From Acidimicrobiales bacterium (GTDB lineage Bacteria; Actinomycetota; Acidimicrobiia; Acidimicrobiales; Aldehydirespiratoraceae), in assembly GCA_029247365.1 (NCBI GenBank), contig JAQWLJ010000066.1:1-47414 (forward strand): a DNA stretch of 47,414 bases, given 5' to 3'. The notes under the pieces were generated by a model that was not told the origin of the DNA, did no database searches, and saw nothing but the letters and a program-made list of their open reading frames with translations. A program made the position numbers and the translations under genes. The number at the start of each line of letters is the position of its first letter. Position 1 is the first letter of the stretch. This document shows positions 1 to 47,414 of the stretch, piece by piece.

Positions 1-292
1 CGGCACGGTCGAAAAAGGCTGGTACCACAACGACGATGCATATAACAGCCAACCCTGGCTTCCTGACGGGCCGATTCCGCACACAGTCACATGGCGACTC
101 GAAGGCTACGAACCGGTTGGTCTACCGCACGCAGATGGTCGCTCAGAGCCCTCAATAGCGCGCAACGGAACATGGCTCGTCCCAAACCCCAACGAAGACT
201 GGACACCGCCACAGATTGAGCTCAGCACGAGCACGACTTCTGAACGTGCAGGCACGGAATCGGACGTAGCGTCGACTGATTCGCCCGAATAA
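1..292 (+). CDS. C-terminal end of an unrecognised protein (partial)
   Basis: The frame is open from the window edge and ends with TAA at 290-292, leaving 96 residues. The readable part begins GTVEKGWYHNDD and is rich in Trp, Pro and His. It ends in a low-complexity Ser/Thr/Glu tail (LSTSTTSERAGTESDV), which looks like a flexible C-terminus. I recognise no domain. The stop codon overlaps the -10-like hexamer TAAGGT of the next gene, so the two genes are closely spaced but the second may have its own promoter. The coding assignment rests on the uninterrupted frame running into a gene on the same strand; the protein family is unknown. Confidence 0.55.
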   Translation, partial: GTVEKGWYHNDDAYNSQPWLPDGPIPHTVTWRLEGYEPVGLPHADGRSEPSIARNGTWLVPNPNEDWTPPQIELSTSTTSERAGTESDVASTDSPE

Positions 293-295
293 GGT
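290..295 (+). promoter_or_regulatory. -10-like hexamer TAAGGT, leaderless type
   Basis: TAAGGT lies exactly six bases before the ATG at 302 and overlaps the TAA stop of the preceding gene. The spacing matches the NANNNT-N6-start pattern seen at many other genes in this window, so transcription probably begins at or next to the start codon. Confidence 0.45.
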
Positions 296-301
296 CCACC
301 A

Positions 302-1735
302 ATGACGGCCGCAAGCAGCAAAACCGCAATCGTGGTTGGTAGCGGCCCTAATGGCCTTGCTTCCGCTGTAAAGCTCGCCCGAGCTGGTCTCAAGGTCACG
401 GTTCTCGAAGCAGCCGAAGAAATCGGGGGCGGAACCCGAAGCAGCGAAATGATCGAGGCAGGACTCCTGCACGACCACTGCTCTGCTGTGCACCCAATCG
501 CTGCAGGCTCGCCGTTCTTAAACGAGCTCGGGTTAGAAGCCAGGGGCCTACGGTGGGCCCAGCCCGAGATCGACTGCGTGCATCCACTCGATGACGGATC
601 CGCTGGTGTCATGTACCGCAGCATTGACCGCACTGCAGAGGCGCTGGGTGCTGACGGTGAGCGATGGCGTCGCATCTTTGGGTCACCAGTCAACCGCTTC
701 GAAAATCTGATAGCTGGCGTGACAAAGCCGGTCTTAAGAATCCCAAGACATCCCCTGACCATGGCCCGATTCGGAATGATCGCCGCCACACCCGCCACTT
801 CGTTGGCGCGTGTGTGGCGAACAGAGCAGGCAAAGGCGCTGTGGGCGGGCGTAGCTGCCCACGCACTTCATCGTCTCGATCGGCCAATGACGAGCGCTGT
901 TGGAGCGATGTTAGTTGTTGCCGGACACGCCCGTGGCTGGGTGGTTGCCGAGGGCGGGAGCAGAGCGATTTCGGACGCGCTACTTGCCGAGCTGCTCGAG
1001 CACGGAGGCCGGGTCGAAACTGGGCACCGCGTCAGCTCCGTGGGAGACTTGCCGCCGTTCGACGTGCTCATGCTCGATGTTTCGCCCTCGGGGGCAATAT
1101 CGATTTTGGAAGACCAATTACCCCGACGCGTTGCGCGCGCTTACGGCTCTTTCAAGCACGGCCCTGGCGCGTTCAAAGTCGACTTTGCAGTCGAGGACGG
1201 GATTCCCTGGACGTCGAGCGATGCACGCAAGGCAGGGACGGTGCACGTCGGAGGAGACATTGAAGAGATAGTGGCTGCCGAGTTAGCTGTGCACCAAGGA
1301 CATATGCCAGACCGGCCATTCGTTCTTGTTGGCCAGCAGTATCTTGCCGACCCGAGCCGCTCGGTTGGCGCTGTCCACCCGTTGTGGACCTACGCCCACG
1401 TTCCGCATGGCTTCACGGGAGATGCAACACAAGCAATCATCTCCCAAATCGAACGATTCGCCCCAGGGTTTCGCGACCGTATCAAGGGCATTGCCGTCCG
1501 GTCGACGACCGAGATGTCGCAGTACAACGAGAACTACATCGGAGGAGACATCATCGGCGGGGCTTCAACCCCAAAGCAGCTAATTTTTAGGCCCCGGGTC
1601 GCTTTCGATCCTTACTCTGCAGGAATTAACGGCGTCTGGCTCTGCTCGGCATCGACTCCGCCCGGTGCAGGCGCCCATGGTATGTGCGGATCGAACGCCG
1701 CTGAGCGAGCTCTTCGGTACCTATCGCGCCGCTAG
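302..1735 (+). CDS. FAD-dependent NAD(P)-type oxidoreductase, PYROXD2/phytoene-desaturase-like
   Basis: A 477-residue flavoprotein. Residues about 9-40 form a Rossmann dinucleotide fold with GSGPNGLASAVKLARAG, followed by the second glycine motif of the amine-oxidase/CrtI group (EAAEEIGGGTRSSEM). The C-terminus has the family's second FAD-binding block (GINGVWLCSASTPPGAGAHGMCG), so both ends are intact and the length is normal for the family. Bacterial members of this COG1233 branch are usually called phytoene dehydrogenase-like, but their substrates are mostly unknown. No carotenoid genes lie nearby, so carotenoid desaturation is not supported. Six bases upstream is TAAGGT, which supports this ATG. 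The downstream neighbour, on the opposite strand, is a gene remnant. Confidence 0.85.
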   Translation: MTAASSKTAIVVGSGPNGLASAVKLARAGLKVTVLEAAEEIGGGTRSSEMIEAGLLHDHCSAVHPIAAGSPFLNELGLEARGLRWAQPEIDCVHPLDDGSAGVMYRSIDRTAEALGADGERWRRIFGSPVNRFENLIAGVTKPVLRIPRHPLTMARFGMIAATPATSLARVWRTEQAKALWAGVAAHALHRLDRPMTSAVGAMLVVAGHARGWVVAEGGSRAISDALLAELLEHGGRVETGHRVSSVGDLPPFDVLMLDVSPSGAISILEDQLPRRVARAYGSFKHGPGAFKVDFAVEDGIPWTSSDARKAGTVHVGGDIEEIVAAELAVHQGHMPDRPFVLVGQQYLADPSRSVGAVHPLWTYAHVPHGFTGDATQAIISQIERFAPGFRDRIKGIAVRSTTEMSQYNENYIGGDIIGGASTPKQLIFRPRVAFDPYSAGINGVWLCSASTPPGAGAHGMCGSNAAERALRYLSRR

Positions 1736-1783
1736 GGGATGCCATGCATCGCAGGGATTTCGAGAGCCCAAATCTTTAGGCTT

Positions 1784-2170
1784 TCACGCCATGAACGTTG
1801 GACGTCTGTCCCTATCTGCGTGATCGACAAGTGAATCGGTGAGTTGCTCCATCGTGGCCGCCCGAAGCTTGGCAAAACGGGGATCGGCATCGAGATTTTG
1901 CATTTCATCCGGATCAGCGGCGAGGTCGTAGAGCTCACCGCTGGATGAGCCGGCGTAGCGCGTGAGACGAGTATCGCTTGTCACGATCGTACGCATCCTT
2001 AGTGGCTGGCCGAGCCCGGCAAGATCAAAGAGCTGGTCCTCTTCGACGAGCACGTGATCGCGGACCTGCGCAGCGGGTTCTCTGAGAATTGGGGTGAGGT
2101 CATGCCCTTGCATCCCCCAGAAGGGCTCGACCCCGGCAAGTGCGCAAATGGTCTGGGCCAGATCGAGAGT
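1784..2170 (-). pseudogene. C-terminal remnant of a type I sulfatase
   Basis: Read on the minus strand, the frame carries the recognisable end of a sulfatase. There is a T-L-D-L-A-Q-T-I-C-A-L-A-G-V segment (the family's T-x-D-L-x-P-T-I-L-x-L-A-G-V block), then MQGHDLTPIL, and LYDLAADPDEMQNLDAD, the typical LYDL..DP.E..NL tail. The catalytic N-terminal two thirds, including the Cys/Ser formylglycine motif and metal ligands, are absent. Homology stops near 2168, exactly where an unrelated AlbA_2-type frame starts on the opposite strand. The gene was therefore cut by a rearrangement. It is distinct from the complete sulfatase at 12879-14300, whose tail differs. No start codon with a plausible promoter is visible, so I call it a pseudogene. 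Confidence 0.75.
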
Positions 2171-2637
2171 CGCTCTACCTCGAGTACAAGTCGACACTCA
2201 GATGGGACATCAAGCAACAAGTAAAGAGCAAGATCCCTGAAGACGCAGCGATCAAAACCATCGCTGGGTTCGCCAACGCAGAACACGGCGGCACGCTCCT
2301 CATCGGCGTCGCAGACGACGGCAGTGTTTACGGTCTAGAGAACGACTACGCGACCTTCTCAAAGCGAGGAGAGCGAGGCGAGCAAGATCTCTGGGGTCAA
2401 CACTTGCAGAACCTCATCCGCTCAAGGCTCGGGGATGCCGCACTTGCTTTGGTCTCGTGGGAGTTCCATACAAATGGCGACGACCTTGCTCGAGTGAACA
2501 TCGAACCTGCGGACTTCCCGATTCTTGAACGCAAAGGCGATGACGAAGTGTTCTGGCAGCGGACCCCAGTGAGCACCATTGCAGTTACAGATCCAGTCGA
2601 CCGAGATCGCATCATCGCCCGTCGGTGGGGGCGTTGA
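2167..2637 (+). pseudogene. AlbA_2 (Schlafen/AAA_4-type) domain protein lacking its N-terminus
   Basis: From Glu at 2167 the frame gives ESLYLEYKSTLRWDI, then AIKTIAGFANAEHGGTLLIG and VADDGSVYGLENDY. These are the hallmark motifs of the AlbA_2 putative DNA-binding domain (E.EFKSTLRW...K.IAAF.N..GGTLLIGV.DDG...G). The C-terminus (IIARRWGR) ends naturally with TGA. The homology starts abruptly at its first conserved motif. Codons upstream in the same frame belong to the antisense of the sulfatase remnant, and only a GTG at 2140 could start it. Intact relatives have more sequence before the E-K motif, often in restriction, phage-defence or regulatory loci. It may be a dead fragment or, less likely, a short chimeric protein of about 165 residues. 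Confidence 0.7.
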
Positions 2638-3092
2638 TCGCTTGGACATTTCTGCGAGAAATCTTTAATGCTGGACCTAGCTAACTAGACCCCACCCCGC
2701 CCGGCATGCCCCCGGTTCATCCGTGGGCGATCGGGCAAGCAGGGGAGAGGTTGCTCAGGGATTGCTCAAAATCCCCGACACCGGGTGGAATCACGAGCTG
2801 CGTCCGGGGAAGACCTGTTCCGGAAACCCCTGAAACTCCGGGCTTTTCGGACCCGGGGCGACCCGGTGAGTAATGGCTTGAAGAACTCAGAGTCGCTCGG
2901 TCAGCAGGTCGCTGATTACACCACTTAACTCTTGGATTTCGCTCCAACGGTTTCAGGCCAGGAACACGACGCTGAGGTTTGCCGGCTCGGGCCTTATGTG
3001 TCACGGATGTGTCACAGGCTGGAAATGGGTTGGCTACTGTGTCGCTCCTAGCCTTGTGTTTAAGCGGAAAGCGAGCTCCAAAGCGCCAGCAG
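2638..3092. other. 455-bp intergenic region with hairpin and short repeats
   Basis: No convincing gene is present. A possible stem CCGGG/CCCGG with a nine-base T-rich loop occupies 2838-2856, next to a second GACCCGG. A tandem ATGTGTCAC repeat lies at 2996-3017. A minus-strand frame of about 150 codons runs across the region, but it has no recognisable domain and continues antisense into the flavoprotein gene at 3093. The region separates the disturbed 1-2637 segment from the regularly organised genes that follow and may be a decayed junction. Confidence 0.5.
2996..3017. repeat. Tandem 11-bp repeat with core ATGTGTCAC
   Basis: ATGTGTCACGG at 2996-3006 is followed directly by ATGTGTCACAG at 3007-3017. 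Ten of eleven bases match, and the repeat is one helical turn long. It lies in the non-coding stretch upstream of nothing obvious on the plus strand. It could be a protein-binding site or a recombination scar; the sequence does not decide. Confidence 0.4.
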
Positions 3093-4847
3093 CTACCAGT
3101 ACTCCTCGTAGTGGATGTTGCCGGGCTGGCCGCGTTTGTCGATCGTGAAGCCTCGTTCGACCAGCAACTCGACCACACCCGTTGTCGCCGGGAAGATGCC
3201 CTCCGCGTCGGGGATACCGATCATCGCCGGGTTGCCGCACATGTAGACGTCGGTAGTGGCCGGATCGAGCGACACGCCCATTTCGGCAAAGTCACCGTCG
3301 CGGATGAGGTCCTGGATATAGCGCTTGGCGATGTCGGGCTCACGGGTTGGCATCGGCAGGTAGTGGTAGTTGTGATGCCGTCGCTCGAGCTCTCGGTGGG
3401 TCTCGAGGTAGCCGAGGTCGACCGAATTGCGCACCGATACGGCGCAGACGATCGGGCCATGGTGCCCTTTTCGCAGCAGCTCTGTTGCCATCGCGTTGTG
3501 GGGGGCCTCGCCGGTGCCGGTCGAGAAGAACATGACCGCAGCTGCGGGGTTCGTCACGCTGTCGAGGGTGTAGCGACCAGCGACCTTCGGGCCGAGGTAG
3601 ATGCGATCGCCCGGCCGTTTGAGCGCGAGGCGAGGCGTCAGCTCGGGGACGTTGTCGTCGGTCGGGGGCACAAGGACGATGTAGAACTCGAGTTCGTCGA
3701 GTTCGTTTTCATCGACGAGGTAGCCGTGCTCGTCGAGAACCCGAGAGCTGATCGAGTACGAACGACGGATCAGCTTGAACCAGCGGCTCTCGAGGTTCGG
3801 ATCGATTGCATCGTCAACCCGCTCCTCCCAGAATCCCAGGCCGAGCGTGGCGTACTGGCCGGGCGCGTAGTCGGTGCTGCCGTGGTCGGGCTTGACGCGC
3901 AAGACCCACAGGTCGGAGTGGGTCGGTTCGAAGTGAGTGATCGTGGCGTTGTAGTGCTCGTCGCGGAGCTCGTCGACCGCGCCTTCATGGCGGTGGCGAC
4001 GGGTCTTGCGGGGCTGGATTCGCTCGGGATCGAGTTCGGGAAACGCCGCCGCCATATCGAGTCCAACGCGGTGGCCGGGCGAAACCGTGACGATCGAGTC
4101 GCTATCGGGCTCGCCGAGCAGCCAGACCTTGCCGGTGGCGAGGGCTGCCTTGGTGACACCCCGTTCCTCAGGTTCGAGCGTGCGACGATGCGACGCAAAC
4201 ACAACGTGGTCGAACTGCAGGTCTGGCGTTCGCCGGTCGTTGAAGTACGCCATGGGGTGGCCGTCGACGACGACGATCTCGTCGGGTAGCGATCGGTAGA
4301 GGATCGTGATCCGACGTTCACGTTCCATTCGCCGCAGCGCGTTGTCGGCGGCGGGGGAGAGGAGGTCGGGGTCCATACCGCCGGCCGCAAGCACGACGTG
4401 TCCACCCGCAGCAGCGATCGTCGCCGCCAACTCAACCGCGTGATCGGTGTAGCCCACGACGAGGATGTCGCGGCCGTCGGGATCGCTGGGCTCAGTGTCG
4501 ACAGCGATCGTCCGCAGGTCGGGGACCGGGATCGGAGGGGCGTAGTCCGGCAGCGGGGGGCGATGCGCCAGCAAGACGGCCCGTGCCCGGTAGCGGTGGC
4601 GGTTGGTGACGATGAGCAGCTCGTCAGACCCGTCGATGGCATCGACCGCCTCGACCATCTCTCCGTACCCGATGTCGAGCTGGTTGTCGCGCACGAGTTC
4701 CGGAAATGTCACCTGGTTACTGCGAGAGATCAGTCGAACGGACTGCACGCCGGACCGCTGACTCGAGATCGCAACGCTCAAACCGCCAGCCGTGCCACCT
4801 GCGACCACAAGGTCGTAGACGAGATCAAAGTCCTGATGAATCGCCAT
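3093..4847 (-). CDS. Fusion flavoprotein: thioredoxin-reductase-like N-half plus ferredoxin-NADP+ reductase C-half
   Basis: A 584-residue protein with two flavin/pyridine-nucleotide modules. Residues 12-275 look like a thioredoxin-reductase-type FAD/NAD domain: VVAGGTAGGLSVAI near residue 15, a second nucleotide motif around 128-150 (DILVVGYTDHAVELAAT), and a late WLLGEPDSD block. No CxxC redox pair is visible. Residues about 298-584 are a plant/bacterial-type ferredoxin-NADP reductase with RRSYSISS (FAD motif R-x-Y-S) at 361-368, STGTGEAPH (NADP-binding) near 445, YMCGNPAM near 538, and a terminal aromatic tail HYEEYW as in Fpr enzymes. Predicted role: NADPH-dependent electron transfer to ferredoxin or flavodoxin, possibly through two flavins. 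CAAACT lies six bases before the ATG, so it probably has its own leaderless promoter. Confidence 0.8.
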   Translation of the reverse strand: MAIHQDFDLVYDLVVAGGTAGGLSVAISSQRSGVQSVRLISRSNQVTFPELVRDNQLDIGYGEMVEAVDAIDGSDELLIVTNRHRYRARAVLLAHRPPLPDYAPPIPVPDLRTIAVDTEPSDPDGRDILVVGYTDHAVELAATIAAAGGHVVLAAGGMDPDLLSPAADNALRRMERERRITILYRSLPDEIVVVDGHPMAYFNDRRTPDLQFDHVVFASHRRTLEPEERGVTKAALATGKVWLLGEPDSDSIVTVSPGHRVGLDMAAAFPELDPERIQPRKTRRHRHEGAVDELRDEHYNATITHFEPTHSDLWVLRVKPDHGSTDYAPGQYATLGLGFWEERVDDAIDPNLESRWFKLIRRSYSISSRVLDEHGYLVDENELDELEFYIVLVPPTDDNVPELTPRLALKRPGDRIYLGPKVAGRYTLDSVTNPAAAVMFFSTGTGEAPHNAMATELLRKGHHGPIVCAVSVRNSVDLGYLETHRELERRHHNYHYLPMPTREPDIAKRYIQDLIRDGDFAEMGVSLDPATTDVYMCGNPAMIGIPDAEGIFPATTGVVELLVERGFTIDKRGQPGNIHYEEYW

Positions 4848-4853
4848 CGCAAG

Positions 4854-4859
4854 AGTTTG
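4854..4859 (-). promoter_or_regulatory. -10-like hexamer CAAACT, leaderless type
   Basis: On the minus strand CAAACT ends six bases before the ATG at 4847. It lies between that start and the hairpin at 4870-4898, so the fusion flavoprotein gene is likely transcribed separately from the upstream binding-protein gene. Confidence 0.5.
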
Positions 4860-4869
4860 GCAGACGCGA

Positions 4870-4898
4870 AGAGGGCCGCCCTCGGTGGGCGGCCCTCT
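4870..4898 (-). terminator. Strong hairpin, 11-bp perfect stem, 7-base loop
   Basis: AGAGGGCCGCC at 4870-4880 pairs perfectly with GGCGGCCCTCT at 4888-4898. It lies 65 bases after the stop of the substrate-binding protein gene (minus strand) and before the promoter of the next gene, the right place for a terminator. Only a few T residues flank it, as is common in high-GC actinobacteria. Confidence 0.75.
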
Positions 4899-4962
4899 TC
4901 GTTGTCTTCGTTTCGGGCGGAGCCGCAGATCGCCGGACCGGTTGGCCCGGCGACGATGGGGT

Positions 4963-6429
4963 TTATCCGAAAGCGTCGAGTAGTTCGGTCACCGGGCTGA
5001 GACCACCGTCACCGACTGTGCTGTCGTACGCCGAGAGTCGCAGGCCGTCTTGCGCGCCGCGCTTGTCTTGTGAGATCGATGCCGGGCCGATGCCTGGGAT
5101 CTGGAAGTCGTCAAAGGCGTCACCGTAGGCAGCTGCCTCGAACGTTTCGGGCGTGAGATCAACACCGGCTTCGATGGCGATCTGTTCGAAGATCGAGAGT
5201 GCATGGCAGTAGCGGCGGAGGGGATTGAACCAGTTGTCTTCGTCTGCTTCGTAGCTCAGCGGATCGCGGAGGTCGTGCTCCGGGATGCGGGCCACGACGG
5301 GGGCGACGCAACGTTCCTGGAAGTCTGGGTTCTCCCAGATCTCTGTATCAGACGGGCCGGTGCTGACCAGCGCGCCATCGGCAATCGACTTGTCGACGAT
5401 CGTCGCGCCGAGGTTGGCGAGGCCTCCGGAGTCGTTGGACCATATGGCGATCTCGCCGGCGAGTCCGGCTGCACCGGCGCCGCGAATCTCCGCCGTCGGT
5501 GTTCCGTAAACCATCAGCGTGTTGGCTCCAGATGCCTTGAAGCGTTCGAACACGACTGTGAGCTCTTGATCCTGAGCGATTGTGTCGCCATCGAGCGCTT
5601 CGACGACGCCAGAACCCACGAATTCGATCCCACGTTCCTCGAGTTGGTCGATCACGAACTGTTCCTCGGACGCAGCAGCGGCGCCGCCCATTACGAAGAC
5701 CTTGGCGCCCTCAGCGCGGCCGGTCTGCATGAGGAGGTTGAGCAGGTTGATCGTCTGGAACTCGGCGGTCGGGCCGGTGTGGAACCATGGAGCCGCAGAC
5801 TTGCCAAGTTCGTCGCCGGCGATTTCACCGCCGATCATGATCGTCTCGTTGGTGCCGGTGATGCAGGTGTCGGCGGTACCAGCAGGGCCTAGAAAGCCGC
5901 CGAGGTTGGCAAACACTTGATTGTCCTGGGTATGGATCAGGCAGACGCGTTCGGCATCGGCAGCGTCAATCGCCGAGTAGAACTCGTACACGCCCTCGAC
6001 CATGCGACCGTTGATGCCGCCACGCTCGTTTAGATCGTCGATGAGCGCCTCGAAGATCCCCTGCTGGTCACCCCAACCGGCTGGGCTTAGGCCCATGCTC
6101 GTGAGCTGCTCGAAGTTGAGCATCGACATGCCGAGCAAGATCCGTTCGGCGGTCACGCCAGGCGGGTAGCTGTCGAACGGCTCCACGACCTCGGGCTCGG
6201 CCGCCTCATCGTCGCCTTCTTCGTCGCTGGTGTCGTCGACCGGTTCATCGTCGACCGGTTCGTCGTCGCTATCGTCGTCCGGTTCGTCGTTACCGGAGTC
6301 GTCCGTGGTCTCGGTGGCCGTGTTGGCGGCCTCGTCGTCCTCGCTGCTGACGCATGCGGCAGCAATGAGCGAGCAGGCGAACAACAACGCGAACGTGCGG
6401 AAAAGTCGGGATGACTGCATCGTCTTCAT
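4963..6429 (-). CDS. ABC-transporter substrate-binding lipoprotein, branched-chain amino acid type (Peripla_BP_6)
   Basis: A 488-residue exported protein. The signal peptide ends at a lipobox (SLIAAAC, Cys26). An extremely acidic Asp/Glu linker of about 70 residues follows, then the type I periplasmic fold of Leu/Ile/Val-binding proteins: GMSMLNFEQLTSMG..., NERGGINGRMVEGVYEF, LIHTQDNQVFANLGGFLGPAG, TGPTAEFQTINLLNLL. The start at 6429 is chosen because GGAGGGG sits just upstream and the hydrophobic segment follows directly; an in-frame start at 6474 would add residues ahead of the signal peptide. No permease or ATPase genes are adjacent, so the transporter partner is elsewhere or this is an orphan sensor or scavenging protein. 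The ligand cannot be read from sequence. Confidence 0.85.
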   Translation of the reverse strand: MKTMQSSRLFRTFALLFACSLIAAACVSSEDDEAANTATETTDDSGNDEPDDDSDDEPVDDEPVDDTSDEEGDDEAAEPEVVEPFDSYPPGVTAERILLGMSMLNFEQLTSMGLSPAGWGDQQGIFEALIDDLNERGGINGRMVEGVYEFYSAIDAADAERVCLIHTQDNQVFANLGGFLGPAGTADTCITGTNETIMIGGEIAGDELGKSAAPWFHTGPTAEFQTINLLNLLMQTGRAEGAKVFVMGGAAAASEEQFVIDQLEERGIEFVGSGVVEALDGDTIAQDQELTVVFERFKASGANTLMVYGTPTAEIRGAGAAGLAGEIAIWSNDSGGLANLGATIVDKSIADGALVSTGPSDTEIWENPDFQERCVAPVVARIPEHDLRDPLSYEADEDNWFNPLRRYCHALSIFEQIAIEAGVDLTPETFEAAAYGDAFDDFQIPGIGPASISQDKRGAQDGLRLSAYDSTVGDGGLSPVTELLDAFG

Positions 6430-6494
6430 GGGTCCCCTCCATGGGTCTGCAGGTGTCGATTGAGGAAGAGTCAAGCAGAGAATCTGATGGGGTG

Positions 6495-7322
6495 TTAGAT
6501 CGCCGGGTTGGTTGCGGCGGCGCGGGCGATGATCTGGCTGTTGGGGCAGGCGAAGAATCCGGCCGGTTCCTCAATCCACGCGCGCCACCCTCGGGCGATC
6601 TCGGCGAGGTCGTCAGCCGTTGCGAAGCCGAGGTTTCTGGCGTGGGTCGCATACGACGAGTTCTCGACGCGGTCGGCCCAAAGGTCGCCCCACCACGACC
6701 GGCTCACAGGATCGGCGAACGTCCAGACGTCGACACTGACTTCGATGTTGGCGAAGCGAGCTTCGGTTGCCCAGCCGAGCAGGTGTCGTCCGGCATCGGG
6801 CATCGATCCCTGTTCTGCGGCAATCCCCTGGTAAATCGTCATCCACTGGTCGATCGCTGGGTTGGCCGGCGCCCACGTCATTCCGCCGTAGTCGGCATCA
6901 CGCGCGGCCAGGATGCCTCCGGGCTTTAACACGCGGCGCATCTCGCGCAGCGCAGCGACGGGATCGGTCAGGTGTTGCAGGACCTGATGAGCGTGGACGA
7001 TGTCGAACGTGTTGTCGGCGAACGACATGGCATAGATGTCGTCGACTGTGAACCGACAGTTGGTGGGTGCGTCTGCCTCGCCGAGTAGTGCCTCTGCCTG
7101 ACTAATCACATCCGTGGCGATGTCGAACCCGATCACCTCACCGGGTGCGAGCCGTGCGGCGAGGTCGAGGGTGATCGTGCCGGGTCCGCACCCGGCGTCA
7201 AGCAGGTGGTGACCGGGGGCAAGGTGGGGGAGGAGATGTGGCGCCGAGTTGTCGACGGTGCGCCACGTGTGTGACTTCATAACGGCGTCGGAATGGCCGT
7301 GCAGGTAAGGATCGGGTGCCAC
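6495..7322 (-). CDS. SAM-dependent class I methyltransferase (Methyltransf_11/UbiE-like)
   Basis: A 275-residue methyltransferase. Motif I is LLDAGCGPGTITLDLA near residue 40-55 (the SAM-binding E/D-x-G-x-G-x-G type). The acidic residue of motif II is in VIGFDIA, and the post-motif segment is VDDIYAMSFADNTFDIVHAHQVLQHL, followed by REMRRVLKPGGILAARD. Its N-terminus (YLHGHSDAVMKSHTWRT) is shared by many actinobacterial proteins of the group, and the substrate is unknown. The start is a GTG with CAGACT six bases upstream, within a 25-bp intergenic region shared with the divergent gene at 7348. Confidence 0.85.
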   Translation of the reverse strand: MAPDPYLHGHSDAVMKSHTWRTVDNSAPHLLPHLAPGHHLLDAGCGPGTITLDLAARLAPGEVIGFDIATDVISQAEALLGEADAPTNCRFTVDDIYAMSFADNTFDIVHAHQVLQHLTDPVAALREMRRVLKPGGILAARDADYGGMTWAPANPAIDQWMTIYQGIAAEQGSMPDAGRHLLGWATEARFANIEVSVDVWTFADPVSRSWWGDLWADRVENSSYATHARNLGFATADDLAEIARGWRAWIEEPAGFFACPNSQIIARAAATNPAI

Positions 7323-7328
7323 GACCGG

Positions 7329-7341
7329 AGTCTGGCATCAT
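7329..7341. promoter_or_regulatory. Back-to-back -10 hexamers of a compact divergent promoter
   Basis: AGTCTGGCATCAT holds the minus-strand hexamer CAGACT (7334-7329), six bases from the GTG at 7322. One G later is the plus-strand hexamer CATCAT (7336-7341), six bases from the ATG at 7348. The same arrangement recurs at 9070-9082. Confidence 0.55.
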
Positions 7342-7347
7342 CTGGGC

Positions 7348-7725
7348 ATGACGACCCTCGAGTTGACGGGCTGGACGGGCCCTTGGCCCGACGACGACAA
7401 GGACGCGAACCTCAAAGCCGACATCGCAGCGCATGCCCACCTGGACCCGCTGACCACGATCACGAACTTGAGCAACAGCTGCGGTGTTCCGGTCGGGGCC
7501 ATCGTCCACTACGTGCTGTGCCGGTGGGCATCTGAGGGGAGCAGTGCGCTACTCGAATTGGGCCCCCGGATGACCAGACGGCTGCGCGAGCCGTTCGTGA
7601 GCGCAGAGGTCGACGGGACCGACGAGGCCCGCCTGGCGGCGTACGGGCAGGTGCGGCAGATGGTCGAATGGCTGAACTTTCCACTCGACCACCCGGAGGT
7701 CTACGACGATCTCAGCGCCGGTTGA
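7348..7725 (+). CDS. Small DUF6027-like protein
   Basis: A 125-residue protein starting MTTLELTGWTGPWPDDD. A central segment (DPLTTITNLSNSCGVPVGAIVHYVLCRWASEGSSALLELGP) resembles a helical domain of the actinobacterial family DUF6027. That assignment is from memory and not certain. There is no signal peptide or membrane segment. The ATG has CATCAT six bases upstream. It shares a 25-bp divergent promoter region with the methyltransferase gene and converges on the SDR gene, whose stop lies about 10 bp away. Function unknown. Confidence 0.75.
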   Translation: MTTLELTGWTGPWPDDDKDANLKADIAAHAHLDPLTTITNLSNSCGVPVGAIVHYVLCRWASEGSSALLELGPRMTRRLREPFVSAEVDGTDEARLAAYGQVRQMVEWLNFPLDHPEVYDDLSAG

Positions 7726-7735
7726 GCTGGGTGGA

Positions 7736-8491
7736 TCAGTTGGGGTTGATTGGTGATTGGGCTGTCAGCCCGCCGTCGATCGTGAAGCACGAACCAGAGA
7801 CGAATGCCGCCTCCGGTGAGGCGAGATAGACCGCGAGTCCGGCGATGTCGTCGGGCGTGCCCATCCGGCCCACCGGGTGCTTTCGGATGGCGGCGCTTCG
7901 AGCTGCTGCCGGATCGTCGGCGAGATCGAAGGCGGCGTCGGCGAGGGCGGTCATGATCCAGCCCGGACTGATTGCGTTGCACCGAACGCCCTGGTGGCCG
8001 TTGTCCGTCGCAACGGCACGGGTGAGCGAATGGACCGCGCCTTTCGACGCGTTGTAGACCGCCATACCGTGATCTGCAAGATTGCCGGCGACCGAACCGA
8101 TGTTAATGATCGAGCCACCGCCGGTTTGTGCCGCCATCTGCCGGACCGCCGCCCGGCAGCAGTTGAAGACGCCTCGGACGTTGACGTCCATGATGCGGTC
8201 GAAGTCGGCGTCGGTGGTGTGTTCGATCGGCTTCTCGACCTGGACTCCTGCGTTGTTGACGATTGCATCGAGTCGGCCGGACGCCGAAACGGCGTTGGCG
8301 ACGAGCGCATTGACCGACACGGGATCGGCGACGTCGGTCGGTACCCACGTGATTCCATCGATCGTGACTTCGGATCGGGCTGCGGCGAACACCGTGGCGC
8401 CCTCTGTCACGAACCGGGCAGCCACGCCCTCGCCGATGCCGCTGGATGCACCGGTGACGATCGTGGTAAGCCCGGCAAGGCGCTGGCTCAC
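7736..8491 (-). CDS. Short-chain dehydrogenase/reductase (SDR), classical type
   Basis: A 251-residue oxidoreductase with the TGASSGIG cofactor motif at residues 12-19, NNAG (VNNAGVQ), a catalytic Ser in GSVAGN, YNASKG (catalytic Tyr and Lys), and the C-terminal GSCFTIDGG loop. Substrate unknown. The start is taken as the GTG at 8491-8489, because it overlaps the TGA stop of the TetR gene (GTGA) and places the Rossmann motif at the normal distance. Upstream in-frame codons are antisense-like Arg/Pro-rich sequence. The overlap implies translational coupling with the TetR gene, and the two form an operon in which the regulator probably controls the enzyme. Confidence 0.85.
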   Translation of the reverse strand: MSQRLAGLTTIVTGASSGIGEGVAARFVTEGATVFAAARSEVTIDGITWVPTDVADPVSVNALVANAVSASGRLDAIVNNAGVQVEKPIEHTTDADFDRIMDVNVRGVFNCCRAAVRQMAAQTGGGSIINIGSVAGNLADHGMAVYNASKGAVHSLTRAVATDNGHQGVRCNAISPGWIMTALADAAFDLADDPAAARSAAIRKHPVGRMGTPDDIAGLAVYLASPEAAFVSGSCFTIDGGLTAQSPINPN

Positions 8492-9063
8492 CCCTGAACC
8501 TCGAACGCAATTGCCTCGCACCGGCCCAGGCCGCGCTCTAGGGCCTCTCGGTCGGCCCATCGGTTCCAGTTGATCCAGAGCCCGTTCTGCAGCGCAATGA
8601 CATCAGTGACACGGCGGCTGACAGCGTCGGGCGAGAGCGACGGGTGTGCGTCGGAGATCGCGTCGCGCAAGAGGTCGGCGCTTCGTTCGTAGAAGTCACG
8701 CTCGGCAGCTGCGACCCCGTCGTTGGTGCGACCGACGGCCCAGATCGCCGTCCAGATCTCGAGGTGTTCGAGATCGGAGAACTCTGGGTCGAACCAGCTG
8801 CGAAGAGCAGCGCGAATGCGTTCCCGCGGGTCGGTGCCCGCCCCGTCGATGCGCCTGCTCGTGTGGTCGATCAACTGATCGGCAGCGCGCTGGAACGCAG
8901 AGACGACAAGGTTCTCCTTGCCGTCGAAGTGGTAGCTGAGTAGCCCCAACGAGACGTCGGCCTCTTCGGCAACAGCGCGCATGCTCGTCGAATCGAGGCC
9001 GTCGCGGACGATGACTTCCATCGTTGCGTCGAGGATCTGCTCCTGGGTCTCCGAGAAGCTCAC
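8488..9063 (-). CDS. TetR-family transcriptional regulator (BetI-like)
   Basis: A 191-residue repressor. The N-terminal helix-turn-helix spans about residues 8-55, with ILDATMEVIVRDGLDSTSMRAVAEEADVS then LGLLSYHFDGKENL (the family Y-x-H-F-x-x-K-x-x-L signature). The C-terminal domain (residues 70-185) has SWFDPEFSDLEHLEIWTAIWAVG, which resembles the BetI/TetR_C_6 group. The start is GTG, with CAGACT six bases upstream. It is divergent from the iodotyrosine-deiodinase-like gene at 9089 with only 25 bp between, and overlaps the downstream SDR gene. It likely controls both the SDR and the divergent operon, with an effector derived from their substrate. Confidence 0.85.
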   Translation of the reverse strand: MSFSETQEQILDATMEVIVRDGLDSTSMRAVAEEADVSLGLLSYHFDGKENLVVSAFQRAADQLIDHTSRRIDGAGTDPRERIRAALRSWFDPEFSDLEHLEIWTAIWAVGRTNDGVAAAERDFYERSADLLRDAISDAHPSLSPDAVSRRVTDVIALQNGLWINWNRWADREALERGLGRCEAIAFEVQG

Positions 9064-9069
9064 CCGCTC

Positions 9070-9082
9070 AGTCTGGCACGAT
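9070..9082. promoter_or_regulatory. Back-to-back -10 hexamers between TetR gene and deiodinase-like operon
   Basis: AGTCTGGCACGAT: the minus-strand CAGACT is six bases from the GTG at 9063, and the plus-strand CACGAT (9077-9082) is six bases from the GTG at 9089. The two hexamers are separated by one G. A TetR dimer bound here would block both transcripts. Confidence 0.55.
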
Positions 9083-9088
9083 GCGGGG

Positions 9089-9823
9089 GTGACCCACGCC
9101 GAGCCCGTCTACGAGCACCCCTACCCGCCTGCCGAACTGGAGTCCGAGCATCCGTTCCGGGTACTCGATTTCGTCGAATACCCGCCCGACGAAATGGCCG
9201 AGCGCGCCGCGGCGTTCGAGGCTCTGATGACCCGACGGCGAAGCCCCCGTCTGTTCTCGGATCGACCGGTCCCCCGTGAGCTCATCGAGTCGGCAATCCG
9301 CACTGCGGCCACGGCGCCGTCGGGCGCGCACAAGCAGCCCTGGCGCTTCGTGGCGACCAAGTCGGCAGAGGTCAAGACCGCGATACGGGCCGCAGCCGAA
9401 GAAGAGGAACGAGTCAACTACCTCGAGAGCCGGATGAATGACGAGTGGCAGGAAGCGCTGGCGCCGATCGGCACCGACCACCACAAGGAGTTCCTCGAAC
9501 TCGCACCGTGGATCGTGGTGCTCTTCGAAGAGCGTTTCGAGCGACGCCCCGACGGCGAGACGCGCAAGAACTACTACGTGAAGGAGAGCGTCGGGATCGC
9601 TGCGGGAATATTTATCTCTGCGCTGCACAACATGGGGTTGGCGACGCTCACTCACACGCCATCGCCGATGGCGTTTCTCACGCGGATGCTCGGCCGACCC
9701 GACAACGAGCGACCCTTCGTGATGTTCCCAATCGGGTATCCGTTGCCCGATGTGAAAGTGCCCGACTTCGACCGTAAGCCCCTTGATGAAGTAATGGTGA
9801 TGGTGGACGAACCGGCCGACTGA
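9089..9823 (+). CDS. Iodotyrosine-deiodinase-like nitroreductase-family flavoprotein
   Basis: A 244-residue FMN enzyme. Residues 49-90 carry RRRSPRLFSDRPVPRELIE, then TAATAPSGAHKQPWRFV, the phosphate/FMN-binding block of the IYD branch (human IYD has APSGAHTEPW). The active-site lid residues that recognise iodotyrosine in animal and bacterial IYDs have counterparts: Glu107 and Tyr111 (in EEEERVNY, spacing Glu-x3-Tyr) and Lys133 (HHKEFLELAP). The C-terminus GYPLPDVKVPD..RKPLDEVMV also follows IYD. Predicted activity: reductive dehalogenation of halotyrosines, or a related flavin reduction. The start is GTG with CACGAT six bases upstream. It leads an operon with the penicillin-acylase gene and is divergent from TetR. 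Confidence 0.8.
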   Translation: MTHAEPVYEHPYPPAELESEHPFRVLDFVEYPPDEMAERAAAFEALMTRRRSPRLFSDRPVPRELIESAIRTAATAPSGAHKQPWRFVATKSAEVKTAIRAAAEEEERVNYLESRMNDEWQEALAPIGTDHHKEFLELAPWIVVLFEERFERRPDGETRKNYYVKESVGIAAGIFISALHNMGLATLTHTPSPMAFLTRMLGRPDNERPFVMFPIGYPLPDVKVPDFDRKPLDEVMVMVDEPAD

Positions 9824-9843
9824 GCTGGCTCGAAAGGAAAGCG

Positions 9844-12384
9844 ATGTCCGTTCGGCACCGAATTGTTTCGATGGGCCTGGTTGTGGTGTTCGCCATGGTG
9901 GCCGCCGCCTGTTCGGGGGGCGATGCCGAAGAGTCAGCACCGTCGACGACCACCGAGGCCGCACAGACGACCACGACCACCGATGCACCACCCGAGACGA
10001 CCACCACGACCGAGGCACCCCCGCCCTTCGAAGACCGGGCGTTCTACATCCTTCCGCCCGGCAACTTCGGCGGCCTCCCGACAAACAGCAACAGTCTCGA
10101 CCAACTCCCGCTTTATGACGGGTTGACCTCGCTGCGCGACGACATCGGGCGCGCCGACCTCGAAGCACTCTTCCTTCCGATGGACTTCCAGCCGGTCGGG
10201 CCGACCGAGGAGGTCGACGTCGGACGCGACGACGTCTCCGTCACCTACGACGACTTCGGCGTCCCCCACATCGTCGCCGAGACTCGCGAAGGCCTGGCGT
10301 TCGCCGCCGGTTGGGTGACCGGCCGTGACCGCGGTCTGCTGATCGACTTCGGCCGGGGCCCGGCGCGAGCGGCGATCGCCGACATCCCCGGCCTCGACGC
10401 GTTCTCACTCGTCACCAGCGCAACGCCCTACGTCCCAAGCCCATCGGTTGAAGCGCTCGTCACTGAGCAAGTGCAACTGATTATCGACACCTACGGCGAG
10501 GAGGGGCAGGAGATAATCGATGATGCGCAGGCCTACGCCGACGGTCTCAACGCCTACTGGGAGGCGACCGGGCAGGACCGCGAGCCGGCGACGGTCAACG
10601 ACGCCATCGCGACCACTGCGTTTATCGGGTCGATTTTTGGTGCCGGAGGCGGCTCAGAGCCGGCCAATGCGCAGTTCCTCGCCAGCCTCACCGATCGGTA
10701 CGGACCTGAGCAGGGCCGAGCGATCTGGGACGACTTCATGCAGACCGACGATCCAGAGGCGCCGACCACCCTCGACGAACGGTTCGAGTACGGCACCTTC
10801 ACAGGCGGCGACCTCACCGGCGCAGTTGTCCTCGAGGAGGACTCGATCGTCTCGTTCGATCCGTTCAACCCGACAGCGGGCGCAGTGCCGGTCCTCGTCT
10901 CGTACCAGGTCGATGCCGTCGAGAACCCGGTCGACCGGCAGGCGTCGAACTGGTTAACCGTGGCACCCGACGCGTCGACCAACGGCACGACTCTGGCGGT
11001 GATGGGACCCCAGCTTGGCTACTACTACCCCGAGATCGTGATGCAGATGCATCTCGATGGTCCCGGCATCAAGGCCCAGGGCGCAGCTGTGCCAGGTCTG
11101 GCGATGTACCTGCTGATCGGACGCACCGAGAACTATGCATGGAGCCTCACCTCGGCCAACCAGGACATCCGTGACGTCTTTGTCGAGGTTCTCTGTGAGC
11201 CGGACGGGAGCGAGCCGAACCGCACCACCGGCCACTATGAGTTCGAGGGGGAGTGCGTGCCGTTCGAGCAGTTCGACGCCGGCGTGATTGGCGACACCCC
11301 TATCAGTTACCCGGTCTCGGTCCACGGACCGTTCATCGGCACCGCTATCTGGGACGGCAAGCCGGTTGCCCTCACCCGGGCCCGGTCGACGTTCGGGCGT
11401 GATGGGCTCAACCTCAAAGCTCTCAAGGACATGACCGAGGGTGACGCCGACACACCGGAGAACTTCTGGGCTGTCGCCGACCAGTTCGGATTCACGTTCA
11501 ACTGGGGCTACGCCAACCGTGAGTCGATTGCCTACTTCGCCTCGGGCTACCTGCCAGTCCGGGCCGAGGGGCTCGACCGGCGGCTCCCAACGCTCGGCAC
11601 CGGCCAGTACGAGTGGCAGGGTTTCCTTCCGCTCGAAGCCCACCCACATGCTGCGGATGGGCCTGAAGGTCGGCTGCTCAACTGGAACAACCAGTCCGCC
11701 CCGGGCTTCATGCACGGCGATGGCAACCTCTACGGATCGTGGCATCGGGTCGAGAATTTCGATCAGTGGGACAGCGACGCGAGTCTCGAGGAGGTCGTTG
11801 GGGTGATGAATCGGGCTGCGACCGAGGACATCACTGCGCCGGTGTGGCCCGTGATTAGCGAGGTGCTGGCGGCCACCGATGCACCCTCGGATCTCGCCGC
11901 CGAGGCGGTCGCCCTGATCGACGCCTGGGTGGCCGACGACGCCTTTCAGTTCGACAGTGACGAGGACGGCGACTGGGACCAAGCCGAAACTCGTATCTAC
12001 CGAACGATCTTCGATCCGATTTTGGAGGCAGCGGTCGCACCGATTATCGGTGACGCGCTGGTCGACGGGATGCGGCTTCGCGGTATCGGCTTGGTGAGCC
12101 TGGTCGACAAGGATCTGCGATCGCTCGTCGGCACTGTCGAGGGCCCGTTCAACGTGAAGTACTGCGGCGCCGGCGACGTGAACCAGTGCAGTGCCGACCT
12201 GTGGGCGGCGATCGAAGCGGCGCTTGGCGCGGCCGCCGCCGAACTCGGCGATAACCTGTCGACGTGGCGGCGCGAGGGTCTGCGTAGCGGATTCACGCCG
12301 GGTCTGATCCCTGACGATTTCCGATCGACCAACCGTCCGACCTACCAGCAGGTGCTGGAGTTTGCCCCGGTGGGTAGCTCATGA
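9844..12384 (+). CDS. Penicillin-acylase-family (Ntn hydrolase) lipoprotein
   Basis: An 846-residue exported precursor. The signal peptide ends at the lipobox VAAAC (Cys23), and a Thr-rich linker (residues 30-60, TTTTT/EAPPETTT) follows. An alpha region with FGVPHIVAETREGLAFAAGWVTGRDR (about residues 138-165) comes next. The autoproteolytic nucleophile is Ser368 in RQASNWLTVAP, and the beta chain has VMGPQLGYYYPEIVMQMHLDG and a long C-terminal part. Family members are amidases cleaving N-acyl bonds (penicillins, acyl-homoserine lactones, N-acyl amino acids); the substrate here is unknown. The ATG has GAAAGGA upstream and lies 20 bp after the deiodinase-like gene, and its stop overlaps the next start (ATGA). 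It probably acts outside the cell, anchored to the membrane. Confidence 0.9.
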   Translation: MSVRHRIVSMGLVVVFAMVAAACSGGDAEESAPSTTTEAAQTTTTTDAPPETTTTTEAPPPFEDRAFYILPPGNFGGLPTNSNSLDQLPLYDGLTSLRDDIGRADLEALFLPMDFQPVGPTEEVDVGRDDVSVTYDDFGVPHIVAETREGLAFAAGWVTGRDRGLLIDFGRGPARAAIADIPGLDAFSLVTSATPYVPSPSVEALVTEQVQLIIDTYGEEGQEIIDDAQAYADGLNAYWEATGQDREPATVNDAIATTAFIGSIFGAGGGSEPANAQFLASLTDRYGPEQGRAIWDDFMQTDDPEAPTTLDERFEYGTFTGGDLTGAVVLEEDSIVSFDPFNPTAGAVPVLVSYQVDAVENPVDRQASNWLTVAPDASTNGTTLAVMGPQLGYYYPEIVMQMHLDGPGIKAQGAAVPGLAMYLLIGRTENYAWSLTSANQDIRDVFVEVLCEPDGSEPNRTTGHYEFEGECVPFEQFDAGVIGDTPISYPVSVHGPFIGTAIWDGKPVALTRARSTFGRDGLNLKALKDMTEGDADTPENFWAVADQFGFTFNWGYANRESIAYFASGYLPVRAEGLDRRLPTLGTGQYEWQGFLPLEAHPHAADGPEGRLLNWNNQSAPGFMHGDGNLYGSWHRVENFDQWDSDASLEEVVGVMNRAATEDITAPVWPVISEVLAATDAPSDLAAEAVALIDAWVADDAFQFDSDEDGDWDQAETRIYRTIFDPILEAAVAPIIGDALVDGMRLRGIGLVSLVDKDLRSLVGTVEGPFNVKYCGAGDVNQCSADLWAAIEAALGAAAAELGDNLSTWRREGLRSGFTPGLIPDDFRSTNRPTYQQVLEFAPVGSS

Positions 12385-12839
12385 GTGACACGACATGGGA
12401 TGTCGAGCATCTCACCGAGTCGACCCGGGCATCGGTGCCGATGGCGGCCCAGACGCAGGTCGAGGTGATCGAGGCCGAGCGTGGCCGTGTTGTGTTGCGC
12501 ATGCCGATCGAGGGCAACGGCAACCACATCGGGACGATGTACGCCGGTGCATTGTTCGCGCTCGCCGAGTTCCCGGGTGGCACGCTCTTTTCGACAACGT
12601 TCGATGTGTCGCGTTACTACCCGATCGTCAAGGGGGTCGAGATCCAGTTTCGGCGCTTTGCGGCCACCGACATCAGCGTTGAGGCATCGATGACCGAAGA
12701 GCAGGTCGCCGCCGTCGCAGCTGCGGCCGACGAGCACGGCAAGGCCAACTATGACCTCGAGTTGGCGCTCACGGACACCGATGGCAACGTCGTGGCCATC
12801 AGCACCAACCACTACCAGCTTCGCGCCCACGGCATCTGA
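12381..12839 (+). CDS. Hotdog-fold thioesterase (PaaI/YiiD C-terminal-like)
   Basis: A 152-residue single-domain hotdog protein. RVVLRMPIEGNGNHIGTMYAGALFALAE contains the N-H-x-G-T-M-x-A-G-A-L-F-A-L-A-E motif typical of the PaaI/YiiD-C (DUF4442-like) thioesterases. VEIQFRRFAATDISVEASMTEEQ forms the following beta strands. The likely reaction is hydrolysis of an acyl-CoA or acyl-carrier thioester in the cytoplasm. It starts with an ATG that overlaps the stop of the acylase gene, so the two are translationally coupled and probably share a pathway in which one enzyme releases an acyl chain and the other handles its thioester. That link is inference. Confidence 0.8.
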   Translation: MSDTTWDVEHLTESTRASVPMAAQTQVEVIEAERGRVVLRMPIEGNGNHIGTMYAGALFALAEFPGGTLFSTTFDVSRYYPIVKGVEIQFRRFAATDISVEASMTEEQVAAVAAAADEHGKANYDLELALTDTDGNVVAISTNHYQLRAHGI

Positions 12840-12878
12840 AGACCCGACGGATTTGGGCGGGTGAGAAGCGACTTGGTC

Positions 12879-14300
12879 TCAGCCGGTCGGGATCGGGGTG
12901 TGGTCGAAATGGAACGCGTCGAGGAGCGCGTTGCGTCCTCCGTAGTGCTCGATGAGCGCCTCCTGGCTTGCGAACGCTCGATCGTTCGCGTCGACGGGAT
13001 TGACGATCAAGCGGAGCTGCGCTTCGGCTTCGGTGAGGTCGGACGCGTACGCGGAGTCTGGTGCGAGGTTATGGAGCTCATCAGGGTCTGACGTGAGGTC
13101 GTACAGTTCGGGTTCGAAACCGACATGGTGAATGTATTTCAGTGAGCCGAACCGCAATGCGAAGCTGCCGGTGATCGATCCACCGTCGTGGTACTCCGAG
13201 AAGTTGACCCGGTCTGAGTCGGGTCGGTTTGCGAGTTCGACGAGTGATCGCCCGGCTGTGGTGTCCGGTTCGTCAGCTGCGACGGTAGCGGCGATCGTTG
13301 CATGGATATCGATGAGGTTGACCGCCGTGGTTGGATCAACGCCAACCGGCACTTCAGGTCCCGCCACGACCATCGGTACCTGCACGCTGTCTTGCCACAT
13401 ATAGGACTTTCCCCACAAGCCCCGGTTGCCGATCATGTCGCCGTGATCGGTGGTGTAGACGATCGTCGTGTCGTTGGTGGCTCCAACCCGATCGAGCGCG
13501 GCGAGCACCGCTCCGACGTTGTGGTCGAGCCAGCTGACCAGGCCGAGGTAGAGCTGGCGGCCAAAGCGGGTGCGGTCCTCGTCGAACGCGAGGTGGTACG
13601 GCAAGCTGGCGGCGAGGTGAGCAACAGCAGGATGCGTGATTGGTAGCGGCGGAATCTCGGGCGGCAGCTCGAGATCGAGGTACGGCTCAACGAACGTGCG
13701 CATCACTGCGAGCGGATAATGAGGCGCCACGAGTGAGATGAACAAGGCGAAGGGTCGATCGCCGCCGGCATTCGCCTCGATCCATTCGACGGAGCGTTGC
13801 GTTACGCGTGCGTCGTAGTGCGTGTACGACGATTCGGCGATTGCGCAGTCGCGGGCCATCTCGCTCGCCTGCTCATACGGGATCGGATCGCGGCGGGGGA
13901 GACCCTGAAGCCAACCCACACCGTCGACGATGTGCATCGGTAGCAATGACTCAGTCCAGCCGAAGTCGTCGTCTTCGCCCCTGAAGTGGAGCTTCCCGAT
14001 CGACACCGAATGGGCACCAGCGTCGCGGGCCATGTGTGCCCAACCCCGGGTGTCGCCGGTGTAGGCCTGAGCGCTGTCCCAGGTGCCGAGTTCGTGAACC
14101 CAGCGACCCGTCGCCATCGACGACCGCGCTGGCACGCAGATCGGCGACGGTGTCCAGGCGTTCTCGAACCGGGTTCCCCGGGCAGCGAGGGCGTCGATGT
14201 TGGGGGTCCGTACGTGGGGGTGGCCCGCGGCACCCAGACAGCGGGCGTTGTGCTCGTCGGAGCAGATCACGACGATGTTGCGGGCTCGATGGCCGGTCAT
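12879..14300 (-). CDS. Type I sulfatase, choline-sulfatase-like
   Basis: A 473-residue sulfatase. The N-terminal metal site is in VVICSDEHNAR (residues 11-20), followed by HVRTPNIDALAARGTRFENAW. The maturation motif is CVPARSSMATGR with Cys55 (C-x-P-x-R), so the Cys is expected to become formylglycine and needs a formylglycine-generating enzyme encoded elsewhere. The second metal motif is in VYTTDHGDMIGNRGLWGK. The C-terminus (LYDLTSDPDELHNLAPD and HYGGRNALLDAFHFDHTPIP) resembles choline sulfatases. The start at 14300 has TAGGTT seven bases upstream, and longer in-frame starts are discarded. There is no signal peptide, so it acts in the cytoplasm. Nearby sarcosine-type oxidases fit a role in releasing a sulfated small amine, by inference. 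Confidence 0.85.
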   Translation of the reverse strand: MTGHRARNIVVICSDEHNARCLGAAGHPHVRTPNIDALAARGTRFENAWTPSPICVPARSSMATGRWVHELGTWDSAQAYTGDTRGWAHMARDAGAHSVSIGKLHFRGEDDDFGWTESLLPMHIVDGVGWLQGLPRRDPIPYEQASEMARDCAIAESSYTHYDARVTQRSVEWIEANAGGDRPFALFISLVAPHYPLAVMRTFVEPYLDLELPPEIPPLPITHPAVAHLAASLPYHLAFDEDRTRFGRQLYLGLVSWLDHNVGAVLAALDRVGATNDTTIVYTTDHGDMIGNRGLWGKSYMWQDSVQVPMVVAGPEVPVGVDPTTAVNLIDIHATIAATVAADEPDTTAGRSLVELANRPDSDRVNFSEYHDGGSITGSFALRFGSLKYIHHVGFEPELYDLTSDPDELHNLAPDSAYASDLTEAEAQLRLIVNPVDANDRAFASQEALIEHYGGRNALLDAFHFDHTPIPTG

Positions 14301-14403
14301 GGCCAGCAACCTATCGGGCGGCCTTTCAGGCCCGGGATTCCGCCACGAATGGCCCGCCCCGCTCCGGCTCTGTGAACAGCTCGATCCAAGGTTCAAGCAC
14401 TAG

Positions 14404-15249
14404 CTAGCCGAGCCACCCCATCGGGTTGGGGTTTCGGTTCTCCATGATCGAATCGTGCTTGTCGGCGAGTGCTGCCACGAAGTCGAGATGAGTGAAAATC
14501 CAAAAGGTGTCGTTCAGCACGGCGTCGTGGACCATGTCGGCGACTGCGTCGGGCTCGAGCCCACCCTCGAGGGCATCGACCACGAACTGCCATGCGGCCT
14601 CCTGCCCGGCGGTCGGTTCGTAGAGCGCAGGCGGTGCTGCATTCTCTGGTCCGTTGCGCTCGGAGTTTGCGATGTCAGTGCGGATCCAGCCTGGGCACAG
14701 ACAAGAGACGCCGATGCCGGTGCCATCGCGGTGCATCTGGTTGTAGAGGCCCTCGGTGATCCCGACGACGGCCCACTTGCTGGCGGTGTAGGCGGAGTGA
14801 CCCGGCATGTGGCCCGCCATCGAGGCGGTGTTGATGACGTGGCCCTCGCCCTGCTCGATCATGCGCGGGAGGAACGCGCGGTGTCCGTGAATGACGCCCC
14901 ACAGGTTCACGCCAATAACCCATTCCCAGTTGGCTTGGTTGATCAGCTCGGGGCCGCCTTTCATACCGCCAACACCGGCGTTGTTGCAGAGGACGTGAAC
15001 GCCGCTGAACTCGCCGAAAGCTCTCTCGGCCAGTTCATCGATGGCAGCGCCATCGGCGACGTCGGTGACCTGCCCGACTACCTGGGTGCCGTGGCCGGCG
15101 ACTTCAGCAACGGCCTCATTGAGGCGAGGGGCCTCGATGTCGCTCATCACCACGTTCATCCCGGCCCTGGCGAAGCGGTTGGCAAAGGAGCGGCCCATTC
15201 CGCTTGCGGCTCCAGTGATGACAGCGGTCTTTCCTGCAAAATCATGCAT
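14404..15249 (-). CDS. Short-chain dehydrogenase/reductase (SDR)
   Basis: A 281-residue classical SDR with TGAASGMG near residues 12-19, SDIEAPR (NAD(P) specificity region), CNNAGVGG, a Ser in NTASMAGH, YTASKWA (catalytic Tyr/Lys) and PGWIRTDIANSE after it. The C-terminal 60 residues are longer than in the simplest SDRs. The ATG at 15249 is preferred over the GTG at 15258 because TACGGT sits seven bases before the ATG and the GTG would overlap that hexamer. It is divergent from the six-gene operon starting at 15593, across a 343-bp region with a perfect inverted repeat. Substrate unknown; the context suggests an alcohol or ketone step in the same catabolic unit. Confidence 0.85.
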   Translation of the reverse strand: MHDFAGKTAVITGAASGMGRSFANRFARAGMNVVMSDIEAPRLNEAVAEVAGHGTQVVGQVTDVADGAAIDELAERAFGEFSGVHVLCNNAGVGGMKGGPELINQANWEWVIGVNLWGVIHGHRAFLPRMIEQGEGHVINTASMAGHMPGHSAYTASKWAVVGITEGLYNQMHRDGTGIGVSCLCPGWIRTDIANSERNGPENAAPPALYEPTAGQEAAWQFVVDALEGGLEPDAVADMVHDAVLNDTFWIFTHLDFVAALADKHDSIMENRNPNPMGWLG

Positions 15250-15592
15250 AACGCGCACCGTAGTTCCGGTGGAGGAGCGGCCGTTAGTGCGCGGTCGTGA
15301 GCGAAGCGTCAGGCGGGTTAACGAGCCAGGCAGTTGACACCGACCTAGTCCTCGTACCCCTGAGCCGTCCGGTCAGAACACCGATCCACCAGATCGCAAC
15401 AGTCAGTTGCGATCTGGTCACCGTGCGAATGTTCGAGAGCGCGACTGGCGAAGAGTTTCGCTCCAAGTCCGAGCGCGCTGCCGTGGTGATATTCCGCCCT
15501 TAGCCGGGGCATCGCGTACGCGCTCAGCACGGCTACGACCGGCGTCAATGTCGCGAGCGCCGTTCCAGCCGGGGGTGTGCGACACTCCTGAC
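15250..15592. promoter_or_regulatory. 343-bp divergent control region
   Basis: The region lies between two divergent genes. It holds TACGGT (minus strand, 15262-15257) at the SDR start and GACACT (15581-15586) six bases before the ATG at 15593. There is also a TTGACA at 15334-15339 without a clear partner -10 and the 31-bp inverted repeat at 15388-15418. No protein-coding gene is convincing in it. The size is far above the local norm of 20-60 bp, so it likely carries regulator sites. Confidence 0.55.
15388..15418. promoter_or_regulatory. Perfect 13-bp inverted repeat, 5-base spacer
   Basis: ACCAGATCGCAAC (15388-15400), spacer AGTCA, GTTGCGATCTGGT (15406-15418): every one of the 13 pairs matches. 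It sits in the divergent control region, about 175 bp from the plus-strand start, has no T run and is not at a gene end. An operator for a dimeric regulator fits better than a terminator. Confidence 0.6.
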
Positions 15593-16741
15593 ATGAGCAC
15601 AAACCGTCTCGACGTCGCCGTCATCGGGAGAGGCATGATCGGGGCAGCCGCAGGTCGCCATCTTGCAGAGGCGGGGCACCGGACGGCGCTGATCGGGCCC
15701 GGCGAGCCAGAGGATCGTCACACCAGCCAGGGACCCTTCTGTTCGCATCCCGACGAGGGCCGCATCACCAGGATCGCGGCCCGAACCCAGACGTGGTCAG
15801 ACGTGGCTGCGCTGTCGATCGAGCGGTACCCCGACATCGCCACCCGGTCCGGCATCTCGTTCCATACGCCTTGCGGTTTCATCGCGGCGTACCACGACGC
15901 CCCCGACTGGGTGGCGAGAGCAGCCAAGTACGGAAGCGACGCCCGGCTCGTCGACGCCGACTGGGTGCGCGAGACCACAGGCATCGCGATTACGAACGGG
16001 CTCGGCTTGGTGACCGAAGGCGCCCCGGCGGGCCATATCAACCCCCGCCGACTCGTCGCTGCGCAGACCGAACTCGCCCGCCTTGGTGGCGCCAACGTGA
16101 TCGACGCCGCAGTCCAAGGAGTCGTTCGGCGCAACGGCGGCTTCGAAGTGACCGGGCCATTCGGCGCAGTGATCGCCGATCGCATCCTCGTCGCCACCGG
16201 CGCCTTCGGTGCAGAGATGTTCGACTGGCAGCTCGCCGTCGAACGGCGGGCTCGATCGACCGTGATGGCCCGCCTCGCCAATGACGGCCGGATTCCCTGC
16301 CTGATCCTTGATCAGCCACCCGACGATCGGGTGCACGAGATCTACTGGGTGCCGCCGGTGGAGTACCCCGATGGCTCCGTTCGAATCAAGATCGGTGGCA
16401 ACCGCAAGGAGACCATCCTCCTGGAGCCCCATGAGCTCACCGACTGGTTTCACGGCGACGGCGACCCGATCGAGATCGAATCGCTCACCAACAACCTGTC
16501 CTCCTTGCTGCCGGATGCACCGCTGGGCGACATCGTCACCGCGCCGTGCGTCATTACCGGTACGCCGACCGGAGCGCCCTACATCGGGTGGATCGACGAC
16601 GGGGTGGCGGTCGCAATCGCCGGAAACGGATCGGCGGCGAAGTCGAGCGACGAACTTGGCCGCCTCGGCGCAACGTTGTTCTCCGACGCCGGATGGGACT
16701 CACCCCTCGACCCGGCGAACTTCTCGCCACAACTCCTCTGA
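15593..16741 (+). CDS. FAD-dependent amine/amino-acid oxidase, monomeric sarcosine oxidase-like (DAO family)
   Basis: A 382-residue flavoprotein. The N-terminal Rossmann motif is VAVIGRGMIGAAAGRHLAEAG (residues 8-28). The middle and C-terminal parts follow monomeric sarcosine oxidase / N-methyltryptophan oxidase. Cys319 in APCVITGTPTG sits where MSOX Cys315 (C-x-x-T-x-T-P) binds FAD covalently, followed by YIGWIDDGVAVAIAGNGSAAK near the end. Predicted reaction: oxidative demethylation or deamination of a secondary or primary amine, giving an aldehyde and hydrogen peroxide. The ATG has GACACT six bases upstream. It is first in the six-gene catabolic operon, 44 bp before an aldehyde dehydrogenase that could take its product. 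The substrate need not be sarcosine, for which a separate SoxBDAG enzyme exists in this window. Confidence 0.85.
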   Translation: MSTNRLDVAVIGRGMIGAAAGRHLAEAGHRTALIGPGEPEDRHTSQGPFCSHPDEGRITRIAARTQTWSDVAALSIERYPDIATRSGISFHTPCGFIAAYHDAPDWVARAAKYGSDARLVDADWVRETTGIAITNGLGLVTEGAPAGHINPRRLVAAQTELARLGGANVIDAAVQGVVRRNGGFEVTGPFGAVIADRILVATGAFGAEMFDWQLAVERRARSTVMARLANDGRIPCLILDQPPDDRVHEIYWVPPVEYPDGSVRIKIGGNRKETILLEPHELTDWFHGDGDPIEIESLTNNLSSLLPDAPLGDIVTAPCVITGTPTGAPYIGWIDDGVAVAIAGNGSAAKSSDELGRLGATLFSDAGWDSPLDPANFSPQLL

Positions 16742-16785
16742 TACCGCCCGTGCCCTGGGCTCTCGGGTGACGTAGCGTGCCCGCC

Positions 16786-18267
16786 ATGTCTGAACTCGTA
16801 ACGCTCAAGATGCTGATCGACGGGGAGTGGGTCGATGCCTCGGACGGCGCGAACTTCGAGTCCGCCGATCCAGCTACGGGCGAGGTGTGGGCAACGGTTC
16901 CCGAAGCTACCGAGGCCGATGTCGACCGTGCCGTTCGGGCGGCTCGAACCGCCATGACGACCGGCCCGTGGGGCCAGATGTCACCGAGCGAACGAGGCAA
17001 GTACCTGTACAAGCTCGGTGATCTGCTTGCAGGAGCCAGCGAGAAACTTGGCCGAGTCGAAACCCAAGACACCGGCAAGCTTTTCAAGGAGACCCGCTGG
17101 CAGGCGCAGTACATCGCCGAGTACTTCCGCTTCTATGGCGGTGCCCCCGACAAGATCAGTGGCGAGACCTTGCCGATCGACAAGCCTGACTTGTTCGTAT
17201 TCACGACGCGCGAGCCGGTCGGTGTGGTCGCCGCAGTTGTGCCGTGGAACTCGCAGATGTTCCTCGCTGCGGTGAAGGTCGGCCCTGCGATCGCAGCCGG
17301 CAATGCAATCGTGCTGAAAGCGTCGGAGCACGCCTCGGCGCCGCTGCTGAAGTTTGGTGAGCTGATCGCCGAAGCTGGCATCCCTGATGGTGTGGTCAAC
17401 ATCGTGACCGGCCACGGCGAACCCTGCGGACGGGCTCTCACCTCCCACCCACTCGTGGCGAAGGTTGCGTTCACTGGTGGTCCCGAGTCGGCCCGCCACA
17501 TTGTGCGCAACAGCGCAGAGAACTTCGCTGAGGTCTCGCTGGAACTAGGTGGAAAGTCACCCTTCATCGTGTTCGACGATGCCAACATCGAGAGTGCCGT
17601 CAACGGCTCAGTAGCCGGAATCTTCGGTGCCAGTGGGCAGAGCTGCGTGGCCGGCTCACGGTTGTACCTTCAGCGCGGAATCGTGGATGAGTTTCTCGCC
17701 CGGATGACCGAGGTCGTCGAAGGCATAGTCATCGGCGACCCGCAAGACGACGACACCGACATGGGTCCGCTGTGTACCCGAGGCCAGATTGATCACATCA
17801 AGCATCAGGTCGCGCTCGCAAAGGAGGAAGGCGGCACCGTCCTCACCGGTGGCGAGGTTATCGGTGGGGAGGACAGCCTCTTCTACCCGCCGACCATCGT
17901 CCAGTGCCCCCGACAGGATCTCACGATCGTCGATACCGAACTCTTCGGACCGGTACTCAGTGTGCAGGTCTTCGACACCGAGGACGAGGTCGTTGCACTG
18001 GCTAACGACACCCGGCATGGTCTGGCGGCCGGTATCTTCACCCGCGATAGCGCCCGATCGCTGCGAATGGCGTCGGCGGTGCGATCCGGCATCGTCTGGG
18101 TCAACACCTACCGGGTCATCTCGCCGGTTGCTGCGTTCGGTGGGACGCAGATGAGCGGCTACGGCCGCGAGGCTGGACTCCAGGCGATGATCGATTACAC
18201 CCGCCCAAAGACGGTCTGGATGAACACATCTGATGAATCGCTTTCGAACCCGTTCGTGATGCGGTGA
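16786..18267 (+). CDS. NAD(P)+-dependent aldehyde dehydrogenase
   Basis: A 493-residue ALDH with the full catalytic set: VVPWNSQMFLAAVKVGPAIAAGNAIVLK (Asn and Lys of the cofactor/active site), FTGGPESARHI, Glu253 in VSLELGGKSP, and nucleophile Cys287 in GASGQSCVAGSR. The late ELFGPVLSVQVF motif is also present. The length is normal. TAGCGT lies seven bases upstream of the ATG, so an internal promoter is possible in addition to read-through from the oxidase gene. In context it should oxidise an aldehyde produced by the preceding amine oxidase or by the flavin monooxygenase that follows 13 bp later. The substrate is not readable from sequence. Confidence 0.9.
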   Translation: MSELVTLKMLIDGEWVDASDGANFESADPATGEVWATVPEATEADVDRAVRAARTAMTTGPWGQMSPSERGKYLYKLGDLLAGASEKLGRVETQDTGKLFKETRWQAQYIAEYFRFYGGAPDKISGETLPIDKPDLFVFTTREPVGVVAAVVPWNSQMFLAAVKVGPAIAAGNAIVLKASEHASAPLLKFGELIAEAGIPDGVVNIVTGHGEPCGRALTSHPLVAKVAFTGGPESARHIVRNSAENFAEVSLELGGKSPFIVFDDANIESAVNGSVAGIFGASGQSCVAGSRLYLQRGIVDEFLARMTEVVEGIVIGDPQDDDTDMGPLCTRGQIDHIKHQVALAKEEGGTVLTGGEVIGGEDSLFYPPTIVQCPRQDLTIVDTELFGPVLSVQVFDTEDEVVALANDTRHGLAAGIFTRDSARSLRMASAVRSGIVWVNTYRVISPVAAFGGTQMSGYGREAGLQAMIDYTRPKTVWMNTSDESLSNPFVMR

Positions 18268-18280
18268 GGGGGAGCGGCCG

Positions 18281-19315
18281 ATGAAGTTCCAGATCGCAAT
18301 CAACCTCGAGCGGGTCGACGCATCTGCCGATATCCACGAAGTTCGCGACCACACCCTCGAGATGGTCAAGCTCGCCGACGAGGCCGGGTTCGAGATCGCC
18401 TGGGCGGCCGAACACCATGCGCTCGAGATGACCATCGCTCCCAACCCATTCCAGATACTCACCTGGTGGGCCGAGCACACGTCGAATATCCGTCTGGGCT
18501 CCGGGGTCGCCAACGCGGCGTACTGGCACCCGATCAACCTTGCGGGTGAAGCGGCGATGGTCGATCTGTTGTCGAATGGTCGCCTTGAGCTCGGTCTCGG
18601 GTCGGGCGCATATCAGCGTGAATTCGACCGCATGAAGCCCGGTCTCGCGCAGCCCGACAGCTGGCGGTACATGCAGGAGATGCTGCCCTTGATCCGGGAG
18701 CTCTTCGCCGGCGACGTCGAACATGACGGCGAGTACTGGCAGTTCCCGAAGGCGACGTCGTGCCCGAAGCCGGTCCAGGACGACGTTCCCTTCTGGGTGG
18801 CGGCCCGAGCACCGATCACGTTCGAGTACGCGATCGAAAACGACTGCAACATCATGAGCTGGCCGCTCACCCACCCGATGTCGGAGGTCGTCGAGTACCG
18901 CAGCCGCCTCGATGCGGCGGCCGCGGCCGTCGGTCGACCCTTCGGTGGGACGTGGGCTCTCATGCGCCATGCCGCCGTGTACGACACCGAAGAGGACCGC
19001 CAGGCCAGCCTTGCGGCGGTCCGCTACGTGCTGAGCCTGTTCGGCAATCTGATGATGGAGAAAGGTGACGTCGTCAACGGCTTCCCCGAACCCATCCCCT
19101 TCGAGGCAATGGACGGCAACTGGCGGGTCGACCCGGAGATGCTTGAAGAGAACCTGATGTTCGGGACCCCCGGTCAGGTTGTTGCCAAACTCAAGGCGTA
19201 CGAGGAGCTCGGCATCGACTCGTTCATTTACTACGCGTCGATGGGGCTCGGTATCGAGAACCAGCGTCGCTCGTTTGAACTGTTCATCGACCGGGTCATG
19301 CCCGAGTTTGTTTGA
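18281..19315 (+). CDS. LLM-class (luciferase-like) flavin-dependent monooxygenase
   Basis: A 344-residue TIM-barrel luciferase-family protein. It has FEIAWAAEHHALEM (the E-H-H motif near residue 45), RLGSGVANAAYWHPINLAGEAAMVDLLSNGRLELGLGSGAY (flavin-binding region, residues 70-110), and the C-terminal FGTPGQVVAKLKAYEELGID typical of the group. Such enzymes use reduced FMN and oxygen for Baeyer-Villiger, sulfonate or ring-cleaving oxygenations. A separate flavin reductase is needed and is not seen here. GAGGGGGAG gives a strong ribosome site before the ATG, consistent with an operon-internal gene. It is the only clear oxygenase in the cluster and so likely sets the chemistry of the pathway. 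Confidence 0.9.
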   Translation: MKFQIAINLERVDASADIHEVRDHTLEMVKLADEAGFEIAWAAEHHALEMTIAPNPFQILTWWAEHTSNIRLGSGVANAAYWHPINLAGEAAMVDLLSNGRLELGLGSGAYQREFDRMKPGLAQPDSWRYMQEMLPLIRELFAGDVEHDGEYWQFPKATSCPKPVQDDVPFWVAARAPITFEYAIENDCNIMSWPLTHPMSEVVEYRSRLDAAAAAVGRPFGGTWALMRHAAVYDTEEDRQASLAAVRYVLSLFGNLMMEKGDVVNGFPEPIPFEAMDGNWRVDPEMLEENLMFGTPGQVVAKLKAYEELGIDSFIYYASMGLGIENQRRSFELFIDRVMPEFV

Positions 19316-19330
19316 CTTCGGAGACCGACG

Positions 19331-19927
19331 ATGACCGTGACTATCCGCCGCACGATCCTGCACACGCAGACGACCTTCGAGGAGGGCGGCAAGACCGTCG
19401 ATGAGCCCACGCTGCTCGTTGCTGCGCTCGCCATCATTGAAAACCCGTGGTTCGGGCAGGGCTGGGTCGAGAACCTCCGGCCCGAGATCCGAACGCACGG
19501 GCCGGTCGTCGGCAAGCTGCTGACCGACATGATTCTTTCGGTATGCGGCGACCGGGTCGAGGGCTACGGCAAAGCCTCGCTCGTTGGGATGGGCGGCGAA
19601 CTCGAACACGCGCAAGCCCTCACCCACACGCTCTTCTTTGGCAACCAGTACCGCGAGGCGGTCGGCGCACAGACGTATCTGTCGTTCACCAATACGCGCG
19701 GCGCGTCGGGGACGTCATTGATGATCCCGCTTATGGACAAAGACGATGGCGGCCGTCGTTCGCGCTACCAGACCATCCACGTCCAGGTTCCGGACGCGCC
19801 GGCCGACGACGAAGTGATCGTCGCCCTTGGCGCGTCGGTCGGCGGCCATCCGCATCACCGCATTGGTGACCGCTACCAGGATCTCGAAGAGATGGGCCAC
19901 GACCTCGACAACCCCGCTGGGGTATGA
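19331..19927 (+). CDS. Amino acid synthesis family protein (DUF1185, PF06684-like)
   Basis: A 198-residue cytosolic protein. The start TIRRTILHTQTTFEEGGKTV, then ALAIIENPWFGQGWVENL, HGPVVGKLLTDMIL, GKASLVGMGGELEHAQALTHTLFFGNQYREAVGAQTYLSFTNTRG and DALGASVGGHPHHRIGDRYQD-type C-terminus match the DUF1185 family. Its database name (amino acid synthesis) has little experimental basis. The members I recall sit in catabolic clusters with luciferase-like oxygenases and hydrolases, as here. Conserved His, Glu and Gly-rich stretches (GGELEHAQA) hint at an enzyme. It follows the LLM gene by 15 bp and precedes the alpha/beta hydrolase by 9 bp. Confidence 0.8.
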   Translation: MTVTIRRTILHTQTTFEEGGKTVDEPTLLVAALAIIENPWFGQGWVENLRPEIRTHGPVVGKLLTDMILSVCGDRVEGYGKASLVGMGGELEHAQALTHTLFFGNQYREAVGAQTYLSFTNTRGASGTSLMIPLMDKDDGGRRSRYQTIHVQVPDAPADDEVIVALGASVGGHPHHRIGDRYQDLEEMGHDLDNPAGV

Positions 19928-19936
19928 GGCTCGTTC

Positions 19937-20728
19937 GTGTCTGAGCGAGCGCCTGATGGCACGGCCTTCGACGTCGCCGGCGACGGACCGCCCGTTGTTC
20001 TCATCCATGGGCTCGGCTTGTCCATGGAGCTCTGGGACGCGTCGCTACCAATGTGGGCCGAGCGACACCGCGCTATCCGGTATGATCTGTTCGGCCACGG
20101 CGAGAGCGCTCCCGTTCCCCGCACGGCTGACCTCCGCCTCTACGCCGAGGCGATCGTCGGGCTCCTCGACCACCTCGATATCGAGCAGGCGCACATCGTT
20201 GGCTTCTCGATCGGCGGGATGATCAACCGGCGTCTTGCGCTCGACTTTCCCGAGCGTGTTGCCTCATTGGCGATCCTCAACTCGCCGCACGACCGAGGCG
20301 AATCTGCCCAGCAGATGGTCGAAGAACGGGCTGCGACGGTCCGTAACCAAGGTCCACTGTCAACGATGGACGACGCCCTGAAACGTTGGTTTACGCCCGG
20401 GTATCTCGACGCCCACCCCGAACACGAGGAGGCGGTGCGCCGCTGGCGGGTCGCCTCCGAACCCGAGAGCTATGCCCAGGCCGTGTGGGTGCTGGCCAAC
20501 GGGGTGCGGGAACTGTGCGGACCCGCGAAGCCAATCATCTGCCCGAGCCTCGTCATCACGTCGGAATTCGACTCCGGAAGTACGCCGGCTATGACCCGAT
20601 CGATCGCCGCAGAGATCCCCAGGGCCGAGACCCTGATAGTGCCCACGATGCAACACCTCGGATTGATGCAGGACCCGGCCGCGTTCGTCGAACCGGTGCT
20701 CTCGTTTCTGAAAGGACTCGACCCGTGA
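19937..20728 (+). CDS. Alpha/beta hydrolase (3-oxoadipate enol-lactonase-like)
   Basis: A 263-residue hydrolase starting with GTG. It has HGLGLSMELWDA (oxyanion region), RYDLFGHGESAPV, and the nucleophile elbow GFSIGG with Ser91. The catalytic Asp is likely in VITSEFDSGSTPAM and the His in TMQHLGLMQDP. The architecture matches the lactonase/esterase branch (PcaD-like) that opens lactones or C-C cleavage products. The gene overlaps the next start (GTGA at 20725-20728), so it is translationally coupled to the ThDP enzyme. A lactone or ester made by the LLM monooxygenase would be a natural substrate; that is inference. Confidence 0.85.
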   Translation: MSERAPDGTAFDVAGDGPPVVLIHGLGLSMELWDASLPMWAERHRAIRYDLFGHGESAPVPRTADLRLYAEAIVGLLDHLDIEQAHIVGFSIGGMINRRLALDFPERVASLAILNSPHDRGESAQQMVEERAATVRNQGPLSTMDDALKRWFTPGYLDAHPEHEEAVRRWRVASEPESYAQAVWVLANGVRELCGPAKPIICPSLVITSEFDSGSTPAMTRSIAAEIPRAETLIVPTMQHLGLMQDPAAFVEPVLSFLKGLDP

Positions 20729-22410
20729 CCGTTCGATCAGGAGGCCAGGCCGCCGTCGACGTCCTACAGGCCGAGGGCATCAGTCATGTCTTCGGCCTGA
20801 TCGGCTCCGCCACGATGGAGCTGTTCGACGCGCTCTACGACGTCGACGATATGGCGTTCGTTGGGGTTCACGACGAACGCACTGGAACGCACATGGCGGA
20901 CGGTTTTGCTCGTGCGTCGGGCCGCGCCGGCGTGATCGTTGCAGGTCAGAACGGCCCCGGTGCGACCAATTTGATCACCGGTTTGGCCCAAGCAAAGGCT
21001 GCATACTCGCCGGTCATCGCGCTTGCAGGCGCGCTTGCTTCCGGTCACCTGTACCGCGACGCGTTCCAAGAGGTCGATCAGCAAGCCCTGTTTGCACCGG
21101 TCACAAAGAAGGTCTGGACAGCGCCGTCGACTGACCGAGTGCCAGAGCTGGTTCGCGAAGCGTTTCGGGTCGCGCTTACGCCTCGGTGCGGCCCGGTCCA
21201 GGTCAACCTGCCTCGCGATGTGCTTGCGGGCACGGCTGACTTCGACGTCCACACCTCGCCGGGCGCTTACCGAAATCAGACCGTCCCAGCCGCCGATACC
21301 GATGCAGTCGCCCAAGCGGCGGCACTGCTGGTTGGCGCCGACCGGCCGGTCATCATCGCAGGTGGCGGCATCAAGAACACGGCAGGCCACGAGGCCGCGA
21401 CCGAGCTGGCCGAGGCGATTGGGTGTCCAATCGTCACCTCGCCCGGCCACGGTGACGCCATTCCCTATGCCCATCCGCTCAACGGCGGCCAGATGGGCCC
21501 GCGAGGCAACGTCGTGGCGAGCAGACTTGTGAAGGAGGCCGACGTCATCCTCGCTCTCGGCACTCGCCTTGGCTTCAACTCAACCTTCTACTCCCACGAC
21601 CACCTCAACCCGGACGCGAAGATCATCCACGTCGAGCTCGAACCGACGGCGATCGGTCGCTTCTTTGACGTCGAGCTCGGTATCTGGGGCGATGCGGTCA
21701 CAACGGCCCGCCAGCTGACAGCCGCCGTCGAGGTGCGGGGACGACGAGCGGAGGCAGAAGCGTGGACTGCTGCGTTCCAGACGGAACGCAGCTCGTTTTT
21801 GGTGGATCGTGATGTCAACGCCGACGAGTCCCATCCCACCCAGCCCTCAGGCCTGTTCAAGGCGCTCCGCTCTGTTCTGCCCCGTGACGCCGTCATCACC
21901 CTCGATGCCGGAACCTTGTGTCTCCAAGCCCATGATCAGCTCGAGTACCACGAGCCGCGGAGCCTCTTCACTCCCCTCGACTTCGGACTCGTCGGGTTCT
22001 CGTTCGCAGCCGGACTCGGGGCCAAGCTCGCCCGCCCTGAACGGCCGGTCGTGAGTCTTCTGGGTGATGGCGGCTTCGGCATGACGGTTTCGGAGCTGTC
22101 GACTGCGGTCGATCACGGCATCGACACCACCACGATCGTGATGAACAACGCGTGCTGGGGTGCGGAGAAGGCGTACCAGCGTGACTTCTTTGATGGCCGC
22201 TACATCGGCGCCGACATCTCGAGCCCGCCCTTCGATCAACTTGCTGACCTCTACGGTGCGAAGGGTTTCAGGGCCGAAACGCTCGCCGACGTCGGCCCGG
22301 CAGTAGAAGCCGCGATCGCCTACGAGGGCCCATCGGTGGTCGACGTCGCGGTCGATCCCGATGCGCTCTACAGCTTCCGCCGCGACAGCTTCACGCATCG
22401 AGGCGGTTGA
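20725..22410 (+). CDS. Thiamine-diphosphate-dependent enzyme, acetolactate synthase / sulfoacetaldehyde acetyltransferase-like
   Basis: A 561-residue ThDP enzyme. The N-terminal PYR domain has the catalytic Glu51 (VHDERTGTHMADGFARASG) and GQNGPGATNLITGLAQA. A central domain has ADRPVIIAGGG. The C-terminal PP domain has the cofactor motif GDGGFGMTVSELSTAV...MNN. NNACWGAEKAYQRDFF followed by FDGRYIGADI resembles the WGAEKKNQ.DFY..R..G segment I recall from Xsc (sulfoacetaldehyde acetyltransferase), which gives acetyl phosphate and sulfite; acetolactate synthases and oxalyl-CoA-type enzymes are alternatives. The GTG start overlaps the hydrolase stop, and a long in-frame upstream extension from 20386 is merely antisense-like. 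It is last in the six-gene operon. Confidence 0.85.
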   Translation: MTVRSGGQAAVDVLQAEGISHVFGLIGSATMELFDALYDVDDMAFVGVHDERTGTHMADGFARASGRAGVIVAGQNGPGATNLITGLAQAKAAYSPVIALAGALASGHLYRDAFQEVDQQALFAPVTKKVWTAPSTDRVPELVREAFRVALTPRCGPVQVNLPRDVLAGTADFDVHTSPGAYRNQTVPAADTDAVAQAAALLVGADRPVIIAGGGIKNTAGHEAATELAEAIGCPIVTSPGHGDAIPYAHPLNGGQMGPRGNVVASRLVKEADVILALGTRLGFNSTFYSHDHLNPDAKIIHVELEPTAIGRFFDVELGIWGDAVTTARQLTAAVEVRGRRAEAEAWTAAFQTERSSFLVDRDVNADESHPTQPSGLFKALRSVLPRDAVITLDAGTLCLQAHDQLEYHEPRSLFTPLDFGLVGFSFAAGLGAKLARPERPVVSLLGDGGFGMTVSELSTAVDHGIDTTTIVMNNACWGAEKAYQRDFFDGRYIGADISSPPFDQLADLYGAKGFRAETLADVGPAVEAAIAYEGPSVVDVAVDPDALYSFRRDSFTHRGG

Positions 22411-22463
22411 GCCGACCCGGCAGTATCGAGGCGGTTGAGCCGAGCCAGGGGCCCGAGGCGGTT
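22397..22463. repeat. 19-bp direct repeats containing a stop codon, 28-bp period
   Basis: ATCGAGGCGGTTGAGCCGA occurs at 22397-22415 and identically at 22425-22443. A partial third copy, CGAGGCGGTT, lies at 22454-22463. The first copy contains the end and TGA stop of the ThDP gene, and the partial third copy touches the stop of the convergent gene at 22462. It looks like duplication of the gene's 3' end. Confidence 0.75.
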
Positions 22464-23454
22464 ATGGCAGGCGGAAGTCGTTACGGGTCGGGTTCAGCCC
22501 TTCGCTGATGGTGGTGTAGCCGCGGCCGTCGATGTGAATGGCGATCGACTCGCCTTGAACTTCGGGAACCGACGGCGCCTCACAAGGGGCGAGCATCAGC
22601 GCGTCTGCGACGCTCTGACCAGGAACCCGGTCGAAGAGCCAGATGGTGTCGTACGTGCGAACGGCGATGACCGAGCCGTCGGCGGAGAGATCGGCGGCGC
22701 TCACGACGCCGCCGACGGCGAGGGCGCCCCTCTCGACCGCTTCATTCACCGCTGCGGCTGGATCGAGTCGCACCTCGAAGATCCTGGCCCGATTATCGGG
22801 CCTGTCCTTGGTGATGATTGTGGCGACGGATCCGGTTTCCTCGACGATTAGTGCCTCGGCGTCGGGGCGGCCTCCCATGTACGTGATGGGGTAGGTGGTG
22901 TTGACGCGAGTGACTTCGTCGACCCGGACAATTCGTACCGACGGCCGGATGCCGAGGTTGTCGCCGATGTCGGCGACGAAAACAGCGTCGGCGGTGGTCG
23001 ATGCATCCTCCCAGTCGAGGGCGACAGCTTCGGCGGTGAATACATCCGACGTTGTCCCGTCGTCGGCTAGGGCGAAGACGCGGGCGACGTCGCCTGAGTC
23101 GTTGTGGGCGTAGAGAACAGTCGGATTGCGGCGGCTGAACGCAATGCCCGAAATCTCGGTAAGGCGTTCGTCGGCGACGACCGGACCCGACTCGTGCACC
23201 GCCCCGACACAGAGGTCGATCGCACTGATTCCGGTGGACGGTGCTCCGGCCGGCGGGGGTCCCGATCTCGTGCTGGTCGTTGACGACACGGGCGGCAGTG
23301 GGGCTTCGCTCGCCATCGATGCCGTGGGAGGGTCAGATGCCCCAGTTGGTTCGTCGGCTGATGAACATCCCCCGACGAACAGGGTCACGGCGAAGACGGC
23401 GATGGCGCGCACGGGCCGAGTCTTACGCACAGCCTTGCCGATACGCGGTCGCAC
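22462..23454 (-). CDS. Secreted lipoprotein with predicted beta-propeller (phytase-like/esterase-like) domain
   Basis: About 330 residues. The signal peptide has the lipobox LFVGGC and is followed by a Pro/Ser/Thr linker. The rest shows repeated beta-propeller-like blades: ISGIAFSRRNPTVLYAHNDSGDVARVFAL, VALDWEDASTTADAVFVADIGDNLGIRPSVRIVRV, DAEALIVEETGSVATIITKD, and VSAADLSADGSVIAVRTYDTIWLFDR. This pattern occurs in many actinobacterial secreted proteins of unknown function. Asp-rich DIGDN and HNDSG motifs could bind calcium. No ATG precedes the signal peptide; GTG at 23454, 23430 or 23412 could start it and I use the first. It converges on the ThDP operon and diverges from the alkylation-repair genes. 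Confidence 0.75.
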   Translation of the reverse strand: MRPRIGKAVRKTRPVRAIAVFAVTLFVGGCSSADEPTGASDPPTASMASEAPLPPVSSTTSTRSGPPPAGAPSTGISAIDLCVGAVHESGPVVADERLTEISGIAFSRRNPTVLYAHNDSGDVARVFALADDGTTSDVFTAEAVALDWEDASTTADAVFVADIGDNLGIRPSVRIVRVDEVTRVNTTYPITYMGGRPDAEALIVEETGSVATIITKDRPDNRARIFEVRLDPAAAVNEAVERGALAVGGVVSAADLSADGSVIAVRTYDTIWLFDRVPGQSVADALMLAPCEAPSVPEVQGESIAIHIDGRGYTTISEGLNPTRNDFRLP

Positions 23455-23498
23455 CTGTATGTCCGAATGTGTCCGATGAGAACCGGCATACTCAGTCC

Positions 23499-24929
23499 AT
23501 GCCCGTTGAAGCAGTCGCCACCACCGGGATCTACTGCCGTCCCGAGTGCGCTGCCACACCCCTGCCGCACAACACCTCGTTGTTCTCGGCCCCGATCGCA
23601 GCCGAGGCTGCTGGTTATCGTCCGTGTCTCCGGTGTCGCCCCGATCGGCACCTGCGTTCGATCGAGGTCAGCAGTGCGCCGCTGCCGATCCAGGGGGCCG
23701 TGGCCCTCATCTCGTCGGGCTTTCTCGACCGTTTCGATGAGGCGGCCCTGGCCGGCCGGGTCGGCTACTCGCCCCGTCAGCTCCGGCGCTTGTTCGAGCA
23801 GCATGTCGGGGCCACGCCCGACTTCGTCGCGCGAAGTCGACGCGCCCACTTCGCGCGGCGACTCCTCGACGAATCGGACCTGTCGATGACTGTGATTGCG
23901 TCGGCTTCGGGGTTTGGGTCGGTTCGCCAGATGAACCGCGTGGTCGAGCAGATCTTCCGGTTTGCGCCGAACGAGTTGCGGGCGAAGCGTCGAACGCGCG
24001 ATGTGCTCGCGGCCGACGGCGGTCTTCGCCTCCGAATCCCCACTGGCTCGCTCCTTGACGTCGATCAGATTGCCCGCCACCTTCAGCCTCGGCTCACCTC
24101 GGGGGTCGAGTCGCTCGACGGGGCGGTGTACCGACGTACGGTCGATACGTGCGGCCACCCGGGGGTGATCGAGGTTGATCTGGCGGCCGCTTCGGATGCC
24201 GTGGAACTGATCGCTCACCTCCCGACCTTCGAGTCGATCATCGACGAGGTCGCCCGGGTTCGGCATATGTTCGGCTTTGACGATGATCGCGCCACTGCGC
24301 CTCGCCAGTTGGCGACCGATCCGAGTTTGGGTCGTCTTGTTCGGCGCCGCCCGAATCTCCGGGTCGTCGGCGGTTGGGACCGGTTCGAGACGGCCGTGCG
24401 GGTGATCGTCGGCCAGCAGGTGAGCGTCGGCGGTGCCACCACCGTCACCGCCGGGCTCGTCGAGCGTCACGGCACCCCATTGCCGGCGCCGGCGCTTGGC
24501 CTGACGCACCTCTTCCCGACGCCCGAGCAACTCGGGCCCCTTGCGGCCGGCGACACTGACGAAGGGATGCCGCGTCGTCGAGCGCAGACCATCGGTGAAC
24601 TCGCCACTGCGGTGCTCGACGGCCGCGTCGACCTGTTCACCCCCAGTCCAGCGGAGCTCCGCAAGCAGCTTGTTGCGCTCCCCGGTATTGGCCCGTGGAC
24701 CGCCGAAGTCGTAGCGATGCGAGCAGCTCGCGATCCCGATGTCTTCCCGGCCGGCGATCTCGGTATCCGCCAAGCCGTTGCCGCCCTCGACGCAACGACC
24801 GAGCTCCCGTCCGAAGACGAGTGCCGGGCCCGGGCCGAGGGCTGGCGCCCGCACCGTTCCCTCGCTGCCCAACACTTGTGGGCAAGTCTGCACACCGACG
24901 ATCCTTGCGCAGAGGAGAACTATCGATGA
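23499..24929 (+). CDS. alkA: Ada-type/AraC/AlkA fusion: 3-methyladenine DNA glycosylase with shortened methyl-sensing domain
   Basis: A 476-residue DNA-repair and regulatory protein. Residues 8-45 form the zinc-binding Ada domain (TTGIYCRPEC...YRPCLRCRPD, four Cys, the first being the methyl acceptor in Ada). Residues about 65-165 form an AraC-type HTH pair (YSPRQLRRLFEQHVGATPDF...). The C-terminal 290 residues form AlkA with the helix-hairpin-helix LPGIGPWTAEVVAMRA and the catalytic Asp in DVFPAGDLGIRQAV. It removes alkylated bases and probably senses methyl damage to induce the operon. CATACT lies six bases before this ATG, so the start is supported although the usual 20-30 residues of the Ada domain before TTGIYC are missing. 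ATGA overlap with ogt. Confidence 0.88.
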   Translation: MPVEAVATTGIYCRPECAATPLPHNTSLFSAPIAAEAAGYRPCLRCRPDRHLRSIEVSSAPLPIQGAVALISSGFLDRFDEAALAGRVGYSPRQLRRLFEQHVGATPDFVARSRRAHFARRLLDESDLSMTVIASASGFGSVRQMNRVVEQIFRFAPNELRAKRRTRDVLAADGGLRLRIPTGSLLDVDQIARHLQPRLTSGVESLDGAVYRRTVDTCGHPGVIEVDLAAASDAVELIAHLPTFESIIDEVARVRHMFGFDDDRATAPRQLATDPSLGRLVRRRPNLRVVGGWDRFETAVRVIVGQQVSVGGATTVTAGLVERHGTPLPAPALGLTHLFPTPEQLGPLAAGDTDEGMPRRRAQTIGELATAVLDGRVDLFTPSPAELRKQLVALPGIGPWTAEVVAMRAARDPDVFPAGDLGIRQAVAALDATTELPSEDECRARAEGWRPHRSLAAQHLWASLHTDDPCAEENYR

Positions 24930-25423
24930 CCGCCATCTTGCACCAGTGCCGCCTCGACTCGCCGATCGGTGAGTTGACCCTCATTGCCAGCGAGGCCGGC
25001 CTTCGTCGCATCTCGTGGCCCGACGAAGAGGTTGCGCACTGCGACGGCGTCGGGGGTGACGATGCCCACCCGGTCTTGGCTGCCGCCGCCGAGCAGCTTG
25101 GCGAGTACTTCAACGGTGATCGCCACGAGTTCGACCTCCCTCTTGACGTCGTGGGCACCGACTTCCAACGCGAGGTGTGGTTCGCCCTTATCAGCGTTCC
25201 TTACGGCCAGACCGCCTCGTACGGCGAGCAGGCTGAACGCATCGGTCGACCCGGTGCGTCTCGGGCCGTTGGTGCTGCGAACGGCAAGAACCCCCTGCCA
25301 ATCGTGCTCCCGTGCCATCGGATCGTGGGTGCCGACGGGTCGCTCACCGGGTTTGCCGGCGGGCTCGATCTCAAGCAGAAGCTGCTGGCCCATGAGCAGG
25401 CGCAACAATCGCTCCACATCTGA
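24926..25423 (+). CDS. ogt: Methylated-DNA--protein-cysteine S-methyltransferase (O6-alkylguanine repair)
   Basis: A 165-residue suicide repair enzyme. The C-terminal DNA-binding domain has FQREVWFALISVPYGQTASYGEQAERIG, the Arg/Asn region RAVGAANGKNPLPIVLPCHRIVG with acceptor Cys in PCHR, then GSLTGFAGGLDLKQKLLAHE. The N-terminal domain begins DSPIGELTLIAS. It transfers methyl from O6-methylguanine in DNA to its own Cys. The ATG overlaps the stop of the AlkA fusion gene, with AGAGGAG as ribosome site, so base-excision and direct-reversal enzymes are made together. This is a complete alkylation-damage response unit. Confidence 0.95.
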   Translation: MTAILHQCRLDSPIGELTLIASEAGLRRISWPDEEVAHCDGVGGDDAHPVLAAAAEQLGEYFNGDRHEFDLPLDVVGTDFQREVWFALISVPYGQTASYGEQAERIGRPGASRAVGAANGKNPLPIVLPCHRIVGADGSLTGFAGGLDLKQKLLAHEQAQQSLHI

Positions 25424-25444
25424 TTGTCGGTCTACGCTCGCAGT

Positions 25445-26224
25445 ATGCCGCAGCAGTTCGACCAGTACGCCGAGATCGCTTACGGCGCAGGCACCGATCG
25501 ATCGATCGACCCCGCCGAGCAGCGCAAGCTGTGGAAGTGGGAGGCCGCGATCGGCTACCGGATGTTTGCTGCGCTTCGTTGGGGCCAGCTCGGGGACGGG
25601 CACATCACCTTTCGCGACCCCGACCGTCGCGACCACTTCTGGATGCTGTCGTATGGCGTGCCATTTCGAGCCGCGACCGTCCATGATCTGATTCTCATTG
25701 CTCCCGATGGCTCGATCGCCGACGGTCCGCCGCATGCCACTGCGAACACCGCTGGCTACAACATTCACATGCCGCTGCTCGAGGTCCGCCAGGACATCAA
25801 CTCAGCGGCGCACACCCATACCGCGTTCGGGACGCCCTGGTCAGCAAACGTCGAGCCGTTCCGGGCGATCAGCCAGGAGTCGTGCTCGTTCGTCTTCAAT
25901 CAGGCGATCTACGAAGGGGAAGACCTCGAGGTCGATTCGACCGATGGGGGCTACCGCATCGCGAAAGCGATCGGTACGAACACGCTTGTCATCCTCCGGA
26001 ACCACGGCCTCCTCACCGGCGGCCAATCACCGGCCGAGTCCGTCGGCTGGTTCGTGCTCGCCGAACGCGTCGCTGAGGTCCACGTGAAAGCGCCCGACGG
26101 TAAACCGATCTCCGACGAGATGGCCAAGCACATCGCCCAGAGCTTCGAAGACCCGACGATGGCCTGGCGAACGTGGCAATGGCTGGCCCGCGATCTGGTT
26201 CCTGACCCATCAGTGGTTCTATGA
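25445..26224 (+). CDS. Class II aldolase/adducin-family protein
   Basis: A 259-residue protein of the L-fuculose-phosphate aldolase/adducin fold. The zinc-binding His pair is in NSAAHTHTAFGT and the third His in LVILRNHGLLTGG. GQLGDGHITFRDP (around residue 47) replaces the usual G-x-x-S-x-R. WAERVAEV-type helices (FVLAERVAEVHVKA) end the domain. The family's substrates include sugar phosphates, hydroxy acids and steroid-side-chain acids, so substrate and even aldolase activity are open. TACGCT lies six bases before the ATG, which supports this start. It is a single transcription unit that converges on the malate synthase gene. Confidence 0.85.
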   Translation: MPQQFDQYAEIAYGAGTDRSIDPAEQRKLWKWEAAIGYRMFAALRWGQLGDGHITFRDPDRRDHFWMLSYGVPFRAATVHDLILIAPDGSIADGPPHATANTAGYNIHMPLLEVRQDINSAAHTHTAFGTPWSANVEPFRAISQESCSFVFNQAIYEGEDLEVDSTDGGYRIAKAIGTNTLVILRNHGLLTGGQSPAESVGWFVLAERVAEVHVKAPDGKPISDEMAKHIAQSFEDPTMAWRTWQWLARDLVPDPSVVL

Positions 26225-26287
26225 CCGATCGGCGTCGAGAGGGCATCGTCGCGTCGTCGAGCGAATGAGGGCCCCGACGACCAGGAG

Positions 26288-28444
26288 CTAGCGAGCTTGT
26301 GTCGCCTTCTGGCGGCGGCGGTGAGCTCGCAGAATTGCCTCGGTGTACCCGTTCTTCTGGGCCCGACCCTCGAGCACGAGCGCAACGGCAGCCTGGAACG
26401 GGATTGACGCGTTGTAGTCGGAGGCCATCGGCTCGTAGACGTCGTCGTCGGCATTTTGGCCGTCGACCGCGATGGCCATTCGCTGCATTGCCTCTCGGAC
26501 CCGGGCTTCGTCGACAAGTCCGTGATGAAGCCAGTTGGCCACGTGCTGCGACGAGATGCGCAGCGTGGCCAGGTCTTCCATCAGTCCGACATCGTCAATG
26601 TCGGGAACGGTCGAGCAGCCGACACCCTGGCCAACCCAGCGAACGACGTAGCCGAGAATCGATTGGCAATTGTTGTCGAGCTCGGTCTGGATATCGGCCT
26701 CGGTCAGCTCGCCTTCGAGAAGCGGGATCGCGGTCAGTTCCTCGACCGACCGCCGCGCCCGACCGTGGATTTCTTCCTGGCGGGCGGCCACGTTGGTGTC
26801 GAAGTAGTGCGTGGCGTGCAGGGTGGCGGCGGTGGGTGACGGCACCCAAGCGCAGTTGGCGCCGGACTGTGGGTGGCTGGCCTTGGTGGCGAGCATCTCG
26901 GCCATCTCGGAGGGCTTGGCCCACATGCCCTTGCCGATCTGGGACCGGTTCTGCATGCCGGCAGCGAGGCCAGCATCGACGTTCGCGTCCTCGTAGGCGA
27001 GGAGCCAGGTTGCACCCTTCATGTCGCCCTTCTTGAGCATCGGGCCGGCTTCCATGTCGGTGTGGATCTCGTCGCCGGTGCGATCCAGGAAGCCGGTGTT
27101 GATGAAGACGACCCGCTCCCGGGCCTGGTCAATCGCGGCTGTGAGATTGAGAGAGGTACGACGTTCCTCGTCCATGATCCCCATCTTCAGTGTGGCGGGC
27201 TCAAGGCCGAGCGCCGCTTCGACGCGACCAAACAGTTCCACTGCCCACGCAACCTCGTCGGCGCCGTGCATCTTCGGCTTCACGATGTAGATCGAACCGG
27301 CGCGGCTGTTGCAAAAATCACCCGTGCCGAGCAGGTCGTGCTTGCTGGCCAGGGCGGTGATGAAGCAGTCAAGAATCGTCTCGTAGATCGGTTCACCGTT
27401 CATCGTTACCGCGTCGGTCGTGAGGTGATGCCCGACGTTTCTGACGAGCATGCACGCACGGCCCTGCATCACGAGCTCGGGTCCGTCGGCGGCGGTGTAG
27501 ATCCGGTCACCGTTGAGGCGCCGCTCCATGGTTTCGCCACCCTTTTGGAAGGTTGAGACGAGATCGCCCTTCATCAAGCCGAGCCAGTTGCCGTAGATGA
27601 CGACCTTGTCGTCGGCGTCGACCGCGCTCACGGAGTCTTCACAGTCCATGATCGATGACACGGCTGACTCGAGGTCGATATCGGCAATGCCGGCTGCATC
27701 GTCCTTCCCGATGTCGTCGGTTCGATCGATGCGAATATCGGCATGGAGGCCGTGCTTGCGAAGCAGGACGTTGGTCGGGTTGGCGGCGTCGCCGGCATGG
27801 CCGACGAACTGGCTCGGGTCGGCGAGGCCGGTGGTGGTTTCGCCGAGCGACACCTGCAAGGCGCCGTCAACAATTGCGTAGCCCGTTGCGTCGTCGTGGC
27901 TGCCGTTGGCGAGTGGAGCGTGTGAGTTGAGAAACACGCGCCCCCATGCGATGACCTTCGCGCCGCGAACCGGGTTGTACCCCCGACCTGCTTCGGCACC
28001 GCCCTCGTCGGAGATGACATCGGTGCCGTAGAGCGCGTCGTACAGCGAGCCCCAGCGGGCGTTTGCCGCATTGAGGGCATAGCGGGAATTATCGAGCGGC
28101 ACGACGAGTTGCGCACCGGCGGTGCCGGCGATCTCCGCATCGACGTTGCTGGTGGCGATGGCAACGTCGGTGGGGGCATGTTCGAGATAGCCGATCTCGC
28201 GAAGAAAACCGAGATAAGCGTCGTGGTCGCGGCTGCCCTTATTGGCAACGAGGTAGGCGTCGATCTGGGCCTGCAGATCGTCGCGTCGCGCGAGGAGGGC
28301 CGCATTGCGGGGGCTCAGGTCGGTGAGTACGGCCTGAAGTGCGGCCCAGAAGTCGTTCGCGGCGACGCCGGAGTCGGGGGTGAGCGCCGTCTCGACGAAG
28401 TCGTGGAGTGGCTGGGCGATTTCAAGGGAACCGATGCGGACCAT
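26288..28444 (-). CDS. glcB: Malate synthase G
   Basis: A 718-residue protein, the length of E. coli GlcB (723). Diagnostic stretches are RGYNPVRGAKVIAWGRVFLN, DIDLESAVSSIMDCEDSVSAVDADDKV, MKPKMHGADEVAWAVELFGRVE (in the form IVKPKMHG), LKMGIMDEERRTSLNLTAAI (catalytic region with Glu/Asp for Mg2+) and ERVVFINTGFLDRTGDEIHTDMEAGPM. It condenses glyoxylate with acetyl-CoA to malate and supports growth on C2 compounds and acetyl units. No isocitrate lyase is next to it, so glyoxylate may come from glycolate or glycine oxidation; sarcosine-type oxidation in this window yields glycine. TAACAT lies seven bases before the ATG and overlaps an imperfect palindrome. The gene is divergent from an SDR gene. 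Confidence 0.95.
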   Translation of the reverse strand: MVRIGSLEIAQPLHDFVETALTPDSGVAANDFWAALQAVLTDLSPRNAALLARRDDLQAQIDAYLVANKGSRDHDAYLGFLREIGYLEHAPTDVAIATSNVDAEIAGTAGAQLVVPLDNSRYALNAANARWGSLYDALYGTDVISDEGGAEAGRGYNPVRGAKVIAWGRVFLNSHAPLANGSHDDATGYAIVDGALQVSLGETTTGLADPSQFVGHAGDAANPTNVLLRKHGLHADIRIDRTDDIGKDDAAGIADIDLESAVSSIMDCEDSVSAVDADDKVVIYGNWLGLMKGDLVSTFQKGGETMERRLNGDRIYTAADGPELVMQGRACMLVRNVGHHLTTDAVTMNGEPIYETILDCFITALASKHDLLGTGDFCNSRAGSIYIVKPKMHGADEVAWAVELFGRVEAALGLEPATLKMGIMDEERRTSLNLTAAIDQARERVVFINTGFLDRTGDEIHTDMEAGPMLKKGDMKGATWLLAYEDANVDAGLAAGMQNRSQIGKGMWAKPSEMAEMLATKASHPQSGANCAWVPSPTAATLHATHYFDTNVAARQEEIHGRARRSVEELTAIPLLEGELTEADIQTELDNNCQSILGYVVRWVGQGVGCSTVPDIDDVGLMEDLATLRISSQHVANWLHHGLVDEARVREAMQRMAIAVDGQNADDDVYEPMASDYNASIPFQAAVALVLEGRAQKNGYTEAILRAHRRRQKATQAR

Positions 28445-28453
28445 GTCATCGAT

Positions 28454-28469
28454 GTTAACGAGCGTTCAC
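28454..28469. promoter_or_regulatory. Imperfect palindrome GTTAACGAGCGTTCAC overlapping the glcB -10
   Basis: Twelve of sixteen bases are symmetrical, with half-site GT(T/G)AACG about AG. It overlaps the glcB -10 hexamer (minus strand, 28457-28452), about 12 bp before the TACTGT hexamer of the divergent SDR gene. A TetR- or GntR-type operator fits. No regulator gene is adjacent. Confidence 0.4.
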
Positions 28470-28491
28470 TGTCATCGCGGTACTGTGCAGT

Positions 28492-29280
28492 ATGACGACT
28501 CTCGCCGACTACCGGGCCCTCTTCGATCTTTCTCGCTCTCGGGCTGCGGTTATTGGAGCCGGGTCGGGGATCGGGGAGGCGAGTGCTCGAGCACTGGCCG
28601 CTCATGGCGCTGCGGTGACGTGTGCCGATCTCGATATCGGCGCGGCACAGGCCACCGCTGCTGCGATTGTTGCCGAGGGCGGCATCGCGGAAGCAGCGGC
28701 GGTCGACATCACCGACGCTGGCTCCGTTGACGCTCTGTTCGGGTTGGGCCGCATCGATGCCGCAGTGATCACGCCCTCGATCAATGTCCGCAAGCAACTT
28801 CTCGACATGAGCGAGGACGAGTTCGCCCGCGTTGTCGACCTCAATCTGAAGGGCACCTTCACTGCGATGCGAGCCGCAGGCCGATCGATGGCTGAGCAGG
28901 GCGGTGGCTCGATCGTGGTGTTCAGCTCCGTGCGATCGCAGGTCGTCGAACCGGGACAGGGTGTCTACGCGGCTACGAAGGCGGGGGCTATCGCACTGGT
29001 GAAGACCCTGGCTGCCGAACTCGCACCACAGCAGGTGCGGGTCAACGCCGTGTGCCCTGGTGTGGTTGAAACGCCACTTACCGAGCAGATCAAGGCCGAC
29101 CCCGAGTGGTACCAGGCCTACGCCGACATCAGCGCACTTGGCCGGTGGAGTCAGCCCGAAGAGCAGACGGGCGCAGTCGTTTATCTCGCCTCGCAGGCGA
29201 GTTCCTTCGTCACCGGCTCCACCTTGTTCGTCGATGGCGGCTGGCTCGCGGTCGACGGCCGCTACACCCCGCCGCTGTAG
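28492..29280 (+). CDS. Short-chain dehydrogenase/reductase (SDR)
   Basis: A 262-residue SDR. The cofactor motif is IGAGSGIGEAS, and the NAD region is CADLDIGAAQ. The usual NNAG is replaced by VITPSINV (DAAVITPSINVRK), an unusual variant. Catalytic Ser lies in VFSSVRSQV, Tyr and Lys in YAATKAG, and the C-terminal loop is VTGSTLFVDGGWLAVDG. It likely oxidises an alcohol with NAD+. TACTGT lies five bases before the ATG. It shares a 47-bp divergent region with glcB, which may indicate a joint role in a glycolate- or hydroxyacid-related pathway. Confidence 0.85.
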   Translation: MTTLADYRALFDLSRSRAAVIGAGSGIGEASARALAAHGAAVTCADLDIGAAQATAAAIVAEGGIAEAAAVDITDAGSVDALFGLGRIDAAVITPSINVRKQLLDMSEDEFARVVDLNLKGTFTAMRAAGRSMAEQGGGSIVVFSSVRSQVVEPGQGVYAATKAGAIALVKTLAAELAPQQVRVNAVCPGVVETPLTEQIKADPEWYQAYADISALGRWSQPEEQTGAVVYLASQASSFVTGSTLFVDGGWLAVDGRYTPPL

Positions 29281-29296
29281 CCGTCGCAGCCTGCGT

Positions 29297-30490
29297 TCAG
29301 CCCTCGAGGAAGTTGATTGCCGCTTGGGCGAACACCCTGGTGTACTGGATGATTTCGTCAAGTTCGACGAACTCGTCGACCTGATGGGCGATCCACTTGC
29401 CACCGGGCCCGTACACCACGCTGTCGAGACCGCCGTCGCGCCACAGGATGGTGCCGTCGGTGCTGCCAGGTACACCGCCGTAGATCGGCGCTTCCCCGGT
29501 GATTGCTTCGTGGGCCCGGGCCAGCGCTTGGCAGACCGGTGAGTTGACGGCCGTGTCGGTCGACGGGCGGTCGTCGATCACGGTAAGTCTGAGCGTGACG
29601 TCGGTGGCGTCGGCGATCGCGTCGAGGAATGCCTCCACCTCGGCGATCAGCTCGTGATGGTCGACGTCGGGAGTCGTTCGCACATCAATGGCCATCGTGG
29701 CCTCGGCCGGGATCACGTTGATCTGTTCGATCGTGCCGGCATCGACCACGGTCGGCGTCAGCCAGACATGGCCGAGATGCTCATAGGCGCCGTGACGGGC
29801 CTGCCGCTTGGCTTCGAGGTCGGCGATCGCCGCTCCCACCCGAACAAGCGCACCGATCGGGTTCACGCCCTGATCGGGCATGGCGCCATGCGCCATCTGA
29901 CCTGTGGCATCGATCCGGAGCCGGATGGCGCCTTTCGAGACGGCACAGATCTCGCCACCCTCCGGCTCAGCAGAGATCGCGCCATCGATGCCGTCGCAGT
30001 GGCCAGCTGCGACAAAGTGCTTGACCCCGAGCATCATCTCTTCCTCGTCGCACAGCGCAGCGATGACGATGCGCCCCGGGAACGGTCCGGCCTGGTCGAC
30101 GGCTCGGGTGGCGTAGATGACGGCGGCGAGACCGCTCTTCATGTCGGCCGTGCCGCGACCGTACATTCGGCTGTCGGCAATGGTGGCGGCAAAAGGATCG
30201 TGGGTCCATGCCGATCGGTCGCCTTCGGTGACGACGTCGGTGTGACCCTCGAAGAGGAGGGTGGGGCCGGGCAACCCGCCGTCGACCGTGCAGATGACGT
30301 TTGGGCGCCCTGGTGCCACCTCCTCCACGATTGGCTCCCAGCCGAACGAGCGCATCCGTTCGACGATCGCAGCGGCGGCGGGGGCTTCGGATCGCCCGGT
30401 AGCGGGGTCGTTGACGCTTTCGATCCGCACCAGCTCGGCCGTGAACGCGATCACTGCGTCGGCGTCTATCTCAACGACGCGGGTGCTCAT
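29297..30490 (-). CDS. M20-family metallopeptidase/deacylase (ArgE/DapE-like)
   Basis: A 397-residue di-zinc hydrolase. The metal motifs are FEGHTDVVTEGDRSAW (His and the Asp two residues on), GRGTADMKSGLAAV (bridging Asp), LCDEEEMMLG (catalytic Glu and metal Glu), and HQVDEFVELDEI near the end. The inserted dimerisation domain spans about residues 175-295 (AVSKGAIRLRIDATGQMAHGAMPDQGVNPI). Its reaction is cleavage of an N-acyl or peptide bond of an amino acid such as N-acetylornithine, N-succinyl-DAP or carbamoyl amino acids. The specific substrate is not decidable. It faces the SDR gene convergently with 16 bp between. Confidence 0.88.
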   Translation of the reverse strand: MSTRVVEIDADAVIAFTAELVRIESVNDPATGRSEAPAAAAIVERMRSFGWEPIVEEVAPGRPNVICTVDGGLPGPTLLFEGHTDVVTEGDRSAWTHDPFAATIADSRMYGRGTADMKSGLAAVIYATRAVDQAGPFPGRIVIAALCDEEEMMLGVKHFVAAGHCDGIDGAISAEPEGGEICAVSKGAIRLRIDATGQMAHGAMPDQGVNPIGALVRVGAAIADLEAKRQARHGAYEHLGHVWLTPTVVDAGTIEQINVIPAEATMAIDVRTTPDVDHHELIAEVEAFLDAIADATDVTLRLTVIDDRPSTDTAVNSPVCQALARAHEAITGEAPIYGGVPGSTDGTILWRDGGLDSVVYGPGGKWIAHQVDEFVELDEIIQYTRVFAQAAINFLEG

Positions 30491-30812
30491 CGCGCCATGC
30501 CATTCGAGTTCGGTCTCATGGGACGAGACGGTAGCCCGGCTCCTGGGTCTCAGCTGGGGGCGGGGCGAGAGGCGCCCTTGTGCGGTCGGCGGTGAGGATC
30601 ACCTCGCCGACGACGACTGGGCTGTTTTTGGGGGGTCTGGGTCGCAAGCATCCAAGCTGTGGGCTCGGCCGGGAGCTGGTCATACGACGCCTGCCGCGCG
30701 GCATCGCCGGCTTCGGTCTTCCACTCCGCAACGGCCACGAACGACGCTGGCTCTACCGACCGCCGGATCAGCTAGCGGCGGATGAAACCGGGGTTGGTGA
30801 CCGACTGGACGC
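30491..30812. other. 322-bp region without an intact gene
   Basis: The stretch lies between the start of the M20 gene and the stop of the ridA gene, both on the minus strand. It holds a possible frameshifted minus-strand remnant (next entry) and a T5G6 run at 30625-30635. I see no other gene or terminator-like hairpin in it. Confidence 0.5.
30516..30771 (-). pseudogene. Possible frameshifted small gene remnant
   Basis: On the minus strand one frame reads IRRSVEPASFVAVAEWKTEA and continues to MLATQTPQK. After a homopolymer C6A5 (plus-strand T5G6, 30625-30635) a second frame continues VVVGEVILTADRTRAPLAPP to a stop region near 30516. The two pieces read protein-like only when joined across the homopolymer, where slippage is common. 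The first part vaguely resembles the end of an antibiotic-biosynthesis-monooxygenase (ABM) domain. There is no clear start codon. This is a weak call. Confidence 0.25.
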
Positions 30813-31172
30813 TCATGGTTTGGTCACCGCCGCCGTCACGCAGATCTCGACGAGCAGCCCGGACCGGGCCATGTGGGCCTCGACGCAGGCCCGGGCCGGG
30901 GCGTGACCGTCGGGGACCCAGGCGTTCCAGACCTCGTTCATGAGCGCGAAGTGGTTGTCGATGTCGCGCAGAAAGATGGTCGCCGACAGGAGATTCTCGC
31001 GGTTTGTACCGGCTTCTTCGAGTGCCGCGTCGACGCGGGCGAGCGTCGATCGAGTCTGCTCCTGGATACCGGCGGCAGGGTCCTCGGCGACCTGGCCCGA
31101 TAGGTAGGCCACACCATTGTGGATCACGATCTTGCTGGCGCGTTCCGTCGTTTGTATGCGAGAGATGGGCAT
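30813..31172 (-). CDS. ridA: RidA-family (YjgF/YER057c) enamine/imine deaminase
   Basis: A 119-residue protein. [40 protein letters not shown], then [23 protein letters not shown] and the C-terminal [26 protein letters not shown] follow the RidA fold, with the Arg that binds the substrate carboxylate in ARACVEA. RidA proteins hydrolyse reactive enamines or imines released by PLP enzymes or flavin oxidases. The ATG at 31172 is preferred; TAGGGT lies eight bases upstream. It is divergent from a PLP-dependent class V aminotransferase-fold gene, and the flavin amine oxidases nearby also make imines, so the pairing is functionally sensible. Confidence 0.85.
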
Positions 31173-31257
31173 GGGTCGCAACCCTATGTCGAAGCGTGGT
31201 GATCGACCGGGGTGCGGTGGTGGTTGGGCCGTAACCGACGTGGAAGGATCTGATCTC

Positions 31258-32508
31258 GTGACCTTCGATCCCGACCTCTTGATGACGATCCGCGATCGGT
31301 TCCATCACGCTGATGTCTGTCCCATTCAAGGCCCTCGCGCGTTCTTCGAGAACGCAGGCGGTTCGCTCACGTTGAAGGCCGCCGTCGAGCGCACGGCCGA
31401 GCTCATGGCCTTTCCCGACAACCAGGGCCGAACCAACGTCGCATCGCAGTATCTGATGGACGTGATCGCGCAGGGTCGATCCGACATGAAGCTGCTGCTC
31501 GGCGCCTCGGGCGGTGAGGTCTTCATCGGCGAGACCGGCACGGAGCTTCTGGGCCGGCTGATCCGAAACGCCATGCTCGCGTCCGATGGTGCGAAGGTGA
31601 TCGGCAGCAACCTCGAACACCCGGCGACGTTCAGCGCATGCCAGCGCTGGGCCGAAGTAGCTGGCAAGGAGTACGAGCAGGTCGCGTTCGACGTCGACAC
31701 CACCGTTGTCAGCGTGGAGCAATATCGTCCGGCGCTGACGCCTGACCTTGCGGTCGCCACCATCATCCACGCGAGTCCGGTCACCGGTATGCACGTCGAC
31801 ATTGCTGCGATTGCGGCCGAGATCCGGGCGGTCGCTCCCGAGTGTTTCATCATCGTTGACGGCATCCAGCACGCCGCCCACGGCCGGGTCGACATCGACG
31901 ACTACGGGATCGACGGGTATGTCGTGTCGGGATACAAGCTGTTCAGCCGGCACAACTTCGGCGTCGCCTGGGTCTCGAACCGGCTGGCCACCGCCCCGCA
32001 TGACCAGCTCTACGGAGCGGCTGCGAATGTCTGGGAGCTCGGTACCCGCGACGCGTCCGCGTACGCCGCGTTCTCTGAGGTCGTCCGCTATCTCGAGTGG
32101 TTGGGTACCGAGGTTGGCGAGTCGGGTGAGCCGCGCACGAAGATCGAAGCCGCCGCTGCCGCTATCTGCGATCAGGAACAAGATCTTGTCGACGCAATGA
32201 TGTGGGGGGTCGGCGGCCTGCCCGGGCTCGGACAGCTCGACAACGTGCGGGTGGTTGGCCCCGAGTCCAGTGAGCACCGTTCGGGGATGGTGTCGTTCTG
32301 GATCGAGGGTCACGACAGTCTTGATGTGGTCGATGCCCTCAACACCGACGGTGTGCGAACCCACGCCCGCAAGCGCGACTACTACTCGGTGGCGGTGCTG
32401 GAGCCGCTCGGGATCGAGAACTGCGTCCGGGCGTCGGCGAGTCACTACAACTCGCGGGCCGAGGTCGAGCAGATGCTCGCCACCATCAACCGATTAGCTG
32501 GCTCCTAG
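31258..32508 (+). CDS. Class V aminotransferase-fold PLP enzyme (cysteine-desulfurase/EgtE-like)
   Basis: A 416-residue fold-type I PLP enzyme. Residues 28-36 are FFENAGGSL. His121 ([12 protein letters not shown]) stacks on PLP, Asp201 ([12 protein letters not shown]) binds the pyridine nitrogen, and Lys227 in [17 protein letters not shown] forms the Schiff base. Such enzymes include cysteine desulfurases, selenocysteine lyases and the ergothioneine lyase EgtE. No conserved mobile Cys loop is obvious, so desulfurase activity is uncertain. The GTG at 31258 is chosen because GGAAGGA precedes it and upstream codons are non-conserved. Divergent from ridA (85 bp) and convergent with soxG. Confidence 0.85.
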
Positions 32509-32538
32509 TTGGCGCGTCGGGGCAACCGAACTCGACCG

Positions 32539-32582
32539 GTGCGTGTTTGCCAAGACGCACTCGAACCCATTTCCCGGGTTCG
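32539..32582. terminator. Two adjacent hairpins between convergent genes
   Basis: GTGCGT (32539-32544) pairs with ACGCAC (32555-32560), and CGAACCC (32562-32568) pairs with GGGTTCG (32576-32582). They lie between the stops of the PLP enzyme (32508) and soxG (32628). A bidirectional terminator is likely, although stems are short and T runs are lacking. Confidence 0.4.
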
Positions 32583-32627
32583 TCTCGACGAAGTCGTGCC
32601 CGGCGAGCCTGGGCAGGAGTCGCGCGG

Positions 32628-33140
32628 TTAGGTGTGGAGTGAGAACTCGCTGGCGGCGTCCTCGAGCGCGCCGAGAAAGTAGGCGGCGAACGAGCCGTCG
32701 AACAACAGCAGGTAGCTCCGTGTACCGGTTCTGTCGTCGGAAACGATGTCGTCTCGAACGATGTCGCAGGTGACGCCTGCGATCGAGTTACCCCACGCAG
32801 CGCCGTTCGGCGTCATGGCGTCGCCGAAGTCGGCGGTGCAGAGCTTGGCGAGTGTGTCGGCCGCGTGTTCGCCGGTCACCCGCACGGCGTGGCGCGAGTG
32901 GGTGACGTTGACCGTCGATGCGAAGCCGGAAAGGTCGAGCCCGCCGGCCATCGCGGCGGCTCCGTCGCCGAGCAGATACCACTCGTCGGGCCGGACCCGC
33001 ACCACGAGCGTGTCGCCCCGCTGCTCGGCTGACCCGAAGGCCAAACCGAGGGTGGAGGACGCAGCGGTGCCGTCGGCGGCGCGAACGCTCGCTTTCGGCA
33101 TGGAGTCGAGGTGGGTGATGGAGACAGAAGACTCAGCCAC
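32628..33140 (-). CDS. soxG: Sarcosine oxidase, gamma subunit
   Basis: A 170-residue SoxG. GDTLVVRVRPDEWYLLGDG (the R-x-x-P-D-E-W-Y-L motif), VNVTHSRHAVRVTGEHAADTLAKLCTADF and the C-terminal RSYLLLFDGSFAAYFLGALEDAASEF match the GcvT-like fold of the gamma subunit of heterotetrameric sarcosine oxidase. It has no cofactor of its own and stabilises the complex. The GTG start lies eight bases inside the end of soxA, so translation is coupled, and it is the last gene of soxBDAG. Confidence 0.88.
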   Translation of the reverse strand: MAESSVSITHLDSMPKASVRAADGTAASSTLGLAFGSAEQRGDTLVVRVRPDEWYLLGDGAAAMAGGLDLSGFASTVNVTHSRHAVRVTGEHAADTLAKLCTADFGDAMTPNGAAWGNSIAGVTCDIVRDDIVSDDRTGTRSYLLLFDGSFAAYFLGALEDAASEFSLHT

Positions 33141-35979
33141 GGAGCCGCTCTCCTTCCGGGTCGAAGTGGGCGTGATGTTCCATCACCGTGGCGGTGATGC
33201 GGTGTCCGTCGACGAGCAGGACCTCGAGCGAGGTGCCGGCGGCGGCGAACTCCTTGGCGACCTGGGCGAGGCAGATCGACCGATCGAGGGTGGGCGACAT
33301 GCGGCTCGATGTGATGCGGCCGACGATCTCGCTCGTGCCGGCTCGCAGGATTTGGGCTGCCTCCTCCGGAACGATCGAACCGTCATCGGGCTGGCAGGCG
33401 ACGATGATCGGGTGGTCGCCCGACTCGAGTGTCCACTTGACCTCAGGTAGGCCTGCCCAGTCGTCCTTGTCGAGCTTGAGCAGCGGATCAAGACCGGTGA
33501 CCGGCGCCTTCGACAGGCCATCGGTGTCCTGACCGACGATGAAGTGGCCCTTCTCGAGCCGCATGATGCGCTGGGCTTCGAGACCGAACGGCTTGACGCC
33601 GAGGTCCTTGCCCTCGGCGAGGAGCCGCTCCCAGGTGGCGAGTCCGTGGCCCGATGGCACATGGATCTCGTATGACAACTCACCGGTGAAGCCGATACGC
33701 CAGGTGACGCAATCGTCGACACCGGCGATCGTGCCTTGGCGGACGTTCATGTACGGGAACGCCTTCGGGTCGAGATCGATTTCCGTCAGACGGCTGAGGA
33801 GTTCGCGCGACTTCGGGCCGGCGATGTTGATCGACGTGAGACCGGTGGTGACCGGCATGACGTGGACCTGCCAGTCGGGTCGCTCGGTCTGAAGCCACAT
33901 CTCGATCCAGTTCCAGATCGTGCCGGCTCCCGACGACGTGGTGGTCATCAGGTAGTGGTCCTCGCCGAGGCGGGCAGTGACGCCATCGTCGAGCACCACG
34001 CCGTCTTCGGCGCACATGATGCCGTACCGAACACCACCGATCGGTAGCTGCATCCATTTATTGGTGTAGAGCAGGCTGAGCAGCTTCGAAACGTCGGGGC
34101 CCTGCAGGTCGAGCTTGCCGAGCGGGGTGACGTCGATGATGCCGACGTTCTCGCGCGTATTGCGGACCTCTGCGGCGGCGTCGCCGTAGTGGTCGGGTCG
34201 GACCCACTGGCCGGCGAGGATCGGCGTCGCATCGTTGGCTTCGTGCCACGGCTGAATAACGCTGACCCGCTTGGGCTCGTTGATGCGGCCGGCGAGGGCG
34301 CCAAGCGAGATTGGCGCGTACGGCGGTCGCCACACGGTGGTGCCGACATCGGCGATCGATTCGCCTCTAGCTTGCGCAAGCACGGCGACGGTGTTGACCG
34401 TCTCGAGCTTGCCCTGGCTTGGGCCCATCGTCGCGGTGGTGAACCGCTTGAGGAGCTCGACGGAGTCGAATCCCTCGGCTGCAGCGGAGTAGAGATCTTT
34501 CGATGAAACGTCCTCGGAGTAGTCGACAATGCCGTGCGTCGAAGCGCGGAAGAGCTCCGGGTGCGGCCAGCGGTCGAGCGGAGTGCGCTCGTCGGCGGGA
34601 TAGTTCGGCTCAGGGCTGACGACTGCGGTTGCTCGCGCAGTTGCTGCCTGGAGCCGATGTGCAACGACGACGGCCCGGCCGGCAGCGAGCTCGCCTGTGG
34701 CCCGGCCGTGCTCGAGTAGATCCTCGATCGAACCATCGCCGACCATGCCGCCGGTGGCAAGCACGTTGTCGGGAGCGCCGGCGGGAAAGAACCTTGCTGC
34801 GTTTGCGTCGTAGACAGGCCGGTCGCCAGCCATGTTGAGCAACGAGGTTGGCGTGGTCCAGCCGACTGCGGTGACGAGGAGATCGCACTTGATCTTCGCA
34901 CCGTCGTCGAGGATGACTTCTTTCACCCGCGTCTTGGAACCGTTCGCGGCCACGATGCGCTCGCCGGTGAGCGCATCGACAACACGAGCGATGGACACGC
35001 CAGCGCGTCGGAGATCGTCGATGGCCGCGTCGCCGGACTCGTTGGCGCTCAAGACCACCGCCTGTGTGCCTGGCTTCACGCCGTACAGGTTGATGAGGCG
35101 CCGTACGGCGCCCGACGTCATGACGCCGGGCAGATCGTTGCCTTTGAACACGTACGGTCGCTCGATCGTTCCGGCGGCAACGACCAGCGTTTTGGCTCGG
35201 GCCTTGATGAGACGCTCGACCACACCCGGGTGGTTGCGTTGCGAGATGGCGATCCAGTTGTCCTCGTAGCGGCCGGTGACCGTCGAATTCGTAAGGATCT
35301 CGACGCCGGCTGCTGCAGCGGCGGCGACGAGGTCGGTGGCACGGGCCCGGTCGGCTTCCGAGCCCCAGAGCAGATGGCCGCCCACGTGATGTTCGTGTTC
35401 CACCAGCATGACCGACGAGCCCGCCTCGGCCGCGGCGATCGCGGCCGACAGGCCGGCTGGGCCGCCACCGGCAACGACGACGTCAGGGTGGGCGTAGCGC
35501 TTGTCGTAGCGCCCGTGGGGCGTGTCGAGATCAACTTCGCCACCCGGTGCGAACTTGGCCAGGATGTGTTCGTACTTCGGCCACAACGCTGCCGGCTTCA
35601 TGAACGTCTTGTAGTAGAAGCCAGCAGTCAGGAAGCGACCGACGAGGCCGTTTGCGGCCTTGATGTCGTACTTGAGCGATGGCCAAACGTTCTGCGCTGA
35701 GACCTGCATGCCGGCCTTGAGCTTGCGGTGCGACGCACGCACGTTGGGCTCGTTGTCGACCTGAACCGTTGTGTTCGGGTCCCAGAAGTCGAACGTCAGA
35801 CCGCCTCGTGGGCGGTGGTACTTCATCGACCGGCCGAACACGTGGTGGCCGTTGGCCATGATGGCCGAGGCGATGGTGTCACCTTCGAAGCCCACGAGTT
35901 TCTTGCCGTTCCAGGTGAACGAAAGGGCCTGGGTGCGATCGAGGACCTCGCCCTCACCGGCGGGAAGTCGGTTACTCAC
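33133..35979 (-). CDS. soxA: Sarcosine oxidase, alpha subunit
   Basis: A 948-residue SoxA. The N-terminal 2Fe-2S-ferredoxin-like fold domain has SFTWNGKKLVGFEGDTIASAIMANG and GRSMKYHRPRG. The NAD-binding/FAD-like domain has DVVVAGGGPAGLSAAIAAAEAG (near residue 166) and a second motif in TLVVAAGTIERPYVF. The C-terminal third is a folate-binding GcvT domain (IDVTPLGKLDLQGPD, TGLTSINIAGPKSRELL, GFTGELSYEIHVPSG, VGLEAQRIMRLEKG-type in PFGLEAQRIMRLEKGHFIVGQD). With SoxB it oxidises sarcosine to glycine and transfers the methyl carbon as formaldehyde to tetrahydrofolate. The GTG start overlaps the soxD stop (GTGA), and the end overlaps soxG. Confidence 0.95.
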   Translation of the reverse strand: MSNRLPAGEGEVLDRTQALSFTWNGKKLVGFEGDTIASAIMANGHHVFGRSMKYHRPRGGLTFDFWDPNTTVQVDNEPNVRASHRKLKAGMQVSAQNVWPSLKYDIKAANGLVGRFLTAGFYYKTFMKPAALWPKYEHILAKFAPGGEVDLDTPHGRYDKRYAHPDVVVAGGGPAGLSAAIAAAEAGSSVMLVEHEHHVGGHLLWGSEADRARATDLVAAAAAAGVEILTNSTVTGRYEDNWIAISQRNHPGVVERLIKARAKTLVVAAGTIERPYVFKGNDLPGVMTSGAVRRLINLYGVKPGTQAVVLSANESGDAAIDDLRRAGVSIARVVDALTGERIVAANGSKTRVKEVILDDGAKIKCDLLVTAVGWTTPTSLLNMAGDRPVYDANAARFFPAGAPDNVLATGGMVGDGSIEDLLEHGRATGELAAGRAVVVAHRLQAATARATAVVSPEPNYPADERTPLDRWPHPELFRASTHGIVDYSEDVSSKDLYSAAAEGFDSVELLKRFTTATMGPSQGKLETVNTVAVLAQARGESIADVGTTVWRPPYAPISLGALAGRINEPKRVSVIQPWHEANDATPILAGQWVRPDHYGDAAAEVRNTRENVGIIDVTPLGKLDLQGPDVSKLLSLLYTNKWMQLPIGGVRYGIMCAEDGVVLDDGVTARLGEDHYLMTTTSSGAGTIWNWIEMWLQTERPDWQVHVMPVTTGLTSINIAGPKSRELLSRLTEIDLDPKAFPYMNVRQGTIAGVDDCVTWRIGFTGELSYEIHVPSGHGLATWERLLAEGKDLGVKPFGLEAQRIMRLEKGHFIVGQDTDGLSKAPVTGLDPLLKLDKDDWAGLPEVKWTLESGDHPIIVACQPDDGSIVPEEAAQILRAGTSEIVGRITSSRMSPTLDRSICLAQVAKEFAAAGTSLEVLLVDGHRITATVMEHHAHFDPEGERLRG

Positions 35980-36260
35980 TTCGTTTCGCCCTTCGTAAGG
36001 CCTGGCTTAGAGCCGGGGAGGATCGCAGAGCGCAGCTCGCCGGTCAGCGTGTGCCGTTCGATCTTGAAATGCTTGCGGCACCCCGATGAGCAGTACCAGT
36101 TCTCGACCAGCCAGCCTGACGGGTTGTCGCGCAGGTACAGGTAGGTGCGCCACTCTTCAGGGGTGCACGTCTTCGGGTCGGGCCGCGCGTGCGACTCACC
36201 GTTGTAGGACAGGTCGCCGGCATTGCGGGGACCACAGTTCGGGCAAGGAACGAGAAGCAT
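35976..36260 (-). CDS. soxD: Sarcosine oxidase, delta subunit (zinc-binding)
   Basis: A 94-residue SoxD. CPNCGPRNAGDLSYNGE (residues 6-22) supplies the first zinc ligands (C-P-x-C-G-x-R). EEWRTYLYLRDNPSGWLVENWYCSSGCRKHFKIERHT supplies the others and the family core (W.....R.NP.G...E.W.H..GC..WF). It is a small structural subunit of the heterotetramer that binds zinc near the alpha-beta interface. It lies 24 bp after soxB and overlaps soxA by four bases, in canonical B-D-A-G order. Confidence 0.93.
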   Translation of the reverse strand: MLLVPCPNCGPRNAGDLSYNGESHARPDPKTCTPEEWRTYLYLRDNPSGWLVENWYCSSGCRKHFKIERHTLTGELRSAILPGSKPGLTKGETK

Positions 36261-36284
36261 GAGTGGTGACTGTCTCCCTGACGG

Positions 36285-37562
36285 CTAGTGGCCGACGGCC
36301 GCGGCGCCCTTTTCACCGACGAGGTTTCCCTCGGTGAAACGGCTGAGTTCGAAGGGCTTGATGAGGTCGGGGGTCTCGCCGTTGGCGACACACGCGGCCA
36401 TTTGTTCGCCGGACACGGGGCCGGCCTTGAAGCCGTAGGTACCCCAACCGACATCGACGTAGAACCCGTCAACCGGAGTGGGGCCCATGACCGGCGAGTA
36501 GTCGGGCGTCATGTCGCAGAGGCCTGCCCATTGGCGCAGCAGTCGCATTTTGGAAATGCCGGGCATGAGTTCGAGGACGTGACCGGCGAGCTCCTCGGTG
36601 AACTCGAGGGTGCCACTCATGTTGTAGGTGGCAACCGGATCGACTGAGGCGCCGAAGACGAGTTCACCGCGGTCGGTCTGGCTCACGTAGACGTGGAGCG
36701 AACCCGACACGACGACAGTCGGCAAGAACGTCTTCACCGGTTCGGTGACTGCGGCCTGCAACGGGTGCGTGGTGATCGGCAGCTGCACATCGACCATCGA
36801 CGAGATGGTGCTGGCCCAGCCAGCGGTGCAGTTCACAACGATCGGCGTGCTGATGTCGCCCTTGCTGGTGCGGACGCCGGTGACCTTGCCGGAGCCGTGA
36901 TCGCCCTCGGTGAGGATGTCGAGCACTTCGGTCTGCTGGAAAAGGTCGATGCCGTGGGCATCGGCGCCGCGGGCGTACCCCCACACGACGGCATCGTGGC
37001 GGATGGTGCCTCCAGGCGGGTGGTAGAGCGCCCCCATGATCGGGTAGCGGGTGTCGGTCGAGACATCGAGCGATGGTGCGAGCTTCTTGATCTCGGCCGG
37101 ATCGATCACCGATGAATTGATGCCCTGCAGCTTGTTGACCTCGGCCCGCCAGTGCATTGTTCGCAGCGCCGAATCGGTGTGAGCGAGGGTCAGATGACCT
37201 CGCTCGCTGAACATCACGTTGAGGTTCAGGTCGTTCGACATCGAGTTGTAGAGATCGAGGCTGCGGTCATAGAACGCCACGCCCTCTGGCGTGAGGTAGT
37301 TCGACCGGACAATCGCCGTGTTGCGGCCTGACCCACCGGAGCCGAGGTAGGCCCGGTCGACGACGGCGACGTCGGTGATGCCGTGGTTGGCGGCCAGGTA
37401 GTACGCGGTCGCGAGACCATGGACACCACCGCCGATGATCACGACGTCGTACGAACTCTTGAACTCAGGCTCACGCCAGACCCGTGGCCAGCTCTGCCGA
37501 CGCAGGCCCTTCCACAGCAGTCCGGCCGCGCTGTACTTGGCCGGCGGTTTGTTCTTCCCCAT
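36285..37562 (-). CDS. soxB: Sarcosine oxidase, beta subunit (catalytic flavin subunit)
   Basis: A 425-residue SoxB. DVVIIGGGVHGLATAYYLAANHG (residues 39-61) binds FAD, and GSGGSGRNTAIVRSNYLTPEGV follows. His189 in TIRHDAVVWGYARGA corresponds to the His that covalently binds FMN in heterotetrameric enzymes (RHDAVAWGYARAA). QWAGLCDMTPDYSPVMGPTPVDGFYVDVGWGTYGFKAGP is the conserved C-terminal block. This subunit carries out sarcosine oxidation. The ATG at 37562 is supported by CACACT six bases upstream, and codons further upstream in frame are not conserved. First gene of soxBDAG, divergent from LysR across 69 bp with a palindromic site. Confidence 0.95.
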   Translation of the reverse strand: MGKNKPPAKYSAAGLLWKGLRRQSWPRVWREPEFKSSYDVVIIGGGVHGLATAYYLAANHGITDVAVVDRAYLGSGGSGRNTAIVRSNYLTPEGVAFYDRSLDLYNSMSNDLNLNVMFSERGHLTLAHTDSALRTMHWRAEVNKLQGINSSVIDPAEIKKLAPSLDVSTDTRYPIMGALYHPPGGTIRHDAVVWGYARGADAHGIDLFQQTEVLDILTEGDHGSGKVTGVRTSKGDISTPIVVNCTAGWASTISSMVDVQLPITTHPLQAAVTEPVKTFLPTVVVSGSLHVYVSQTDRGELVFGASVDPVATYNMSGTLEFTEELAGHVLELMPGISKMRLLRQWAGLCDMTPDYSPVMGPTPVDGFYVDVGWGTYGFKAGPVSGEQMAACVANGETPDLIKPFELSRFTEGNLVGEKGAAAVGH

Positions 37563-37604
37563 AGAGTCAGTGTGCCGGAGCGACCGATAGGGGAGAAGGA
37601 CGAG

Positions 37605-37620
37605 ATCAGTACGTATTGAT
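37605..37620. promoter_or_regulatory. Near-perfect 16-bp palindrome, candidate LysR operator
   Basis: ATCAGTACGTATTGAT is symmetrical at 14 of 16 positions, with ATCA/TGAT arms around TACGTA. Its last T is also the first base of the -10 TAAGAT of the LysR gene (37620-37625), and it lies upstream of the soxB hexamer at 37574-37569. That is the expected place for autoregulation and soxB activation by a LysR protein. Confidence 0.55.
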
Positions 37621-37631
37621 AAGATAAGTGC

Positions 37632-38531
37632 ATGAGTGACTTGGCCGCACTTCGCCGGCTCGATGCCTTCGTCGCCGTTGCTGACGAGCTCCACTTTGGA
37701 CGGGCGGCTTCCCGCCTCCACATCGCGCAACCCGCCCTGAGCCAGCAGGTCCGACAGCTCGAAGCAGACCTCGGGTTGACCCTGCTTGAACGCACGACGC
37801 GACGGGTGACACTGACCGCTGATGGAGCTGCATTTCTTCCTCATGCCCGCCAGCTACTGGTTTCTGCGCGGGGGGTGCTTCGGGCAGCCGAGGAGTTAGG
37901 GGCAGGGGCTCGAGGTCGTCTGCGGCTGGGCTTCGTCGACTCGACTGCCTACGAGTTCGTGCCGTTCTTTCTTCACCGTTTCCGCACGGCGTGGCCCGAT
38001 GTCGATGTCGAGCTCCACACGATGTCGTCGGACGAACAGGCCCGAGCCCTCGCCGATGGTGCAATCGATGTCGGCGTTGCCCGCACGGTGCCGGTCCGGC
38101 CTGTTGTCGACTCCGATGTGCTCGGTCACGACCGGTTGCTCGTCGCCGTTCCTGCGGGGCACACCGTTGGCCGCCAGCGGTCGGTGAAACTCAGCCGCAT
38201 GCACGATGACACCTTCGTCGGGTTCTCCCGCGAGACTTCGCCGTCGCTGCACGCCGAGATCCGCGCCCTCATGCTCGGCCACGGGGTGCGCTACGACCCA
38301 GCAATCGAAGCGACGGAATACACCACGATCGTGGGTCTCGTTGCCGCCGGCGAAGGCGTCGCGCTCGTGCCCGCAGGTGTGCGGCGCCTCCAGTTGCCCA
38401 ACGTCAACTACATCGAGATCGCCGACCGTGATGCCCGCGTCGCCCTGGTTCGGCTCAGCCGTCCCGACGAGCCCCAGGCGGTCATCTCCAACGCCATCGC
38501 CGAACTTGGCCGCACGGTTACTGAAGGCTGA
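37632..38531 (+). CDS. LysR-family transcriptional regulator, probable regulator of soxBDAG
   Basis: A 299-residue LTTR. The N-terminal winged HTH has LRRLDAFVAVADELHFGRAASRLHIAQPALSQQVRQLEADLGLTLLERTTRRVTLTADGAAFL (residues 7-70). The C-terminal LysR_substrate domain runs from RLRLGFVDSTAYEFVPFFL to the end. The motif VGLVAAGEGVALVPAGV is typical of the effector domain. TAAGAT lies six bases before the ATG, so the mRNA is probably leaderless. It is divergent from soxB, the classical arrangement for an LTTR and its target. The effector may be sarcosine or a precursor such as dimethylglycine or betaine. Confidence 0.88.
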   Translation: MSDLAALRRLDAFVAVADELHFGRAASRLHIAQPALSQQVRQLEADLGLTLLERTTRRVTLTADGAAFLPHARQLLVSARGVLRAAEELGAGARGRLRLGFVDSTAYEFVPFFLHRFRTAWPDVDVELHTMSSDEQARALADGAIDVGVARTVPVRPVVDSDVLGHDRLLVAVPAGHTVGRQRSVKLSRMHDDTFVGFSRETSPSLHAEIRALMLGHGVRYDPAIEATEYTTIVGLVAAGEGVALVPAGVRRLQLPNVNYIEIADRDARVALVRLSRPDEPQAVISNAIAELGRTVTEG

Positions 38532-38751
38532 GTGGGTCACCGACGATCAGGCGAGGTCGATGTGAGCTGCGGCTGCTTCAGAGGGTCGGGGTACTGTGCC
38601 GGGTGGCTGCGGGGGCGAGGCATGAGCGTGACGGCTGTGCGGTCAAGATCAAGATTGTCACGCCTCATCAGCCTCAACTCGTGGAGCGAACGATTCCGAC
38701 CGCTTCTGCGTCGGCCCATCCATACCTGACGCCCACTTCGCTGGTGGCCGC

Positions 38752-39936
38752 GTGAGCGAGCCGGGCCACAACCTCGTGGCCGAGCTACGCCGACTCATTC
38801 CACCGCTGTACCTCCCCGTCTTTGCGATGACCTCGGGGATGACGATCGCACTCCCCCTGATCCCGCTGTATCTCGAGGACATCGGGATCAGCTTGTCGAT
38901 GGTCGGTGTGATCATGGGAGCGACTGGGATCGGCGCCGCGCTGGTCGGTATCCCCGCAAGCGTGTTTGCCGAGCGATTCACCAACGACCACCTGATGCTG
39001 GTCGCCGTCATTGCTTCGGCTGTGGGCCTGATGGCGTTTGGCTTCGTTGAACTCGCTGCGGGCCTGGTAGTGCTTCGCCTCATTAGCGGCCTTGGTTTCG
39101 GCGCTATGGGTCAGTCCCGCCAGCTTTTCATTACCAGGGGCGTGCCAATCCACTTCCGCGGCCGGGTCACGTCCGGCATGGGTGGCACCCATCGGTTGGC
39201 GTTGGCGGCCGGCCCCGTTCTTGGGGGAGCGATTGCCAGCGTGTGGGGATTCTCCGCAGCGTTCATCGTGGCCGGGGGCGCAGCAACAGCGGGCCTGGCG
39301 TTCTGGGTCGTTCCCGGCGGCCGGGAAGCGGCGGTTGGAGAGGAGCAGGTACGCGTTCCGGTCCTCGCGGCGCTCCGTCGACATCGTTGGCTTGTCGTTC
39401 TTGGTGGGACGGGGCCGATGCTCATTCAAGCTGGACGCGAGGGGCGCTATGTCGTGATCCCGCTGATCGCCGATCGACTTGGTCTGTCGCTGGCAGAGAT
39501 CGGCGGTCTGCTGGCGGTCGGGACCGTCGTCGACTTCATGATCTTTCCGATCTCGGGCGTGCTCATGGATCGCTTCGGCCGCCTCTATTCGATCGTGCCG
39601 GCGTTCACGTTGATGGCGATCGGCATGGTCTTGCTCGGGTTGGCCGACAATGCCACCGACGTTGCGCTTGCATCGGTGCTGATCGGGCTCGGCAATGGTG
39701 CGACCTCGGGCGCGGTCTTGACCCTTGGTGCCGACCTGGCCCCGGAAGGTGAGCAAGGGCCGTACCTGGCCGGATTCAACCTCGTATCGAACCTCGGCCT
39801 CTTCGTCGGTCCGTTCGTGGTCGGAACGGTGGCCGACGCGTGGGGACTCGACGCGTCGGCCTTCGCTCTTGGTGCGATCCTGATGGCCGGGGTCGGTTGG
39901 ATTGCGCTGGTGGTAGGGGAGACGAAAGCAACCTGA
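38752..39936 (+). CDS. Major facilitator superfamily transporter
   Basis: A 394-residue membrane protein with about 12 hydrophobic segments, beginning near residues 15-40 (LYLPVFAMTSGMTIALPLIPLYL). The MFS loop 2-3 region is VFAERFTNDHLM, and the symmetric loop 8-9 motif is GVLMDRFGRLYSIVPA (D-R-x-G-R). The substrate is unknown. The GTG start at 38752 is tentative. The 220 bp before it, downstream of the LysR gene, show no gene I can support. Located between the sarcosine-oxidase regulator and the dioxygenase/deaminase pair on the same strand, it may import their substrate. Confidence 0.85.
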   Translation: MSEPGHNLVAELRRLIPPLYLPVFAMTSGMTIALPLIPLYLEDIGISLSMVGVIMGATGIGAALVGIPASVFAERFTNDHLMLVAVIASAVGLMAFGFVELAAGLVVLRLISGLGFGAMGQSRQLFITRGVPIHFRGRVTSGMGGTHRLALAAGPVLGGAIASVWGFSAAFIVAGGAATAGLAFWVVPGGREAAVGEEQVRVPVLAALRRHRWLVVLGGTGPMLIQAGREGRYVVIPLIADRLGLSLAEIGGLLAVGTVVDFMIFPISGVLMDRFGRLYSIVPAFTLMAIGMVLLGLADNATDVALASVLIGLGNGATSGAVLTLGADLAPEGEQGPYLAGFNLVSNLGLFVGPFVVGTVADAWGLDASAFALGAILMAGVGWIALVVGETKAT

Positions 39937-39990
39937 CCGGCCGTCTCGGACGCTGGTCCTACACTTGAAGGGGACGAGAACGGGGGACCG

Positions 39991-40839
39991 ATGACAGAGC
40001 TCAACATCCGGCCCATCTCGGGGCTGCTCGGCGCCGAGGTCGGGGGCCTGGATCCCGATCAGATTGATGAGGGCGTCGCCGCGCAGCTCCGAAAGGCATT
40101 GCACGATCACCTGGTGCTGGCGTTGCCCGGGCTCGACCCGTCGCTACAGGAATTTCGCGCTATTGCGGCGCTGTTTGGCACCGTCGATCCCGTGCCGTAT
40201 CTCGATCCCGCTGATCCTGATGTCCCCGAGGTCATCAGCCTCGACAGCCGCTACCAGGTGAAGGCCGACCTTTGGCACACCGACGCAACGTTCCTCGAGC
40301 AGCCGCCAGCGGTCGCACTGCTGCACATGCTCGAGTGCCCGGCGCACGGTGGCGACACGATGTTCATCGATTGCCACGCGGTGTATGACTCGCTGTCGCC
40401 GGCCATGCAGGAGTTCCTGCTGACCCTGACCTGTGTCCATGACGATGCCCGGGGCGATAAGAAAGCCGAGCATCCCGTCGTCCGGGCTCATCCTGATACG
40501 GGTCGTCCTGCGTTATTTGTCAACAAGCAGTTCAGCCGCCGCATCCCACAACTCTCTCGCCCGGAGTCGCAGATGGTGCTCTCGTACCTGTTCCGGTGGC
40601 AGGAGCAGGTCCAGTTCTCCACGCGCTGGCGTTGGTCACCCGGTGACGTCGTGATGTGGGACGAGCGCACGACGCTGCACGTCATGGTCAACGACACTGA
40701 GGGTCGTCGAGAGCTCCACCGGGTCAGTGTCCTGGGGGATAAGCCCACCGCGTTTTCGCCCGATCGTATCGCCGAGACCTTCGGCCTCCCGAAGACGGCG
40801 TCGAGCGGGTTCTACGGGACCGGTGGCTATGACTTTTGA
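39991..40839 (+). CDS. TauD/TfdA-family Fe(II)/2-oxoglutarate dioxygenase
   Basis: A 282-residue non-haem iron dioxygenase. The N-terminus has IRPISGLLGAEVGGLD. The iron ligands are His96 and Asp98 in LWHTDATF and distal His230 in WDERTTLHVMVND. Arg240 or Arg244 (EGRRELHRVSV) binds 2-oxoglutarate. In between are HGGDTMFIDCHAVYDSLSP and HPVVRAHPDTGRPALFVN, family signatures. It oxidises an organic substrate with release of sulfite, an aldehyde or a hydroxylated product, depending on type. GGGGGACC is the ribosome site, and TACACT at 39960-39965 may be its -10. It overlaps the deaminase gene by 11 bp. Confidence 0.9.
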   Translation: MTELNIRPISGLLGAEVGGLDPDQIDEGVAAQLRKALHDHLVLALPGLDPSLQEFRAIAALFGTVDPVPYLDPADPDVPEVISLDSRYQVKADLWHTDATFLEQPPAVALLHMLECPAHGGDTMFIDCHAVYDSLSPAMQEFLLTLTCVHDDARGDKKAEHPVVRAHPDTGRPALFVNKQFSRRIPQLSRPESQMVLSYLFRWQEQVQFSTRWRWSPGDVVMWDERTTLHVMVNDTEGRRELHRVSVLGDKPTAFSPDRIAETFGLPKTASSGFYGTGGYDF

Positions 40840-41305
40840 GTTGAGTGCCGATGACCGACGCGGTCTTGATGTGGCGATCGAGGAGGCTCGGATTGGGCGC
40901 TCCGAGGGCGGGATCCCGATCGGTTCGGCGCTGATGATCGACGGTGAGATCGTGGGACGAGGCCACAACCGTCGCGTGCAGAAGGGCAGTGCGATCCTTC
41001 ATGGCGAGACCGATTGCCTTGAAAACGCAGGCCGGCTCCCGGCGTCGGTGTATACGCGAGCCACGCTGTACACGACCCTGTCGCCGTGCGATATGTGCAC
41101 CGGCGCCGCACTGCTGTATGGCATTCCTCGCATCGTGATCGGTGAGAACGAGACCTTCATGGGCGCCGAGGCCTATCTCGAGTCACGTGGCGTCGAGCTC
41201 GTCCGGGCCCGCGATCAGGCCTGCGTTGAGCTGATGACCGAGTTCATCGCCACCAAGCCCGTGCTCTGGAGTGAGGACATTGGCGAGGAGCCGATGCGCG
41301 AGTAG
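40829..41305 (+). CDS. Yeast-type cytosine deaminase-like zinc deaminase
   Basis: A 158-residue CDA-fold deaminase, the same length as yeast Fcy1. The zinc site is His58 with catalytic Glu60 (SAILHGETDCLENAGRL) and Cys87/Cys90 (LYTTLSPCDMCTGAALLYG). All are offset by exactly four from yeast His62, Glu64, Cys91 and Cys94. The downstream YGIPRIVIGENETF, YLESRGVELV and C-terminal WSEDIGEE closely follow Fcy1 (remembered yeast sequence). Cytosine deamination is the default prediction; a related cyclic amidine substrate is possible. The start overlaps the dioxygenase gene by 11 bp, so the two are co-translated and probably act in one pathway. Confidence 0.85.
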   Translation: MTFELSADDRRGLDVAIEEARIGRSEGGIPIGSALMIDGEIVGRGHNRRVQKGSAILHGETDCLENAGRLPASVYTRATLYTTLSPCDMCTGAALLYGIPRIVIGENETFMGAEAYLESRGVELVRARDQACVELMTEFIATKPVLWSEDIGEEPMRE

Positions 41306-41314
41306 TCCCACCAG

Positions 41315-42418
41315 TCAGCCGTAGTAACCGTTGTTTCGGTAGACTTGGACGGCGATTTCGGGGTGGCCGGCGATGATGCCGTCAAGGCCAAGCTGCGCGA
41401 CGTCAAGGTAGAAGGCGGCGTTCTCTTGGTTGGCAGCATCGTTGGGCCACACCCAGACTTCGAGGTCTTCGCCCTGGACCCGTTCGATGATGCCCGGCGT
41501 GAGAACCTCGATGCCGTCGTAGTCCGGTGGCACCTGTGCGACGACGTCTTGCTCGTCGAACTCACCGGTCCCGAAGAACCACGCCAACAGCTCTTCGACC
41601 GATGGACTCGTGGCGACGTTGGGAGCGAAGTCGCGGAAGGCCTTGATGACCGCATCGTTGAAGGAGACGACGAGGACGGAGTCGGTGCGGCCAAGCGCTT
41701 CGATCTCCTCGGCGAGCACGCGGGCCCCCTCGACCGCAAACGCCATGTCGTCGGGATCGCCGACCACTCCGGGCACCTTGATCTCGATGTCGAGCACGTG
41801 GTTGGGGAAGGTCTCGGCGACCGAACGGAACGTCTCGATCCGGAAGTCGTCGGAGGTGTAGGTCGGGGGCGGCTCGACGTCGCCGGTACGCACACCGCGC
41901 CACAGGTAGGCATCGGCGGGTTGGTCGCGGCTGGACCACTCGTCGCTCCACCAGTAGGCGTTGTCGAGGGCTTGAAGTTCCTCGAGGGTGAGGTCGCCGA
42001 CGGCGCCTCGCCGTTCGGTGGTTCGGTCGACGGTGTCGTCGTGCTGCACGACGAGCACGCCGTCTTCAGTGAGTTGAACGTCCATCTCGAGCACGTCGAC
42101 CCTCGCTCGGGCTGCCTCTCGGAAGGCGAACATTGTCGAGTGTGGCCAGGACTGATCCCCGCCTGCGTGGCCGGCAACAATCGGCCGGTCGAGCGCGAGG
42201 AGATCGGCCACGGTCGTCGCCTCGGGCATCGGGAACAACGTGGTTGTGGTGGTTGTCGTCGTCGTGGAGGTCGTGGAGGTCGTGGAGGTCGTGGTGAAGG
42301 TCGTGGTTGGCATCGTCGTCGTTGTTGTCGATGGCGCGAATTCGGCGGCAGGGTCGTCGGATCCACAGGCGACGGCGCCAGTCAGAACCAGCGCGGCGAT
42401 GAACAGCCCTCTCCACAT
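41315..42418 (-). CDS. Glycerophosphodiester phosphodiesterase-family lipoprotein
   Basis: A 367-residue secreted lipoprotein. The signal peptide ends at LTGAVAC (Cys18). A nearly pure Thr/Ser linker follows (about residues 30-60), then a GDPD TIM barrel: VAGHAGGDQSWPHST (HAGG...PHST in place of HRG...PENT), DVLEMDVQLTEDGVLVVQHDDTVDRTT (Glu and Asp metal ligands, catalytic His). LDGIIAGHPEIAVQVYR is the end of the barrel. It hydrolyses glycerophosphodiesters outside the cell to glycerol 3-phosphate and an alcohol; choline release would feed betaine/sarcosine catabolism. The ATG at 42418 directly precedes the signal peptide, 10 bp after xthA. Confidence 0.85.
   Translation of the reverse strand: MWRGLFIAALVLTGAVACGSDDPAAEFAPSTTTTTMPTTTFTTTSTTSTTSTTTTTTTTTLFPMPEATTVADLLALDRPIVAGHAGGDQSWPHSTMFAFREAARARVDVLEMDVQLTEDGVLVVQHDDTVDRTTERRGAVGDLTLEELQALDNAYWWSDEWSSRDQPADAYLWRGVRTGDVEPPPTYTSDDFRIETFRSVAETFPNHVLDIEIKVPGVVGDPDDMAFAVEGARVLAEEIEALGRTDSVLVVSFNDAVIKAFRDFAPNVATSPSVEELLAWFFGTGEFDEQDVVAQVPPDYDGIEVLTPGIIERVQGEDLEVWVWPNDAANQENAAFYLDVAQLGLDGIIAGHPEIAVQVYRNNGYYG
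42240..42330. repeat. Low-complexity GTG/GTC repeats coding the Thr linker
   Basis: The plus strand shows GTGGTTGTGGTGGTTGTC-like sequence and three copies of GAGGTCGTG in a row. On the coding (minus) strand these give ACC/ACG/ACT and TCC codons for the Thr-rich linker of the GDPD lipoprotein. Slippage-prone in-frame nonamers mean its length may vary between strains. Confidence 0.75.
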
Positions 42419-42428
42419 ACTCAGAATG

Positions 42429-43205
42429 CTAGAGAGCCAGATCGAGAACGACAGGCGCGTGGTCTGAGGGGCGCTCGTGGGCTCGTGCGGCCCGGTCGAT
42501 CTCGACAGCGGTTGTTGCATCGGCGACCGCGGGTGAACACAAGGCGAGATCGATCCGCAAACCCCGGTTGCGTTCGAATTGACCGGGTCGGTAATTCCAC
42601 CAGGTGTAGACGCCAGAGCCTGGATGATGTTCCCGCATGACATCACGCAATCCGAGATCGATCAGGTGCTCGATCCCCGCTCGTTCTTCGGCACTGGCAT
42701 GGGTCTTGCGGCTCCACCGGTTCGGGTCGTAGATGTCAGCGTCGGCCGGCGCGACGTTGAAGTCGCCGGCGACGATCGACTGGCCTGTCGGTGCGTCGGC
42801 CCCCGAGAGCTCGGCCCGGAGCCGTTCGAGCCACACCAGCTTGTAGCGGTAGTGCGGATCATCGAGCGTGCGGCCGTTGGGCACGTAGAGCGACCAAACC
42901 CTTACCCCGGCGCAGTCGGCTGCAATGAGTCGGGGTTCGTTGAAGGGTGACCGCTGCGGTCCACTGAAGCCGCGTTCCACCCGAGCGATCCCAACTCGAC
43001 TTGCGATCGCGACGCCGTTCCACTGGTTCACGCCGTGGTGGGCGACCTCGTAACCGGCGGCTGTGAACGCGTCGAAGGGGAAGTCGGCGTCGCCGCACTT
43101 CGTCTCTTGGAGCAGCATCACGTCGACGTCGGACGCCGCCGCCCACGCGGTGACCTGCTCGACTCGCGCCCGGATCGAGTTGATGTTCCAGTTGGCGACC
43201 CGCAC
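42429..43205 (-). CDS. xthA: Exodeoxyribonuclease III (AP endonuclease)
   Basis: A 258-residue EEP-fold nuclease. It has NWNINSIRAR (Asn7-type metal site), LLQETKCGDADFPFDAF (catalytic Glu), SLYVPNGR, VAGDFNVAPADADIYDP (Asp and Asn), RIDLALCS (catalytic Asp), and the terminal SDHAPVVLDL (Asp-His pair). It cleaves at abasic sites and removes 3' blocks in DNA, following glycosylases such as the AlkA fusion. The GTG start has TAAGGT seven bases upstream, and it is divergent from pyrE. The GDPD gene follows 10 bp later on the same strand. Confidence 0.93.
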   Translation of the reverse strand: MRVANWNINSIRARVEQVTAWAAASDVDVMLLQETKCGDADFPFDAFTAAGYEVAHHGVNQWNGVAIASRVGIARVERGFSGPQRSPFNEPRLIAADCAGVRVWSLYVPNGRTLDDPHYRYKLVWLERLRAELSGADAPTGQSIVAGDFNVAPADADIYDPNRWSRKTHASAEERAGIEHLIDLGLRDVMREHHPGSGVYTWWNYRPGQFERNRGLRIDLALCSPAVADATTAVEIDRAARAHERPSDHAPVVLDLAL

Positions 43206-43258
43206 GCTGCCGACCTTAGGAGTCGATCCGGCTAGGTTGCGACCCGAAAGGAGTATGG

Positions 43259-43927
43259 GTGGAGCAGTACAAGCGAGAGTTCATCGAGTTCATGGTGGGG
43301 GCGGACGCGTTGACGTTCGGTGACTTTACGACCAAGAGCGGTCGGCAGACCCCGTACTTTATGAACGCCGGCAAGTACCGTACGGGACCGCAGTTGGCCG
43401 CCCTGGGGCGGTACTACGCGGCGGCCATTCAAGACGGCTGGCCTGATCACGTCGACATCTTGTTCGGCCCGGCCTACAAGGGCATCCCGCTCGTTGCGAC
43501 CGCATCGATTGCGCTCGCTGCTGAGGGGCGACACGTCGGGTACTGCTTCAACCGCAAGGAAGCGAAAGACCACGGCGAAGGCGGGATTCTCGTCGGCGCC
43601 ATGCCCGAGGACGGGTCGCGGGTCCTCATCGTCGAGGACGTGACCACCGCTGGCACGTCGATTCGCGAGACGGTGCCGATCCTGGAGGGCGTGGCCGACG
43701 TCGAGATGGCGGGCCTCGTCGTCTCGATCGACCGTCAGGAACGGGGCACCGGCGACCTCTCGGCTCTTGCCCAGGTCTCCCATGACTTCGACATGCCTAC
43801 CCGAGCGATCGTGACCCTCGACGAGGTAGTGGAGCATCTCCACGGCCTCGAGGTCGACGGCGTGGTGCACATTGACGACGAGATGCTTGCCCGCATCGAT
43901 ACCTATCGTGAGCAGTACGGCGCATGA
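43259..43927 (+). CDS. pyrE: Orotate phosphoribosyltransferase
   Basis: A 222-residue OPRTase. SGRQTPYFMNAGKYRTG (substrate and PRPP region), LFGPAYKGIPLVATASIALA, CFNRKEAKDHGEGG (the flexible K-E-x-K-D-H-G-E-G loop) and RVLIVEDVTTAGTSI (the PRPP-binding motif) are all intact. It converts orotate and PRPP to OMP in pyrimidine synthesis. AAAGGAG lies before the GTG start at 43259. An ATG four bases earlier is out of frame. TAGGTT around 43234 is a plausible -10 with a short leader. It overlaps pyrC by four bases. Confidence 0.95.
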   Translation: MEQYKREFIEFMVGADALTFGDFTTKSGRQTPYFMNAGKYRTGPQLAALGRYYAAAIQDGWPDHVDILFGPAYKGIPLVATASIALAAEGRHVGYCFNRKEAKDHGEGGILVGAMPEDGSRVLIVEDVTTAGTSIRETVPILEGVADVEMAGLVVSIDRQERGTGDLSALAQVSHDFDMPTRAIVTLDEVVEHLHGLEVDGVVHIDDEMLARIDTYREQYGA

Positions 43928-44988
43928 GCGAGGTCATCAGCCTCGAGATCGACGCGCCCGACGATTGGCATGTGCACCTGCGCGACGACGAGATGCTCGA
44001 GGCTGTCGCGCCCTATACGGCCAACGCGTTCCGGCATGCCCTGATCATGCCAAATCTTGTCCCACCGATAACGAGCACCGCTCTGGCCGCTGCGTACCGC
44101 AACCGCATCCTCACTGCGGCCGGACCTGATGCCCGAACCGACTTCACGCCGATGATGGCGCTGTACCTCAACGACGACCTCGACACCGCCGATCTCCTCG
44201 CTGGAGCGGCGGACGGGATCGTGTTCGGCGCAAAGTTCTACCCCGCAGGTGCCACGACCAACAGCGCAGCTGGCGGCACGTCGCTGCTCGACTATCGGGC
44301 GACGCTCGAGGCGATGGCCGGCGCTGGTATCCCGCTGCTCGTCCATGCCGAGTCGACCGATCCCGACATCGATATTTTCGATCGTGAAGCGGTGTTCATC
44401 GATCAGCAGATGTTCCCGGTAATCGAACAGATCCCCGAGCTTCGGGTCACCGTCGAGCACATCTCGACGCGGGCTGGTCTCGAGATTGTTCAGGACCACC
44501 CGCAAGTGGGTGGTTCGATCACGCCGCACCATCTGACCTGCGATCGATCGGACCTGCTGGCGAATGGGATGCGGCCCGATCTGTACTGCAAGCCGGTGAT
44601 CAACTCGCGGGATGAACGCATCGCTATCGCGGCTGCAGCCACGTCGGGTGACCCATCGTTTTTCTACGGCACCGACTCGGCTCCCCACCCGCTGGGCAAG
44701 AAAGAAGCCGCCAAGGTCGCAGCCGGCATCTTCAACGCGCCGTACGCGATCGAGGTCGTGGCCGAGCTCTTCCATGAGATGGGCGCACTCGATGAGCTCG
44801 AAGCGTTCGTGTCCCATCACGGCGTCGATCACTACGGGCTCGAGCGCGCAACAACGAAGGTACGACTTACCCGCCACGTCGTCGATGAACTCGAACCTGC
44901 GGAGTCGATGCGCACCGCAGGAGGCACCGAGGTGCGCATCTTCGGTGCCGATGCGGCGCGCCGCTGGACCTGGGAGCCGGTGCCGTAG
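43924..44988 (+). CDS. pyrC: Dihydroorotase, type II (E. coli-like)
   Basis: A 354-residue zinc amidohydrolase. DDWHVHLRDDEML (H-x-H metal site), FGAKFYPAGATTNS (carbamylated Lys bridging the metals), LLVHAEST, VTVEHISTRAGLE, GGSITPHHLTCDR, KPVINSRDER and FYGTDSAPHPLGKKEA (catalytic Asp) match E. coli PyrC rather than the longer type I enzymes usual in actinobacterial pyr operons. It closes carbamoyl-aspartate to dihydroorotate. Overlap with pyrE (ATGA) implies coupling. Confidence 0.95.
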   Translation: MSEVISLEIDAPDDWHVHLRDDEMLEAVAPYTANAFRHALIMPNLVPPITSTALAAAYRNRILTAAGPDARTDFTPMMALYLNDDLDTADLLAGAADGIVFGAKFYPAGATTNSAAGGTSLLDYRATLEAMAGAGIPLLVHAESTDPDIDIFDREAVFIDQQMFPVIEQIPELRVTVEHISTRAGLEIVQDHPQVGGSITPHHLTCDRSDLLANGMRPDLYCKPVINSRDERIAIAAAATSGDPSFFYGTDSAPHPLGKKEAAKVAAGIFNAPYAIEVVAELFHEMGALDELEAFVSHHGVDHYGLERATTKVRLTRHVVDELEPAESMRTAGGTEVRIFGADAARRWTWEPVP

Positions 44989-45062
44989 ACGGCTGCCTTG
45001 TTAGGGTCGATCCGGGCGCGGACCTAGCTCTGCGGGTCGCGACCGGCCGTGAGTAGGGCATC

Positions 45063-45119
45063 ATGGATCCCGGTATCGACCTGCTCGCCGACGGGTCGCG
45101 AGCCTGGAGAGGCGCATGA
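45063..45119 (+). CDS. Possible 18-codon leader ORF coupled to the rhomboid gene
   Basis: ATG at 45063 opens MDPGIDLLADGSRAWRGA and stops with TGA at 45117-45119, overlapping the ATG of the rhomboid gene (ATGA at 45116-45119). No strong ribosome site precedes it. The exact stop/start overlap suggests translational coupling, but chance cannot be excluded for so short a frame. Confidence 0.3.
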   Translation: MDPGIDLLADGSRAWRGA

Positions 45120-45958
45120 TCCCGATCAGCGATGACAACCCCACGAGGCGCAGGTCCTTCATGACCGTGCTCGTCGGACTCGCCTGCGTCGTGATGTTCA
45201 TATACGTCCAGCCGTCAGGAACCCGCAGCCTCGACATGACGACCAATGGCGAGCGAATCGAGGAGATCGAGTTCAGCTACGAATACGCAGCGATCCCCTG
45301 CGAGCTCACCGAGGGCCGACAGCTGACTGCGGAGGAGATCGGTGCCACGGTGGTTGGCGGGGATCCCGAGGCATGTCTCGAACACGCGCCCGATGGTGGC
45401 TTGGTCCCGTTCCACGATAAGAACGTCTGGTTTGCGGCGATCGTCTCGATGTTCCTGCACGCCGGCTGGATTCACTTGATCGGCAACATGCTGTTCCTCT
45501 GGATCTTCGGCAACAACGTCGAGGACCAGATGGGTCGTATCTCGTTCGTCCTCTTCTATCTGGTCTCTGGCACGGTCGCGACTGCTGCCCACGTCATGGT
45601 GCAGCCTTCGTCGACCGTCCCACTCGTCGGCGCAAGTGGCGCGATCGCCGGTCTGATGGGCGCCTATCTGGTGTGGTTCCCATGGGTTCGGGTCCGCACG
45701 ATCATTGTCCTCGGGATGCTCCCGTTGTGGCCGCGCATCCCGGCCGCGCCGATTCTGCTGGTCTGGTTTGGCAGCCAGTTCCTCATCGGCAACGACAGTT
45801 CGGTCGCGTGGATGGCCCATGTCGCTGGTTTCGTGTTCGGCATCGTGGCGGGCCTCATGGCCCGCAGTGACAGCGACTTTGAGCGATCACTCCAACTCCA
45901 GCACCGTCGAATCAGAGCTGCAGCGAGCAATCGAAAAGCACAACGGTTGGTTAGCTAG
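45116..45958 (+). CDS. Rhomboid-family intramembrane serine protease
   Basis: A 280-residue membrane protein. A first helix lies near residues 16-31, then an extracytoplasmic loop with two Cys, then the rhomboid core. FLHAGWIHLIGNMLFLWIFGNNVED (H-x-x-x-H-L-x-x-N-M) comes first. The catalytic Ser174 is in VGASGAIAGLMGAYLVWFP and the catalytic His235 in AWMAHVAGFVFG. It cleaves transmembrane segments of membrane proteins. Upstream are TTAGGGT (45001-45007) as a likely -10, a perfect palindrome GGTCGCGACC at 45035-45044, and the possible leader ORF. The ATG at 45116 has GGAGAGGC before it. Confidence 0.9.
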   Translation: MIPISDDNPTRRRSFMTVLVGLACVVMFIYVQPSGTRSLDMTTNGERIEEIEFSYEYAAIPCELTEGRQLTAEEIGATVVGGDPEACLEHAPDGGLVPFHDKNVWFAAIVSMFLHAGWIHLIGNMLFLWIFGNNVEDQMGRISFVLFYLVSGTVATAAHVMVQPSSTVPLVGASGAIAGLMGAYLVWFPWVRVRTIIVLGMLPLWPRIPAAPILLVWFGSQFLIGNDSSVAWMAHVAGFVFGIVAGLMARSDSDFERSLQLQHRRIRAAASNRKAQRLVS

Positions 45959-45981
45959 TTCAAATCTGAAATAATACGGAC

Positions 45982-46551
45982 ATGCCTGAGACCGACATGA
46001 CCGGAACGGACATCACCGGAACCGACATGGCTGACACCGAGCCCCAGTTTCGTGCGCTGACCGATCACGGCGACGACGTCGACCGCACCGATGAGTGGGA
46101 CCATTTCCGTCGCGCTCACCTGCGCAACGAACGACCCGAGAGTTCGGCTCAAGGCGTCCATCACCTCGCTCTGCTCTGCACGGACGTCGAGCGCACGATC
46201 GCCTTTTACCAGGGCCTGCTGGAGTTCCCGCTCACCGAACTGTTCGAGAACCGCGACTACCGCGGCAGCACGCACTTTTTCTTCGACATTGGAAACGGCA
46301 ACCTGCTCGCCTTCTTCGACTTCCCTGGTCTCGACCTCAGCCCGTATGCCGAGGTCCTTGGGTCAATGCACCACCTGGCCATCTCTGTCACAGCTGAAAA
46401 GCAGGCCTACCTGCGGTCGAAGCTCGACGCCGCCGGCATCGAGATTCTTTTTGAGCACGACACCTCGATCTACTTCAACGGTCCCGATGGCGAACGGCTC
46501 GAGTTGCTCGCCGACTCGCTGGGCGAGATGTACGGCACCGACGTCATCTGA
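45982..46551 (+). CDS. VOC-superfamily (glyoxalase/bleomycin-resistance/dioxygenase fold) protein
   Basis: A 189-residue protein. The first 20 residues contain a short repeat (TDMTGTDITGTDMADT), followed by an acidic linker to about residue 55. Then a single VOC domain: GVHHLALLCTDVERTIAFYQGLLEFPLTELFENRDY, THFFFDIGNGNLLAFFDFPG, MHHLAISVTAEKQAYLRSKLDAAGIEI, IYFNGPDGERLELL. His and Glu residues at the usual metal positions (HH near 60, E in ERLELL) are present. The reaction is unknown. AATAAT (45970-45975) lies six bases before this ATG, which supports the long form; later ATGs in the repeat are alternatives. Confidence 0.8.
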   Translation: MPETDMTGTDITGTDMADTEPQFRALTDHGDDVDRTDEWDHFRRAHLRNERPESSAQGVHHLALLCTDVERTIAFYQGLLEFPLTELFENRDYRGSTHFFFDIGNGNLLAFFDFPGLDLSPYAEVLGSMHHLAISVTAEKQAYLRSKLDAAGIEILFEHDTSIYFNGPDGERLELLADSLGEMYGTDVI

Positions 46552-46728
46552 TTCGCGCCATGCCTGCACCGAAATCCTCGGCGAACGGGTAACGCAGTCC
46601 CGCCCCGTGCTGAAGTCCCTCGCCCCGGCTCGAAGCTCGTGCCTGGGTTTACGGTGGAGCGCCTCGCCAGTGTGGTGCCTTCGGGCTCAGGGTGTCATCA
46701 TCAGCGGCGTTCAGCGAAGGAGAACCCC

Positions 46729-47414
46729 ATGGACGCCGCCCGCCTGCAAGCATTATTTGGACTCGAAGGAAAGACGGCCGTCGTTACCGGCGGCAGCCGT
46801 GGCATTGGCTACATGATCGCCGAGGGCCTTCTCGACGCTGGCTGCGACGTGGTCATCTCGGCCCGCAAGGAGAGCCAGGTCGCCGAGGCGGTCGAGAACC
46901 TCTCGGCCAAGGGCACGATCGAGGGCATACCGGCTGACCTCTCGACTGACGAGGGCCTCGAGCATCTTTCTGCCGAGATCGCGCAGCGATGGGACCGGGT
47001 CGACATCTTGTGCAACAACGCCGGGGCGTCGTGGGGCGAACCGGTCGATTCATTCTCGCCGGCGGGGTGGGACAAGGTTATGAACGTCAACGTGCGCGGT
47101 GTTTTCTTTCTCACCCAGAAGCTCCTGCCGCTGCTTCGCAACGCCGCCTCACCCGAGTCGCCGGCCCGCATAATCAACACGGCATCAGTCAACGGCATGA
47201 CGCCACCTGACATGGATACGTTCTCGTACTCGTCGTCCAAAGCCGCATGCATCATGCTCACCCGCCACCTTGCAAAGACGCTCGCCGAGGAGCACATGAC
47301 GGTGAACGCGATCGCCCCCGGTCCTTTCGACTCGCAGATGATGGCCTTCGCCCTCAACGACCCAAACGCACGCGCCAGCATCGCCAAGGATGTCCCGATG
47401 GGCCGAGTCGGCGT
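46729..47414 (+). CDS. Short-chain dehydrogenase/reductase (RhlG/FabG-like), cut by the window end
   Basis: The first 228 residues of an SDR, open at the window edge. It has LFGLEGKTAVVTGGSRGIG (cofactor motif), VVISARKESQ, ILCNNAGASWGEP (NNAG), Ser in INTASVNGM, YSSSKAACIMLTRHLAK (Tyr/Lys), and VNAIAPGPFDSQMMAF. The start MDAARLQALFGLEGKTAVVTG and the PGPF.S.MMAF segment are shared with RhlG-type 3-oxoacyl reductases. GAAGGAG precedes the ATG. TACGGT at 46650-46655 may be its -10, giving a leader of about 65 bases, so this gene is not leaderless. Substrate unknown. Confidence 0.9.
   Translation, partial: MDAARLQALFGLEGKTAVVTGGSRGIGYMIAEGLLDAGCDVVISARKESQVAEAVENLSAKGTIEGIPADLSTDEGLEHLSAEIAQRWDRVDILCNNAGASWGEPVDSFSPAGWDKVMNVNVRGVFFLTQKLLPLLRNAASPESPARIINTASVNGMTPPDMDTFSYSSSKAACIMLTRHLAKTLAEEHMTVNAIAPGPFDSQMMAFALNDPNARASIAKDVPMGRVG

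Follow-up and report, generated by a model that had tools for sequence, protein, structure and literature searches.

The genes for an aldehyde dehydrogenase (ALDH), a luciferase-like flavin monooxygenase (LLM), a DUF1185 protein, an alpha/beta hydrolase and a ThDP enzyme form a five-gene cassette that moves horizontally and, in the Acidimicrobiales genome studied here, lies downstream of an amine oxidase gene belonging to the resident backbone. Judged by its proteins, the set looks like the trigonelline ring-opening module, as a variant of known machinery. The window, that is, the whole stretch of DNA analysed, is 47,414 nucleotides long, and its relevant features are collected in Table 1.

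Layout of the locus

The initial annotation described six co-directional genes as a catabolic operon. Their order was found as claimed, as were the intergenic gaps of 44, 13, 15 and 9 bp from the DAO gene to the hydrolase gene and the 4-bp GTGA overlap of the hydrolase and ThDP genes. All six family labels exceed the Pfam cut-offs (DAO, Aldedh, Bac_luciferase, AA_synth, Abhydrolase_1 and TPP_enzyme N/M/C); AA_synth is the current Pfam name of the former DUF1185. A tRNA scan found none, and the promoter and terminator scans gave results at chance level.

Table 1. Features at and near the five-gene block, in window coordinates.
Feature	Position	Strand	Remark	Basis
FAD amine oxidase (DAO family, MSOX-like, Cys319)	15593..16741	+	resident backbone gene upstream of block	
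Aldehyde dehydrogenase (ALDH)	16786..18267	+	opens conserved block	Pfam Aldedh
LLM flavin monooxygenase, luciferase-like	18281..19315	+		Pfam Bac_luciferase
DUF1185 / AA_synth (PF06684)	19331..19927	+		
Alpha/beta hydrolase	19937..20728	+		Pfam Abhydrolase_1
ThDP enzyme	20725..22410	+	clade beside Xsc	Pfam TPP_enzyme N/M/C
Segment missing at syntenic site of two congeners	16743..22465	.		blastn
22-nt direct repeat, two copies	22397-22418 + 22425-22446	+	right end of block	
Sulfatase-family gene near block	12879-14396	-		

Five genes, not six, form the conserved unit

Is the operon kept in other genomes? Relatives of the ThDP enzyme of any degree were confirmed at 468 places, and the best 80 of the 468 (68-81% identity) were analysed. 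At least 5 kb of upstream sequence is available for 64 ThDP-anchored loci; in 42 of these all four partners (ALDH, LLM, DUF1185 and hydrolase) are present, and in 16 DUF1185 is absent from the neighbourhood. The complete loci come from Roseobacters, SAR116, Rhizobiaceae, Granulosicoccaceae and Acidimicrobiales, and the hosts of the block are mostly marine, judged by record titles. In a congener, the block genes are intact at 58-88% protein identity. With this identity and a gene order kept in many genomes, the conservation of the block is far beyond chance. Beyond the closest genomes, 35 have a DUF1185 match, five of which were examined in any detail. No title among the literature matches listed, a search whose coverage mostly excludes subscription papers, describes the five-gene set. 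The literature lead BbmA/CsmA led nowhere.

The six-gene unit is ruled out: none of the 80 ThDP-anchored relatives has a DAO match, and the DAO gene is resident in congeners. Conserved neighbours in other genomes were thus found for five of the six genes and not for DAO. The congeners G271 and G205 have the DAO gene in the same gene order as the window with the block absent from the site, where blastn homology to the window ends at 16742 and restarts at 22466. Since both keep the DAO gene without the block there, the block is best read as a mobile cassette next to an oxidase gene native to the site. G271 carries the block on a different contig, and in the ThDP tree this block does not pair with that of the window (the window groups with L060 at 97/95, and L033 with L034 at 99/98). 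No DUF1185 match was found in G205. In congener L207, a TauE/SafE-like gene follows the DAO gene in place of the block. The stretches of the two congeners contain nothing close to the 22-nt direct repeat. The cassette suggests that such modules travel between phyla as one unit. It also cautions against deriving pathway steps from a single genome: the first gene merely happens to adjoin the others, and amine oxidation as the first step, which the initial annotation had proposed, is not supported. Cys319 of the DAO protein, the putative site of covalent flavin attachment, is present, with Cys in the same column in all 16 aligned relatives; in phmmer, solved sarcosine oxidases align with residues 3-210 only, short of Cys319.

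The ThDP enzyme stands beside Xsc

By its sequence, the ThDP enzyme is a member of an undescribed clade beside Xsc, being neither Xsc nor acetolactate synthase. It scored 411 bits against the Xsc profile TIGR03457 (cut-off 676; the query began five residues ahead of the GTG start) and 377 bits against the acetolactate synthase profile TIGR00118 (cut-off 538). Its clade and Xsc form a superclade (support 98/97), and the AU test rejects a grouping of the clade with Xsc alone (p 2.8e-62). The same test rejects a grouping with acetolactate synthase (p 4.7e-5), the outcome that had been named as refuting the proposed catabolic operon. Thus, the score and the separate clade dismiss an Xsc identity, and the score and the AU test an acetolactate synthase identity. 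Likeness to Xsc lies in the common superclade and in the WGAEK..QRDFF segment, which is present as reported; Glu51 occupies the column of the Xsc/acetolactate synthase Glu, with GDG at 447 and NN at 474. In contrast to Xsc loci, no Pta gene was matched in the 80 loci (one Caballeronia query; flanks of up to 9 kb, some contigs short, the window itself outside the search). The genome of the window encodes a separate true Xsc (973 bits). With these results and the AU test, the suggested Xsc function is not upheld, and the data point to a ThDP clade beside Xsc without an assigned reaction.

The initial annotation had favoured a sulfonated N-alkyl compound, for example a relative of N-methyltaurine, degraded via DAO, ALDH and an Xsc-type ThDP enzyme. 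This is highly improbable with the DAO gene outside the cassette, a ThDP enzyme far under the Xsc cut-off in a genome that has its own Xsc, and no locus matched by the single Pta query. The sulfatase gene cited in its favour is present on the opposite strand, but tblastn with the sulfatase found nothing at the locus of the two congeners. On the other side stand the position of the clade beside Xsc, a DUF1185 gene adjoining an Xsc-grouping ThDP gene in L046 and L047 (1006 bits in L047), a TauD-like gene in 5 of the 80 loci, and the TauE-like gene after DAO in L207.

Relatives of the other cassette proteins

Three trigonelline-type cassettes (S. meliloti pSymA, Ruegeria and Caballeronia) were used for comparison; they hold the same four genes and a flavin reductase gene. 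The window ALDH is 54-57% identical to theirs and 34% identical to three succinate-semialdehyde dehydrogenases (SSADHs), and its best NCBIfam matches, none of which reaches its cut-off, are to betaine-aldehyde and aminobutyraldehyde dehydrogenases. Identity to the trigonelline-type members is 55-63% for DUF1185, 35-38% for the LLM and 30-32% for the hydrolase; the LLM of Aminobacter pSR3 is 64% identical to that of the window. In the LLM tree, the window LLM lies outside the trigonelline-type clade, where four trc rows group at 100/100. A figure legend places TgnB among luciferase-like enzymes. With the Ruegeria trigonelline-type LLM as the one query, none of 16 genomes chosen from the 80 gave a match of more than 41% identity, so that this sample could not show two cassette types sharing out roles in the same genome. 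SSADH genes occur near the trigonelline-type cassettes of L056 and L153. Two SSADH queries matched 55 and 57 of the 80 loci, and the 14 positions listed for each query all fall on the block's own ALDH; some loci may have a second ALDH, as L092 holds further ALDH genes besides that of the block.

The window DUF1185 protein scored 193.6 bits against PF06684 (gathering cut-off 27). A passage of PMC2954203 calls His144 strictly conserved. In the corresponding column, set by alignment to the letters from 2QTP and 3BYQ, the window has Arg, while 53 of 54 orthologues have His and one has Tyr. The statement that DUF1185 has no established activity holds in part: in a passage of PMC7913881, the homologue TgnF is said to boost the activity of TgnE in oxidising succinate semialdehyde, an effect that could not be observed with HcdD. 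Because of its likeness to the trigonelline-type members, the window protein has a reported precedent in TgnF; among the literature matches listed, nothing concerned TgnF. The cassette gives DUF1185 a testable role, that of working alongside ring-opening modules built on an LLM. The hydrolase is PcaD-like, under cut-off, and motif reading gives Ser91 within GFSIGG and a candidate His240.

A proposed ring-opening route

The opening of a heterocycle by the LLM/DUF1185 pair is the best-fitting of the earlier hypotheses. I give about an even chance to the reading of a horizontally moving cassette of the trigonelline kind that would open a quaternary N-heteroaromatic betaine, the ThDP enzyme cleaving or decarboxylating the product. 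The LLM, supplied with reduced flavin by a reductase encoded elsewhere in the genome, would cleave the ring of the betaine, probably a marine one, to an N-formyl enamide aldehyde, which the ALDH would oxidise. The hydrolase, aided by DUF1185, would then release formate, an oxo product and an amine, methylamine being the likely one. The oxo product would be the substrate of the ThDP enzyme, which takes the place of the SSADH of trigonelline cassettes.

The neighbours of the 80 loci include LysR (54), a RutF-like reductase (23), CMD (20), ProX (9) and GmaS/Mgs-type genes (5). The betaine-transporter and methylamine-type genes, which stand next to a minority of the relatives, point to a substrate of the quaternary N-heterocycle kind. 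Since the cassette occurs in many marine heterotrophs, this is probably a common ocean metabolite. Against this, no GmaS-type protein exceeds the cut-off in G271, which carries the block, and G205, which lacks it, has MttB too. Several further observations weigh against ring opening: the low identities of the LLM and hydrolase to the trigonelline type, the nearer LLM paralogues of Aminobacter and Parasedimentitalea, which adjoin acyl-CoA genes with no obvious ring substrate, the 16 loci where DUF1185 is missing, a window block without a flavin reductase gene and a reductase match in only 23 of the 80 loci, and substrate clues that come from the neighbourhood of a minority of loci. Nor is any chemistry known to me by which an Xsc-like enzyme would act on the products that ring opening should give.

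Alternatively, the LLM may attack a non-aromatic (carnitine-like or polyamine-like) betaine as a Baeyer-Villiger or N-dealkylating monooxygenase, with the hydrolase cutting the resulting ester and the ALDH being a betaine-aldehyde or aminobutyraldehyde dehydrogenase, as its best NCBIfam matches would have it. Next to the sister LLM cassettes L054 and L055 lie genes with the annotations enoyl-CoA hydratase-related or carnitinyl-CoA dehydratase, 3-hydroxyacyl-CoA dehydrogenase, 3-keto-5-aminohexanoate cleavage protein and acyl-CoA dehydrogenase. However, the ALDH is nearer the trigonelline-type ALDHs than the SSADHs, and trigonelline degradation is, to my knowledge, the only characterised pathway with the LLM-ALDH-hydrolase-DUF1185 set. 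This alternative is unlikely.

A homarine operon and pathway were reportedly described by Ferrer-Gonzalez et al. in Nat Microbiol in 2026; the operon is said to comprise a regulator and five enzymes. The pathway may overlap the present block. That the block is the homarine operon itself, its pathway and substrate thus being known, is quite unlikely. The mostly marine hosts, the five enzymes with a LysR match in 54 loci and the GmaS/Mgs-type genes adjoining five loci agree with it; a passage of PMC13390433 cites a conserved environmental homarine pathway in which Mgd takes part, and one of PMC8269262 argues that TgnA/TgnB are sterically unfit for homarine, so that a different LLM would be expected. 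On the other hand, an N-methylglutamate route needs a reductase, not a ThDP enzyme, and the L037 set (LLM-DUF1185-hydrolase-Ldh_2) matches that route better. R. pomeroyi takes up homarine, though with poorer growth than on trigonelline, and no R. pomeroyi locus is in the best 80 of 468.

Returning to the ring-opening cassette, it is possible, rather than probable, that it represents an undescribed marine-wide pathway with an Xsc-sister lyase, where a new ThDP reaction replaces the semialdehyde dehydrogenase and DUF1185 is a general ring-opening partner. If true, this would be an undescribed marine-wide route for an abundant quaternary N-heterocycle.

Comparison with known systems

The nearest ThDP relatives outside the clade, among the sequences compared, are those of L150 on a Ruegeria pomeroyi megaplasmid (46%, 100/100). 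The L150 operon (MttB, a class III aminotransferase, two FAD-dependent oxidoreductases and ThDP) is of a quaternary-amine type too, but unlike the window block it has no LLM, ALDH, DUF1185 or hydrolase annotated. The Rut pyrimidine pathway of E. coli (RutA-F) shares an LLM ring opener, an alpha/beta hydrolase and an FMN reductase, and the reductase of one relative has RutF as its best match, under cut-off. However, the window LLM does not group with RutA, which forms a very long branch in the tree.

The closest parallel is with the trigonelline cassettes, namely tgn, which I take to be that of Acinetobacter baylyi (Perchat 2018), and the trc region, presumably that of S. meliloti pSymA. In both these and the window, LLM, ALDH, alpha/beta hydrolase and DUF1185 genes are clustered. 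The gene order differs, and the window block has no flavin reductase gene; the genome has three PF01613 genes at other places. The operon of the window ends in the ThDP enzyme, with no SSADH recognised within.

Five of the six genes form a conserved block

The positions claimed for the six genes in the initial annotation were borne out, as were the gaps of 44, 13, 15, and 9 bp and the GTGA overlap. The family labels were upheld, each over its Pfam cut-off: DAO, Aldedh, Bac_luciferase (LLM), AA_synth (formerly DUF1185), alpha/beta hydrolase, and a three-domain ThDP enzyme. Cys319 of the DAO is present, and the same column is Cys in all 16 relatives aligned. At the position of His144, which is termed strictly conserved in PMC2954203 and is kept in 53 of 54 orthologues, the window DUF1185 carries Arg.

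Features in the window and in related loci
Feature	Sequence	Position	Remark
Penicillin-amidase-family gene	window	9844-12384	
Sulfatase-family gene	window	12879-14396	adjoins SDR
DAO	window	15593-16741 (+)	
Congener homology gap	window	16742-22466	homology ends at the first position, restarts at the second
ALDH	window	16786-18267 (+)	
LLM	window	18281-19315 (+)	
DUF1185	window	19331-19927 (+)	
Hydrolase	window	19937-20728 (+)	
ThDP enzyme	window	20725-22410 (+)	
22-nt direct repeat	window	22397-22446	right junction of the block
LLM-DUF1185-hydrolase-Ldh_2 (PF02615) set	L037 (G075, window's family)	4359-8018	
MttB-family operon	L150 (R. pomeroyi DSS-3 megaplasmid)	2360-11680	
DUF1185 adjoining Xsc-grouping ThDP gene	L046 (order-mate)	7230-9714	
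DUF1185 adjoining Xsc-grouping ThDP gene	L047 (order-mate)	8945-11427	

Are the six genes conserved together in other genomes? Named genomes were scanned with the ThDP enzyme as the anchor, which gave 468 confirmed places, and the best 80 (L059-L138, 68-81% identity) were kept. These are the closest relatives, so the set is biased towards conserved order; 388 places lie outside it, and several contigs are short. Matches to the window proteins (>35% identity, half coverage) were found in 74 of the best 80 loci for the hydrolase, 66 for LLM, 57 for ALDH, 55 for DUF1185, and 0 for DAO, these counts taking in a few distant paralogues (e.g., ALDH at 39% in L060 and DUF1185 at 40% in L092). Among nine other window genes, only SDR was matched, once. 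A stricter count was limited to loci with 5 kb or more upstream (64 in all) and asked for identities of at least 55% (ALDH), 50% (LLM), 50% (DUF1185), and 40% (hydrolase). All four partners are present in 42 loci, eight more miss only DUF1185, and the remaining 14 have one to three partners. Even at E 1e-6, no DAO match was found in any of the best 80 of the 468 loci. Thus, the co-occurrence holds for ALDH, LLM, DUF1185, and hydrolase with the ThDP enzyme but not for DAO, and the proposed six-gene unit loses its first member, as the congeners also keep DAO without the block. DAO does not belong to the conserved block. It may now be co-transcribed with the block in this lineage, and nothing points to a shared pathway.

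The block is absent from the congener site

Of the 248 genomes of the order, 15 have DAO relatives (E 1e-60 or better), and the window's genome is one of them. Both congeners, G271 and G205, have a DAO at 71%, and their loci (L207 and L208, respectively) retain the window order: SDR, DAO, down1, Ogt, aldolase, and malate synthase (the last four names were read from translations alone). The nucleotide homology is interrupted across the block (see the table); therefore, the entire block is missing from the congener site. In L207, a TauE/SafE-like gene occupies its place. G271 has its block on another contig (L033), with 71% nucleotide identity and a divergent LysR gene. This LysR is matched in G273 and has no match at E 1e-15 in the window genome or G205. 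DUF1185 has no match genome-wide in G205. In the ThDP tree, the window enzyme pairs with that of L060 (97/95) and the G271 enzyme with that of G273 (99/98), so the blocks of the window and G271 are not sisters. The simplest reading is that the two genomes acquired a mobile cassette separately.

The direct repeat at the right junction has no close match in either congener stretch. The sulfatase-family gene has no match at the congener locus; L207 has a creatinase/prolidase-family peptidase and an EamA transporter at its site. For the penicillin-amidase-family gene, the syntenic site in L208 retains only a 116-residue match.

The ThDP enzyme has its own clade

The ThDP enzyme had been likened to Xsc, with a biosynthetic acetolactate synthase (ALS) as the alternative. 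It scored 411 bits with the Xsc profile (cut-off 676) and 377 bits with the ALS profile (cut-off 538). In a 22-row tree, it lies in its own clade (100/99); closest to this clade are one enzyme from a Ruegeria megaplasmid and one from a Ruegeria plasmid (100/100). Together with Xsc, they form a superclade (98/97) apart from ALS, Gcl, and PoxB. The AU test rejected grouping with ALS (p 4.7e-5) and also with Xsc alone (p 2.8e-62); thus, the enzyme is not an ALS, while the likeness to Xsc stands only at the superclade level. The WGAEK segment marks this superclade in the alignment (one member has YGAEK), and the window enzyme retains the GDG/NN motif as well as the Glu shared by Xsc and ALS. A true Xsc (973 bits) is encoded elsewhere in the window genome. 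Pta (one query) had no match in the best 80 of the 468 loci.

The operons of the Ruegeria relatives combine an MttB-family gene with genes for a class III aminotransferase and two FAD oxidoreductases, which is a quaternary-amine setting. In the L150 operon, which encodes a sister-clade ThDP enzyme, the aminotransferase is GSA-aminomutase-like and the one FAD oxidoreductase scanned of the two has a GcvT-like part. In L047, the ThDP gene reaches 1006 bits against the Xsc cut-off of 676, and a TauD-like gene, a sulfatase-like gene, and aminotransferases lie in the vicinity.

Substrate clues

Companions in the best 80 of the 468 loci (at least 33% identity, 60% coverage) comprised LysR (54), a 110-residue protein that matches no Pfam family (30), RutF-like flavin reductase (23), CMD (20), ProV-like ATPase (16, some generic), OpuAC/ProX (9), GmaS with MgsABC-type genes (5), TauD-like (5), and MttB (5, two queries). 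The single GmaS-type protein tested reached 650 bits (NCBIfam cut-off 470), and the GmaS/MgsABC-type set suggests methylamine use. The window genome encodes a GmaS-type protein that exceeds the cut-off, as well as six MttB and one OpuAC. This content is non-discriminating, since no GmaS-type protein over the cut-off was found in G271, which has the block, while G205 has three MttB without it. These clues are consistent with a methylated quaternary amine, and kinship with the trigonelline module would make it an N-heteroaromatic one. Homarine is a marine candidate. In PMC8269262, it is described as abundant, without a characterised pathway in 2021, and thought too hindered for TgnA/TgnB; PMC13390433 cites a 2026 paper on a homarine pathway, whose operon might be this block.

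Some observations weigh against ring opening. Aminobacter and Parasedimentitalea have sister LLM cassettes (L054 and L055) next to annotated acyl-CoA genes, a setting that offers no support for a ring substrate. A second LLM is present in 7 of 16 chosen ThDP-type genomes; all five loci viewed (L183-L187) are of the sister type, being 68-74% identical to the LLM of Aminobacter, four with a sister-type ALDH beside it. Some ThDP-type loci have LLMs that the LLM tree places closer to the sister type, and the best curated neighbours of the window ALDH are betaine-aldehyde types. Because of the sister cassettes, the LLM tree, and these ALDH neighbours, the overall reading, a mobile trigonelline-type ring-opening cassette behind a resident DAO gene, is given an even chance. 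In L037, a possible variant that forms N-methylglutamate, Ldh_2 could act as an imino-acid reductase.

Comparison with the trigonelline module

TgnC is an ALDH and TgnD is a hydrolase. In the trigonelline pathway of A. baylyi, TgnB is counted among luciferase-like enzymes (PMC11354265), TgnA/TgnB open the aromatic ring (PMC8269262), and the DUF1185 protein HcdD is linked to TgnF, which stimulates TgnE, although such stimulation could not be observed for HcdD (PMC7913881). By kinship, the window LLM with reduced flavin would cleave a ring; three PF01613 reductases are encoded elsewhere in the genome. The aldehyde would then be oxidised, and hydrolysis would give formate, an amine, and an oxo acid. 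DUF1185 may be a helper, as is TgnF; its gene need not always lie nearby, because 16 of the 64 loci lack it in the neighbourhood. The ThDP enzyme might either decarboxylate a 2-oxo acid or act like Xsc, cleaving an aldehyde that bears a leaving group.

In S. meliloti (pSymA), Caballeronia, Phyllobacterium, and Ruegeria, plasmid-borne cassettes contain consecutive genes for DUF1185, hydrolase, flavin reductase, LLM, and ALDH. The pSymA cassette is flanked by noeB and nifT, a stretch that is presumably the trigonelline (trc) region. Full membership of the window set in the Tgn module was set aside, since its LLM falls outside the trigonelline LLM clade in the LLM tree. The LLM and the hydrolase are 35-38% and 30-32% identical, respectively, to their counterparts in the Ruegeria, S. 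meliloti, and Caballeronia cassettes, whereas DUF1185 reaches 55-63% and ALDH 54-57% (34% to three SSADHs). Overall, the window set looks like a Tgn ring-opening module.
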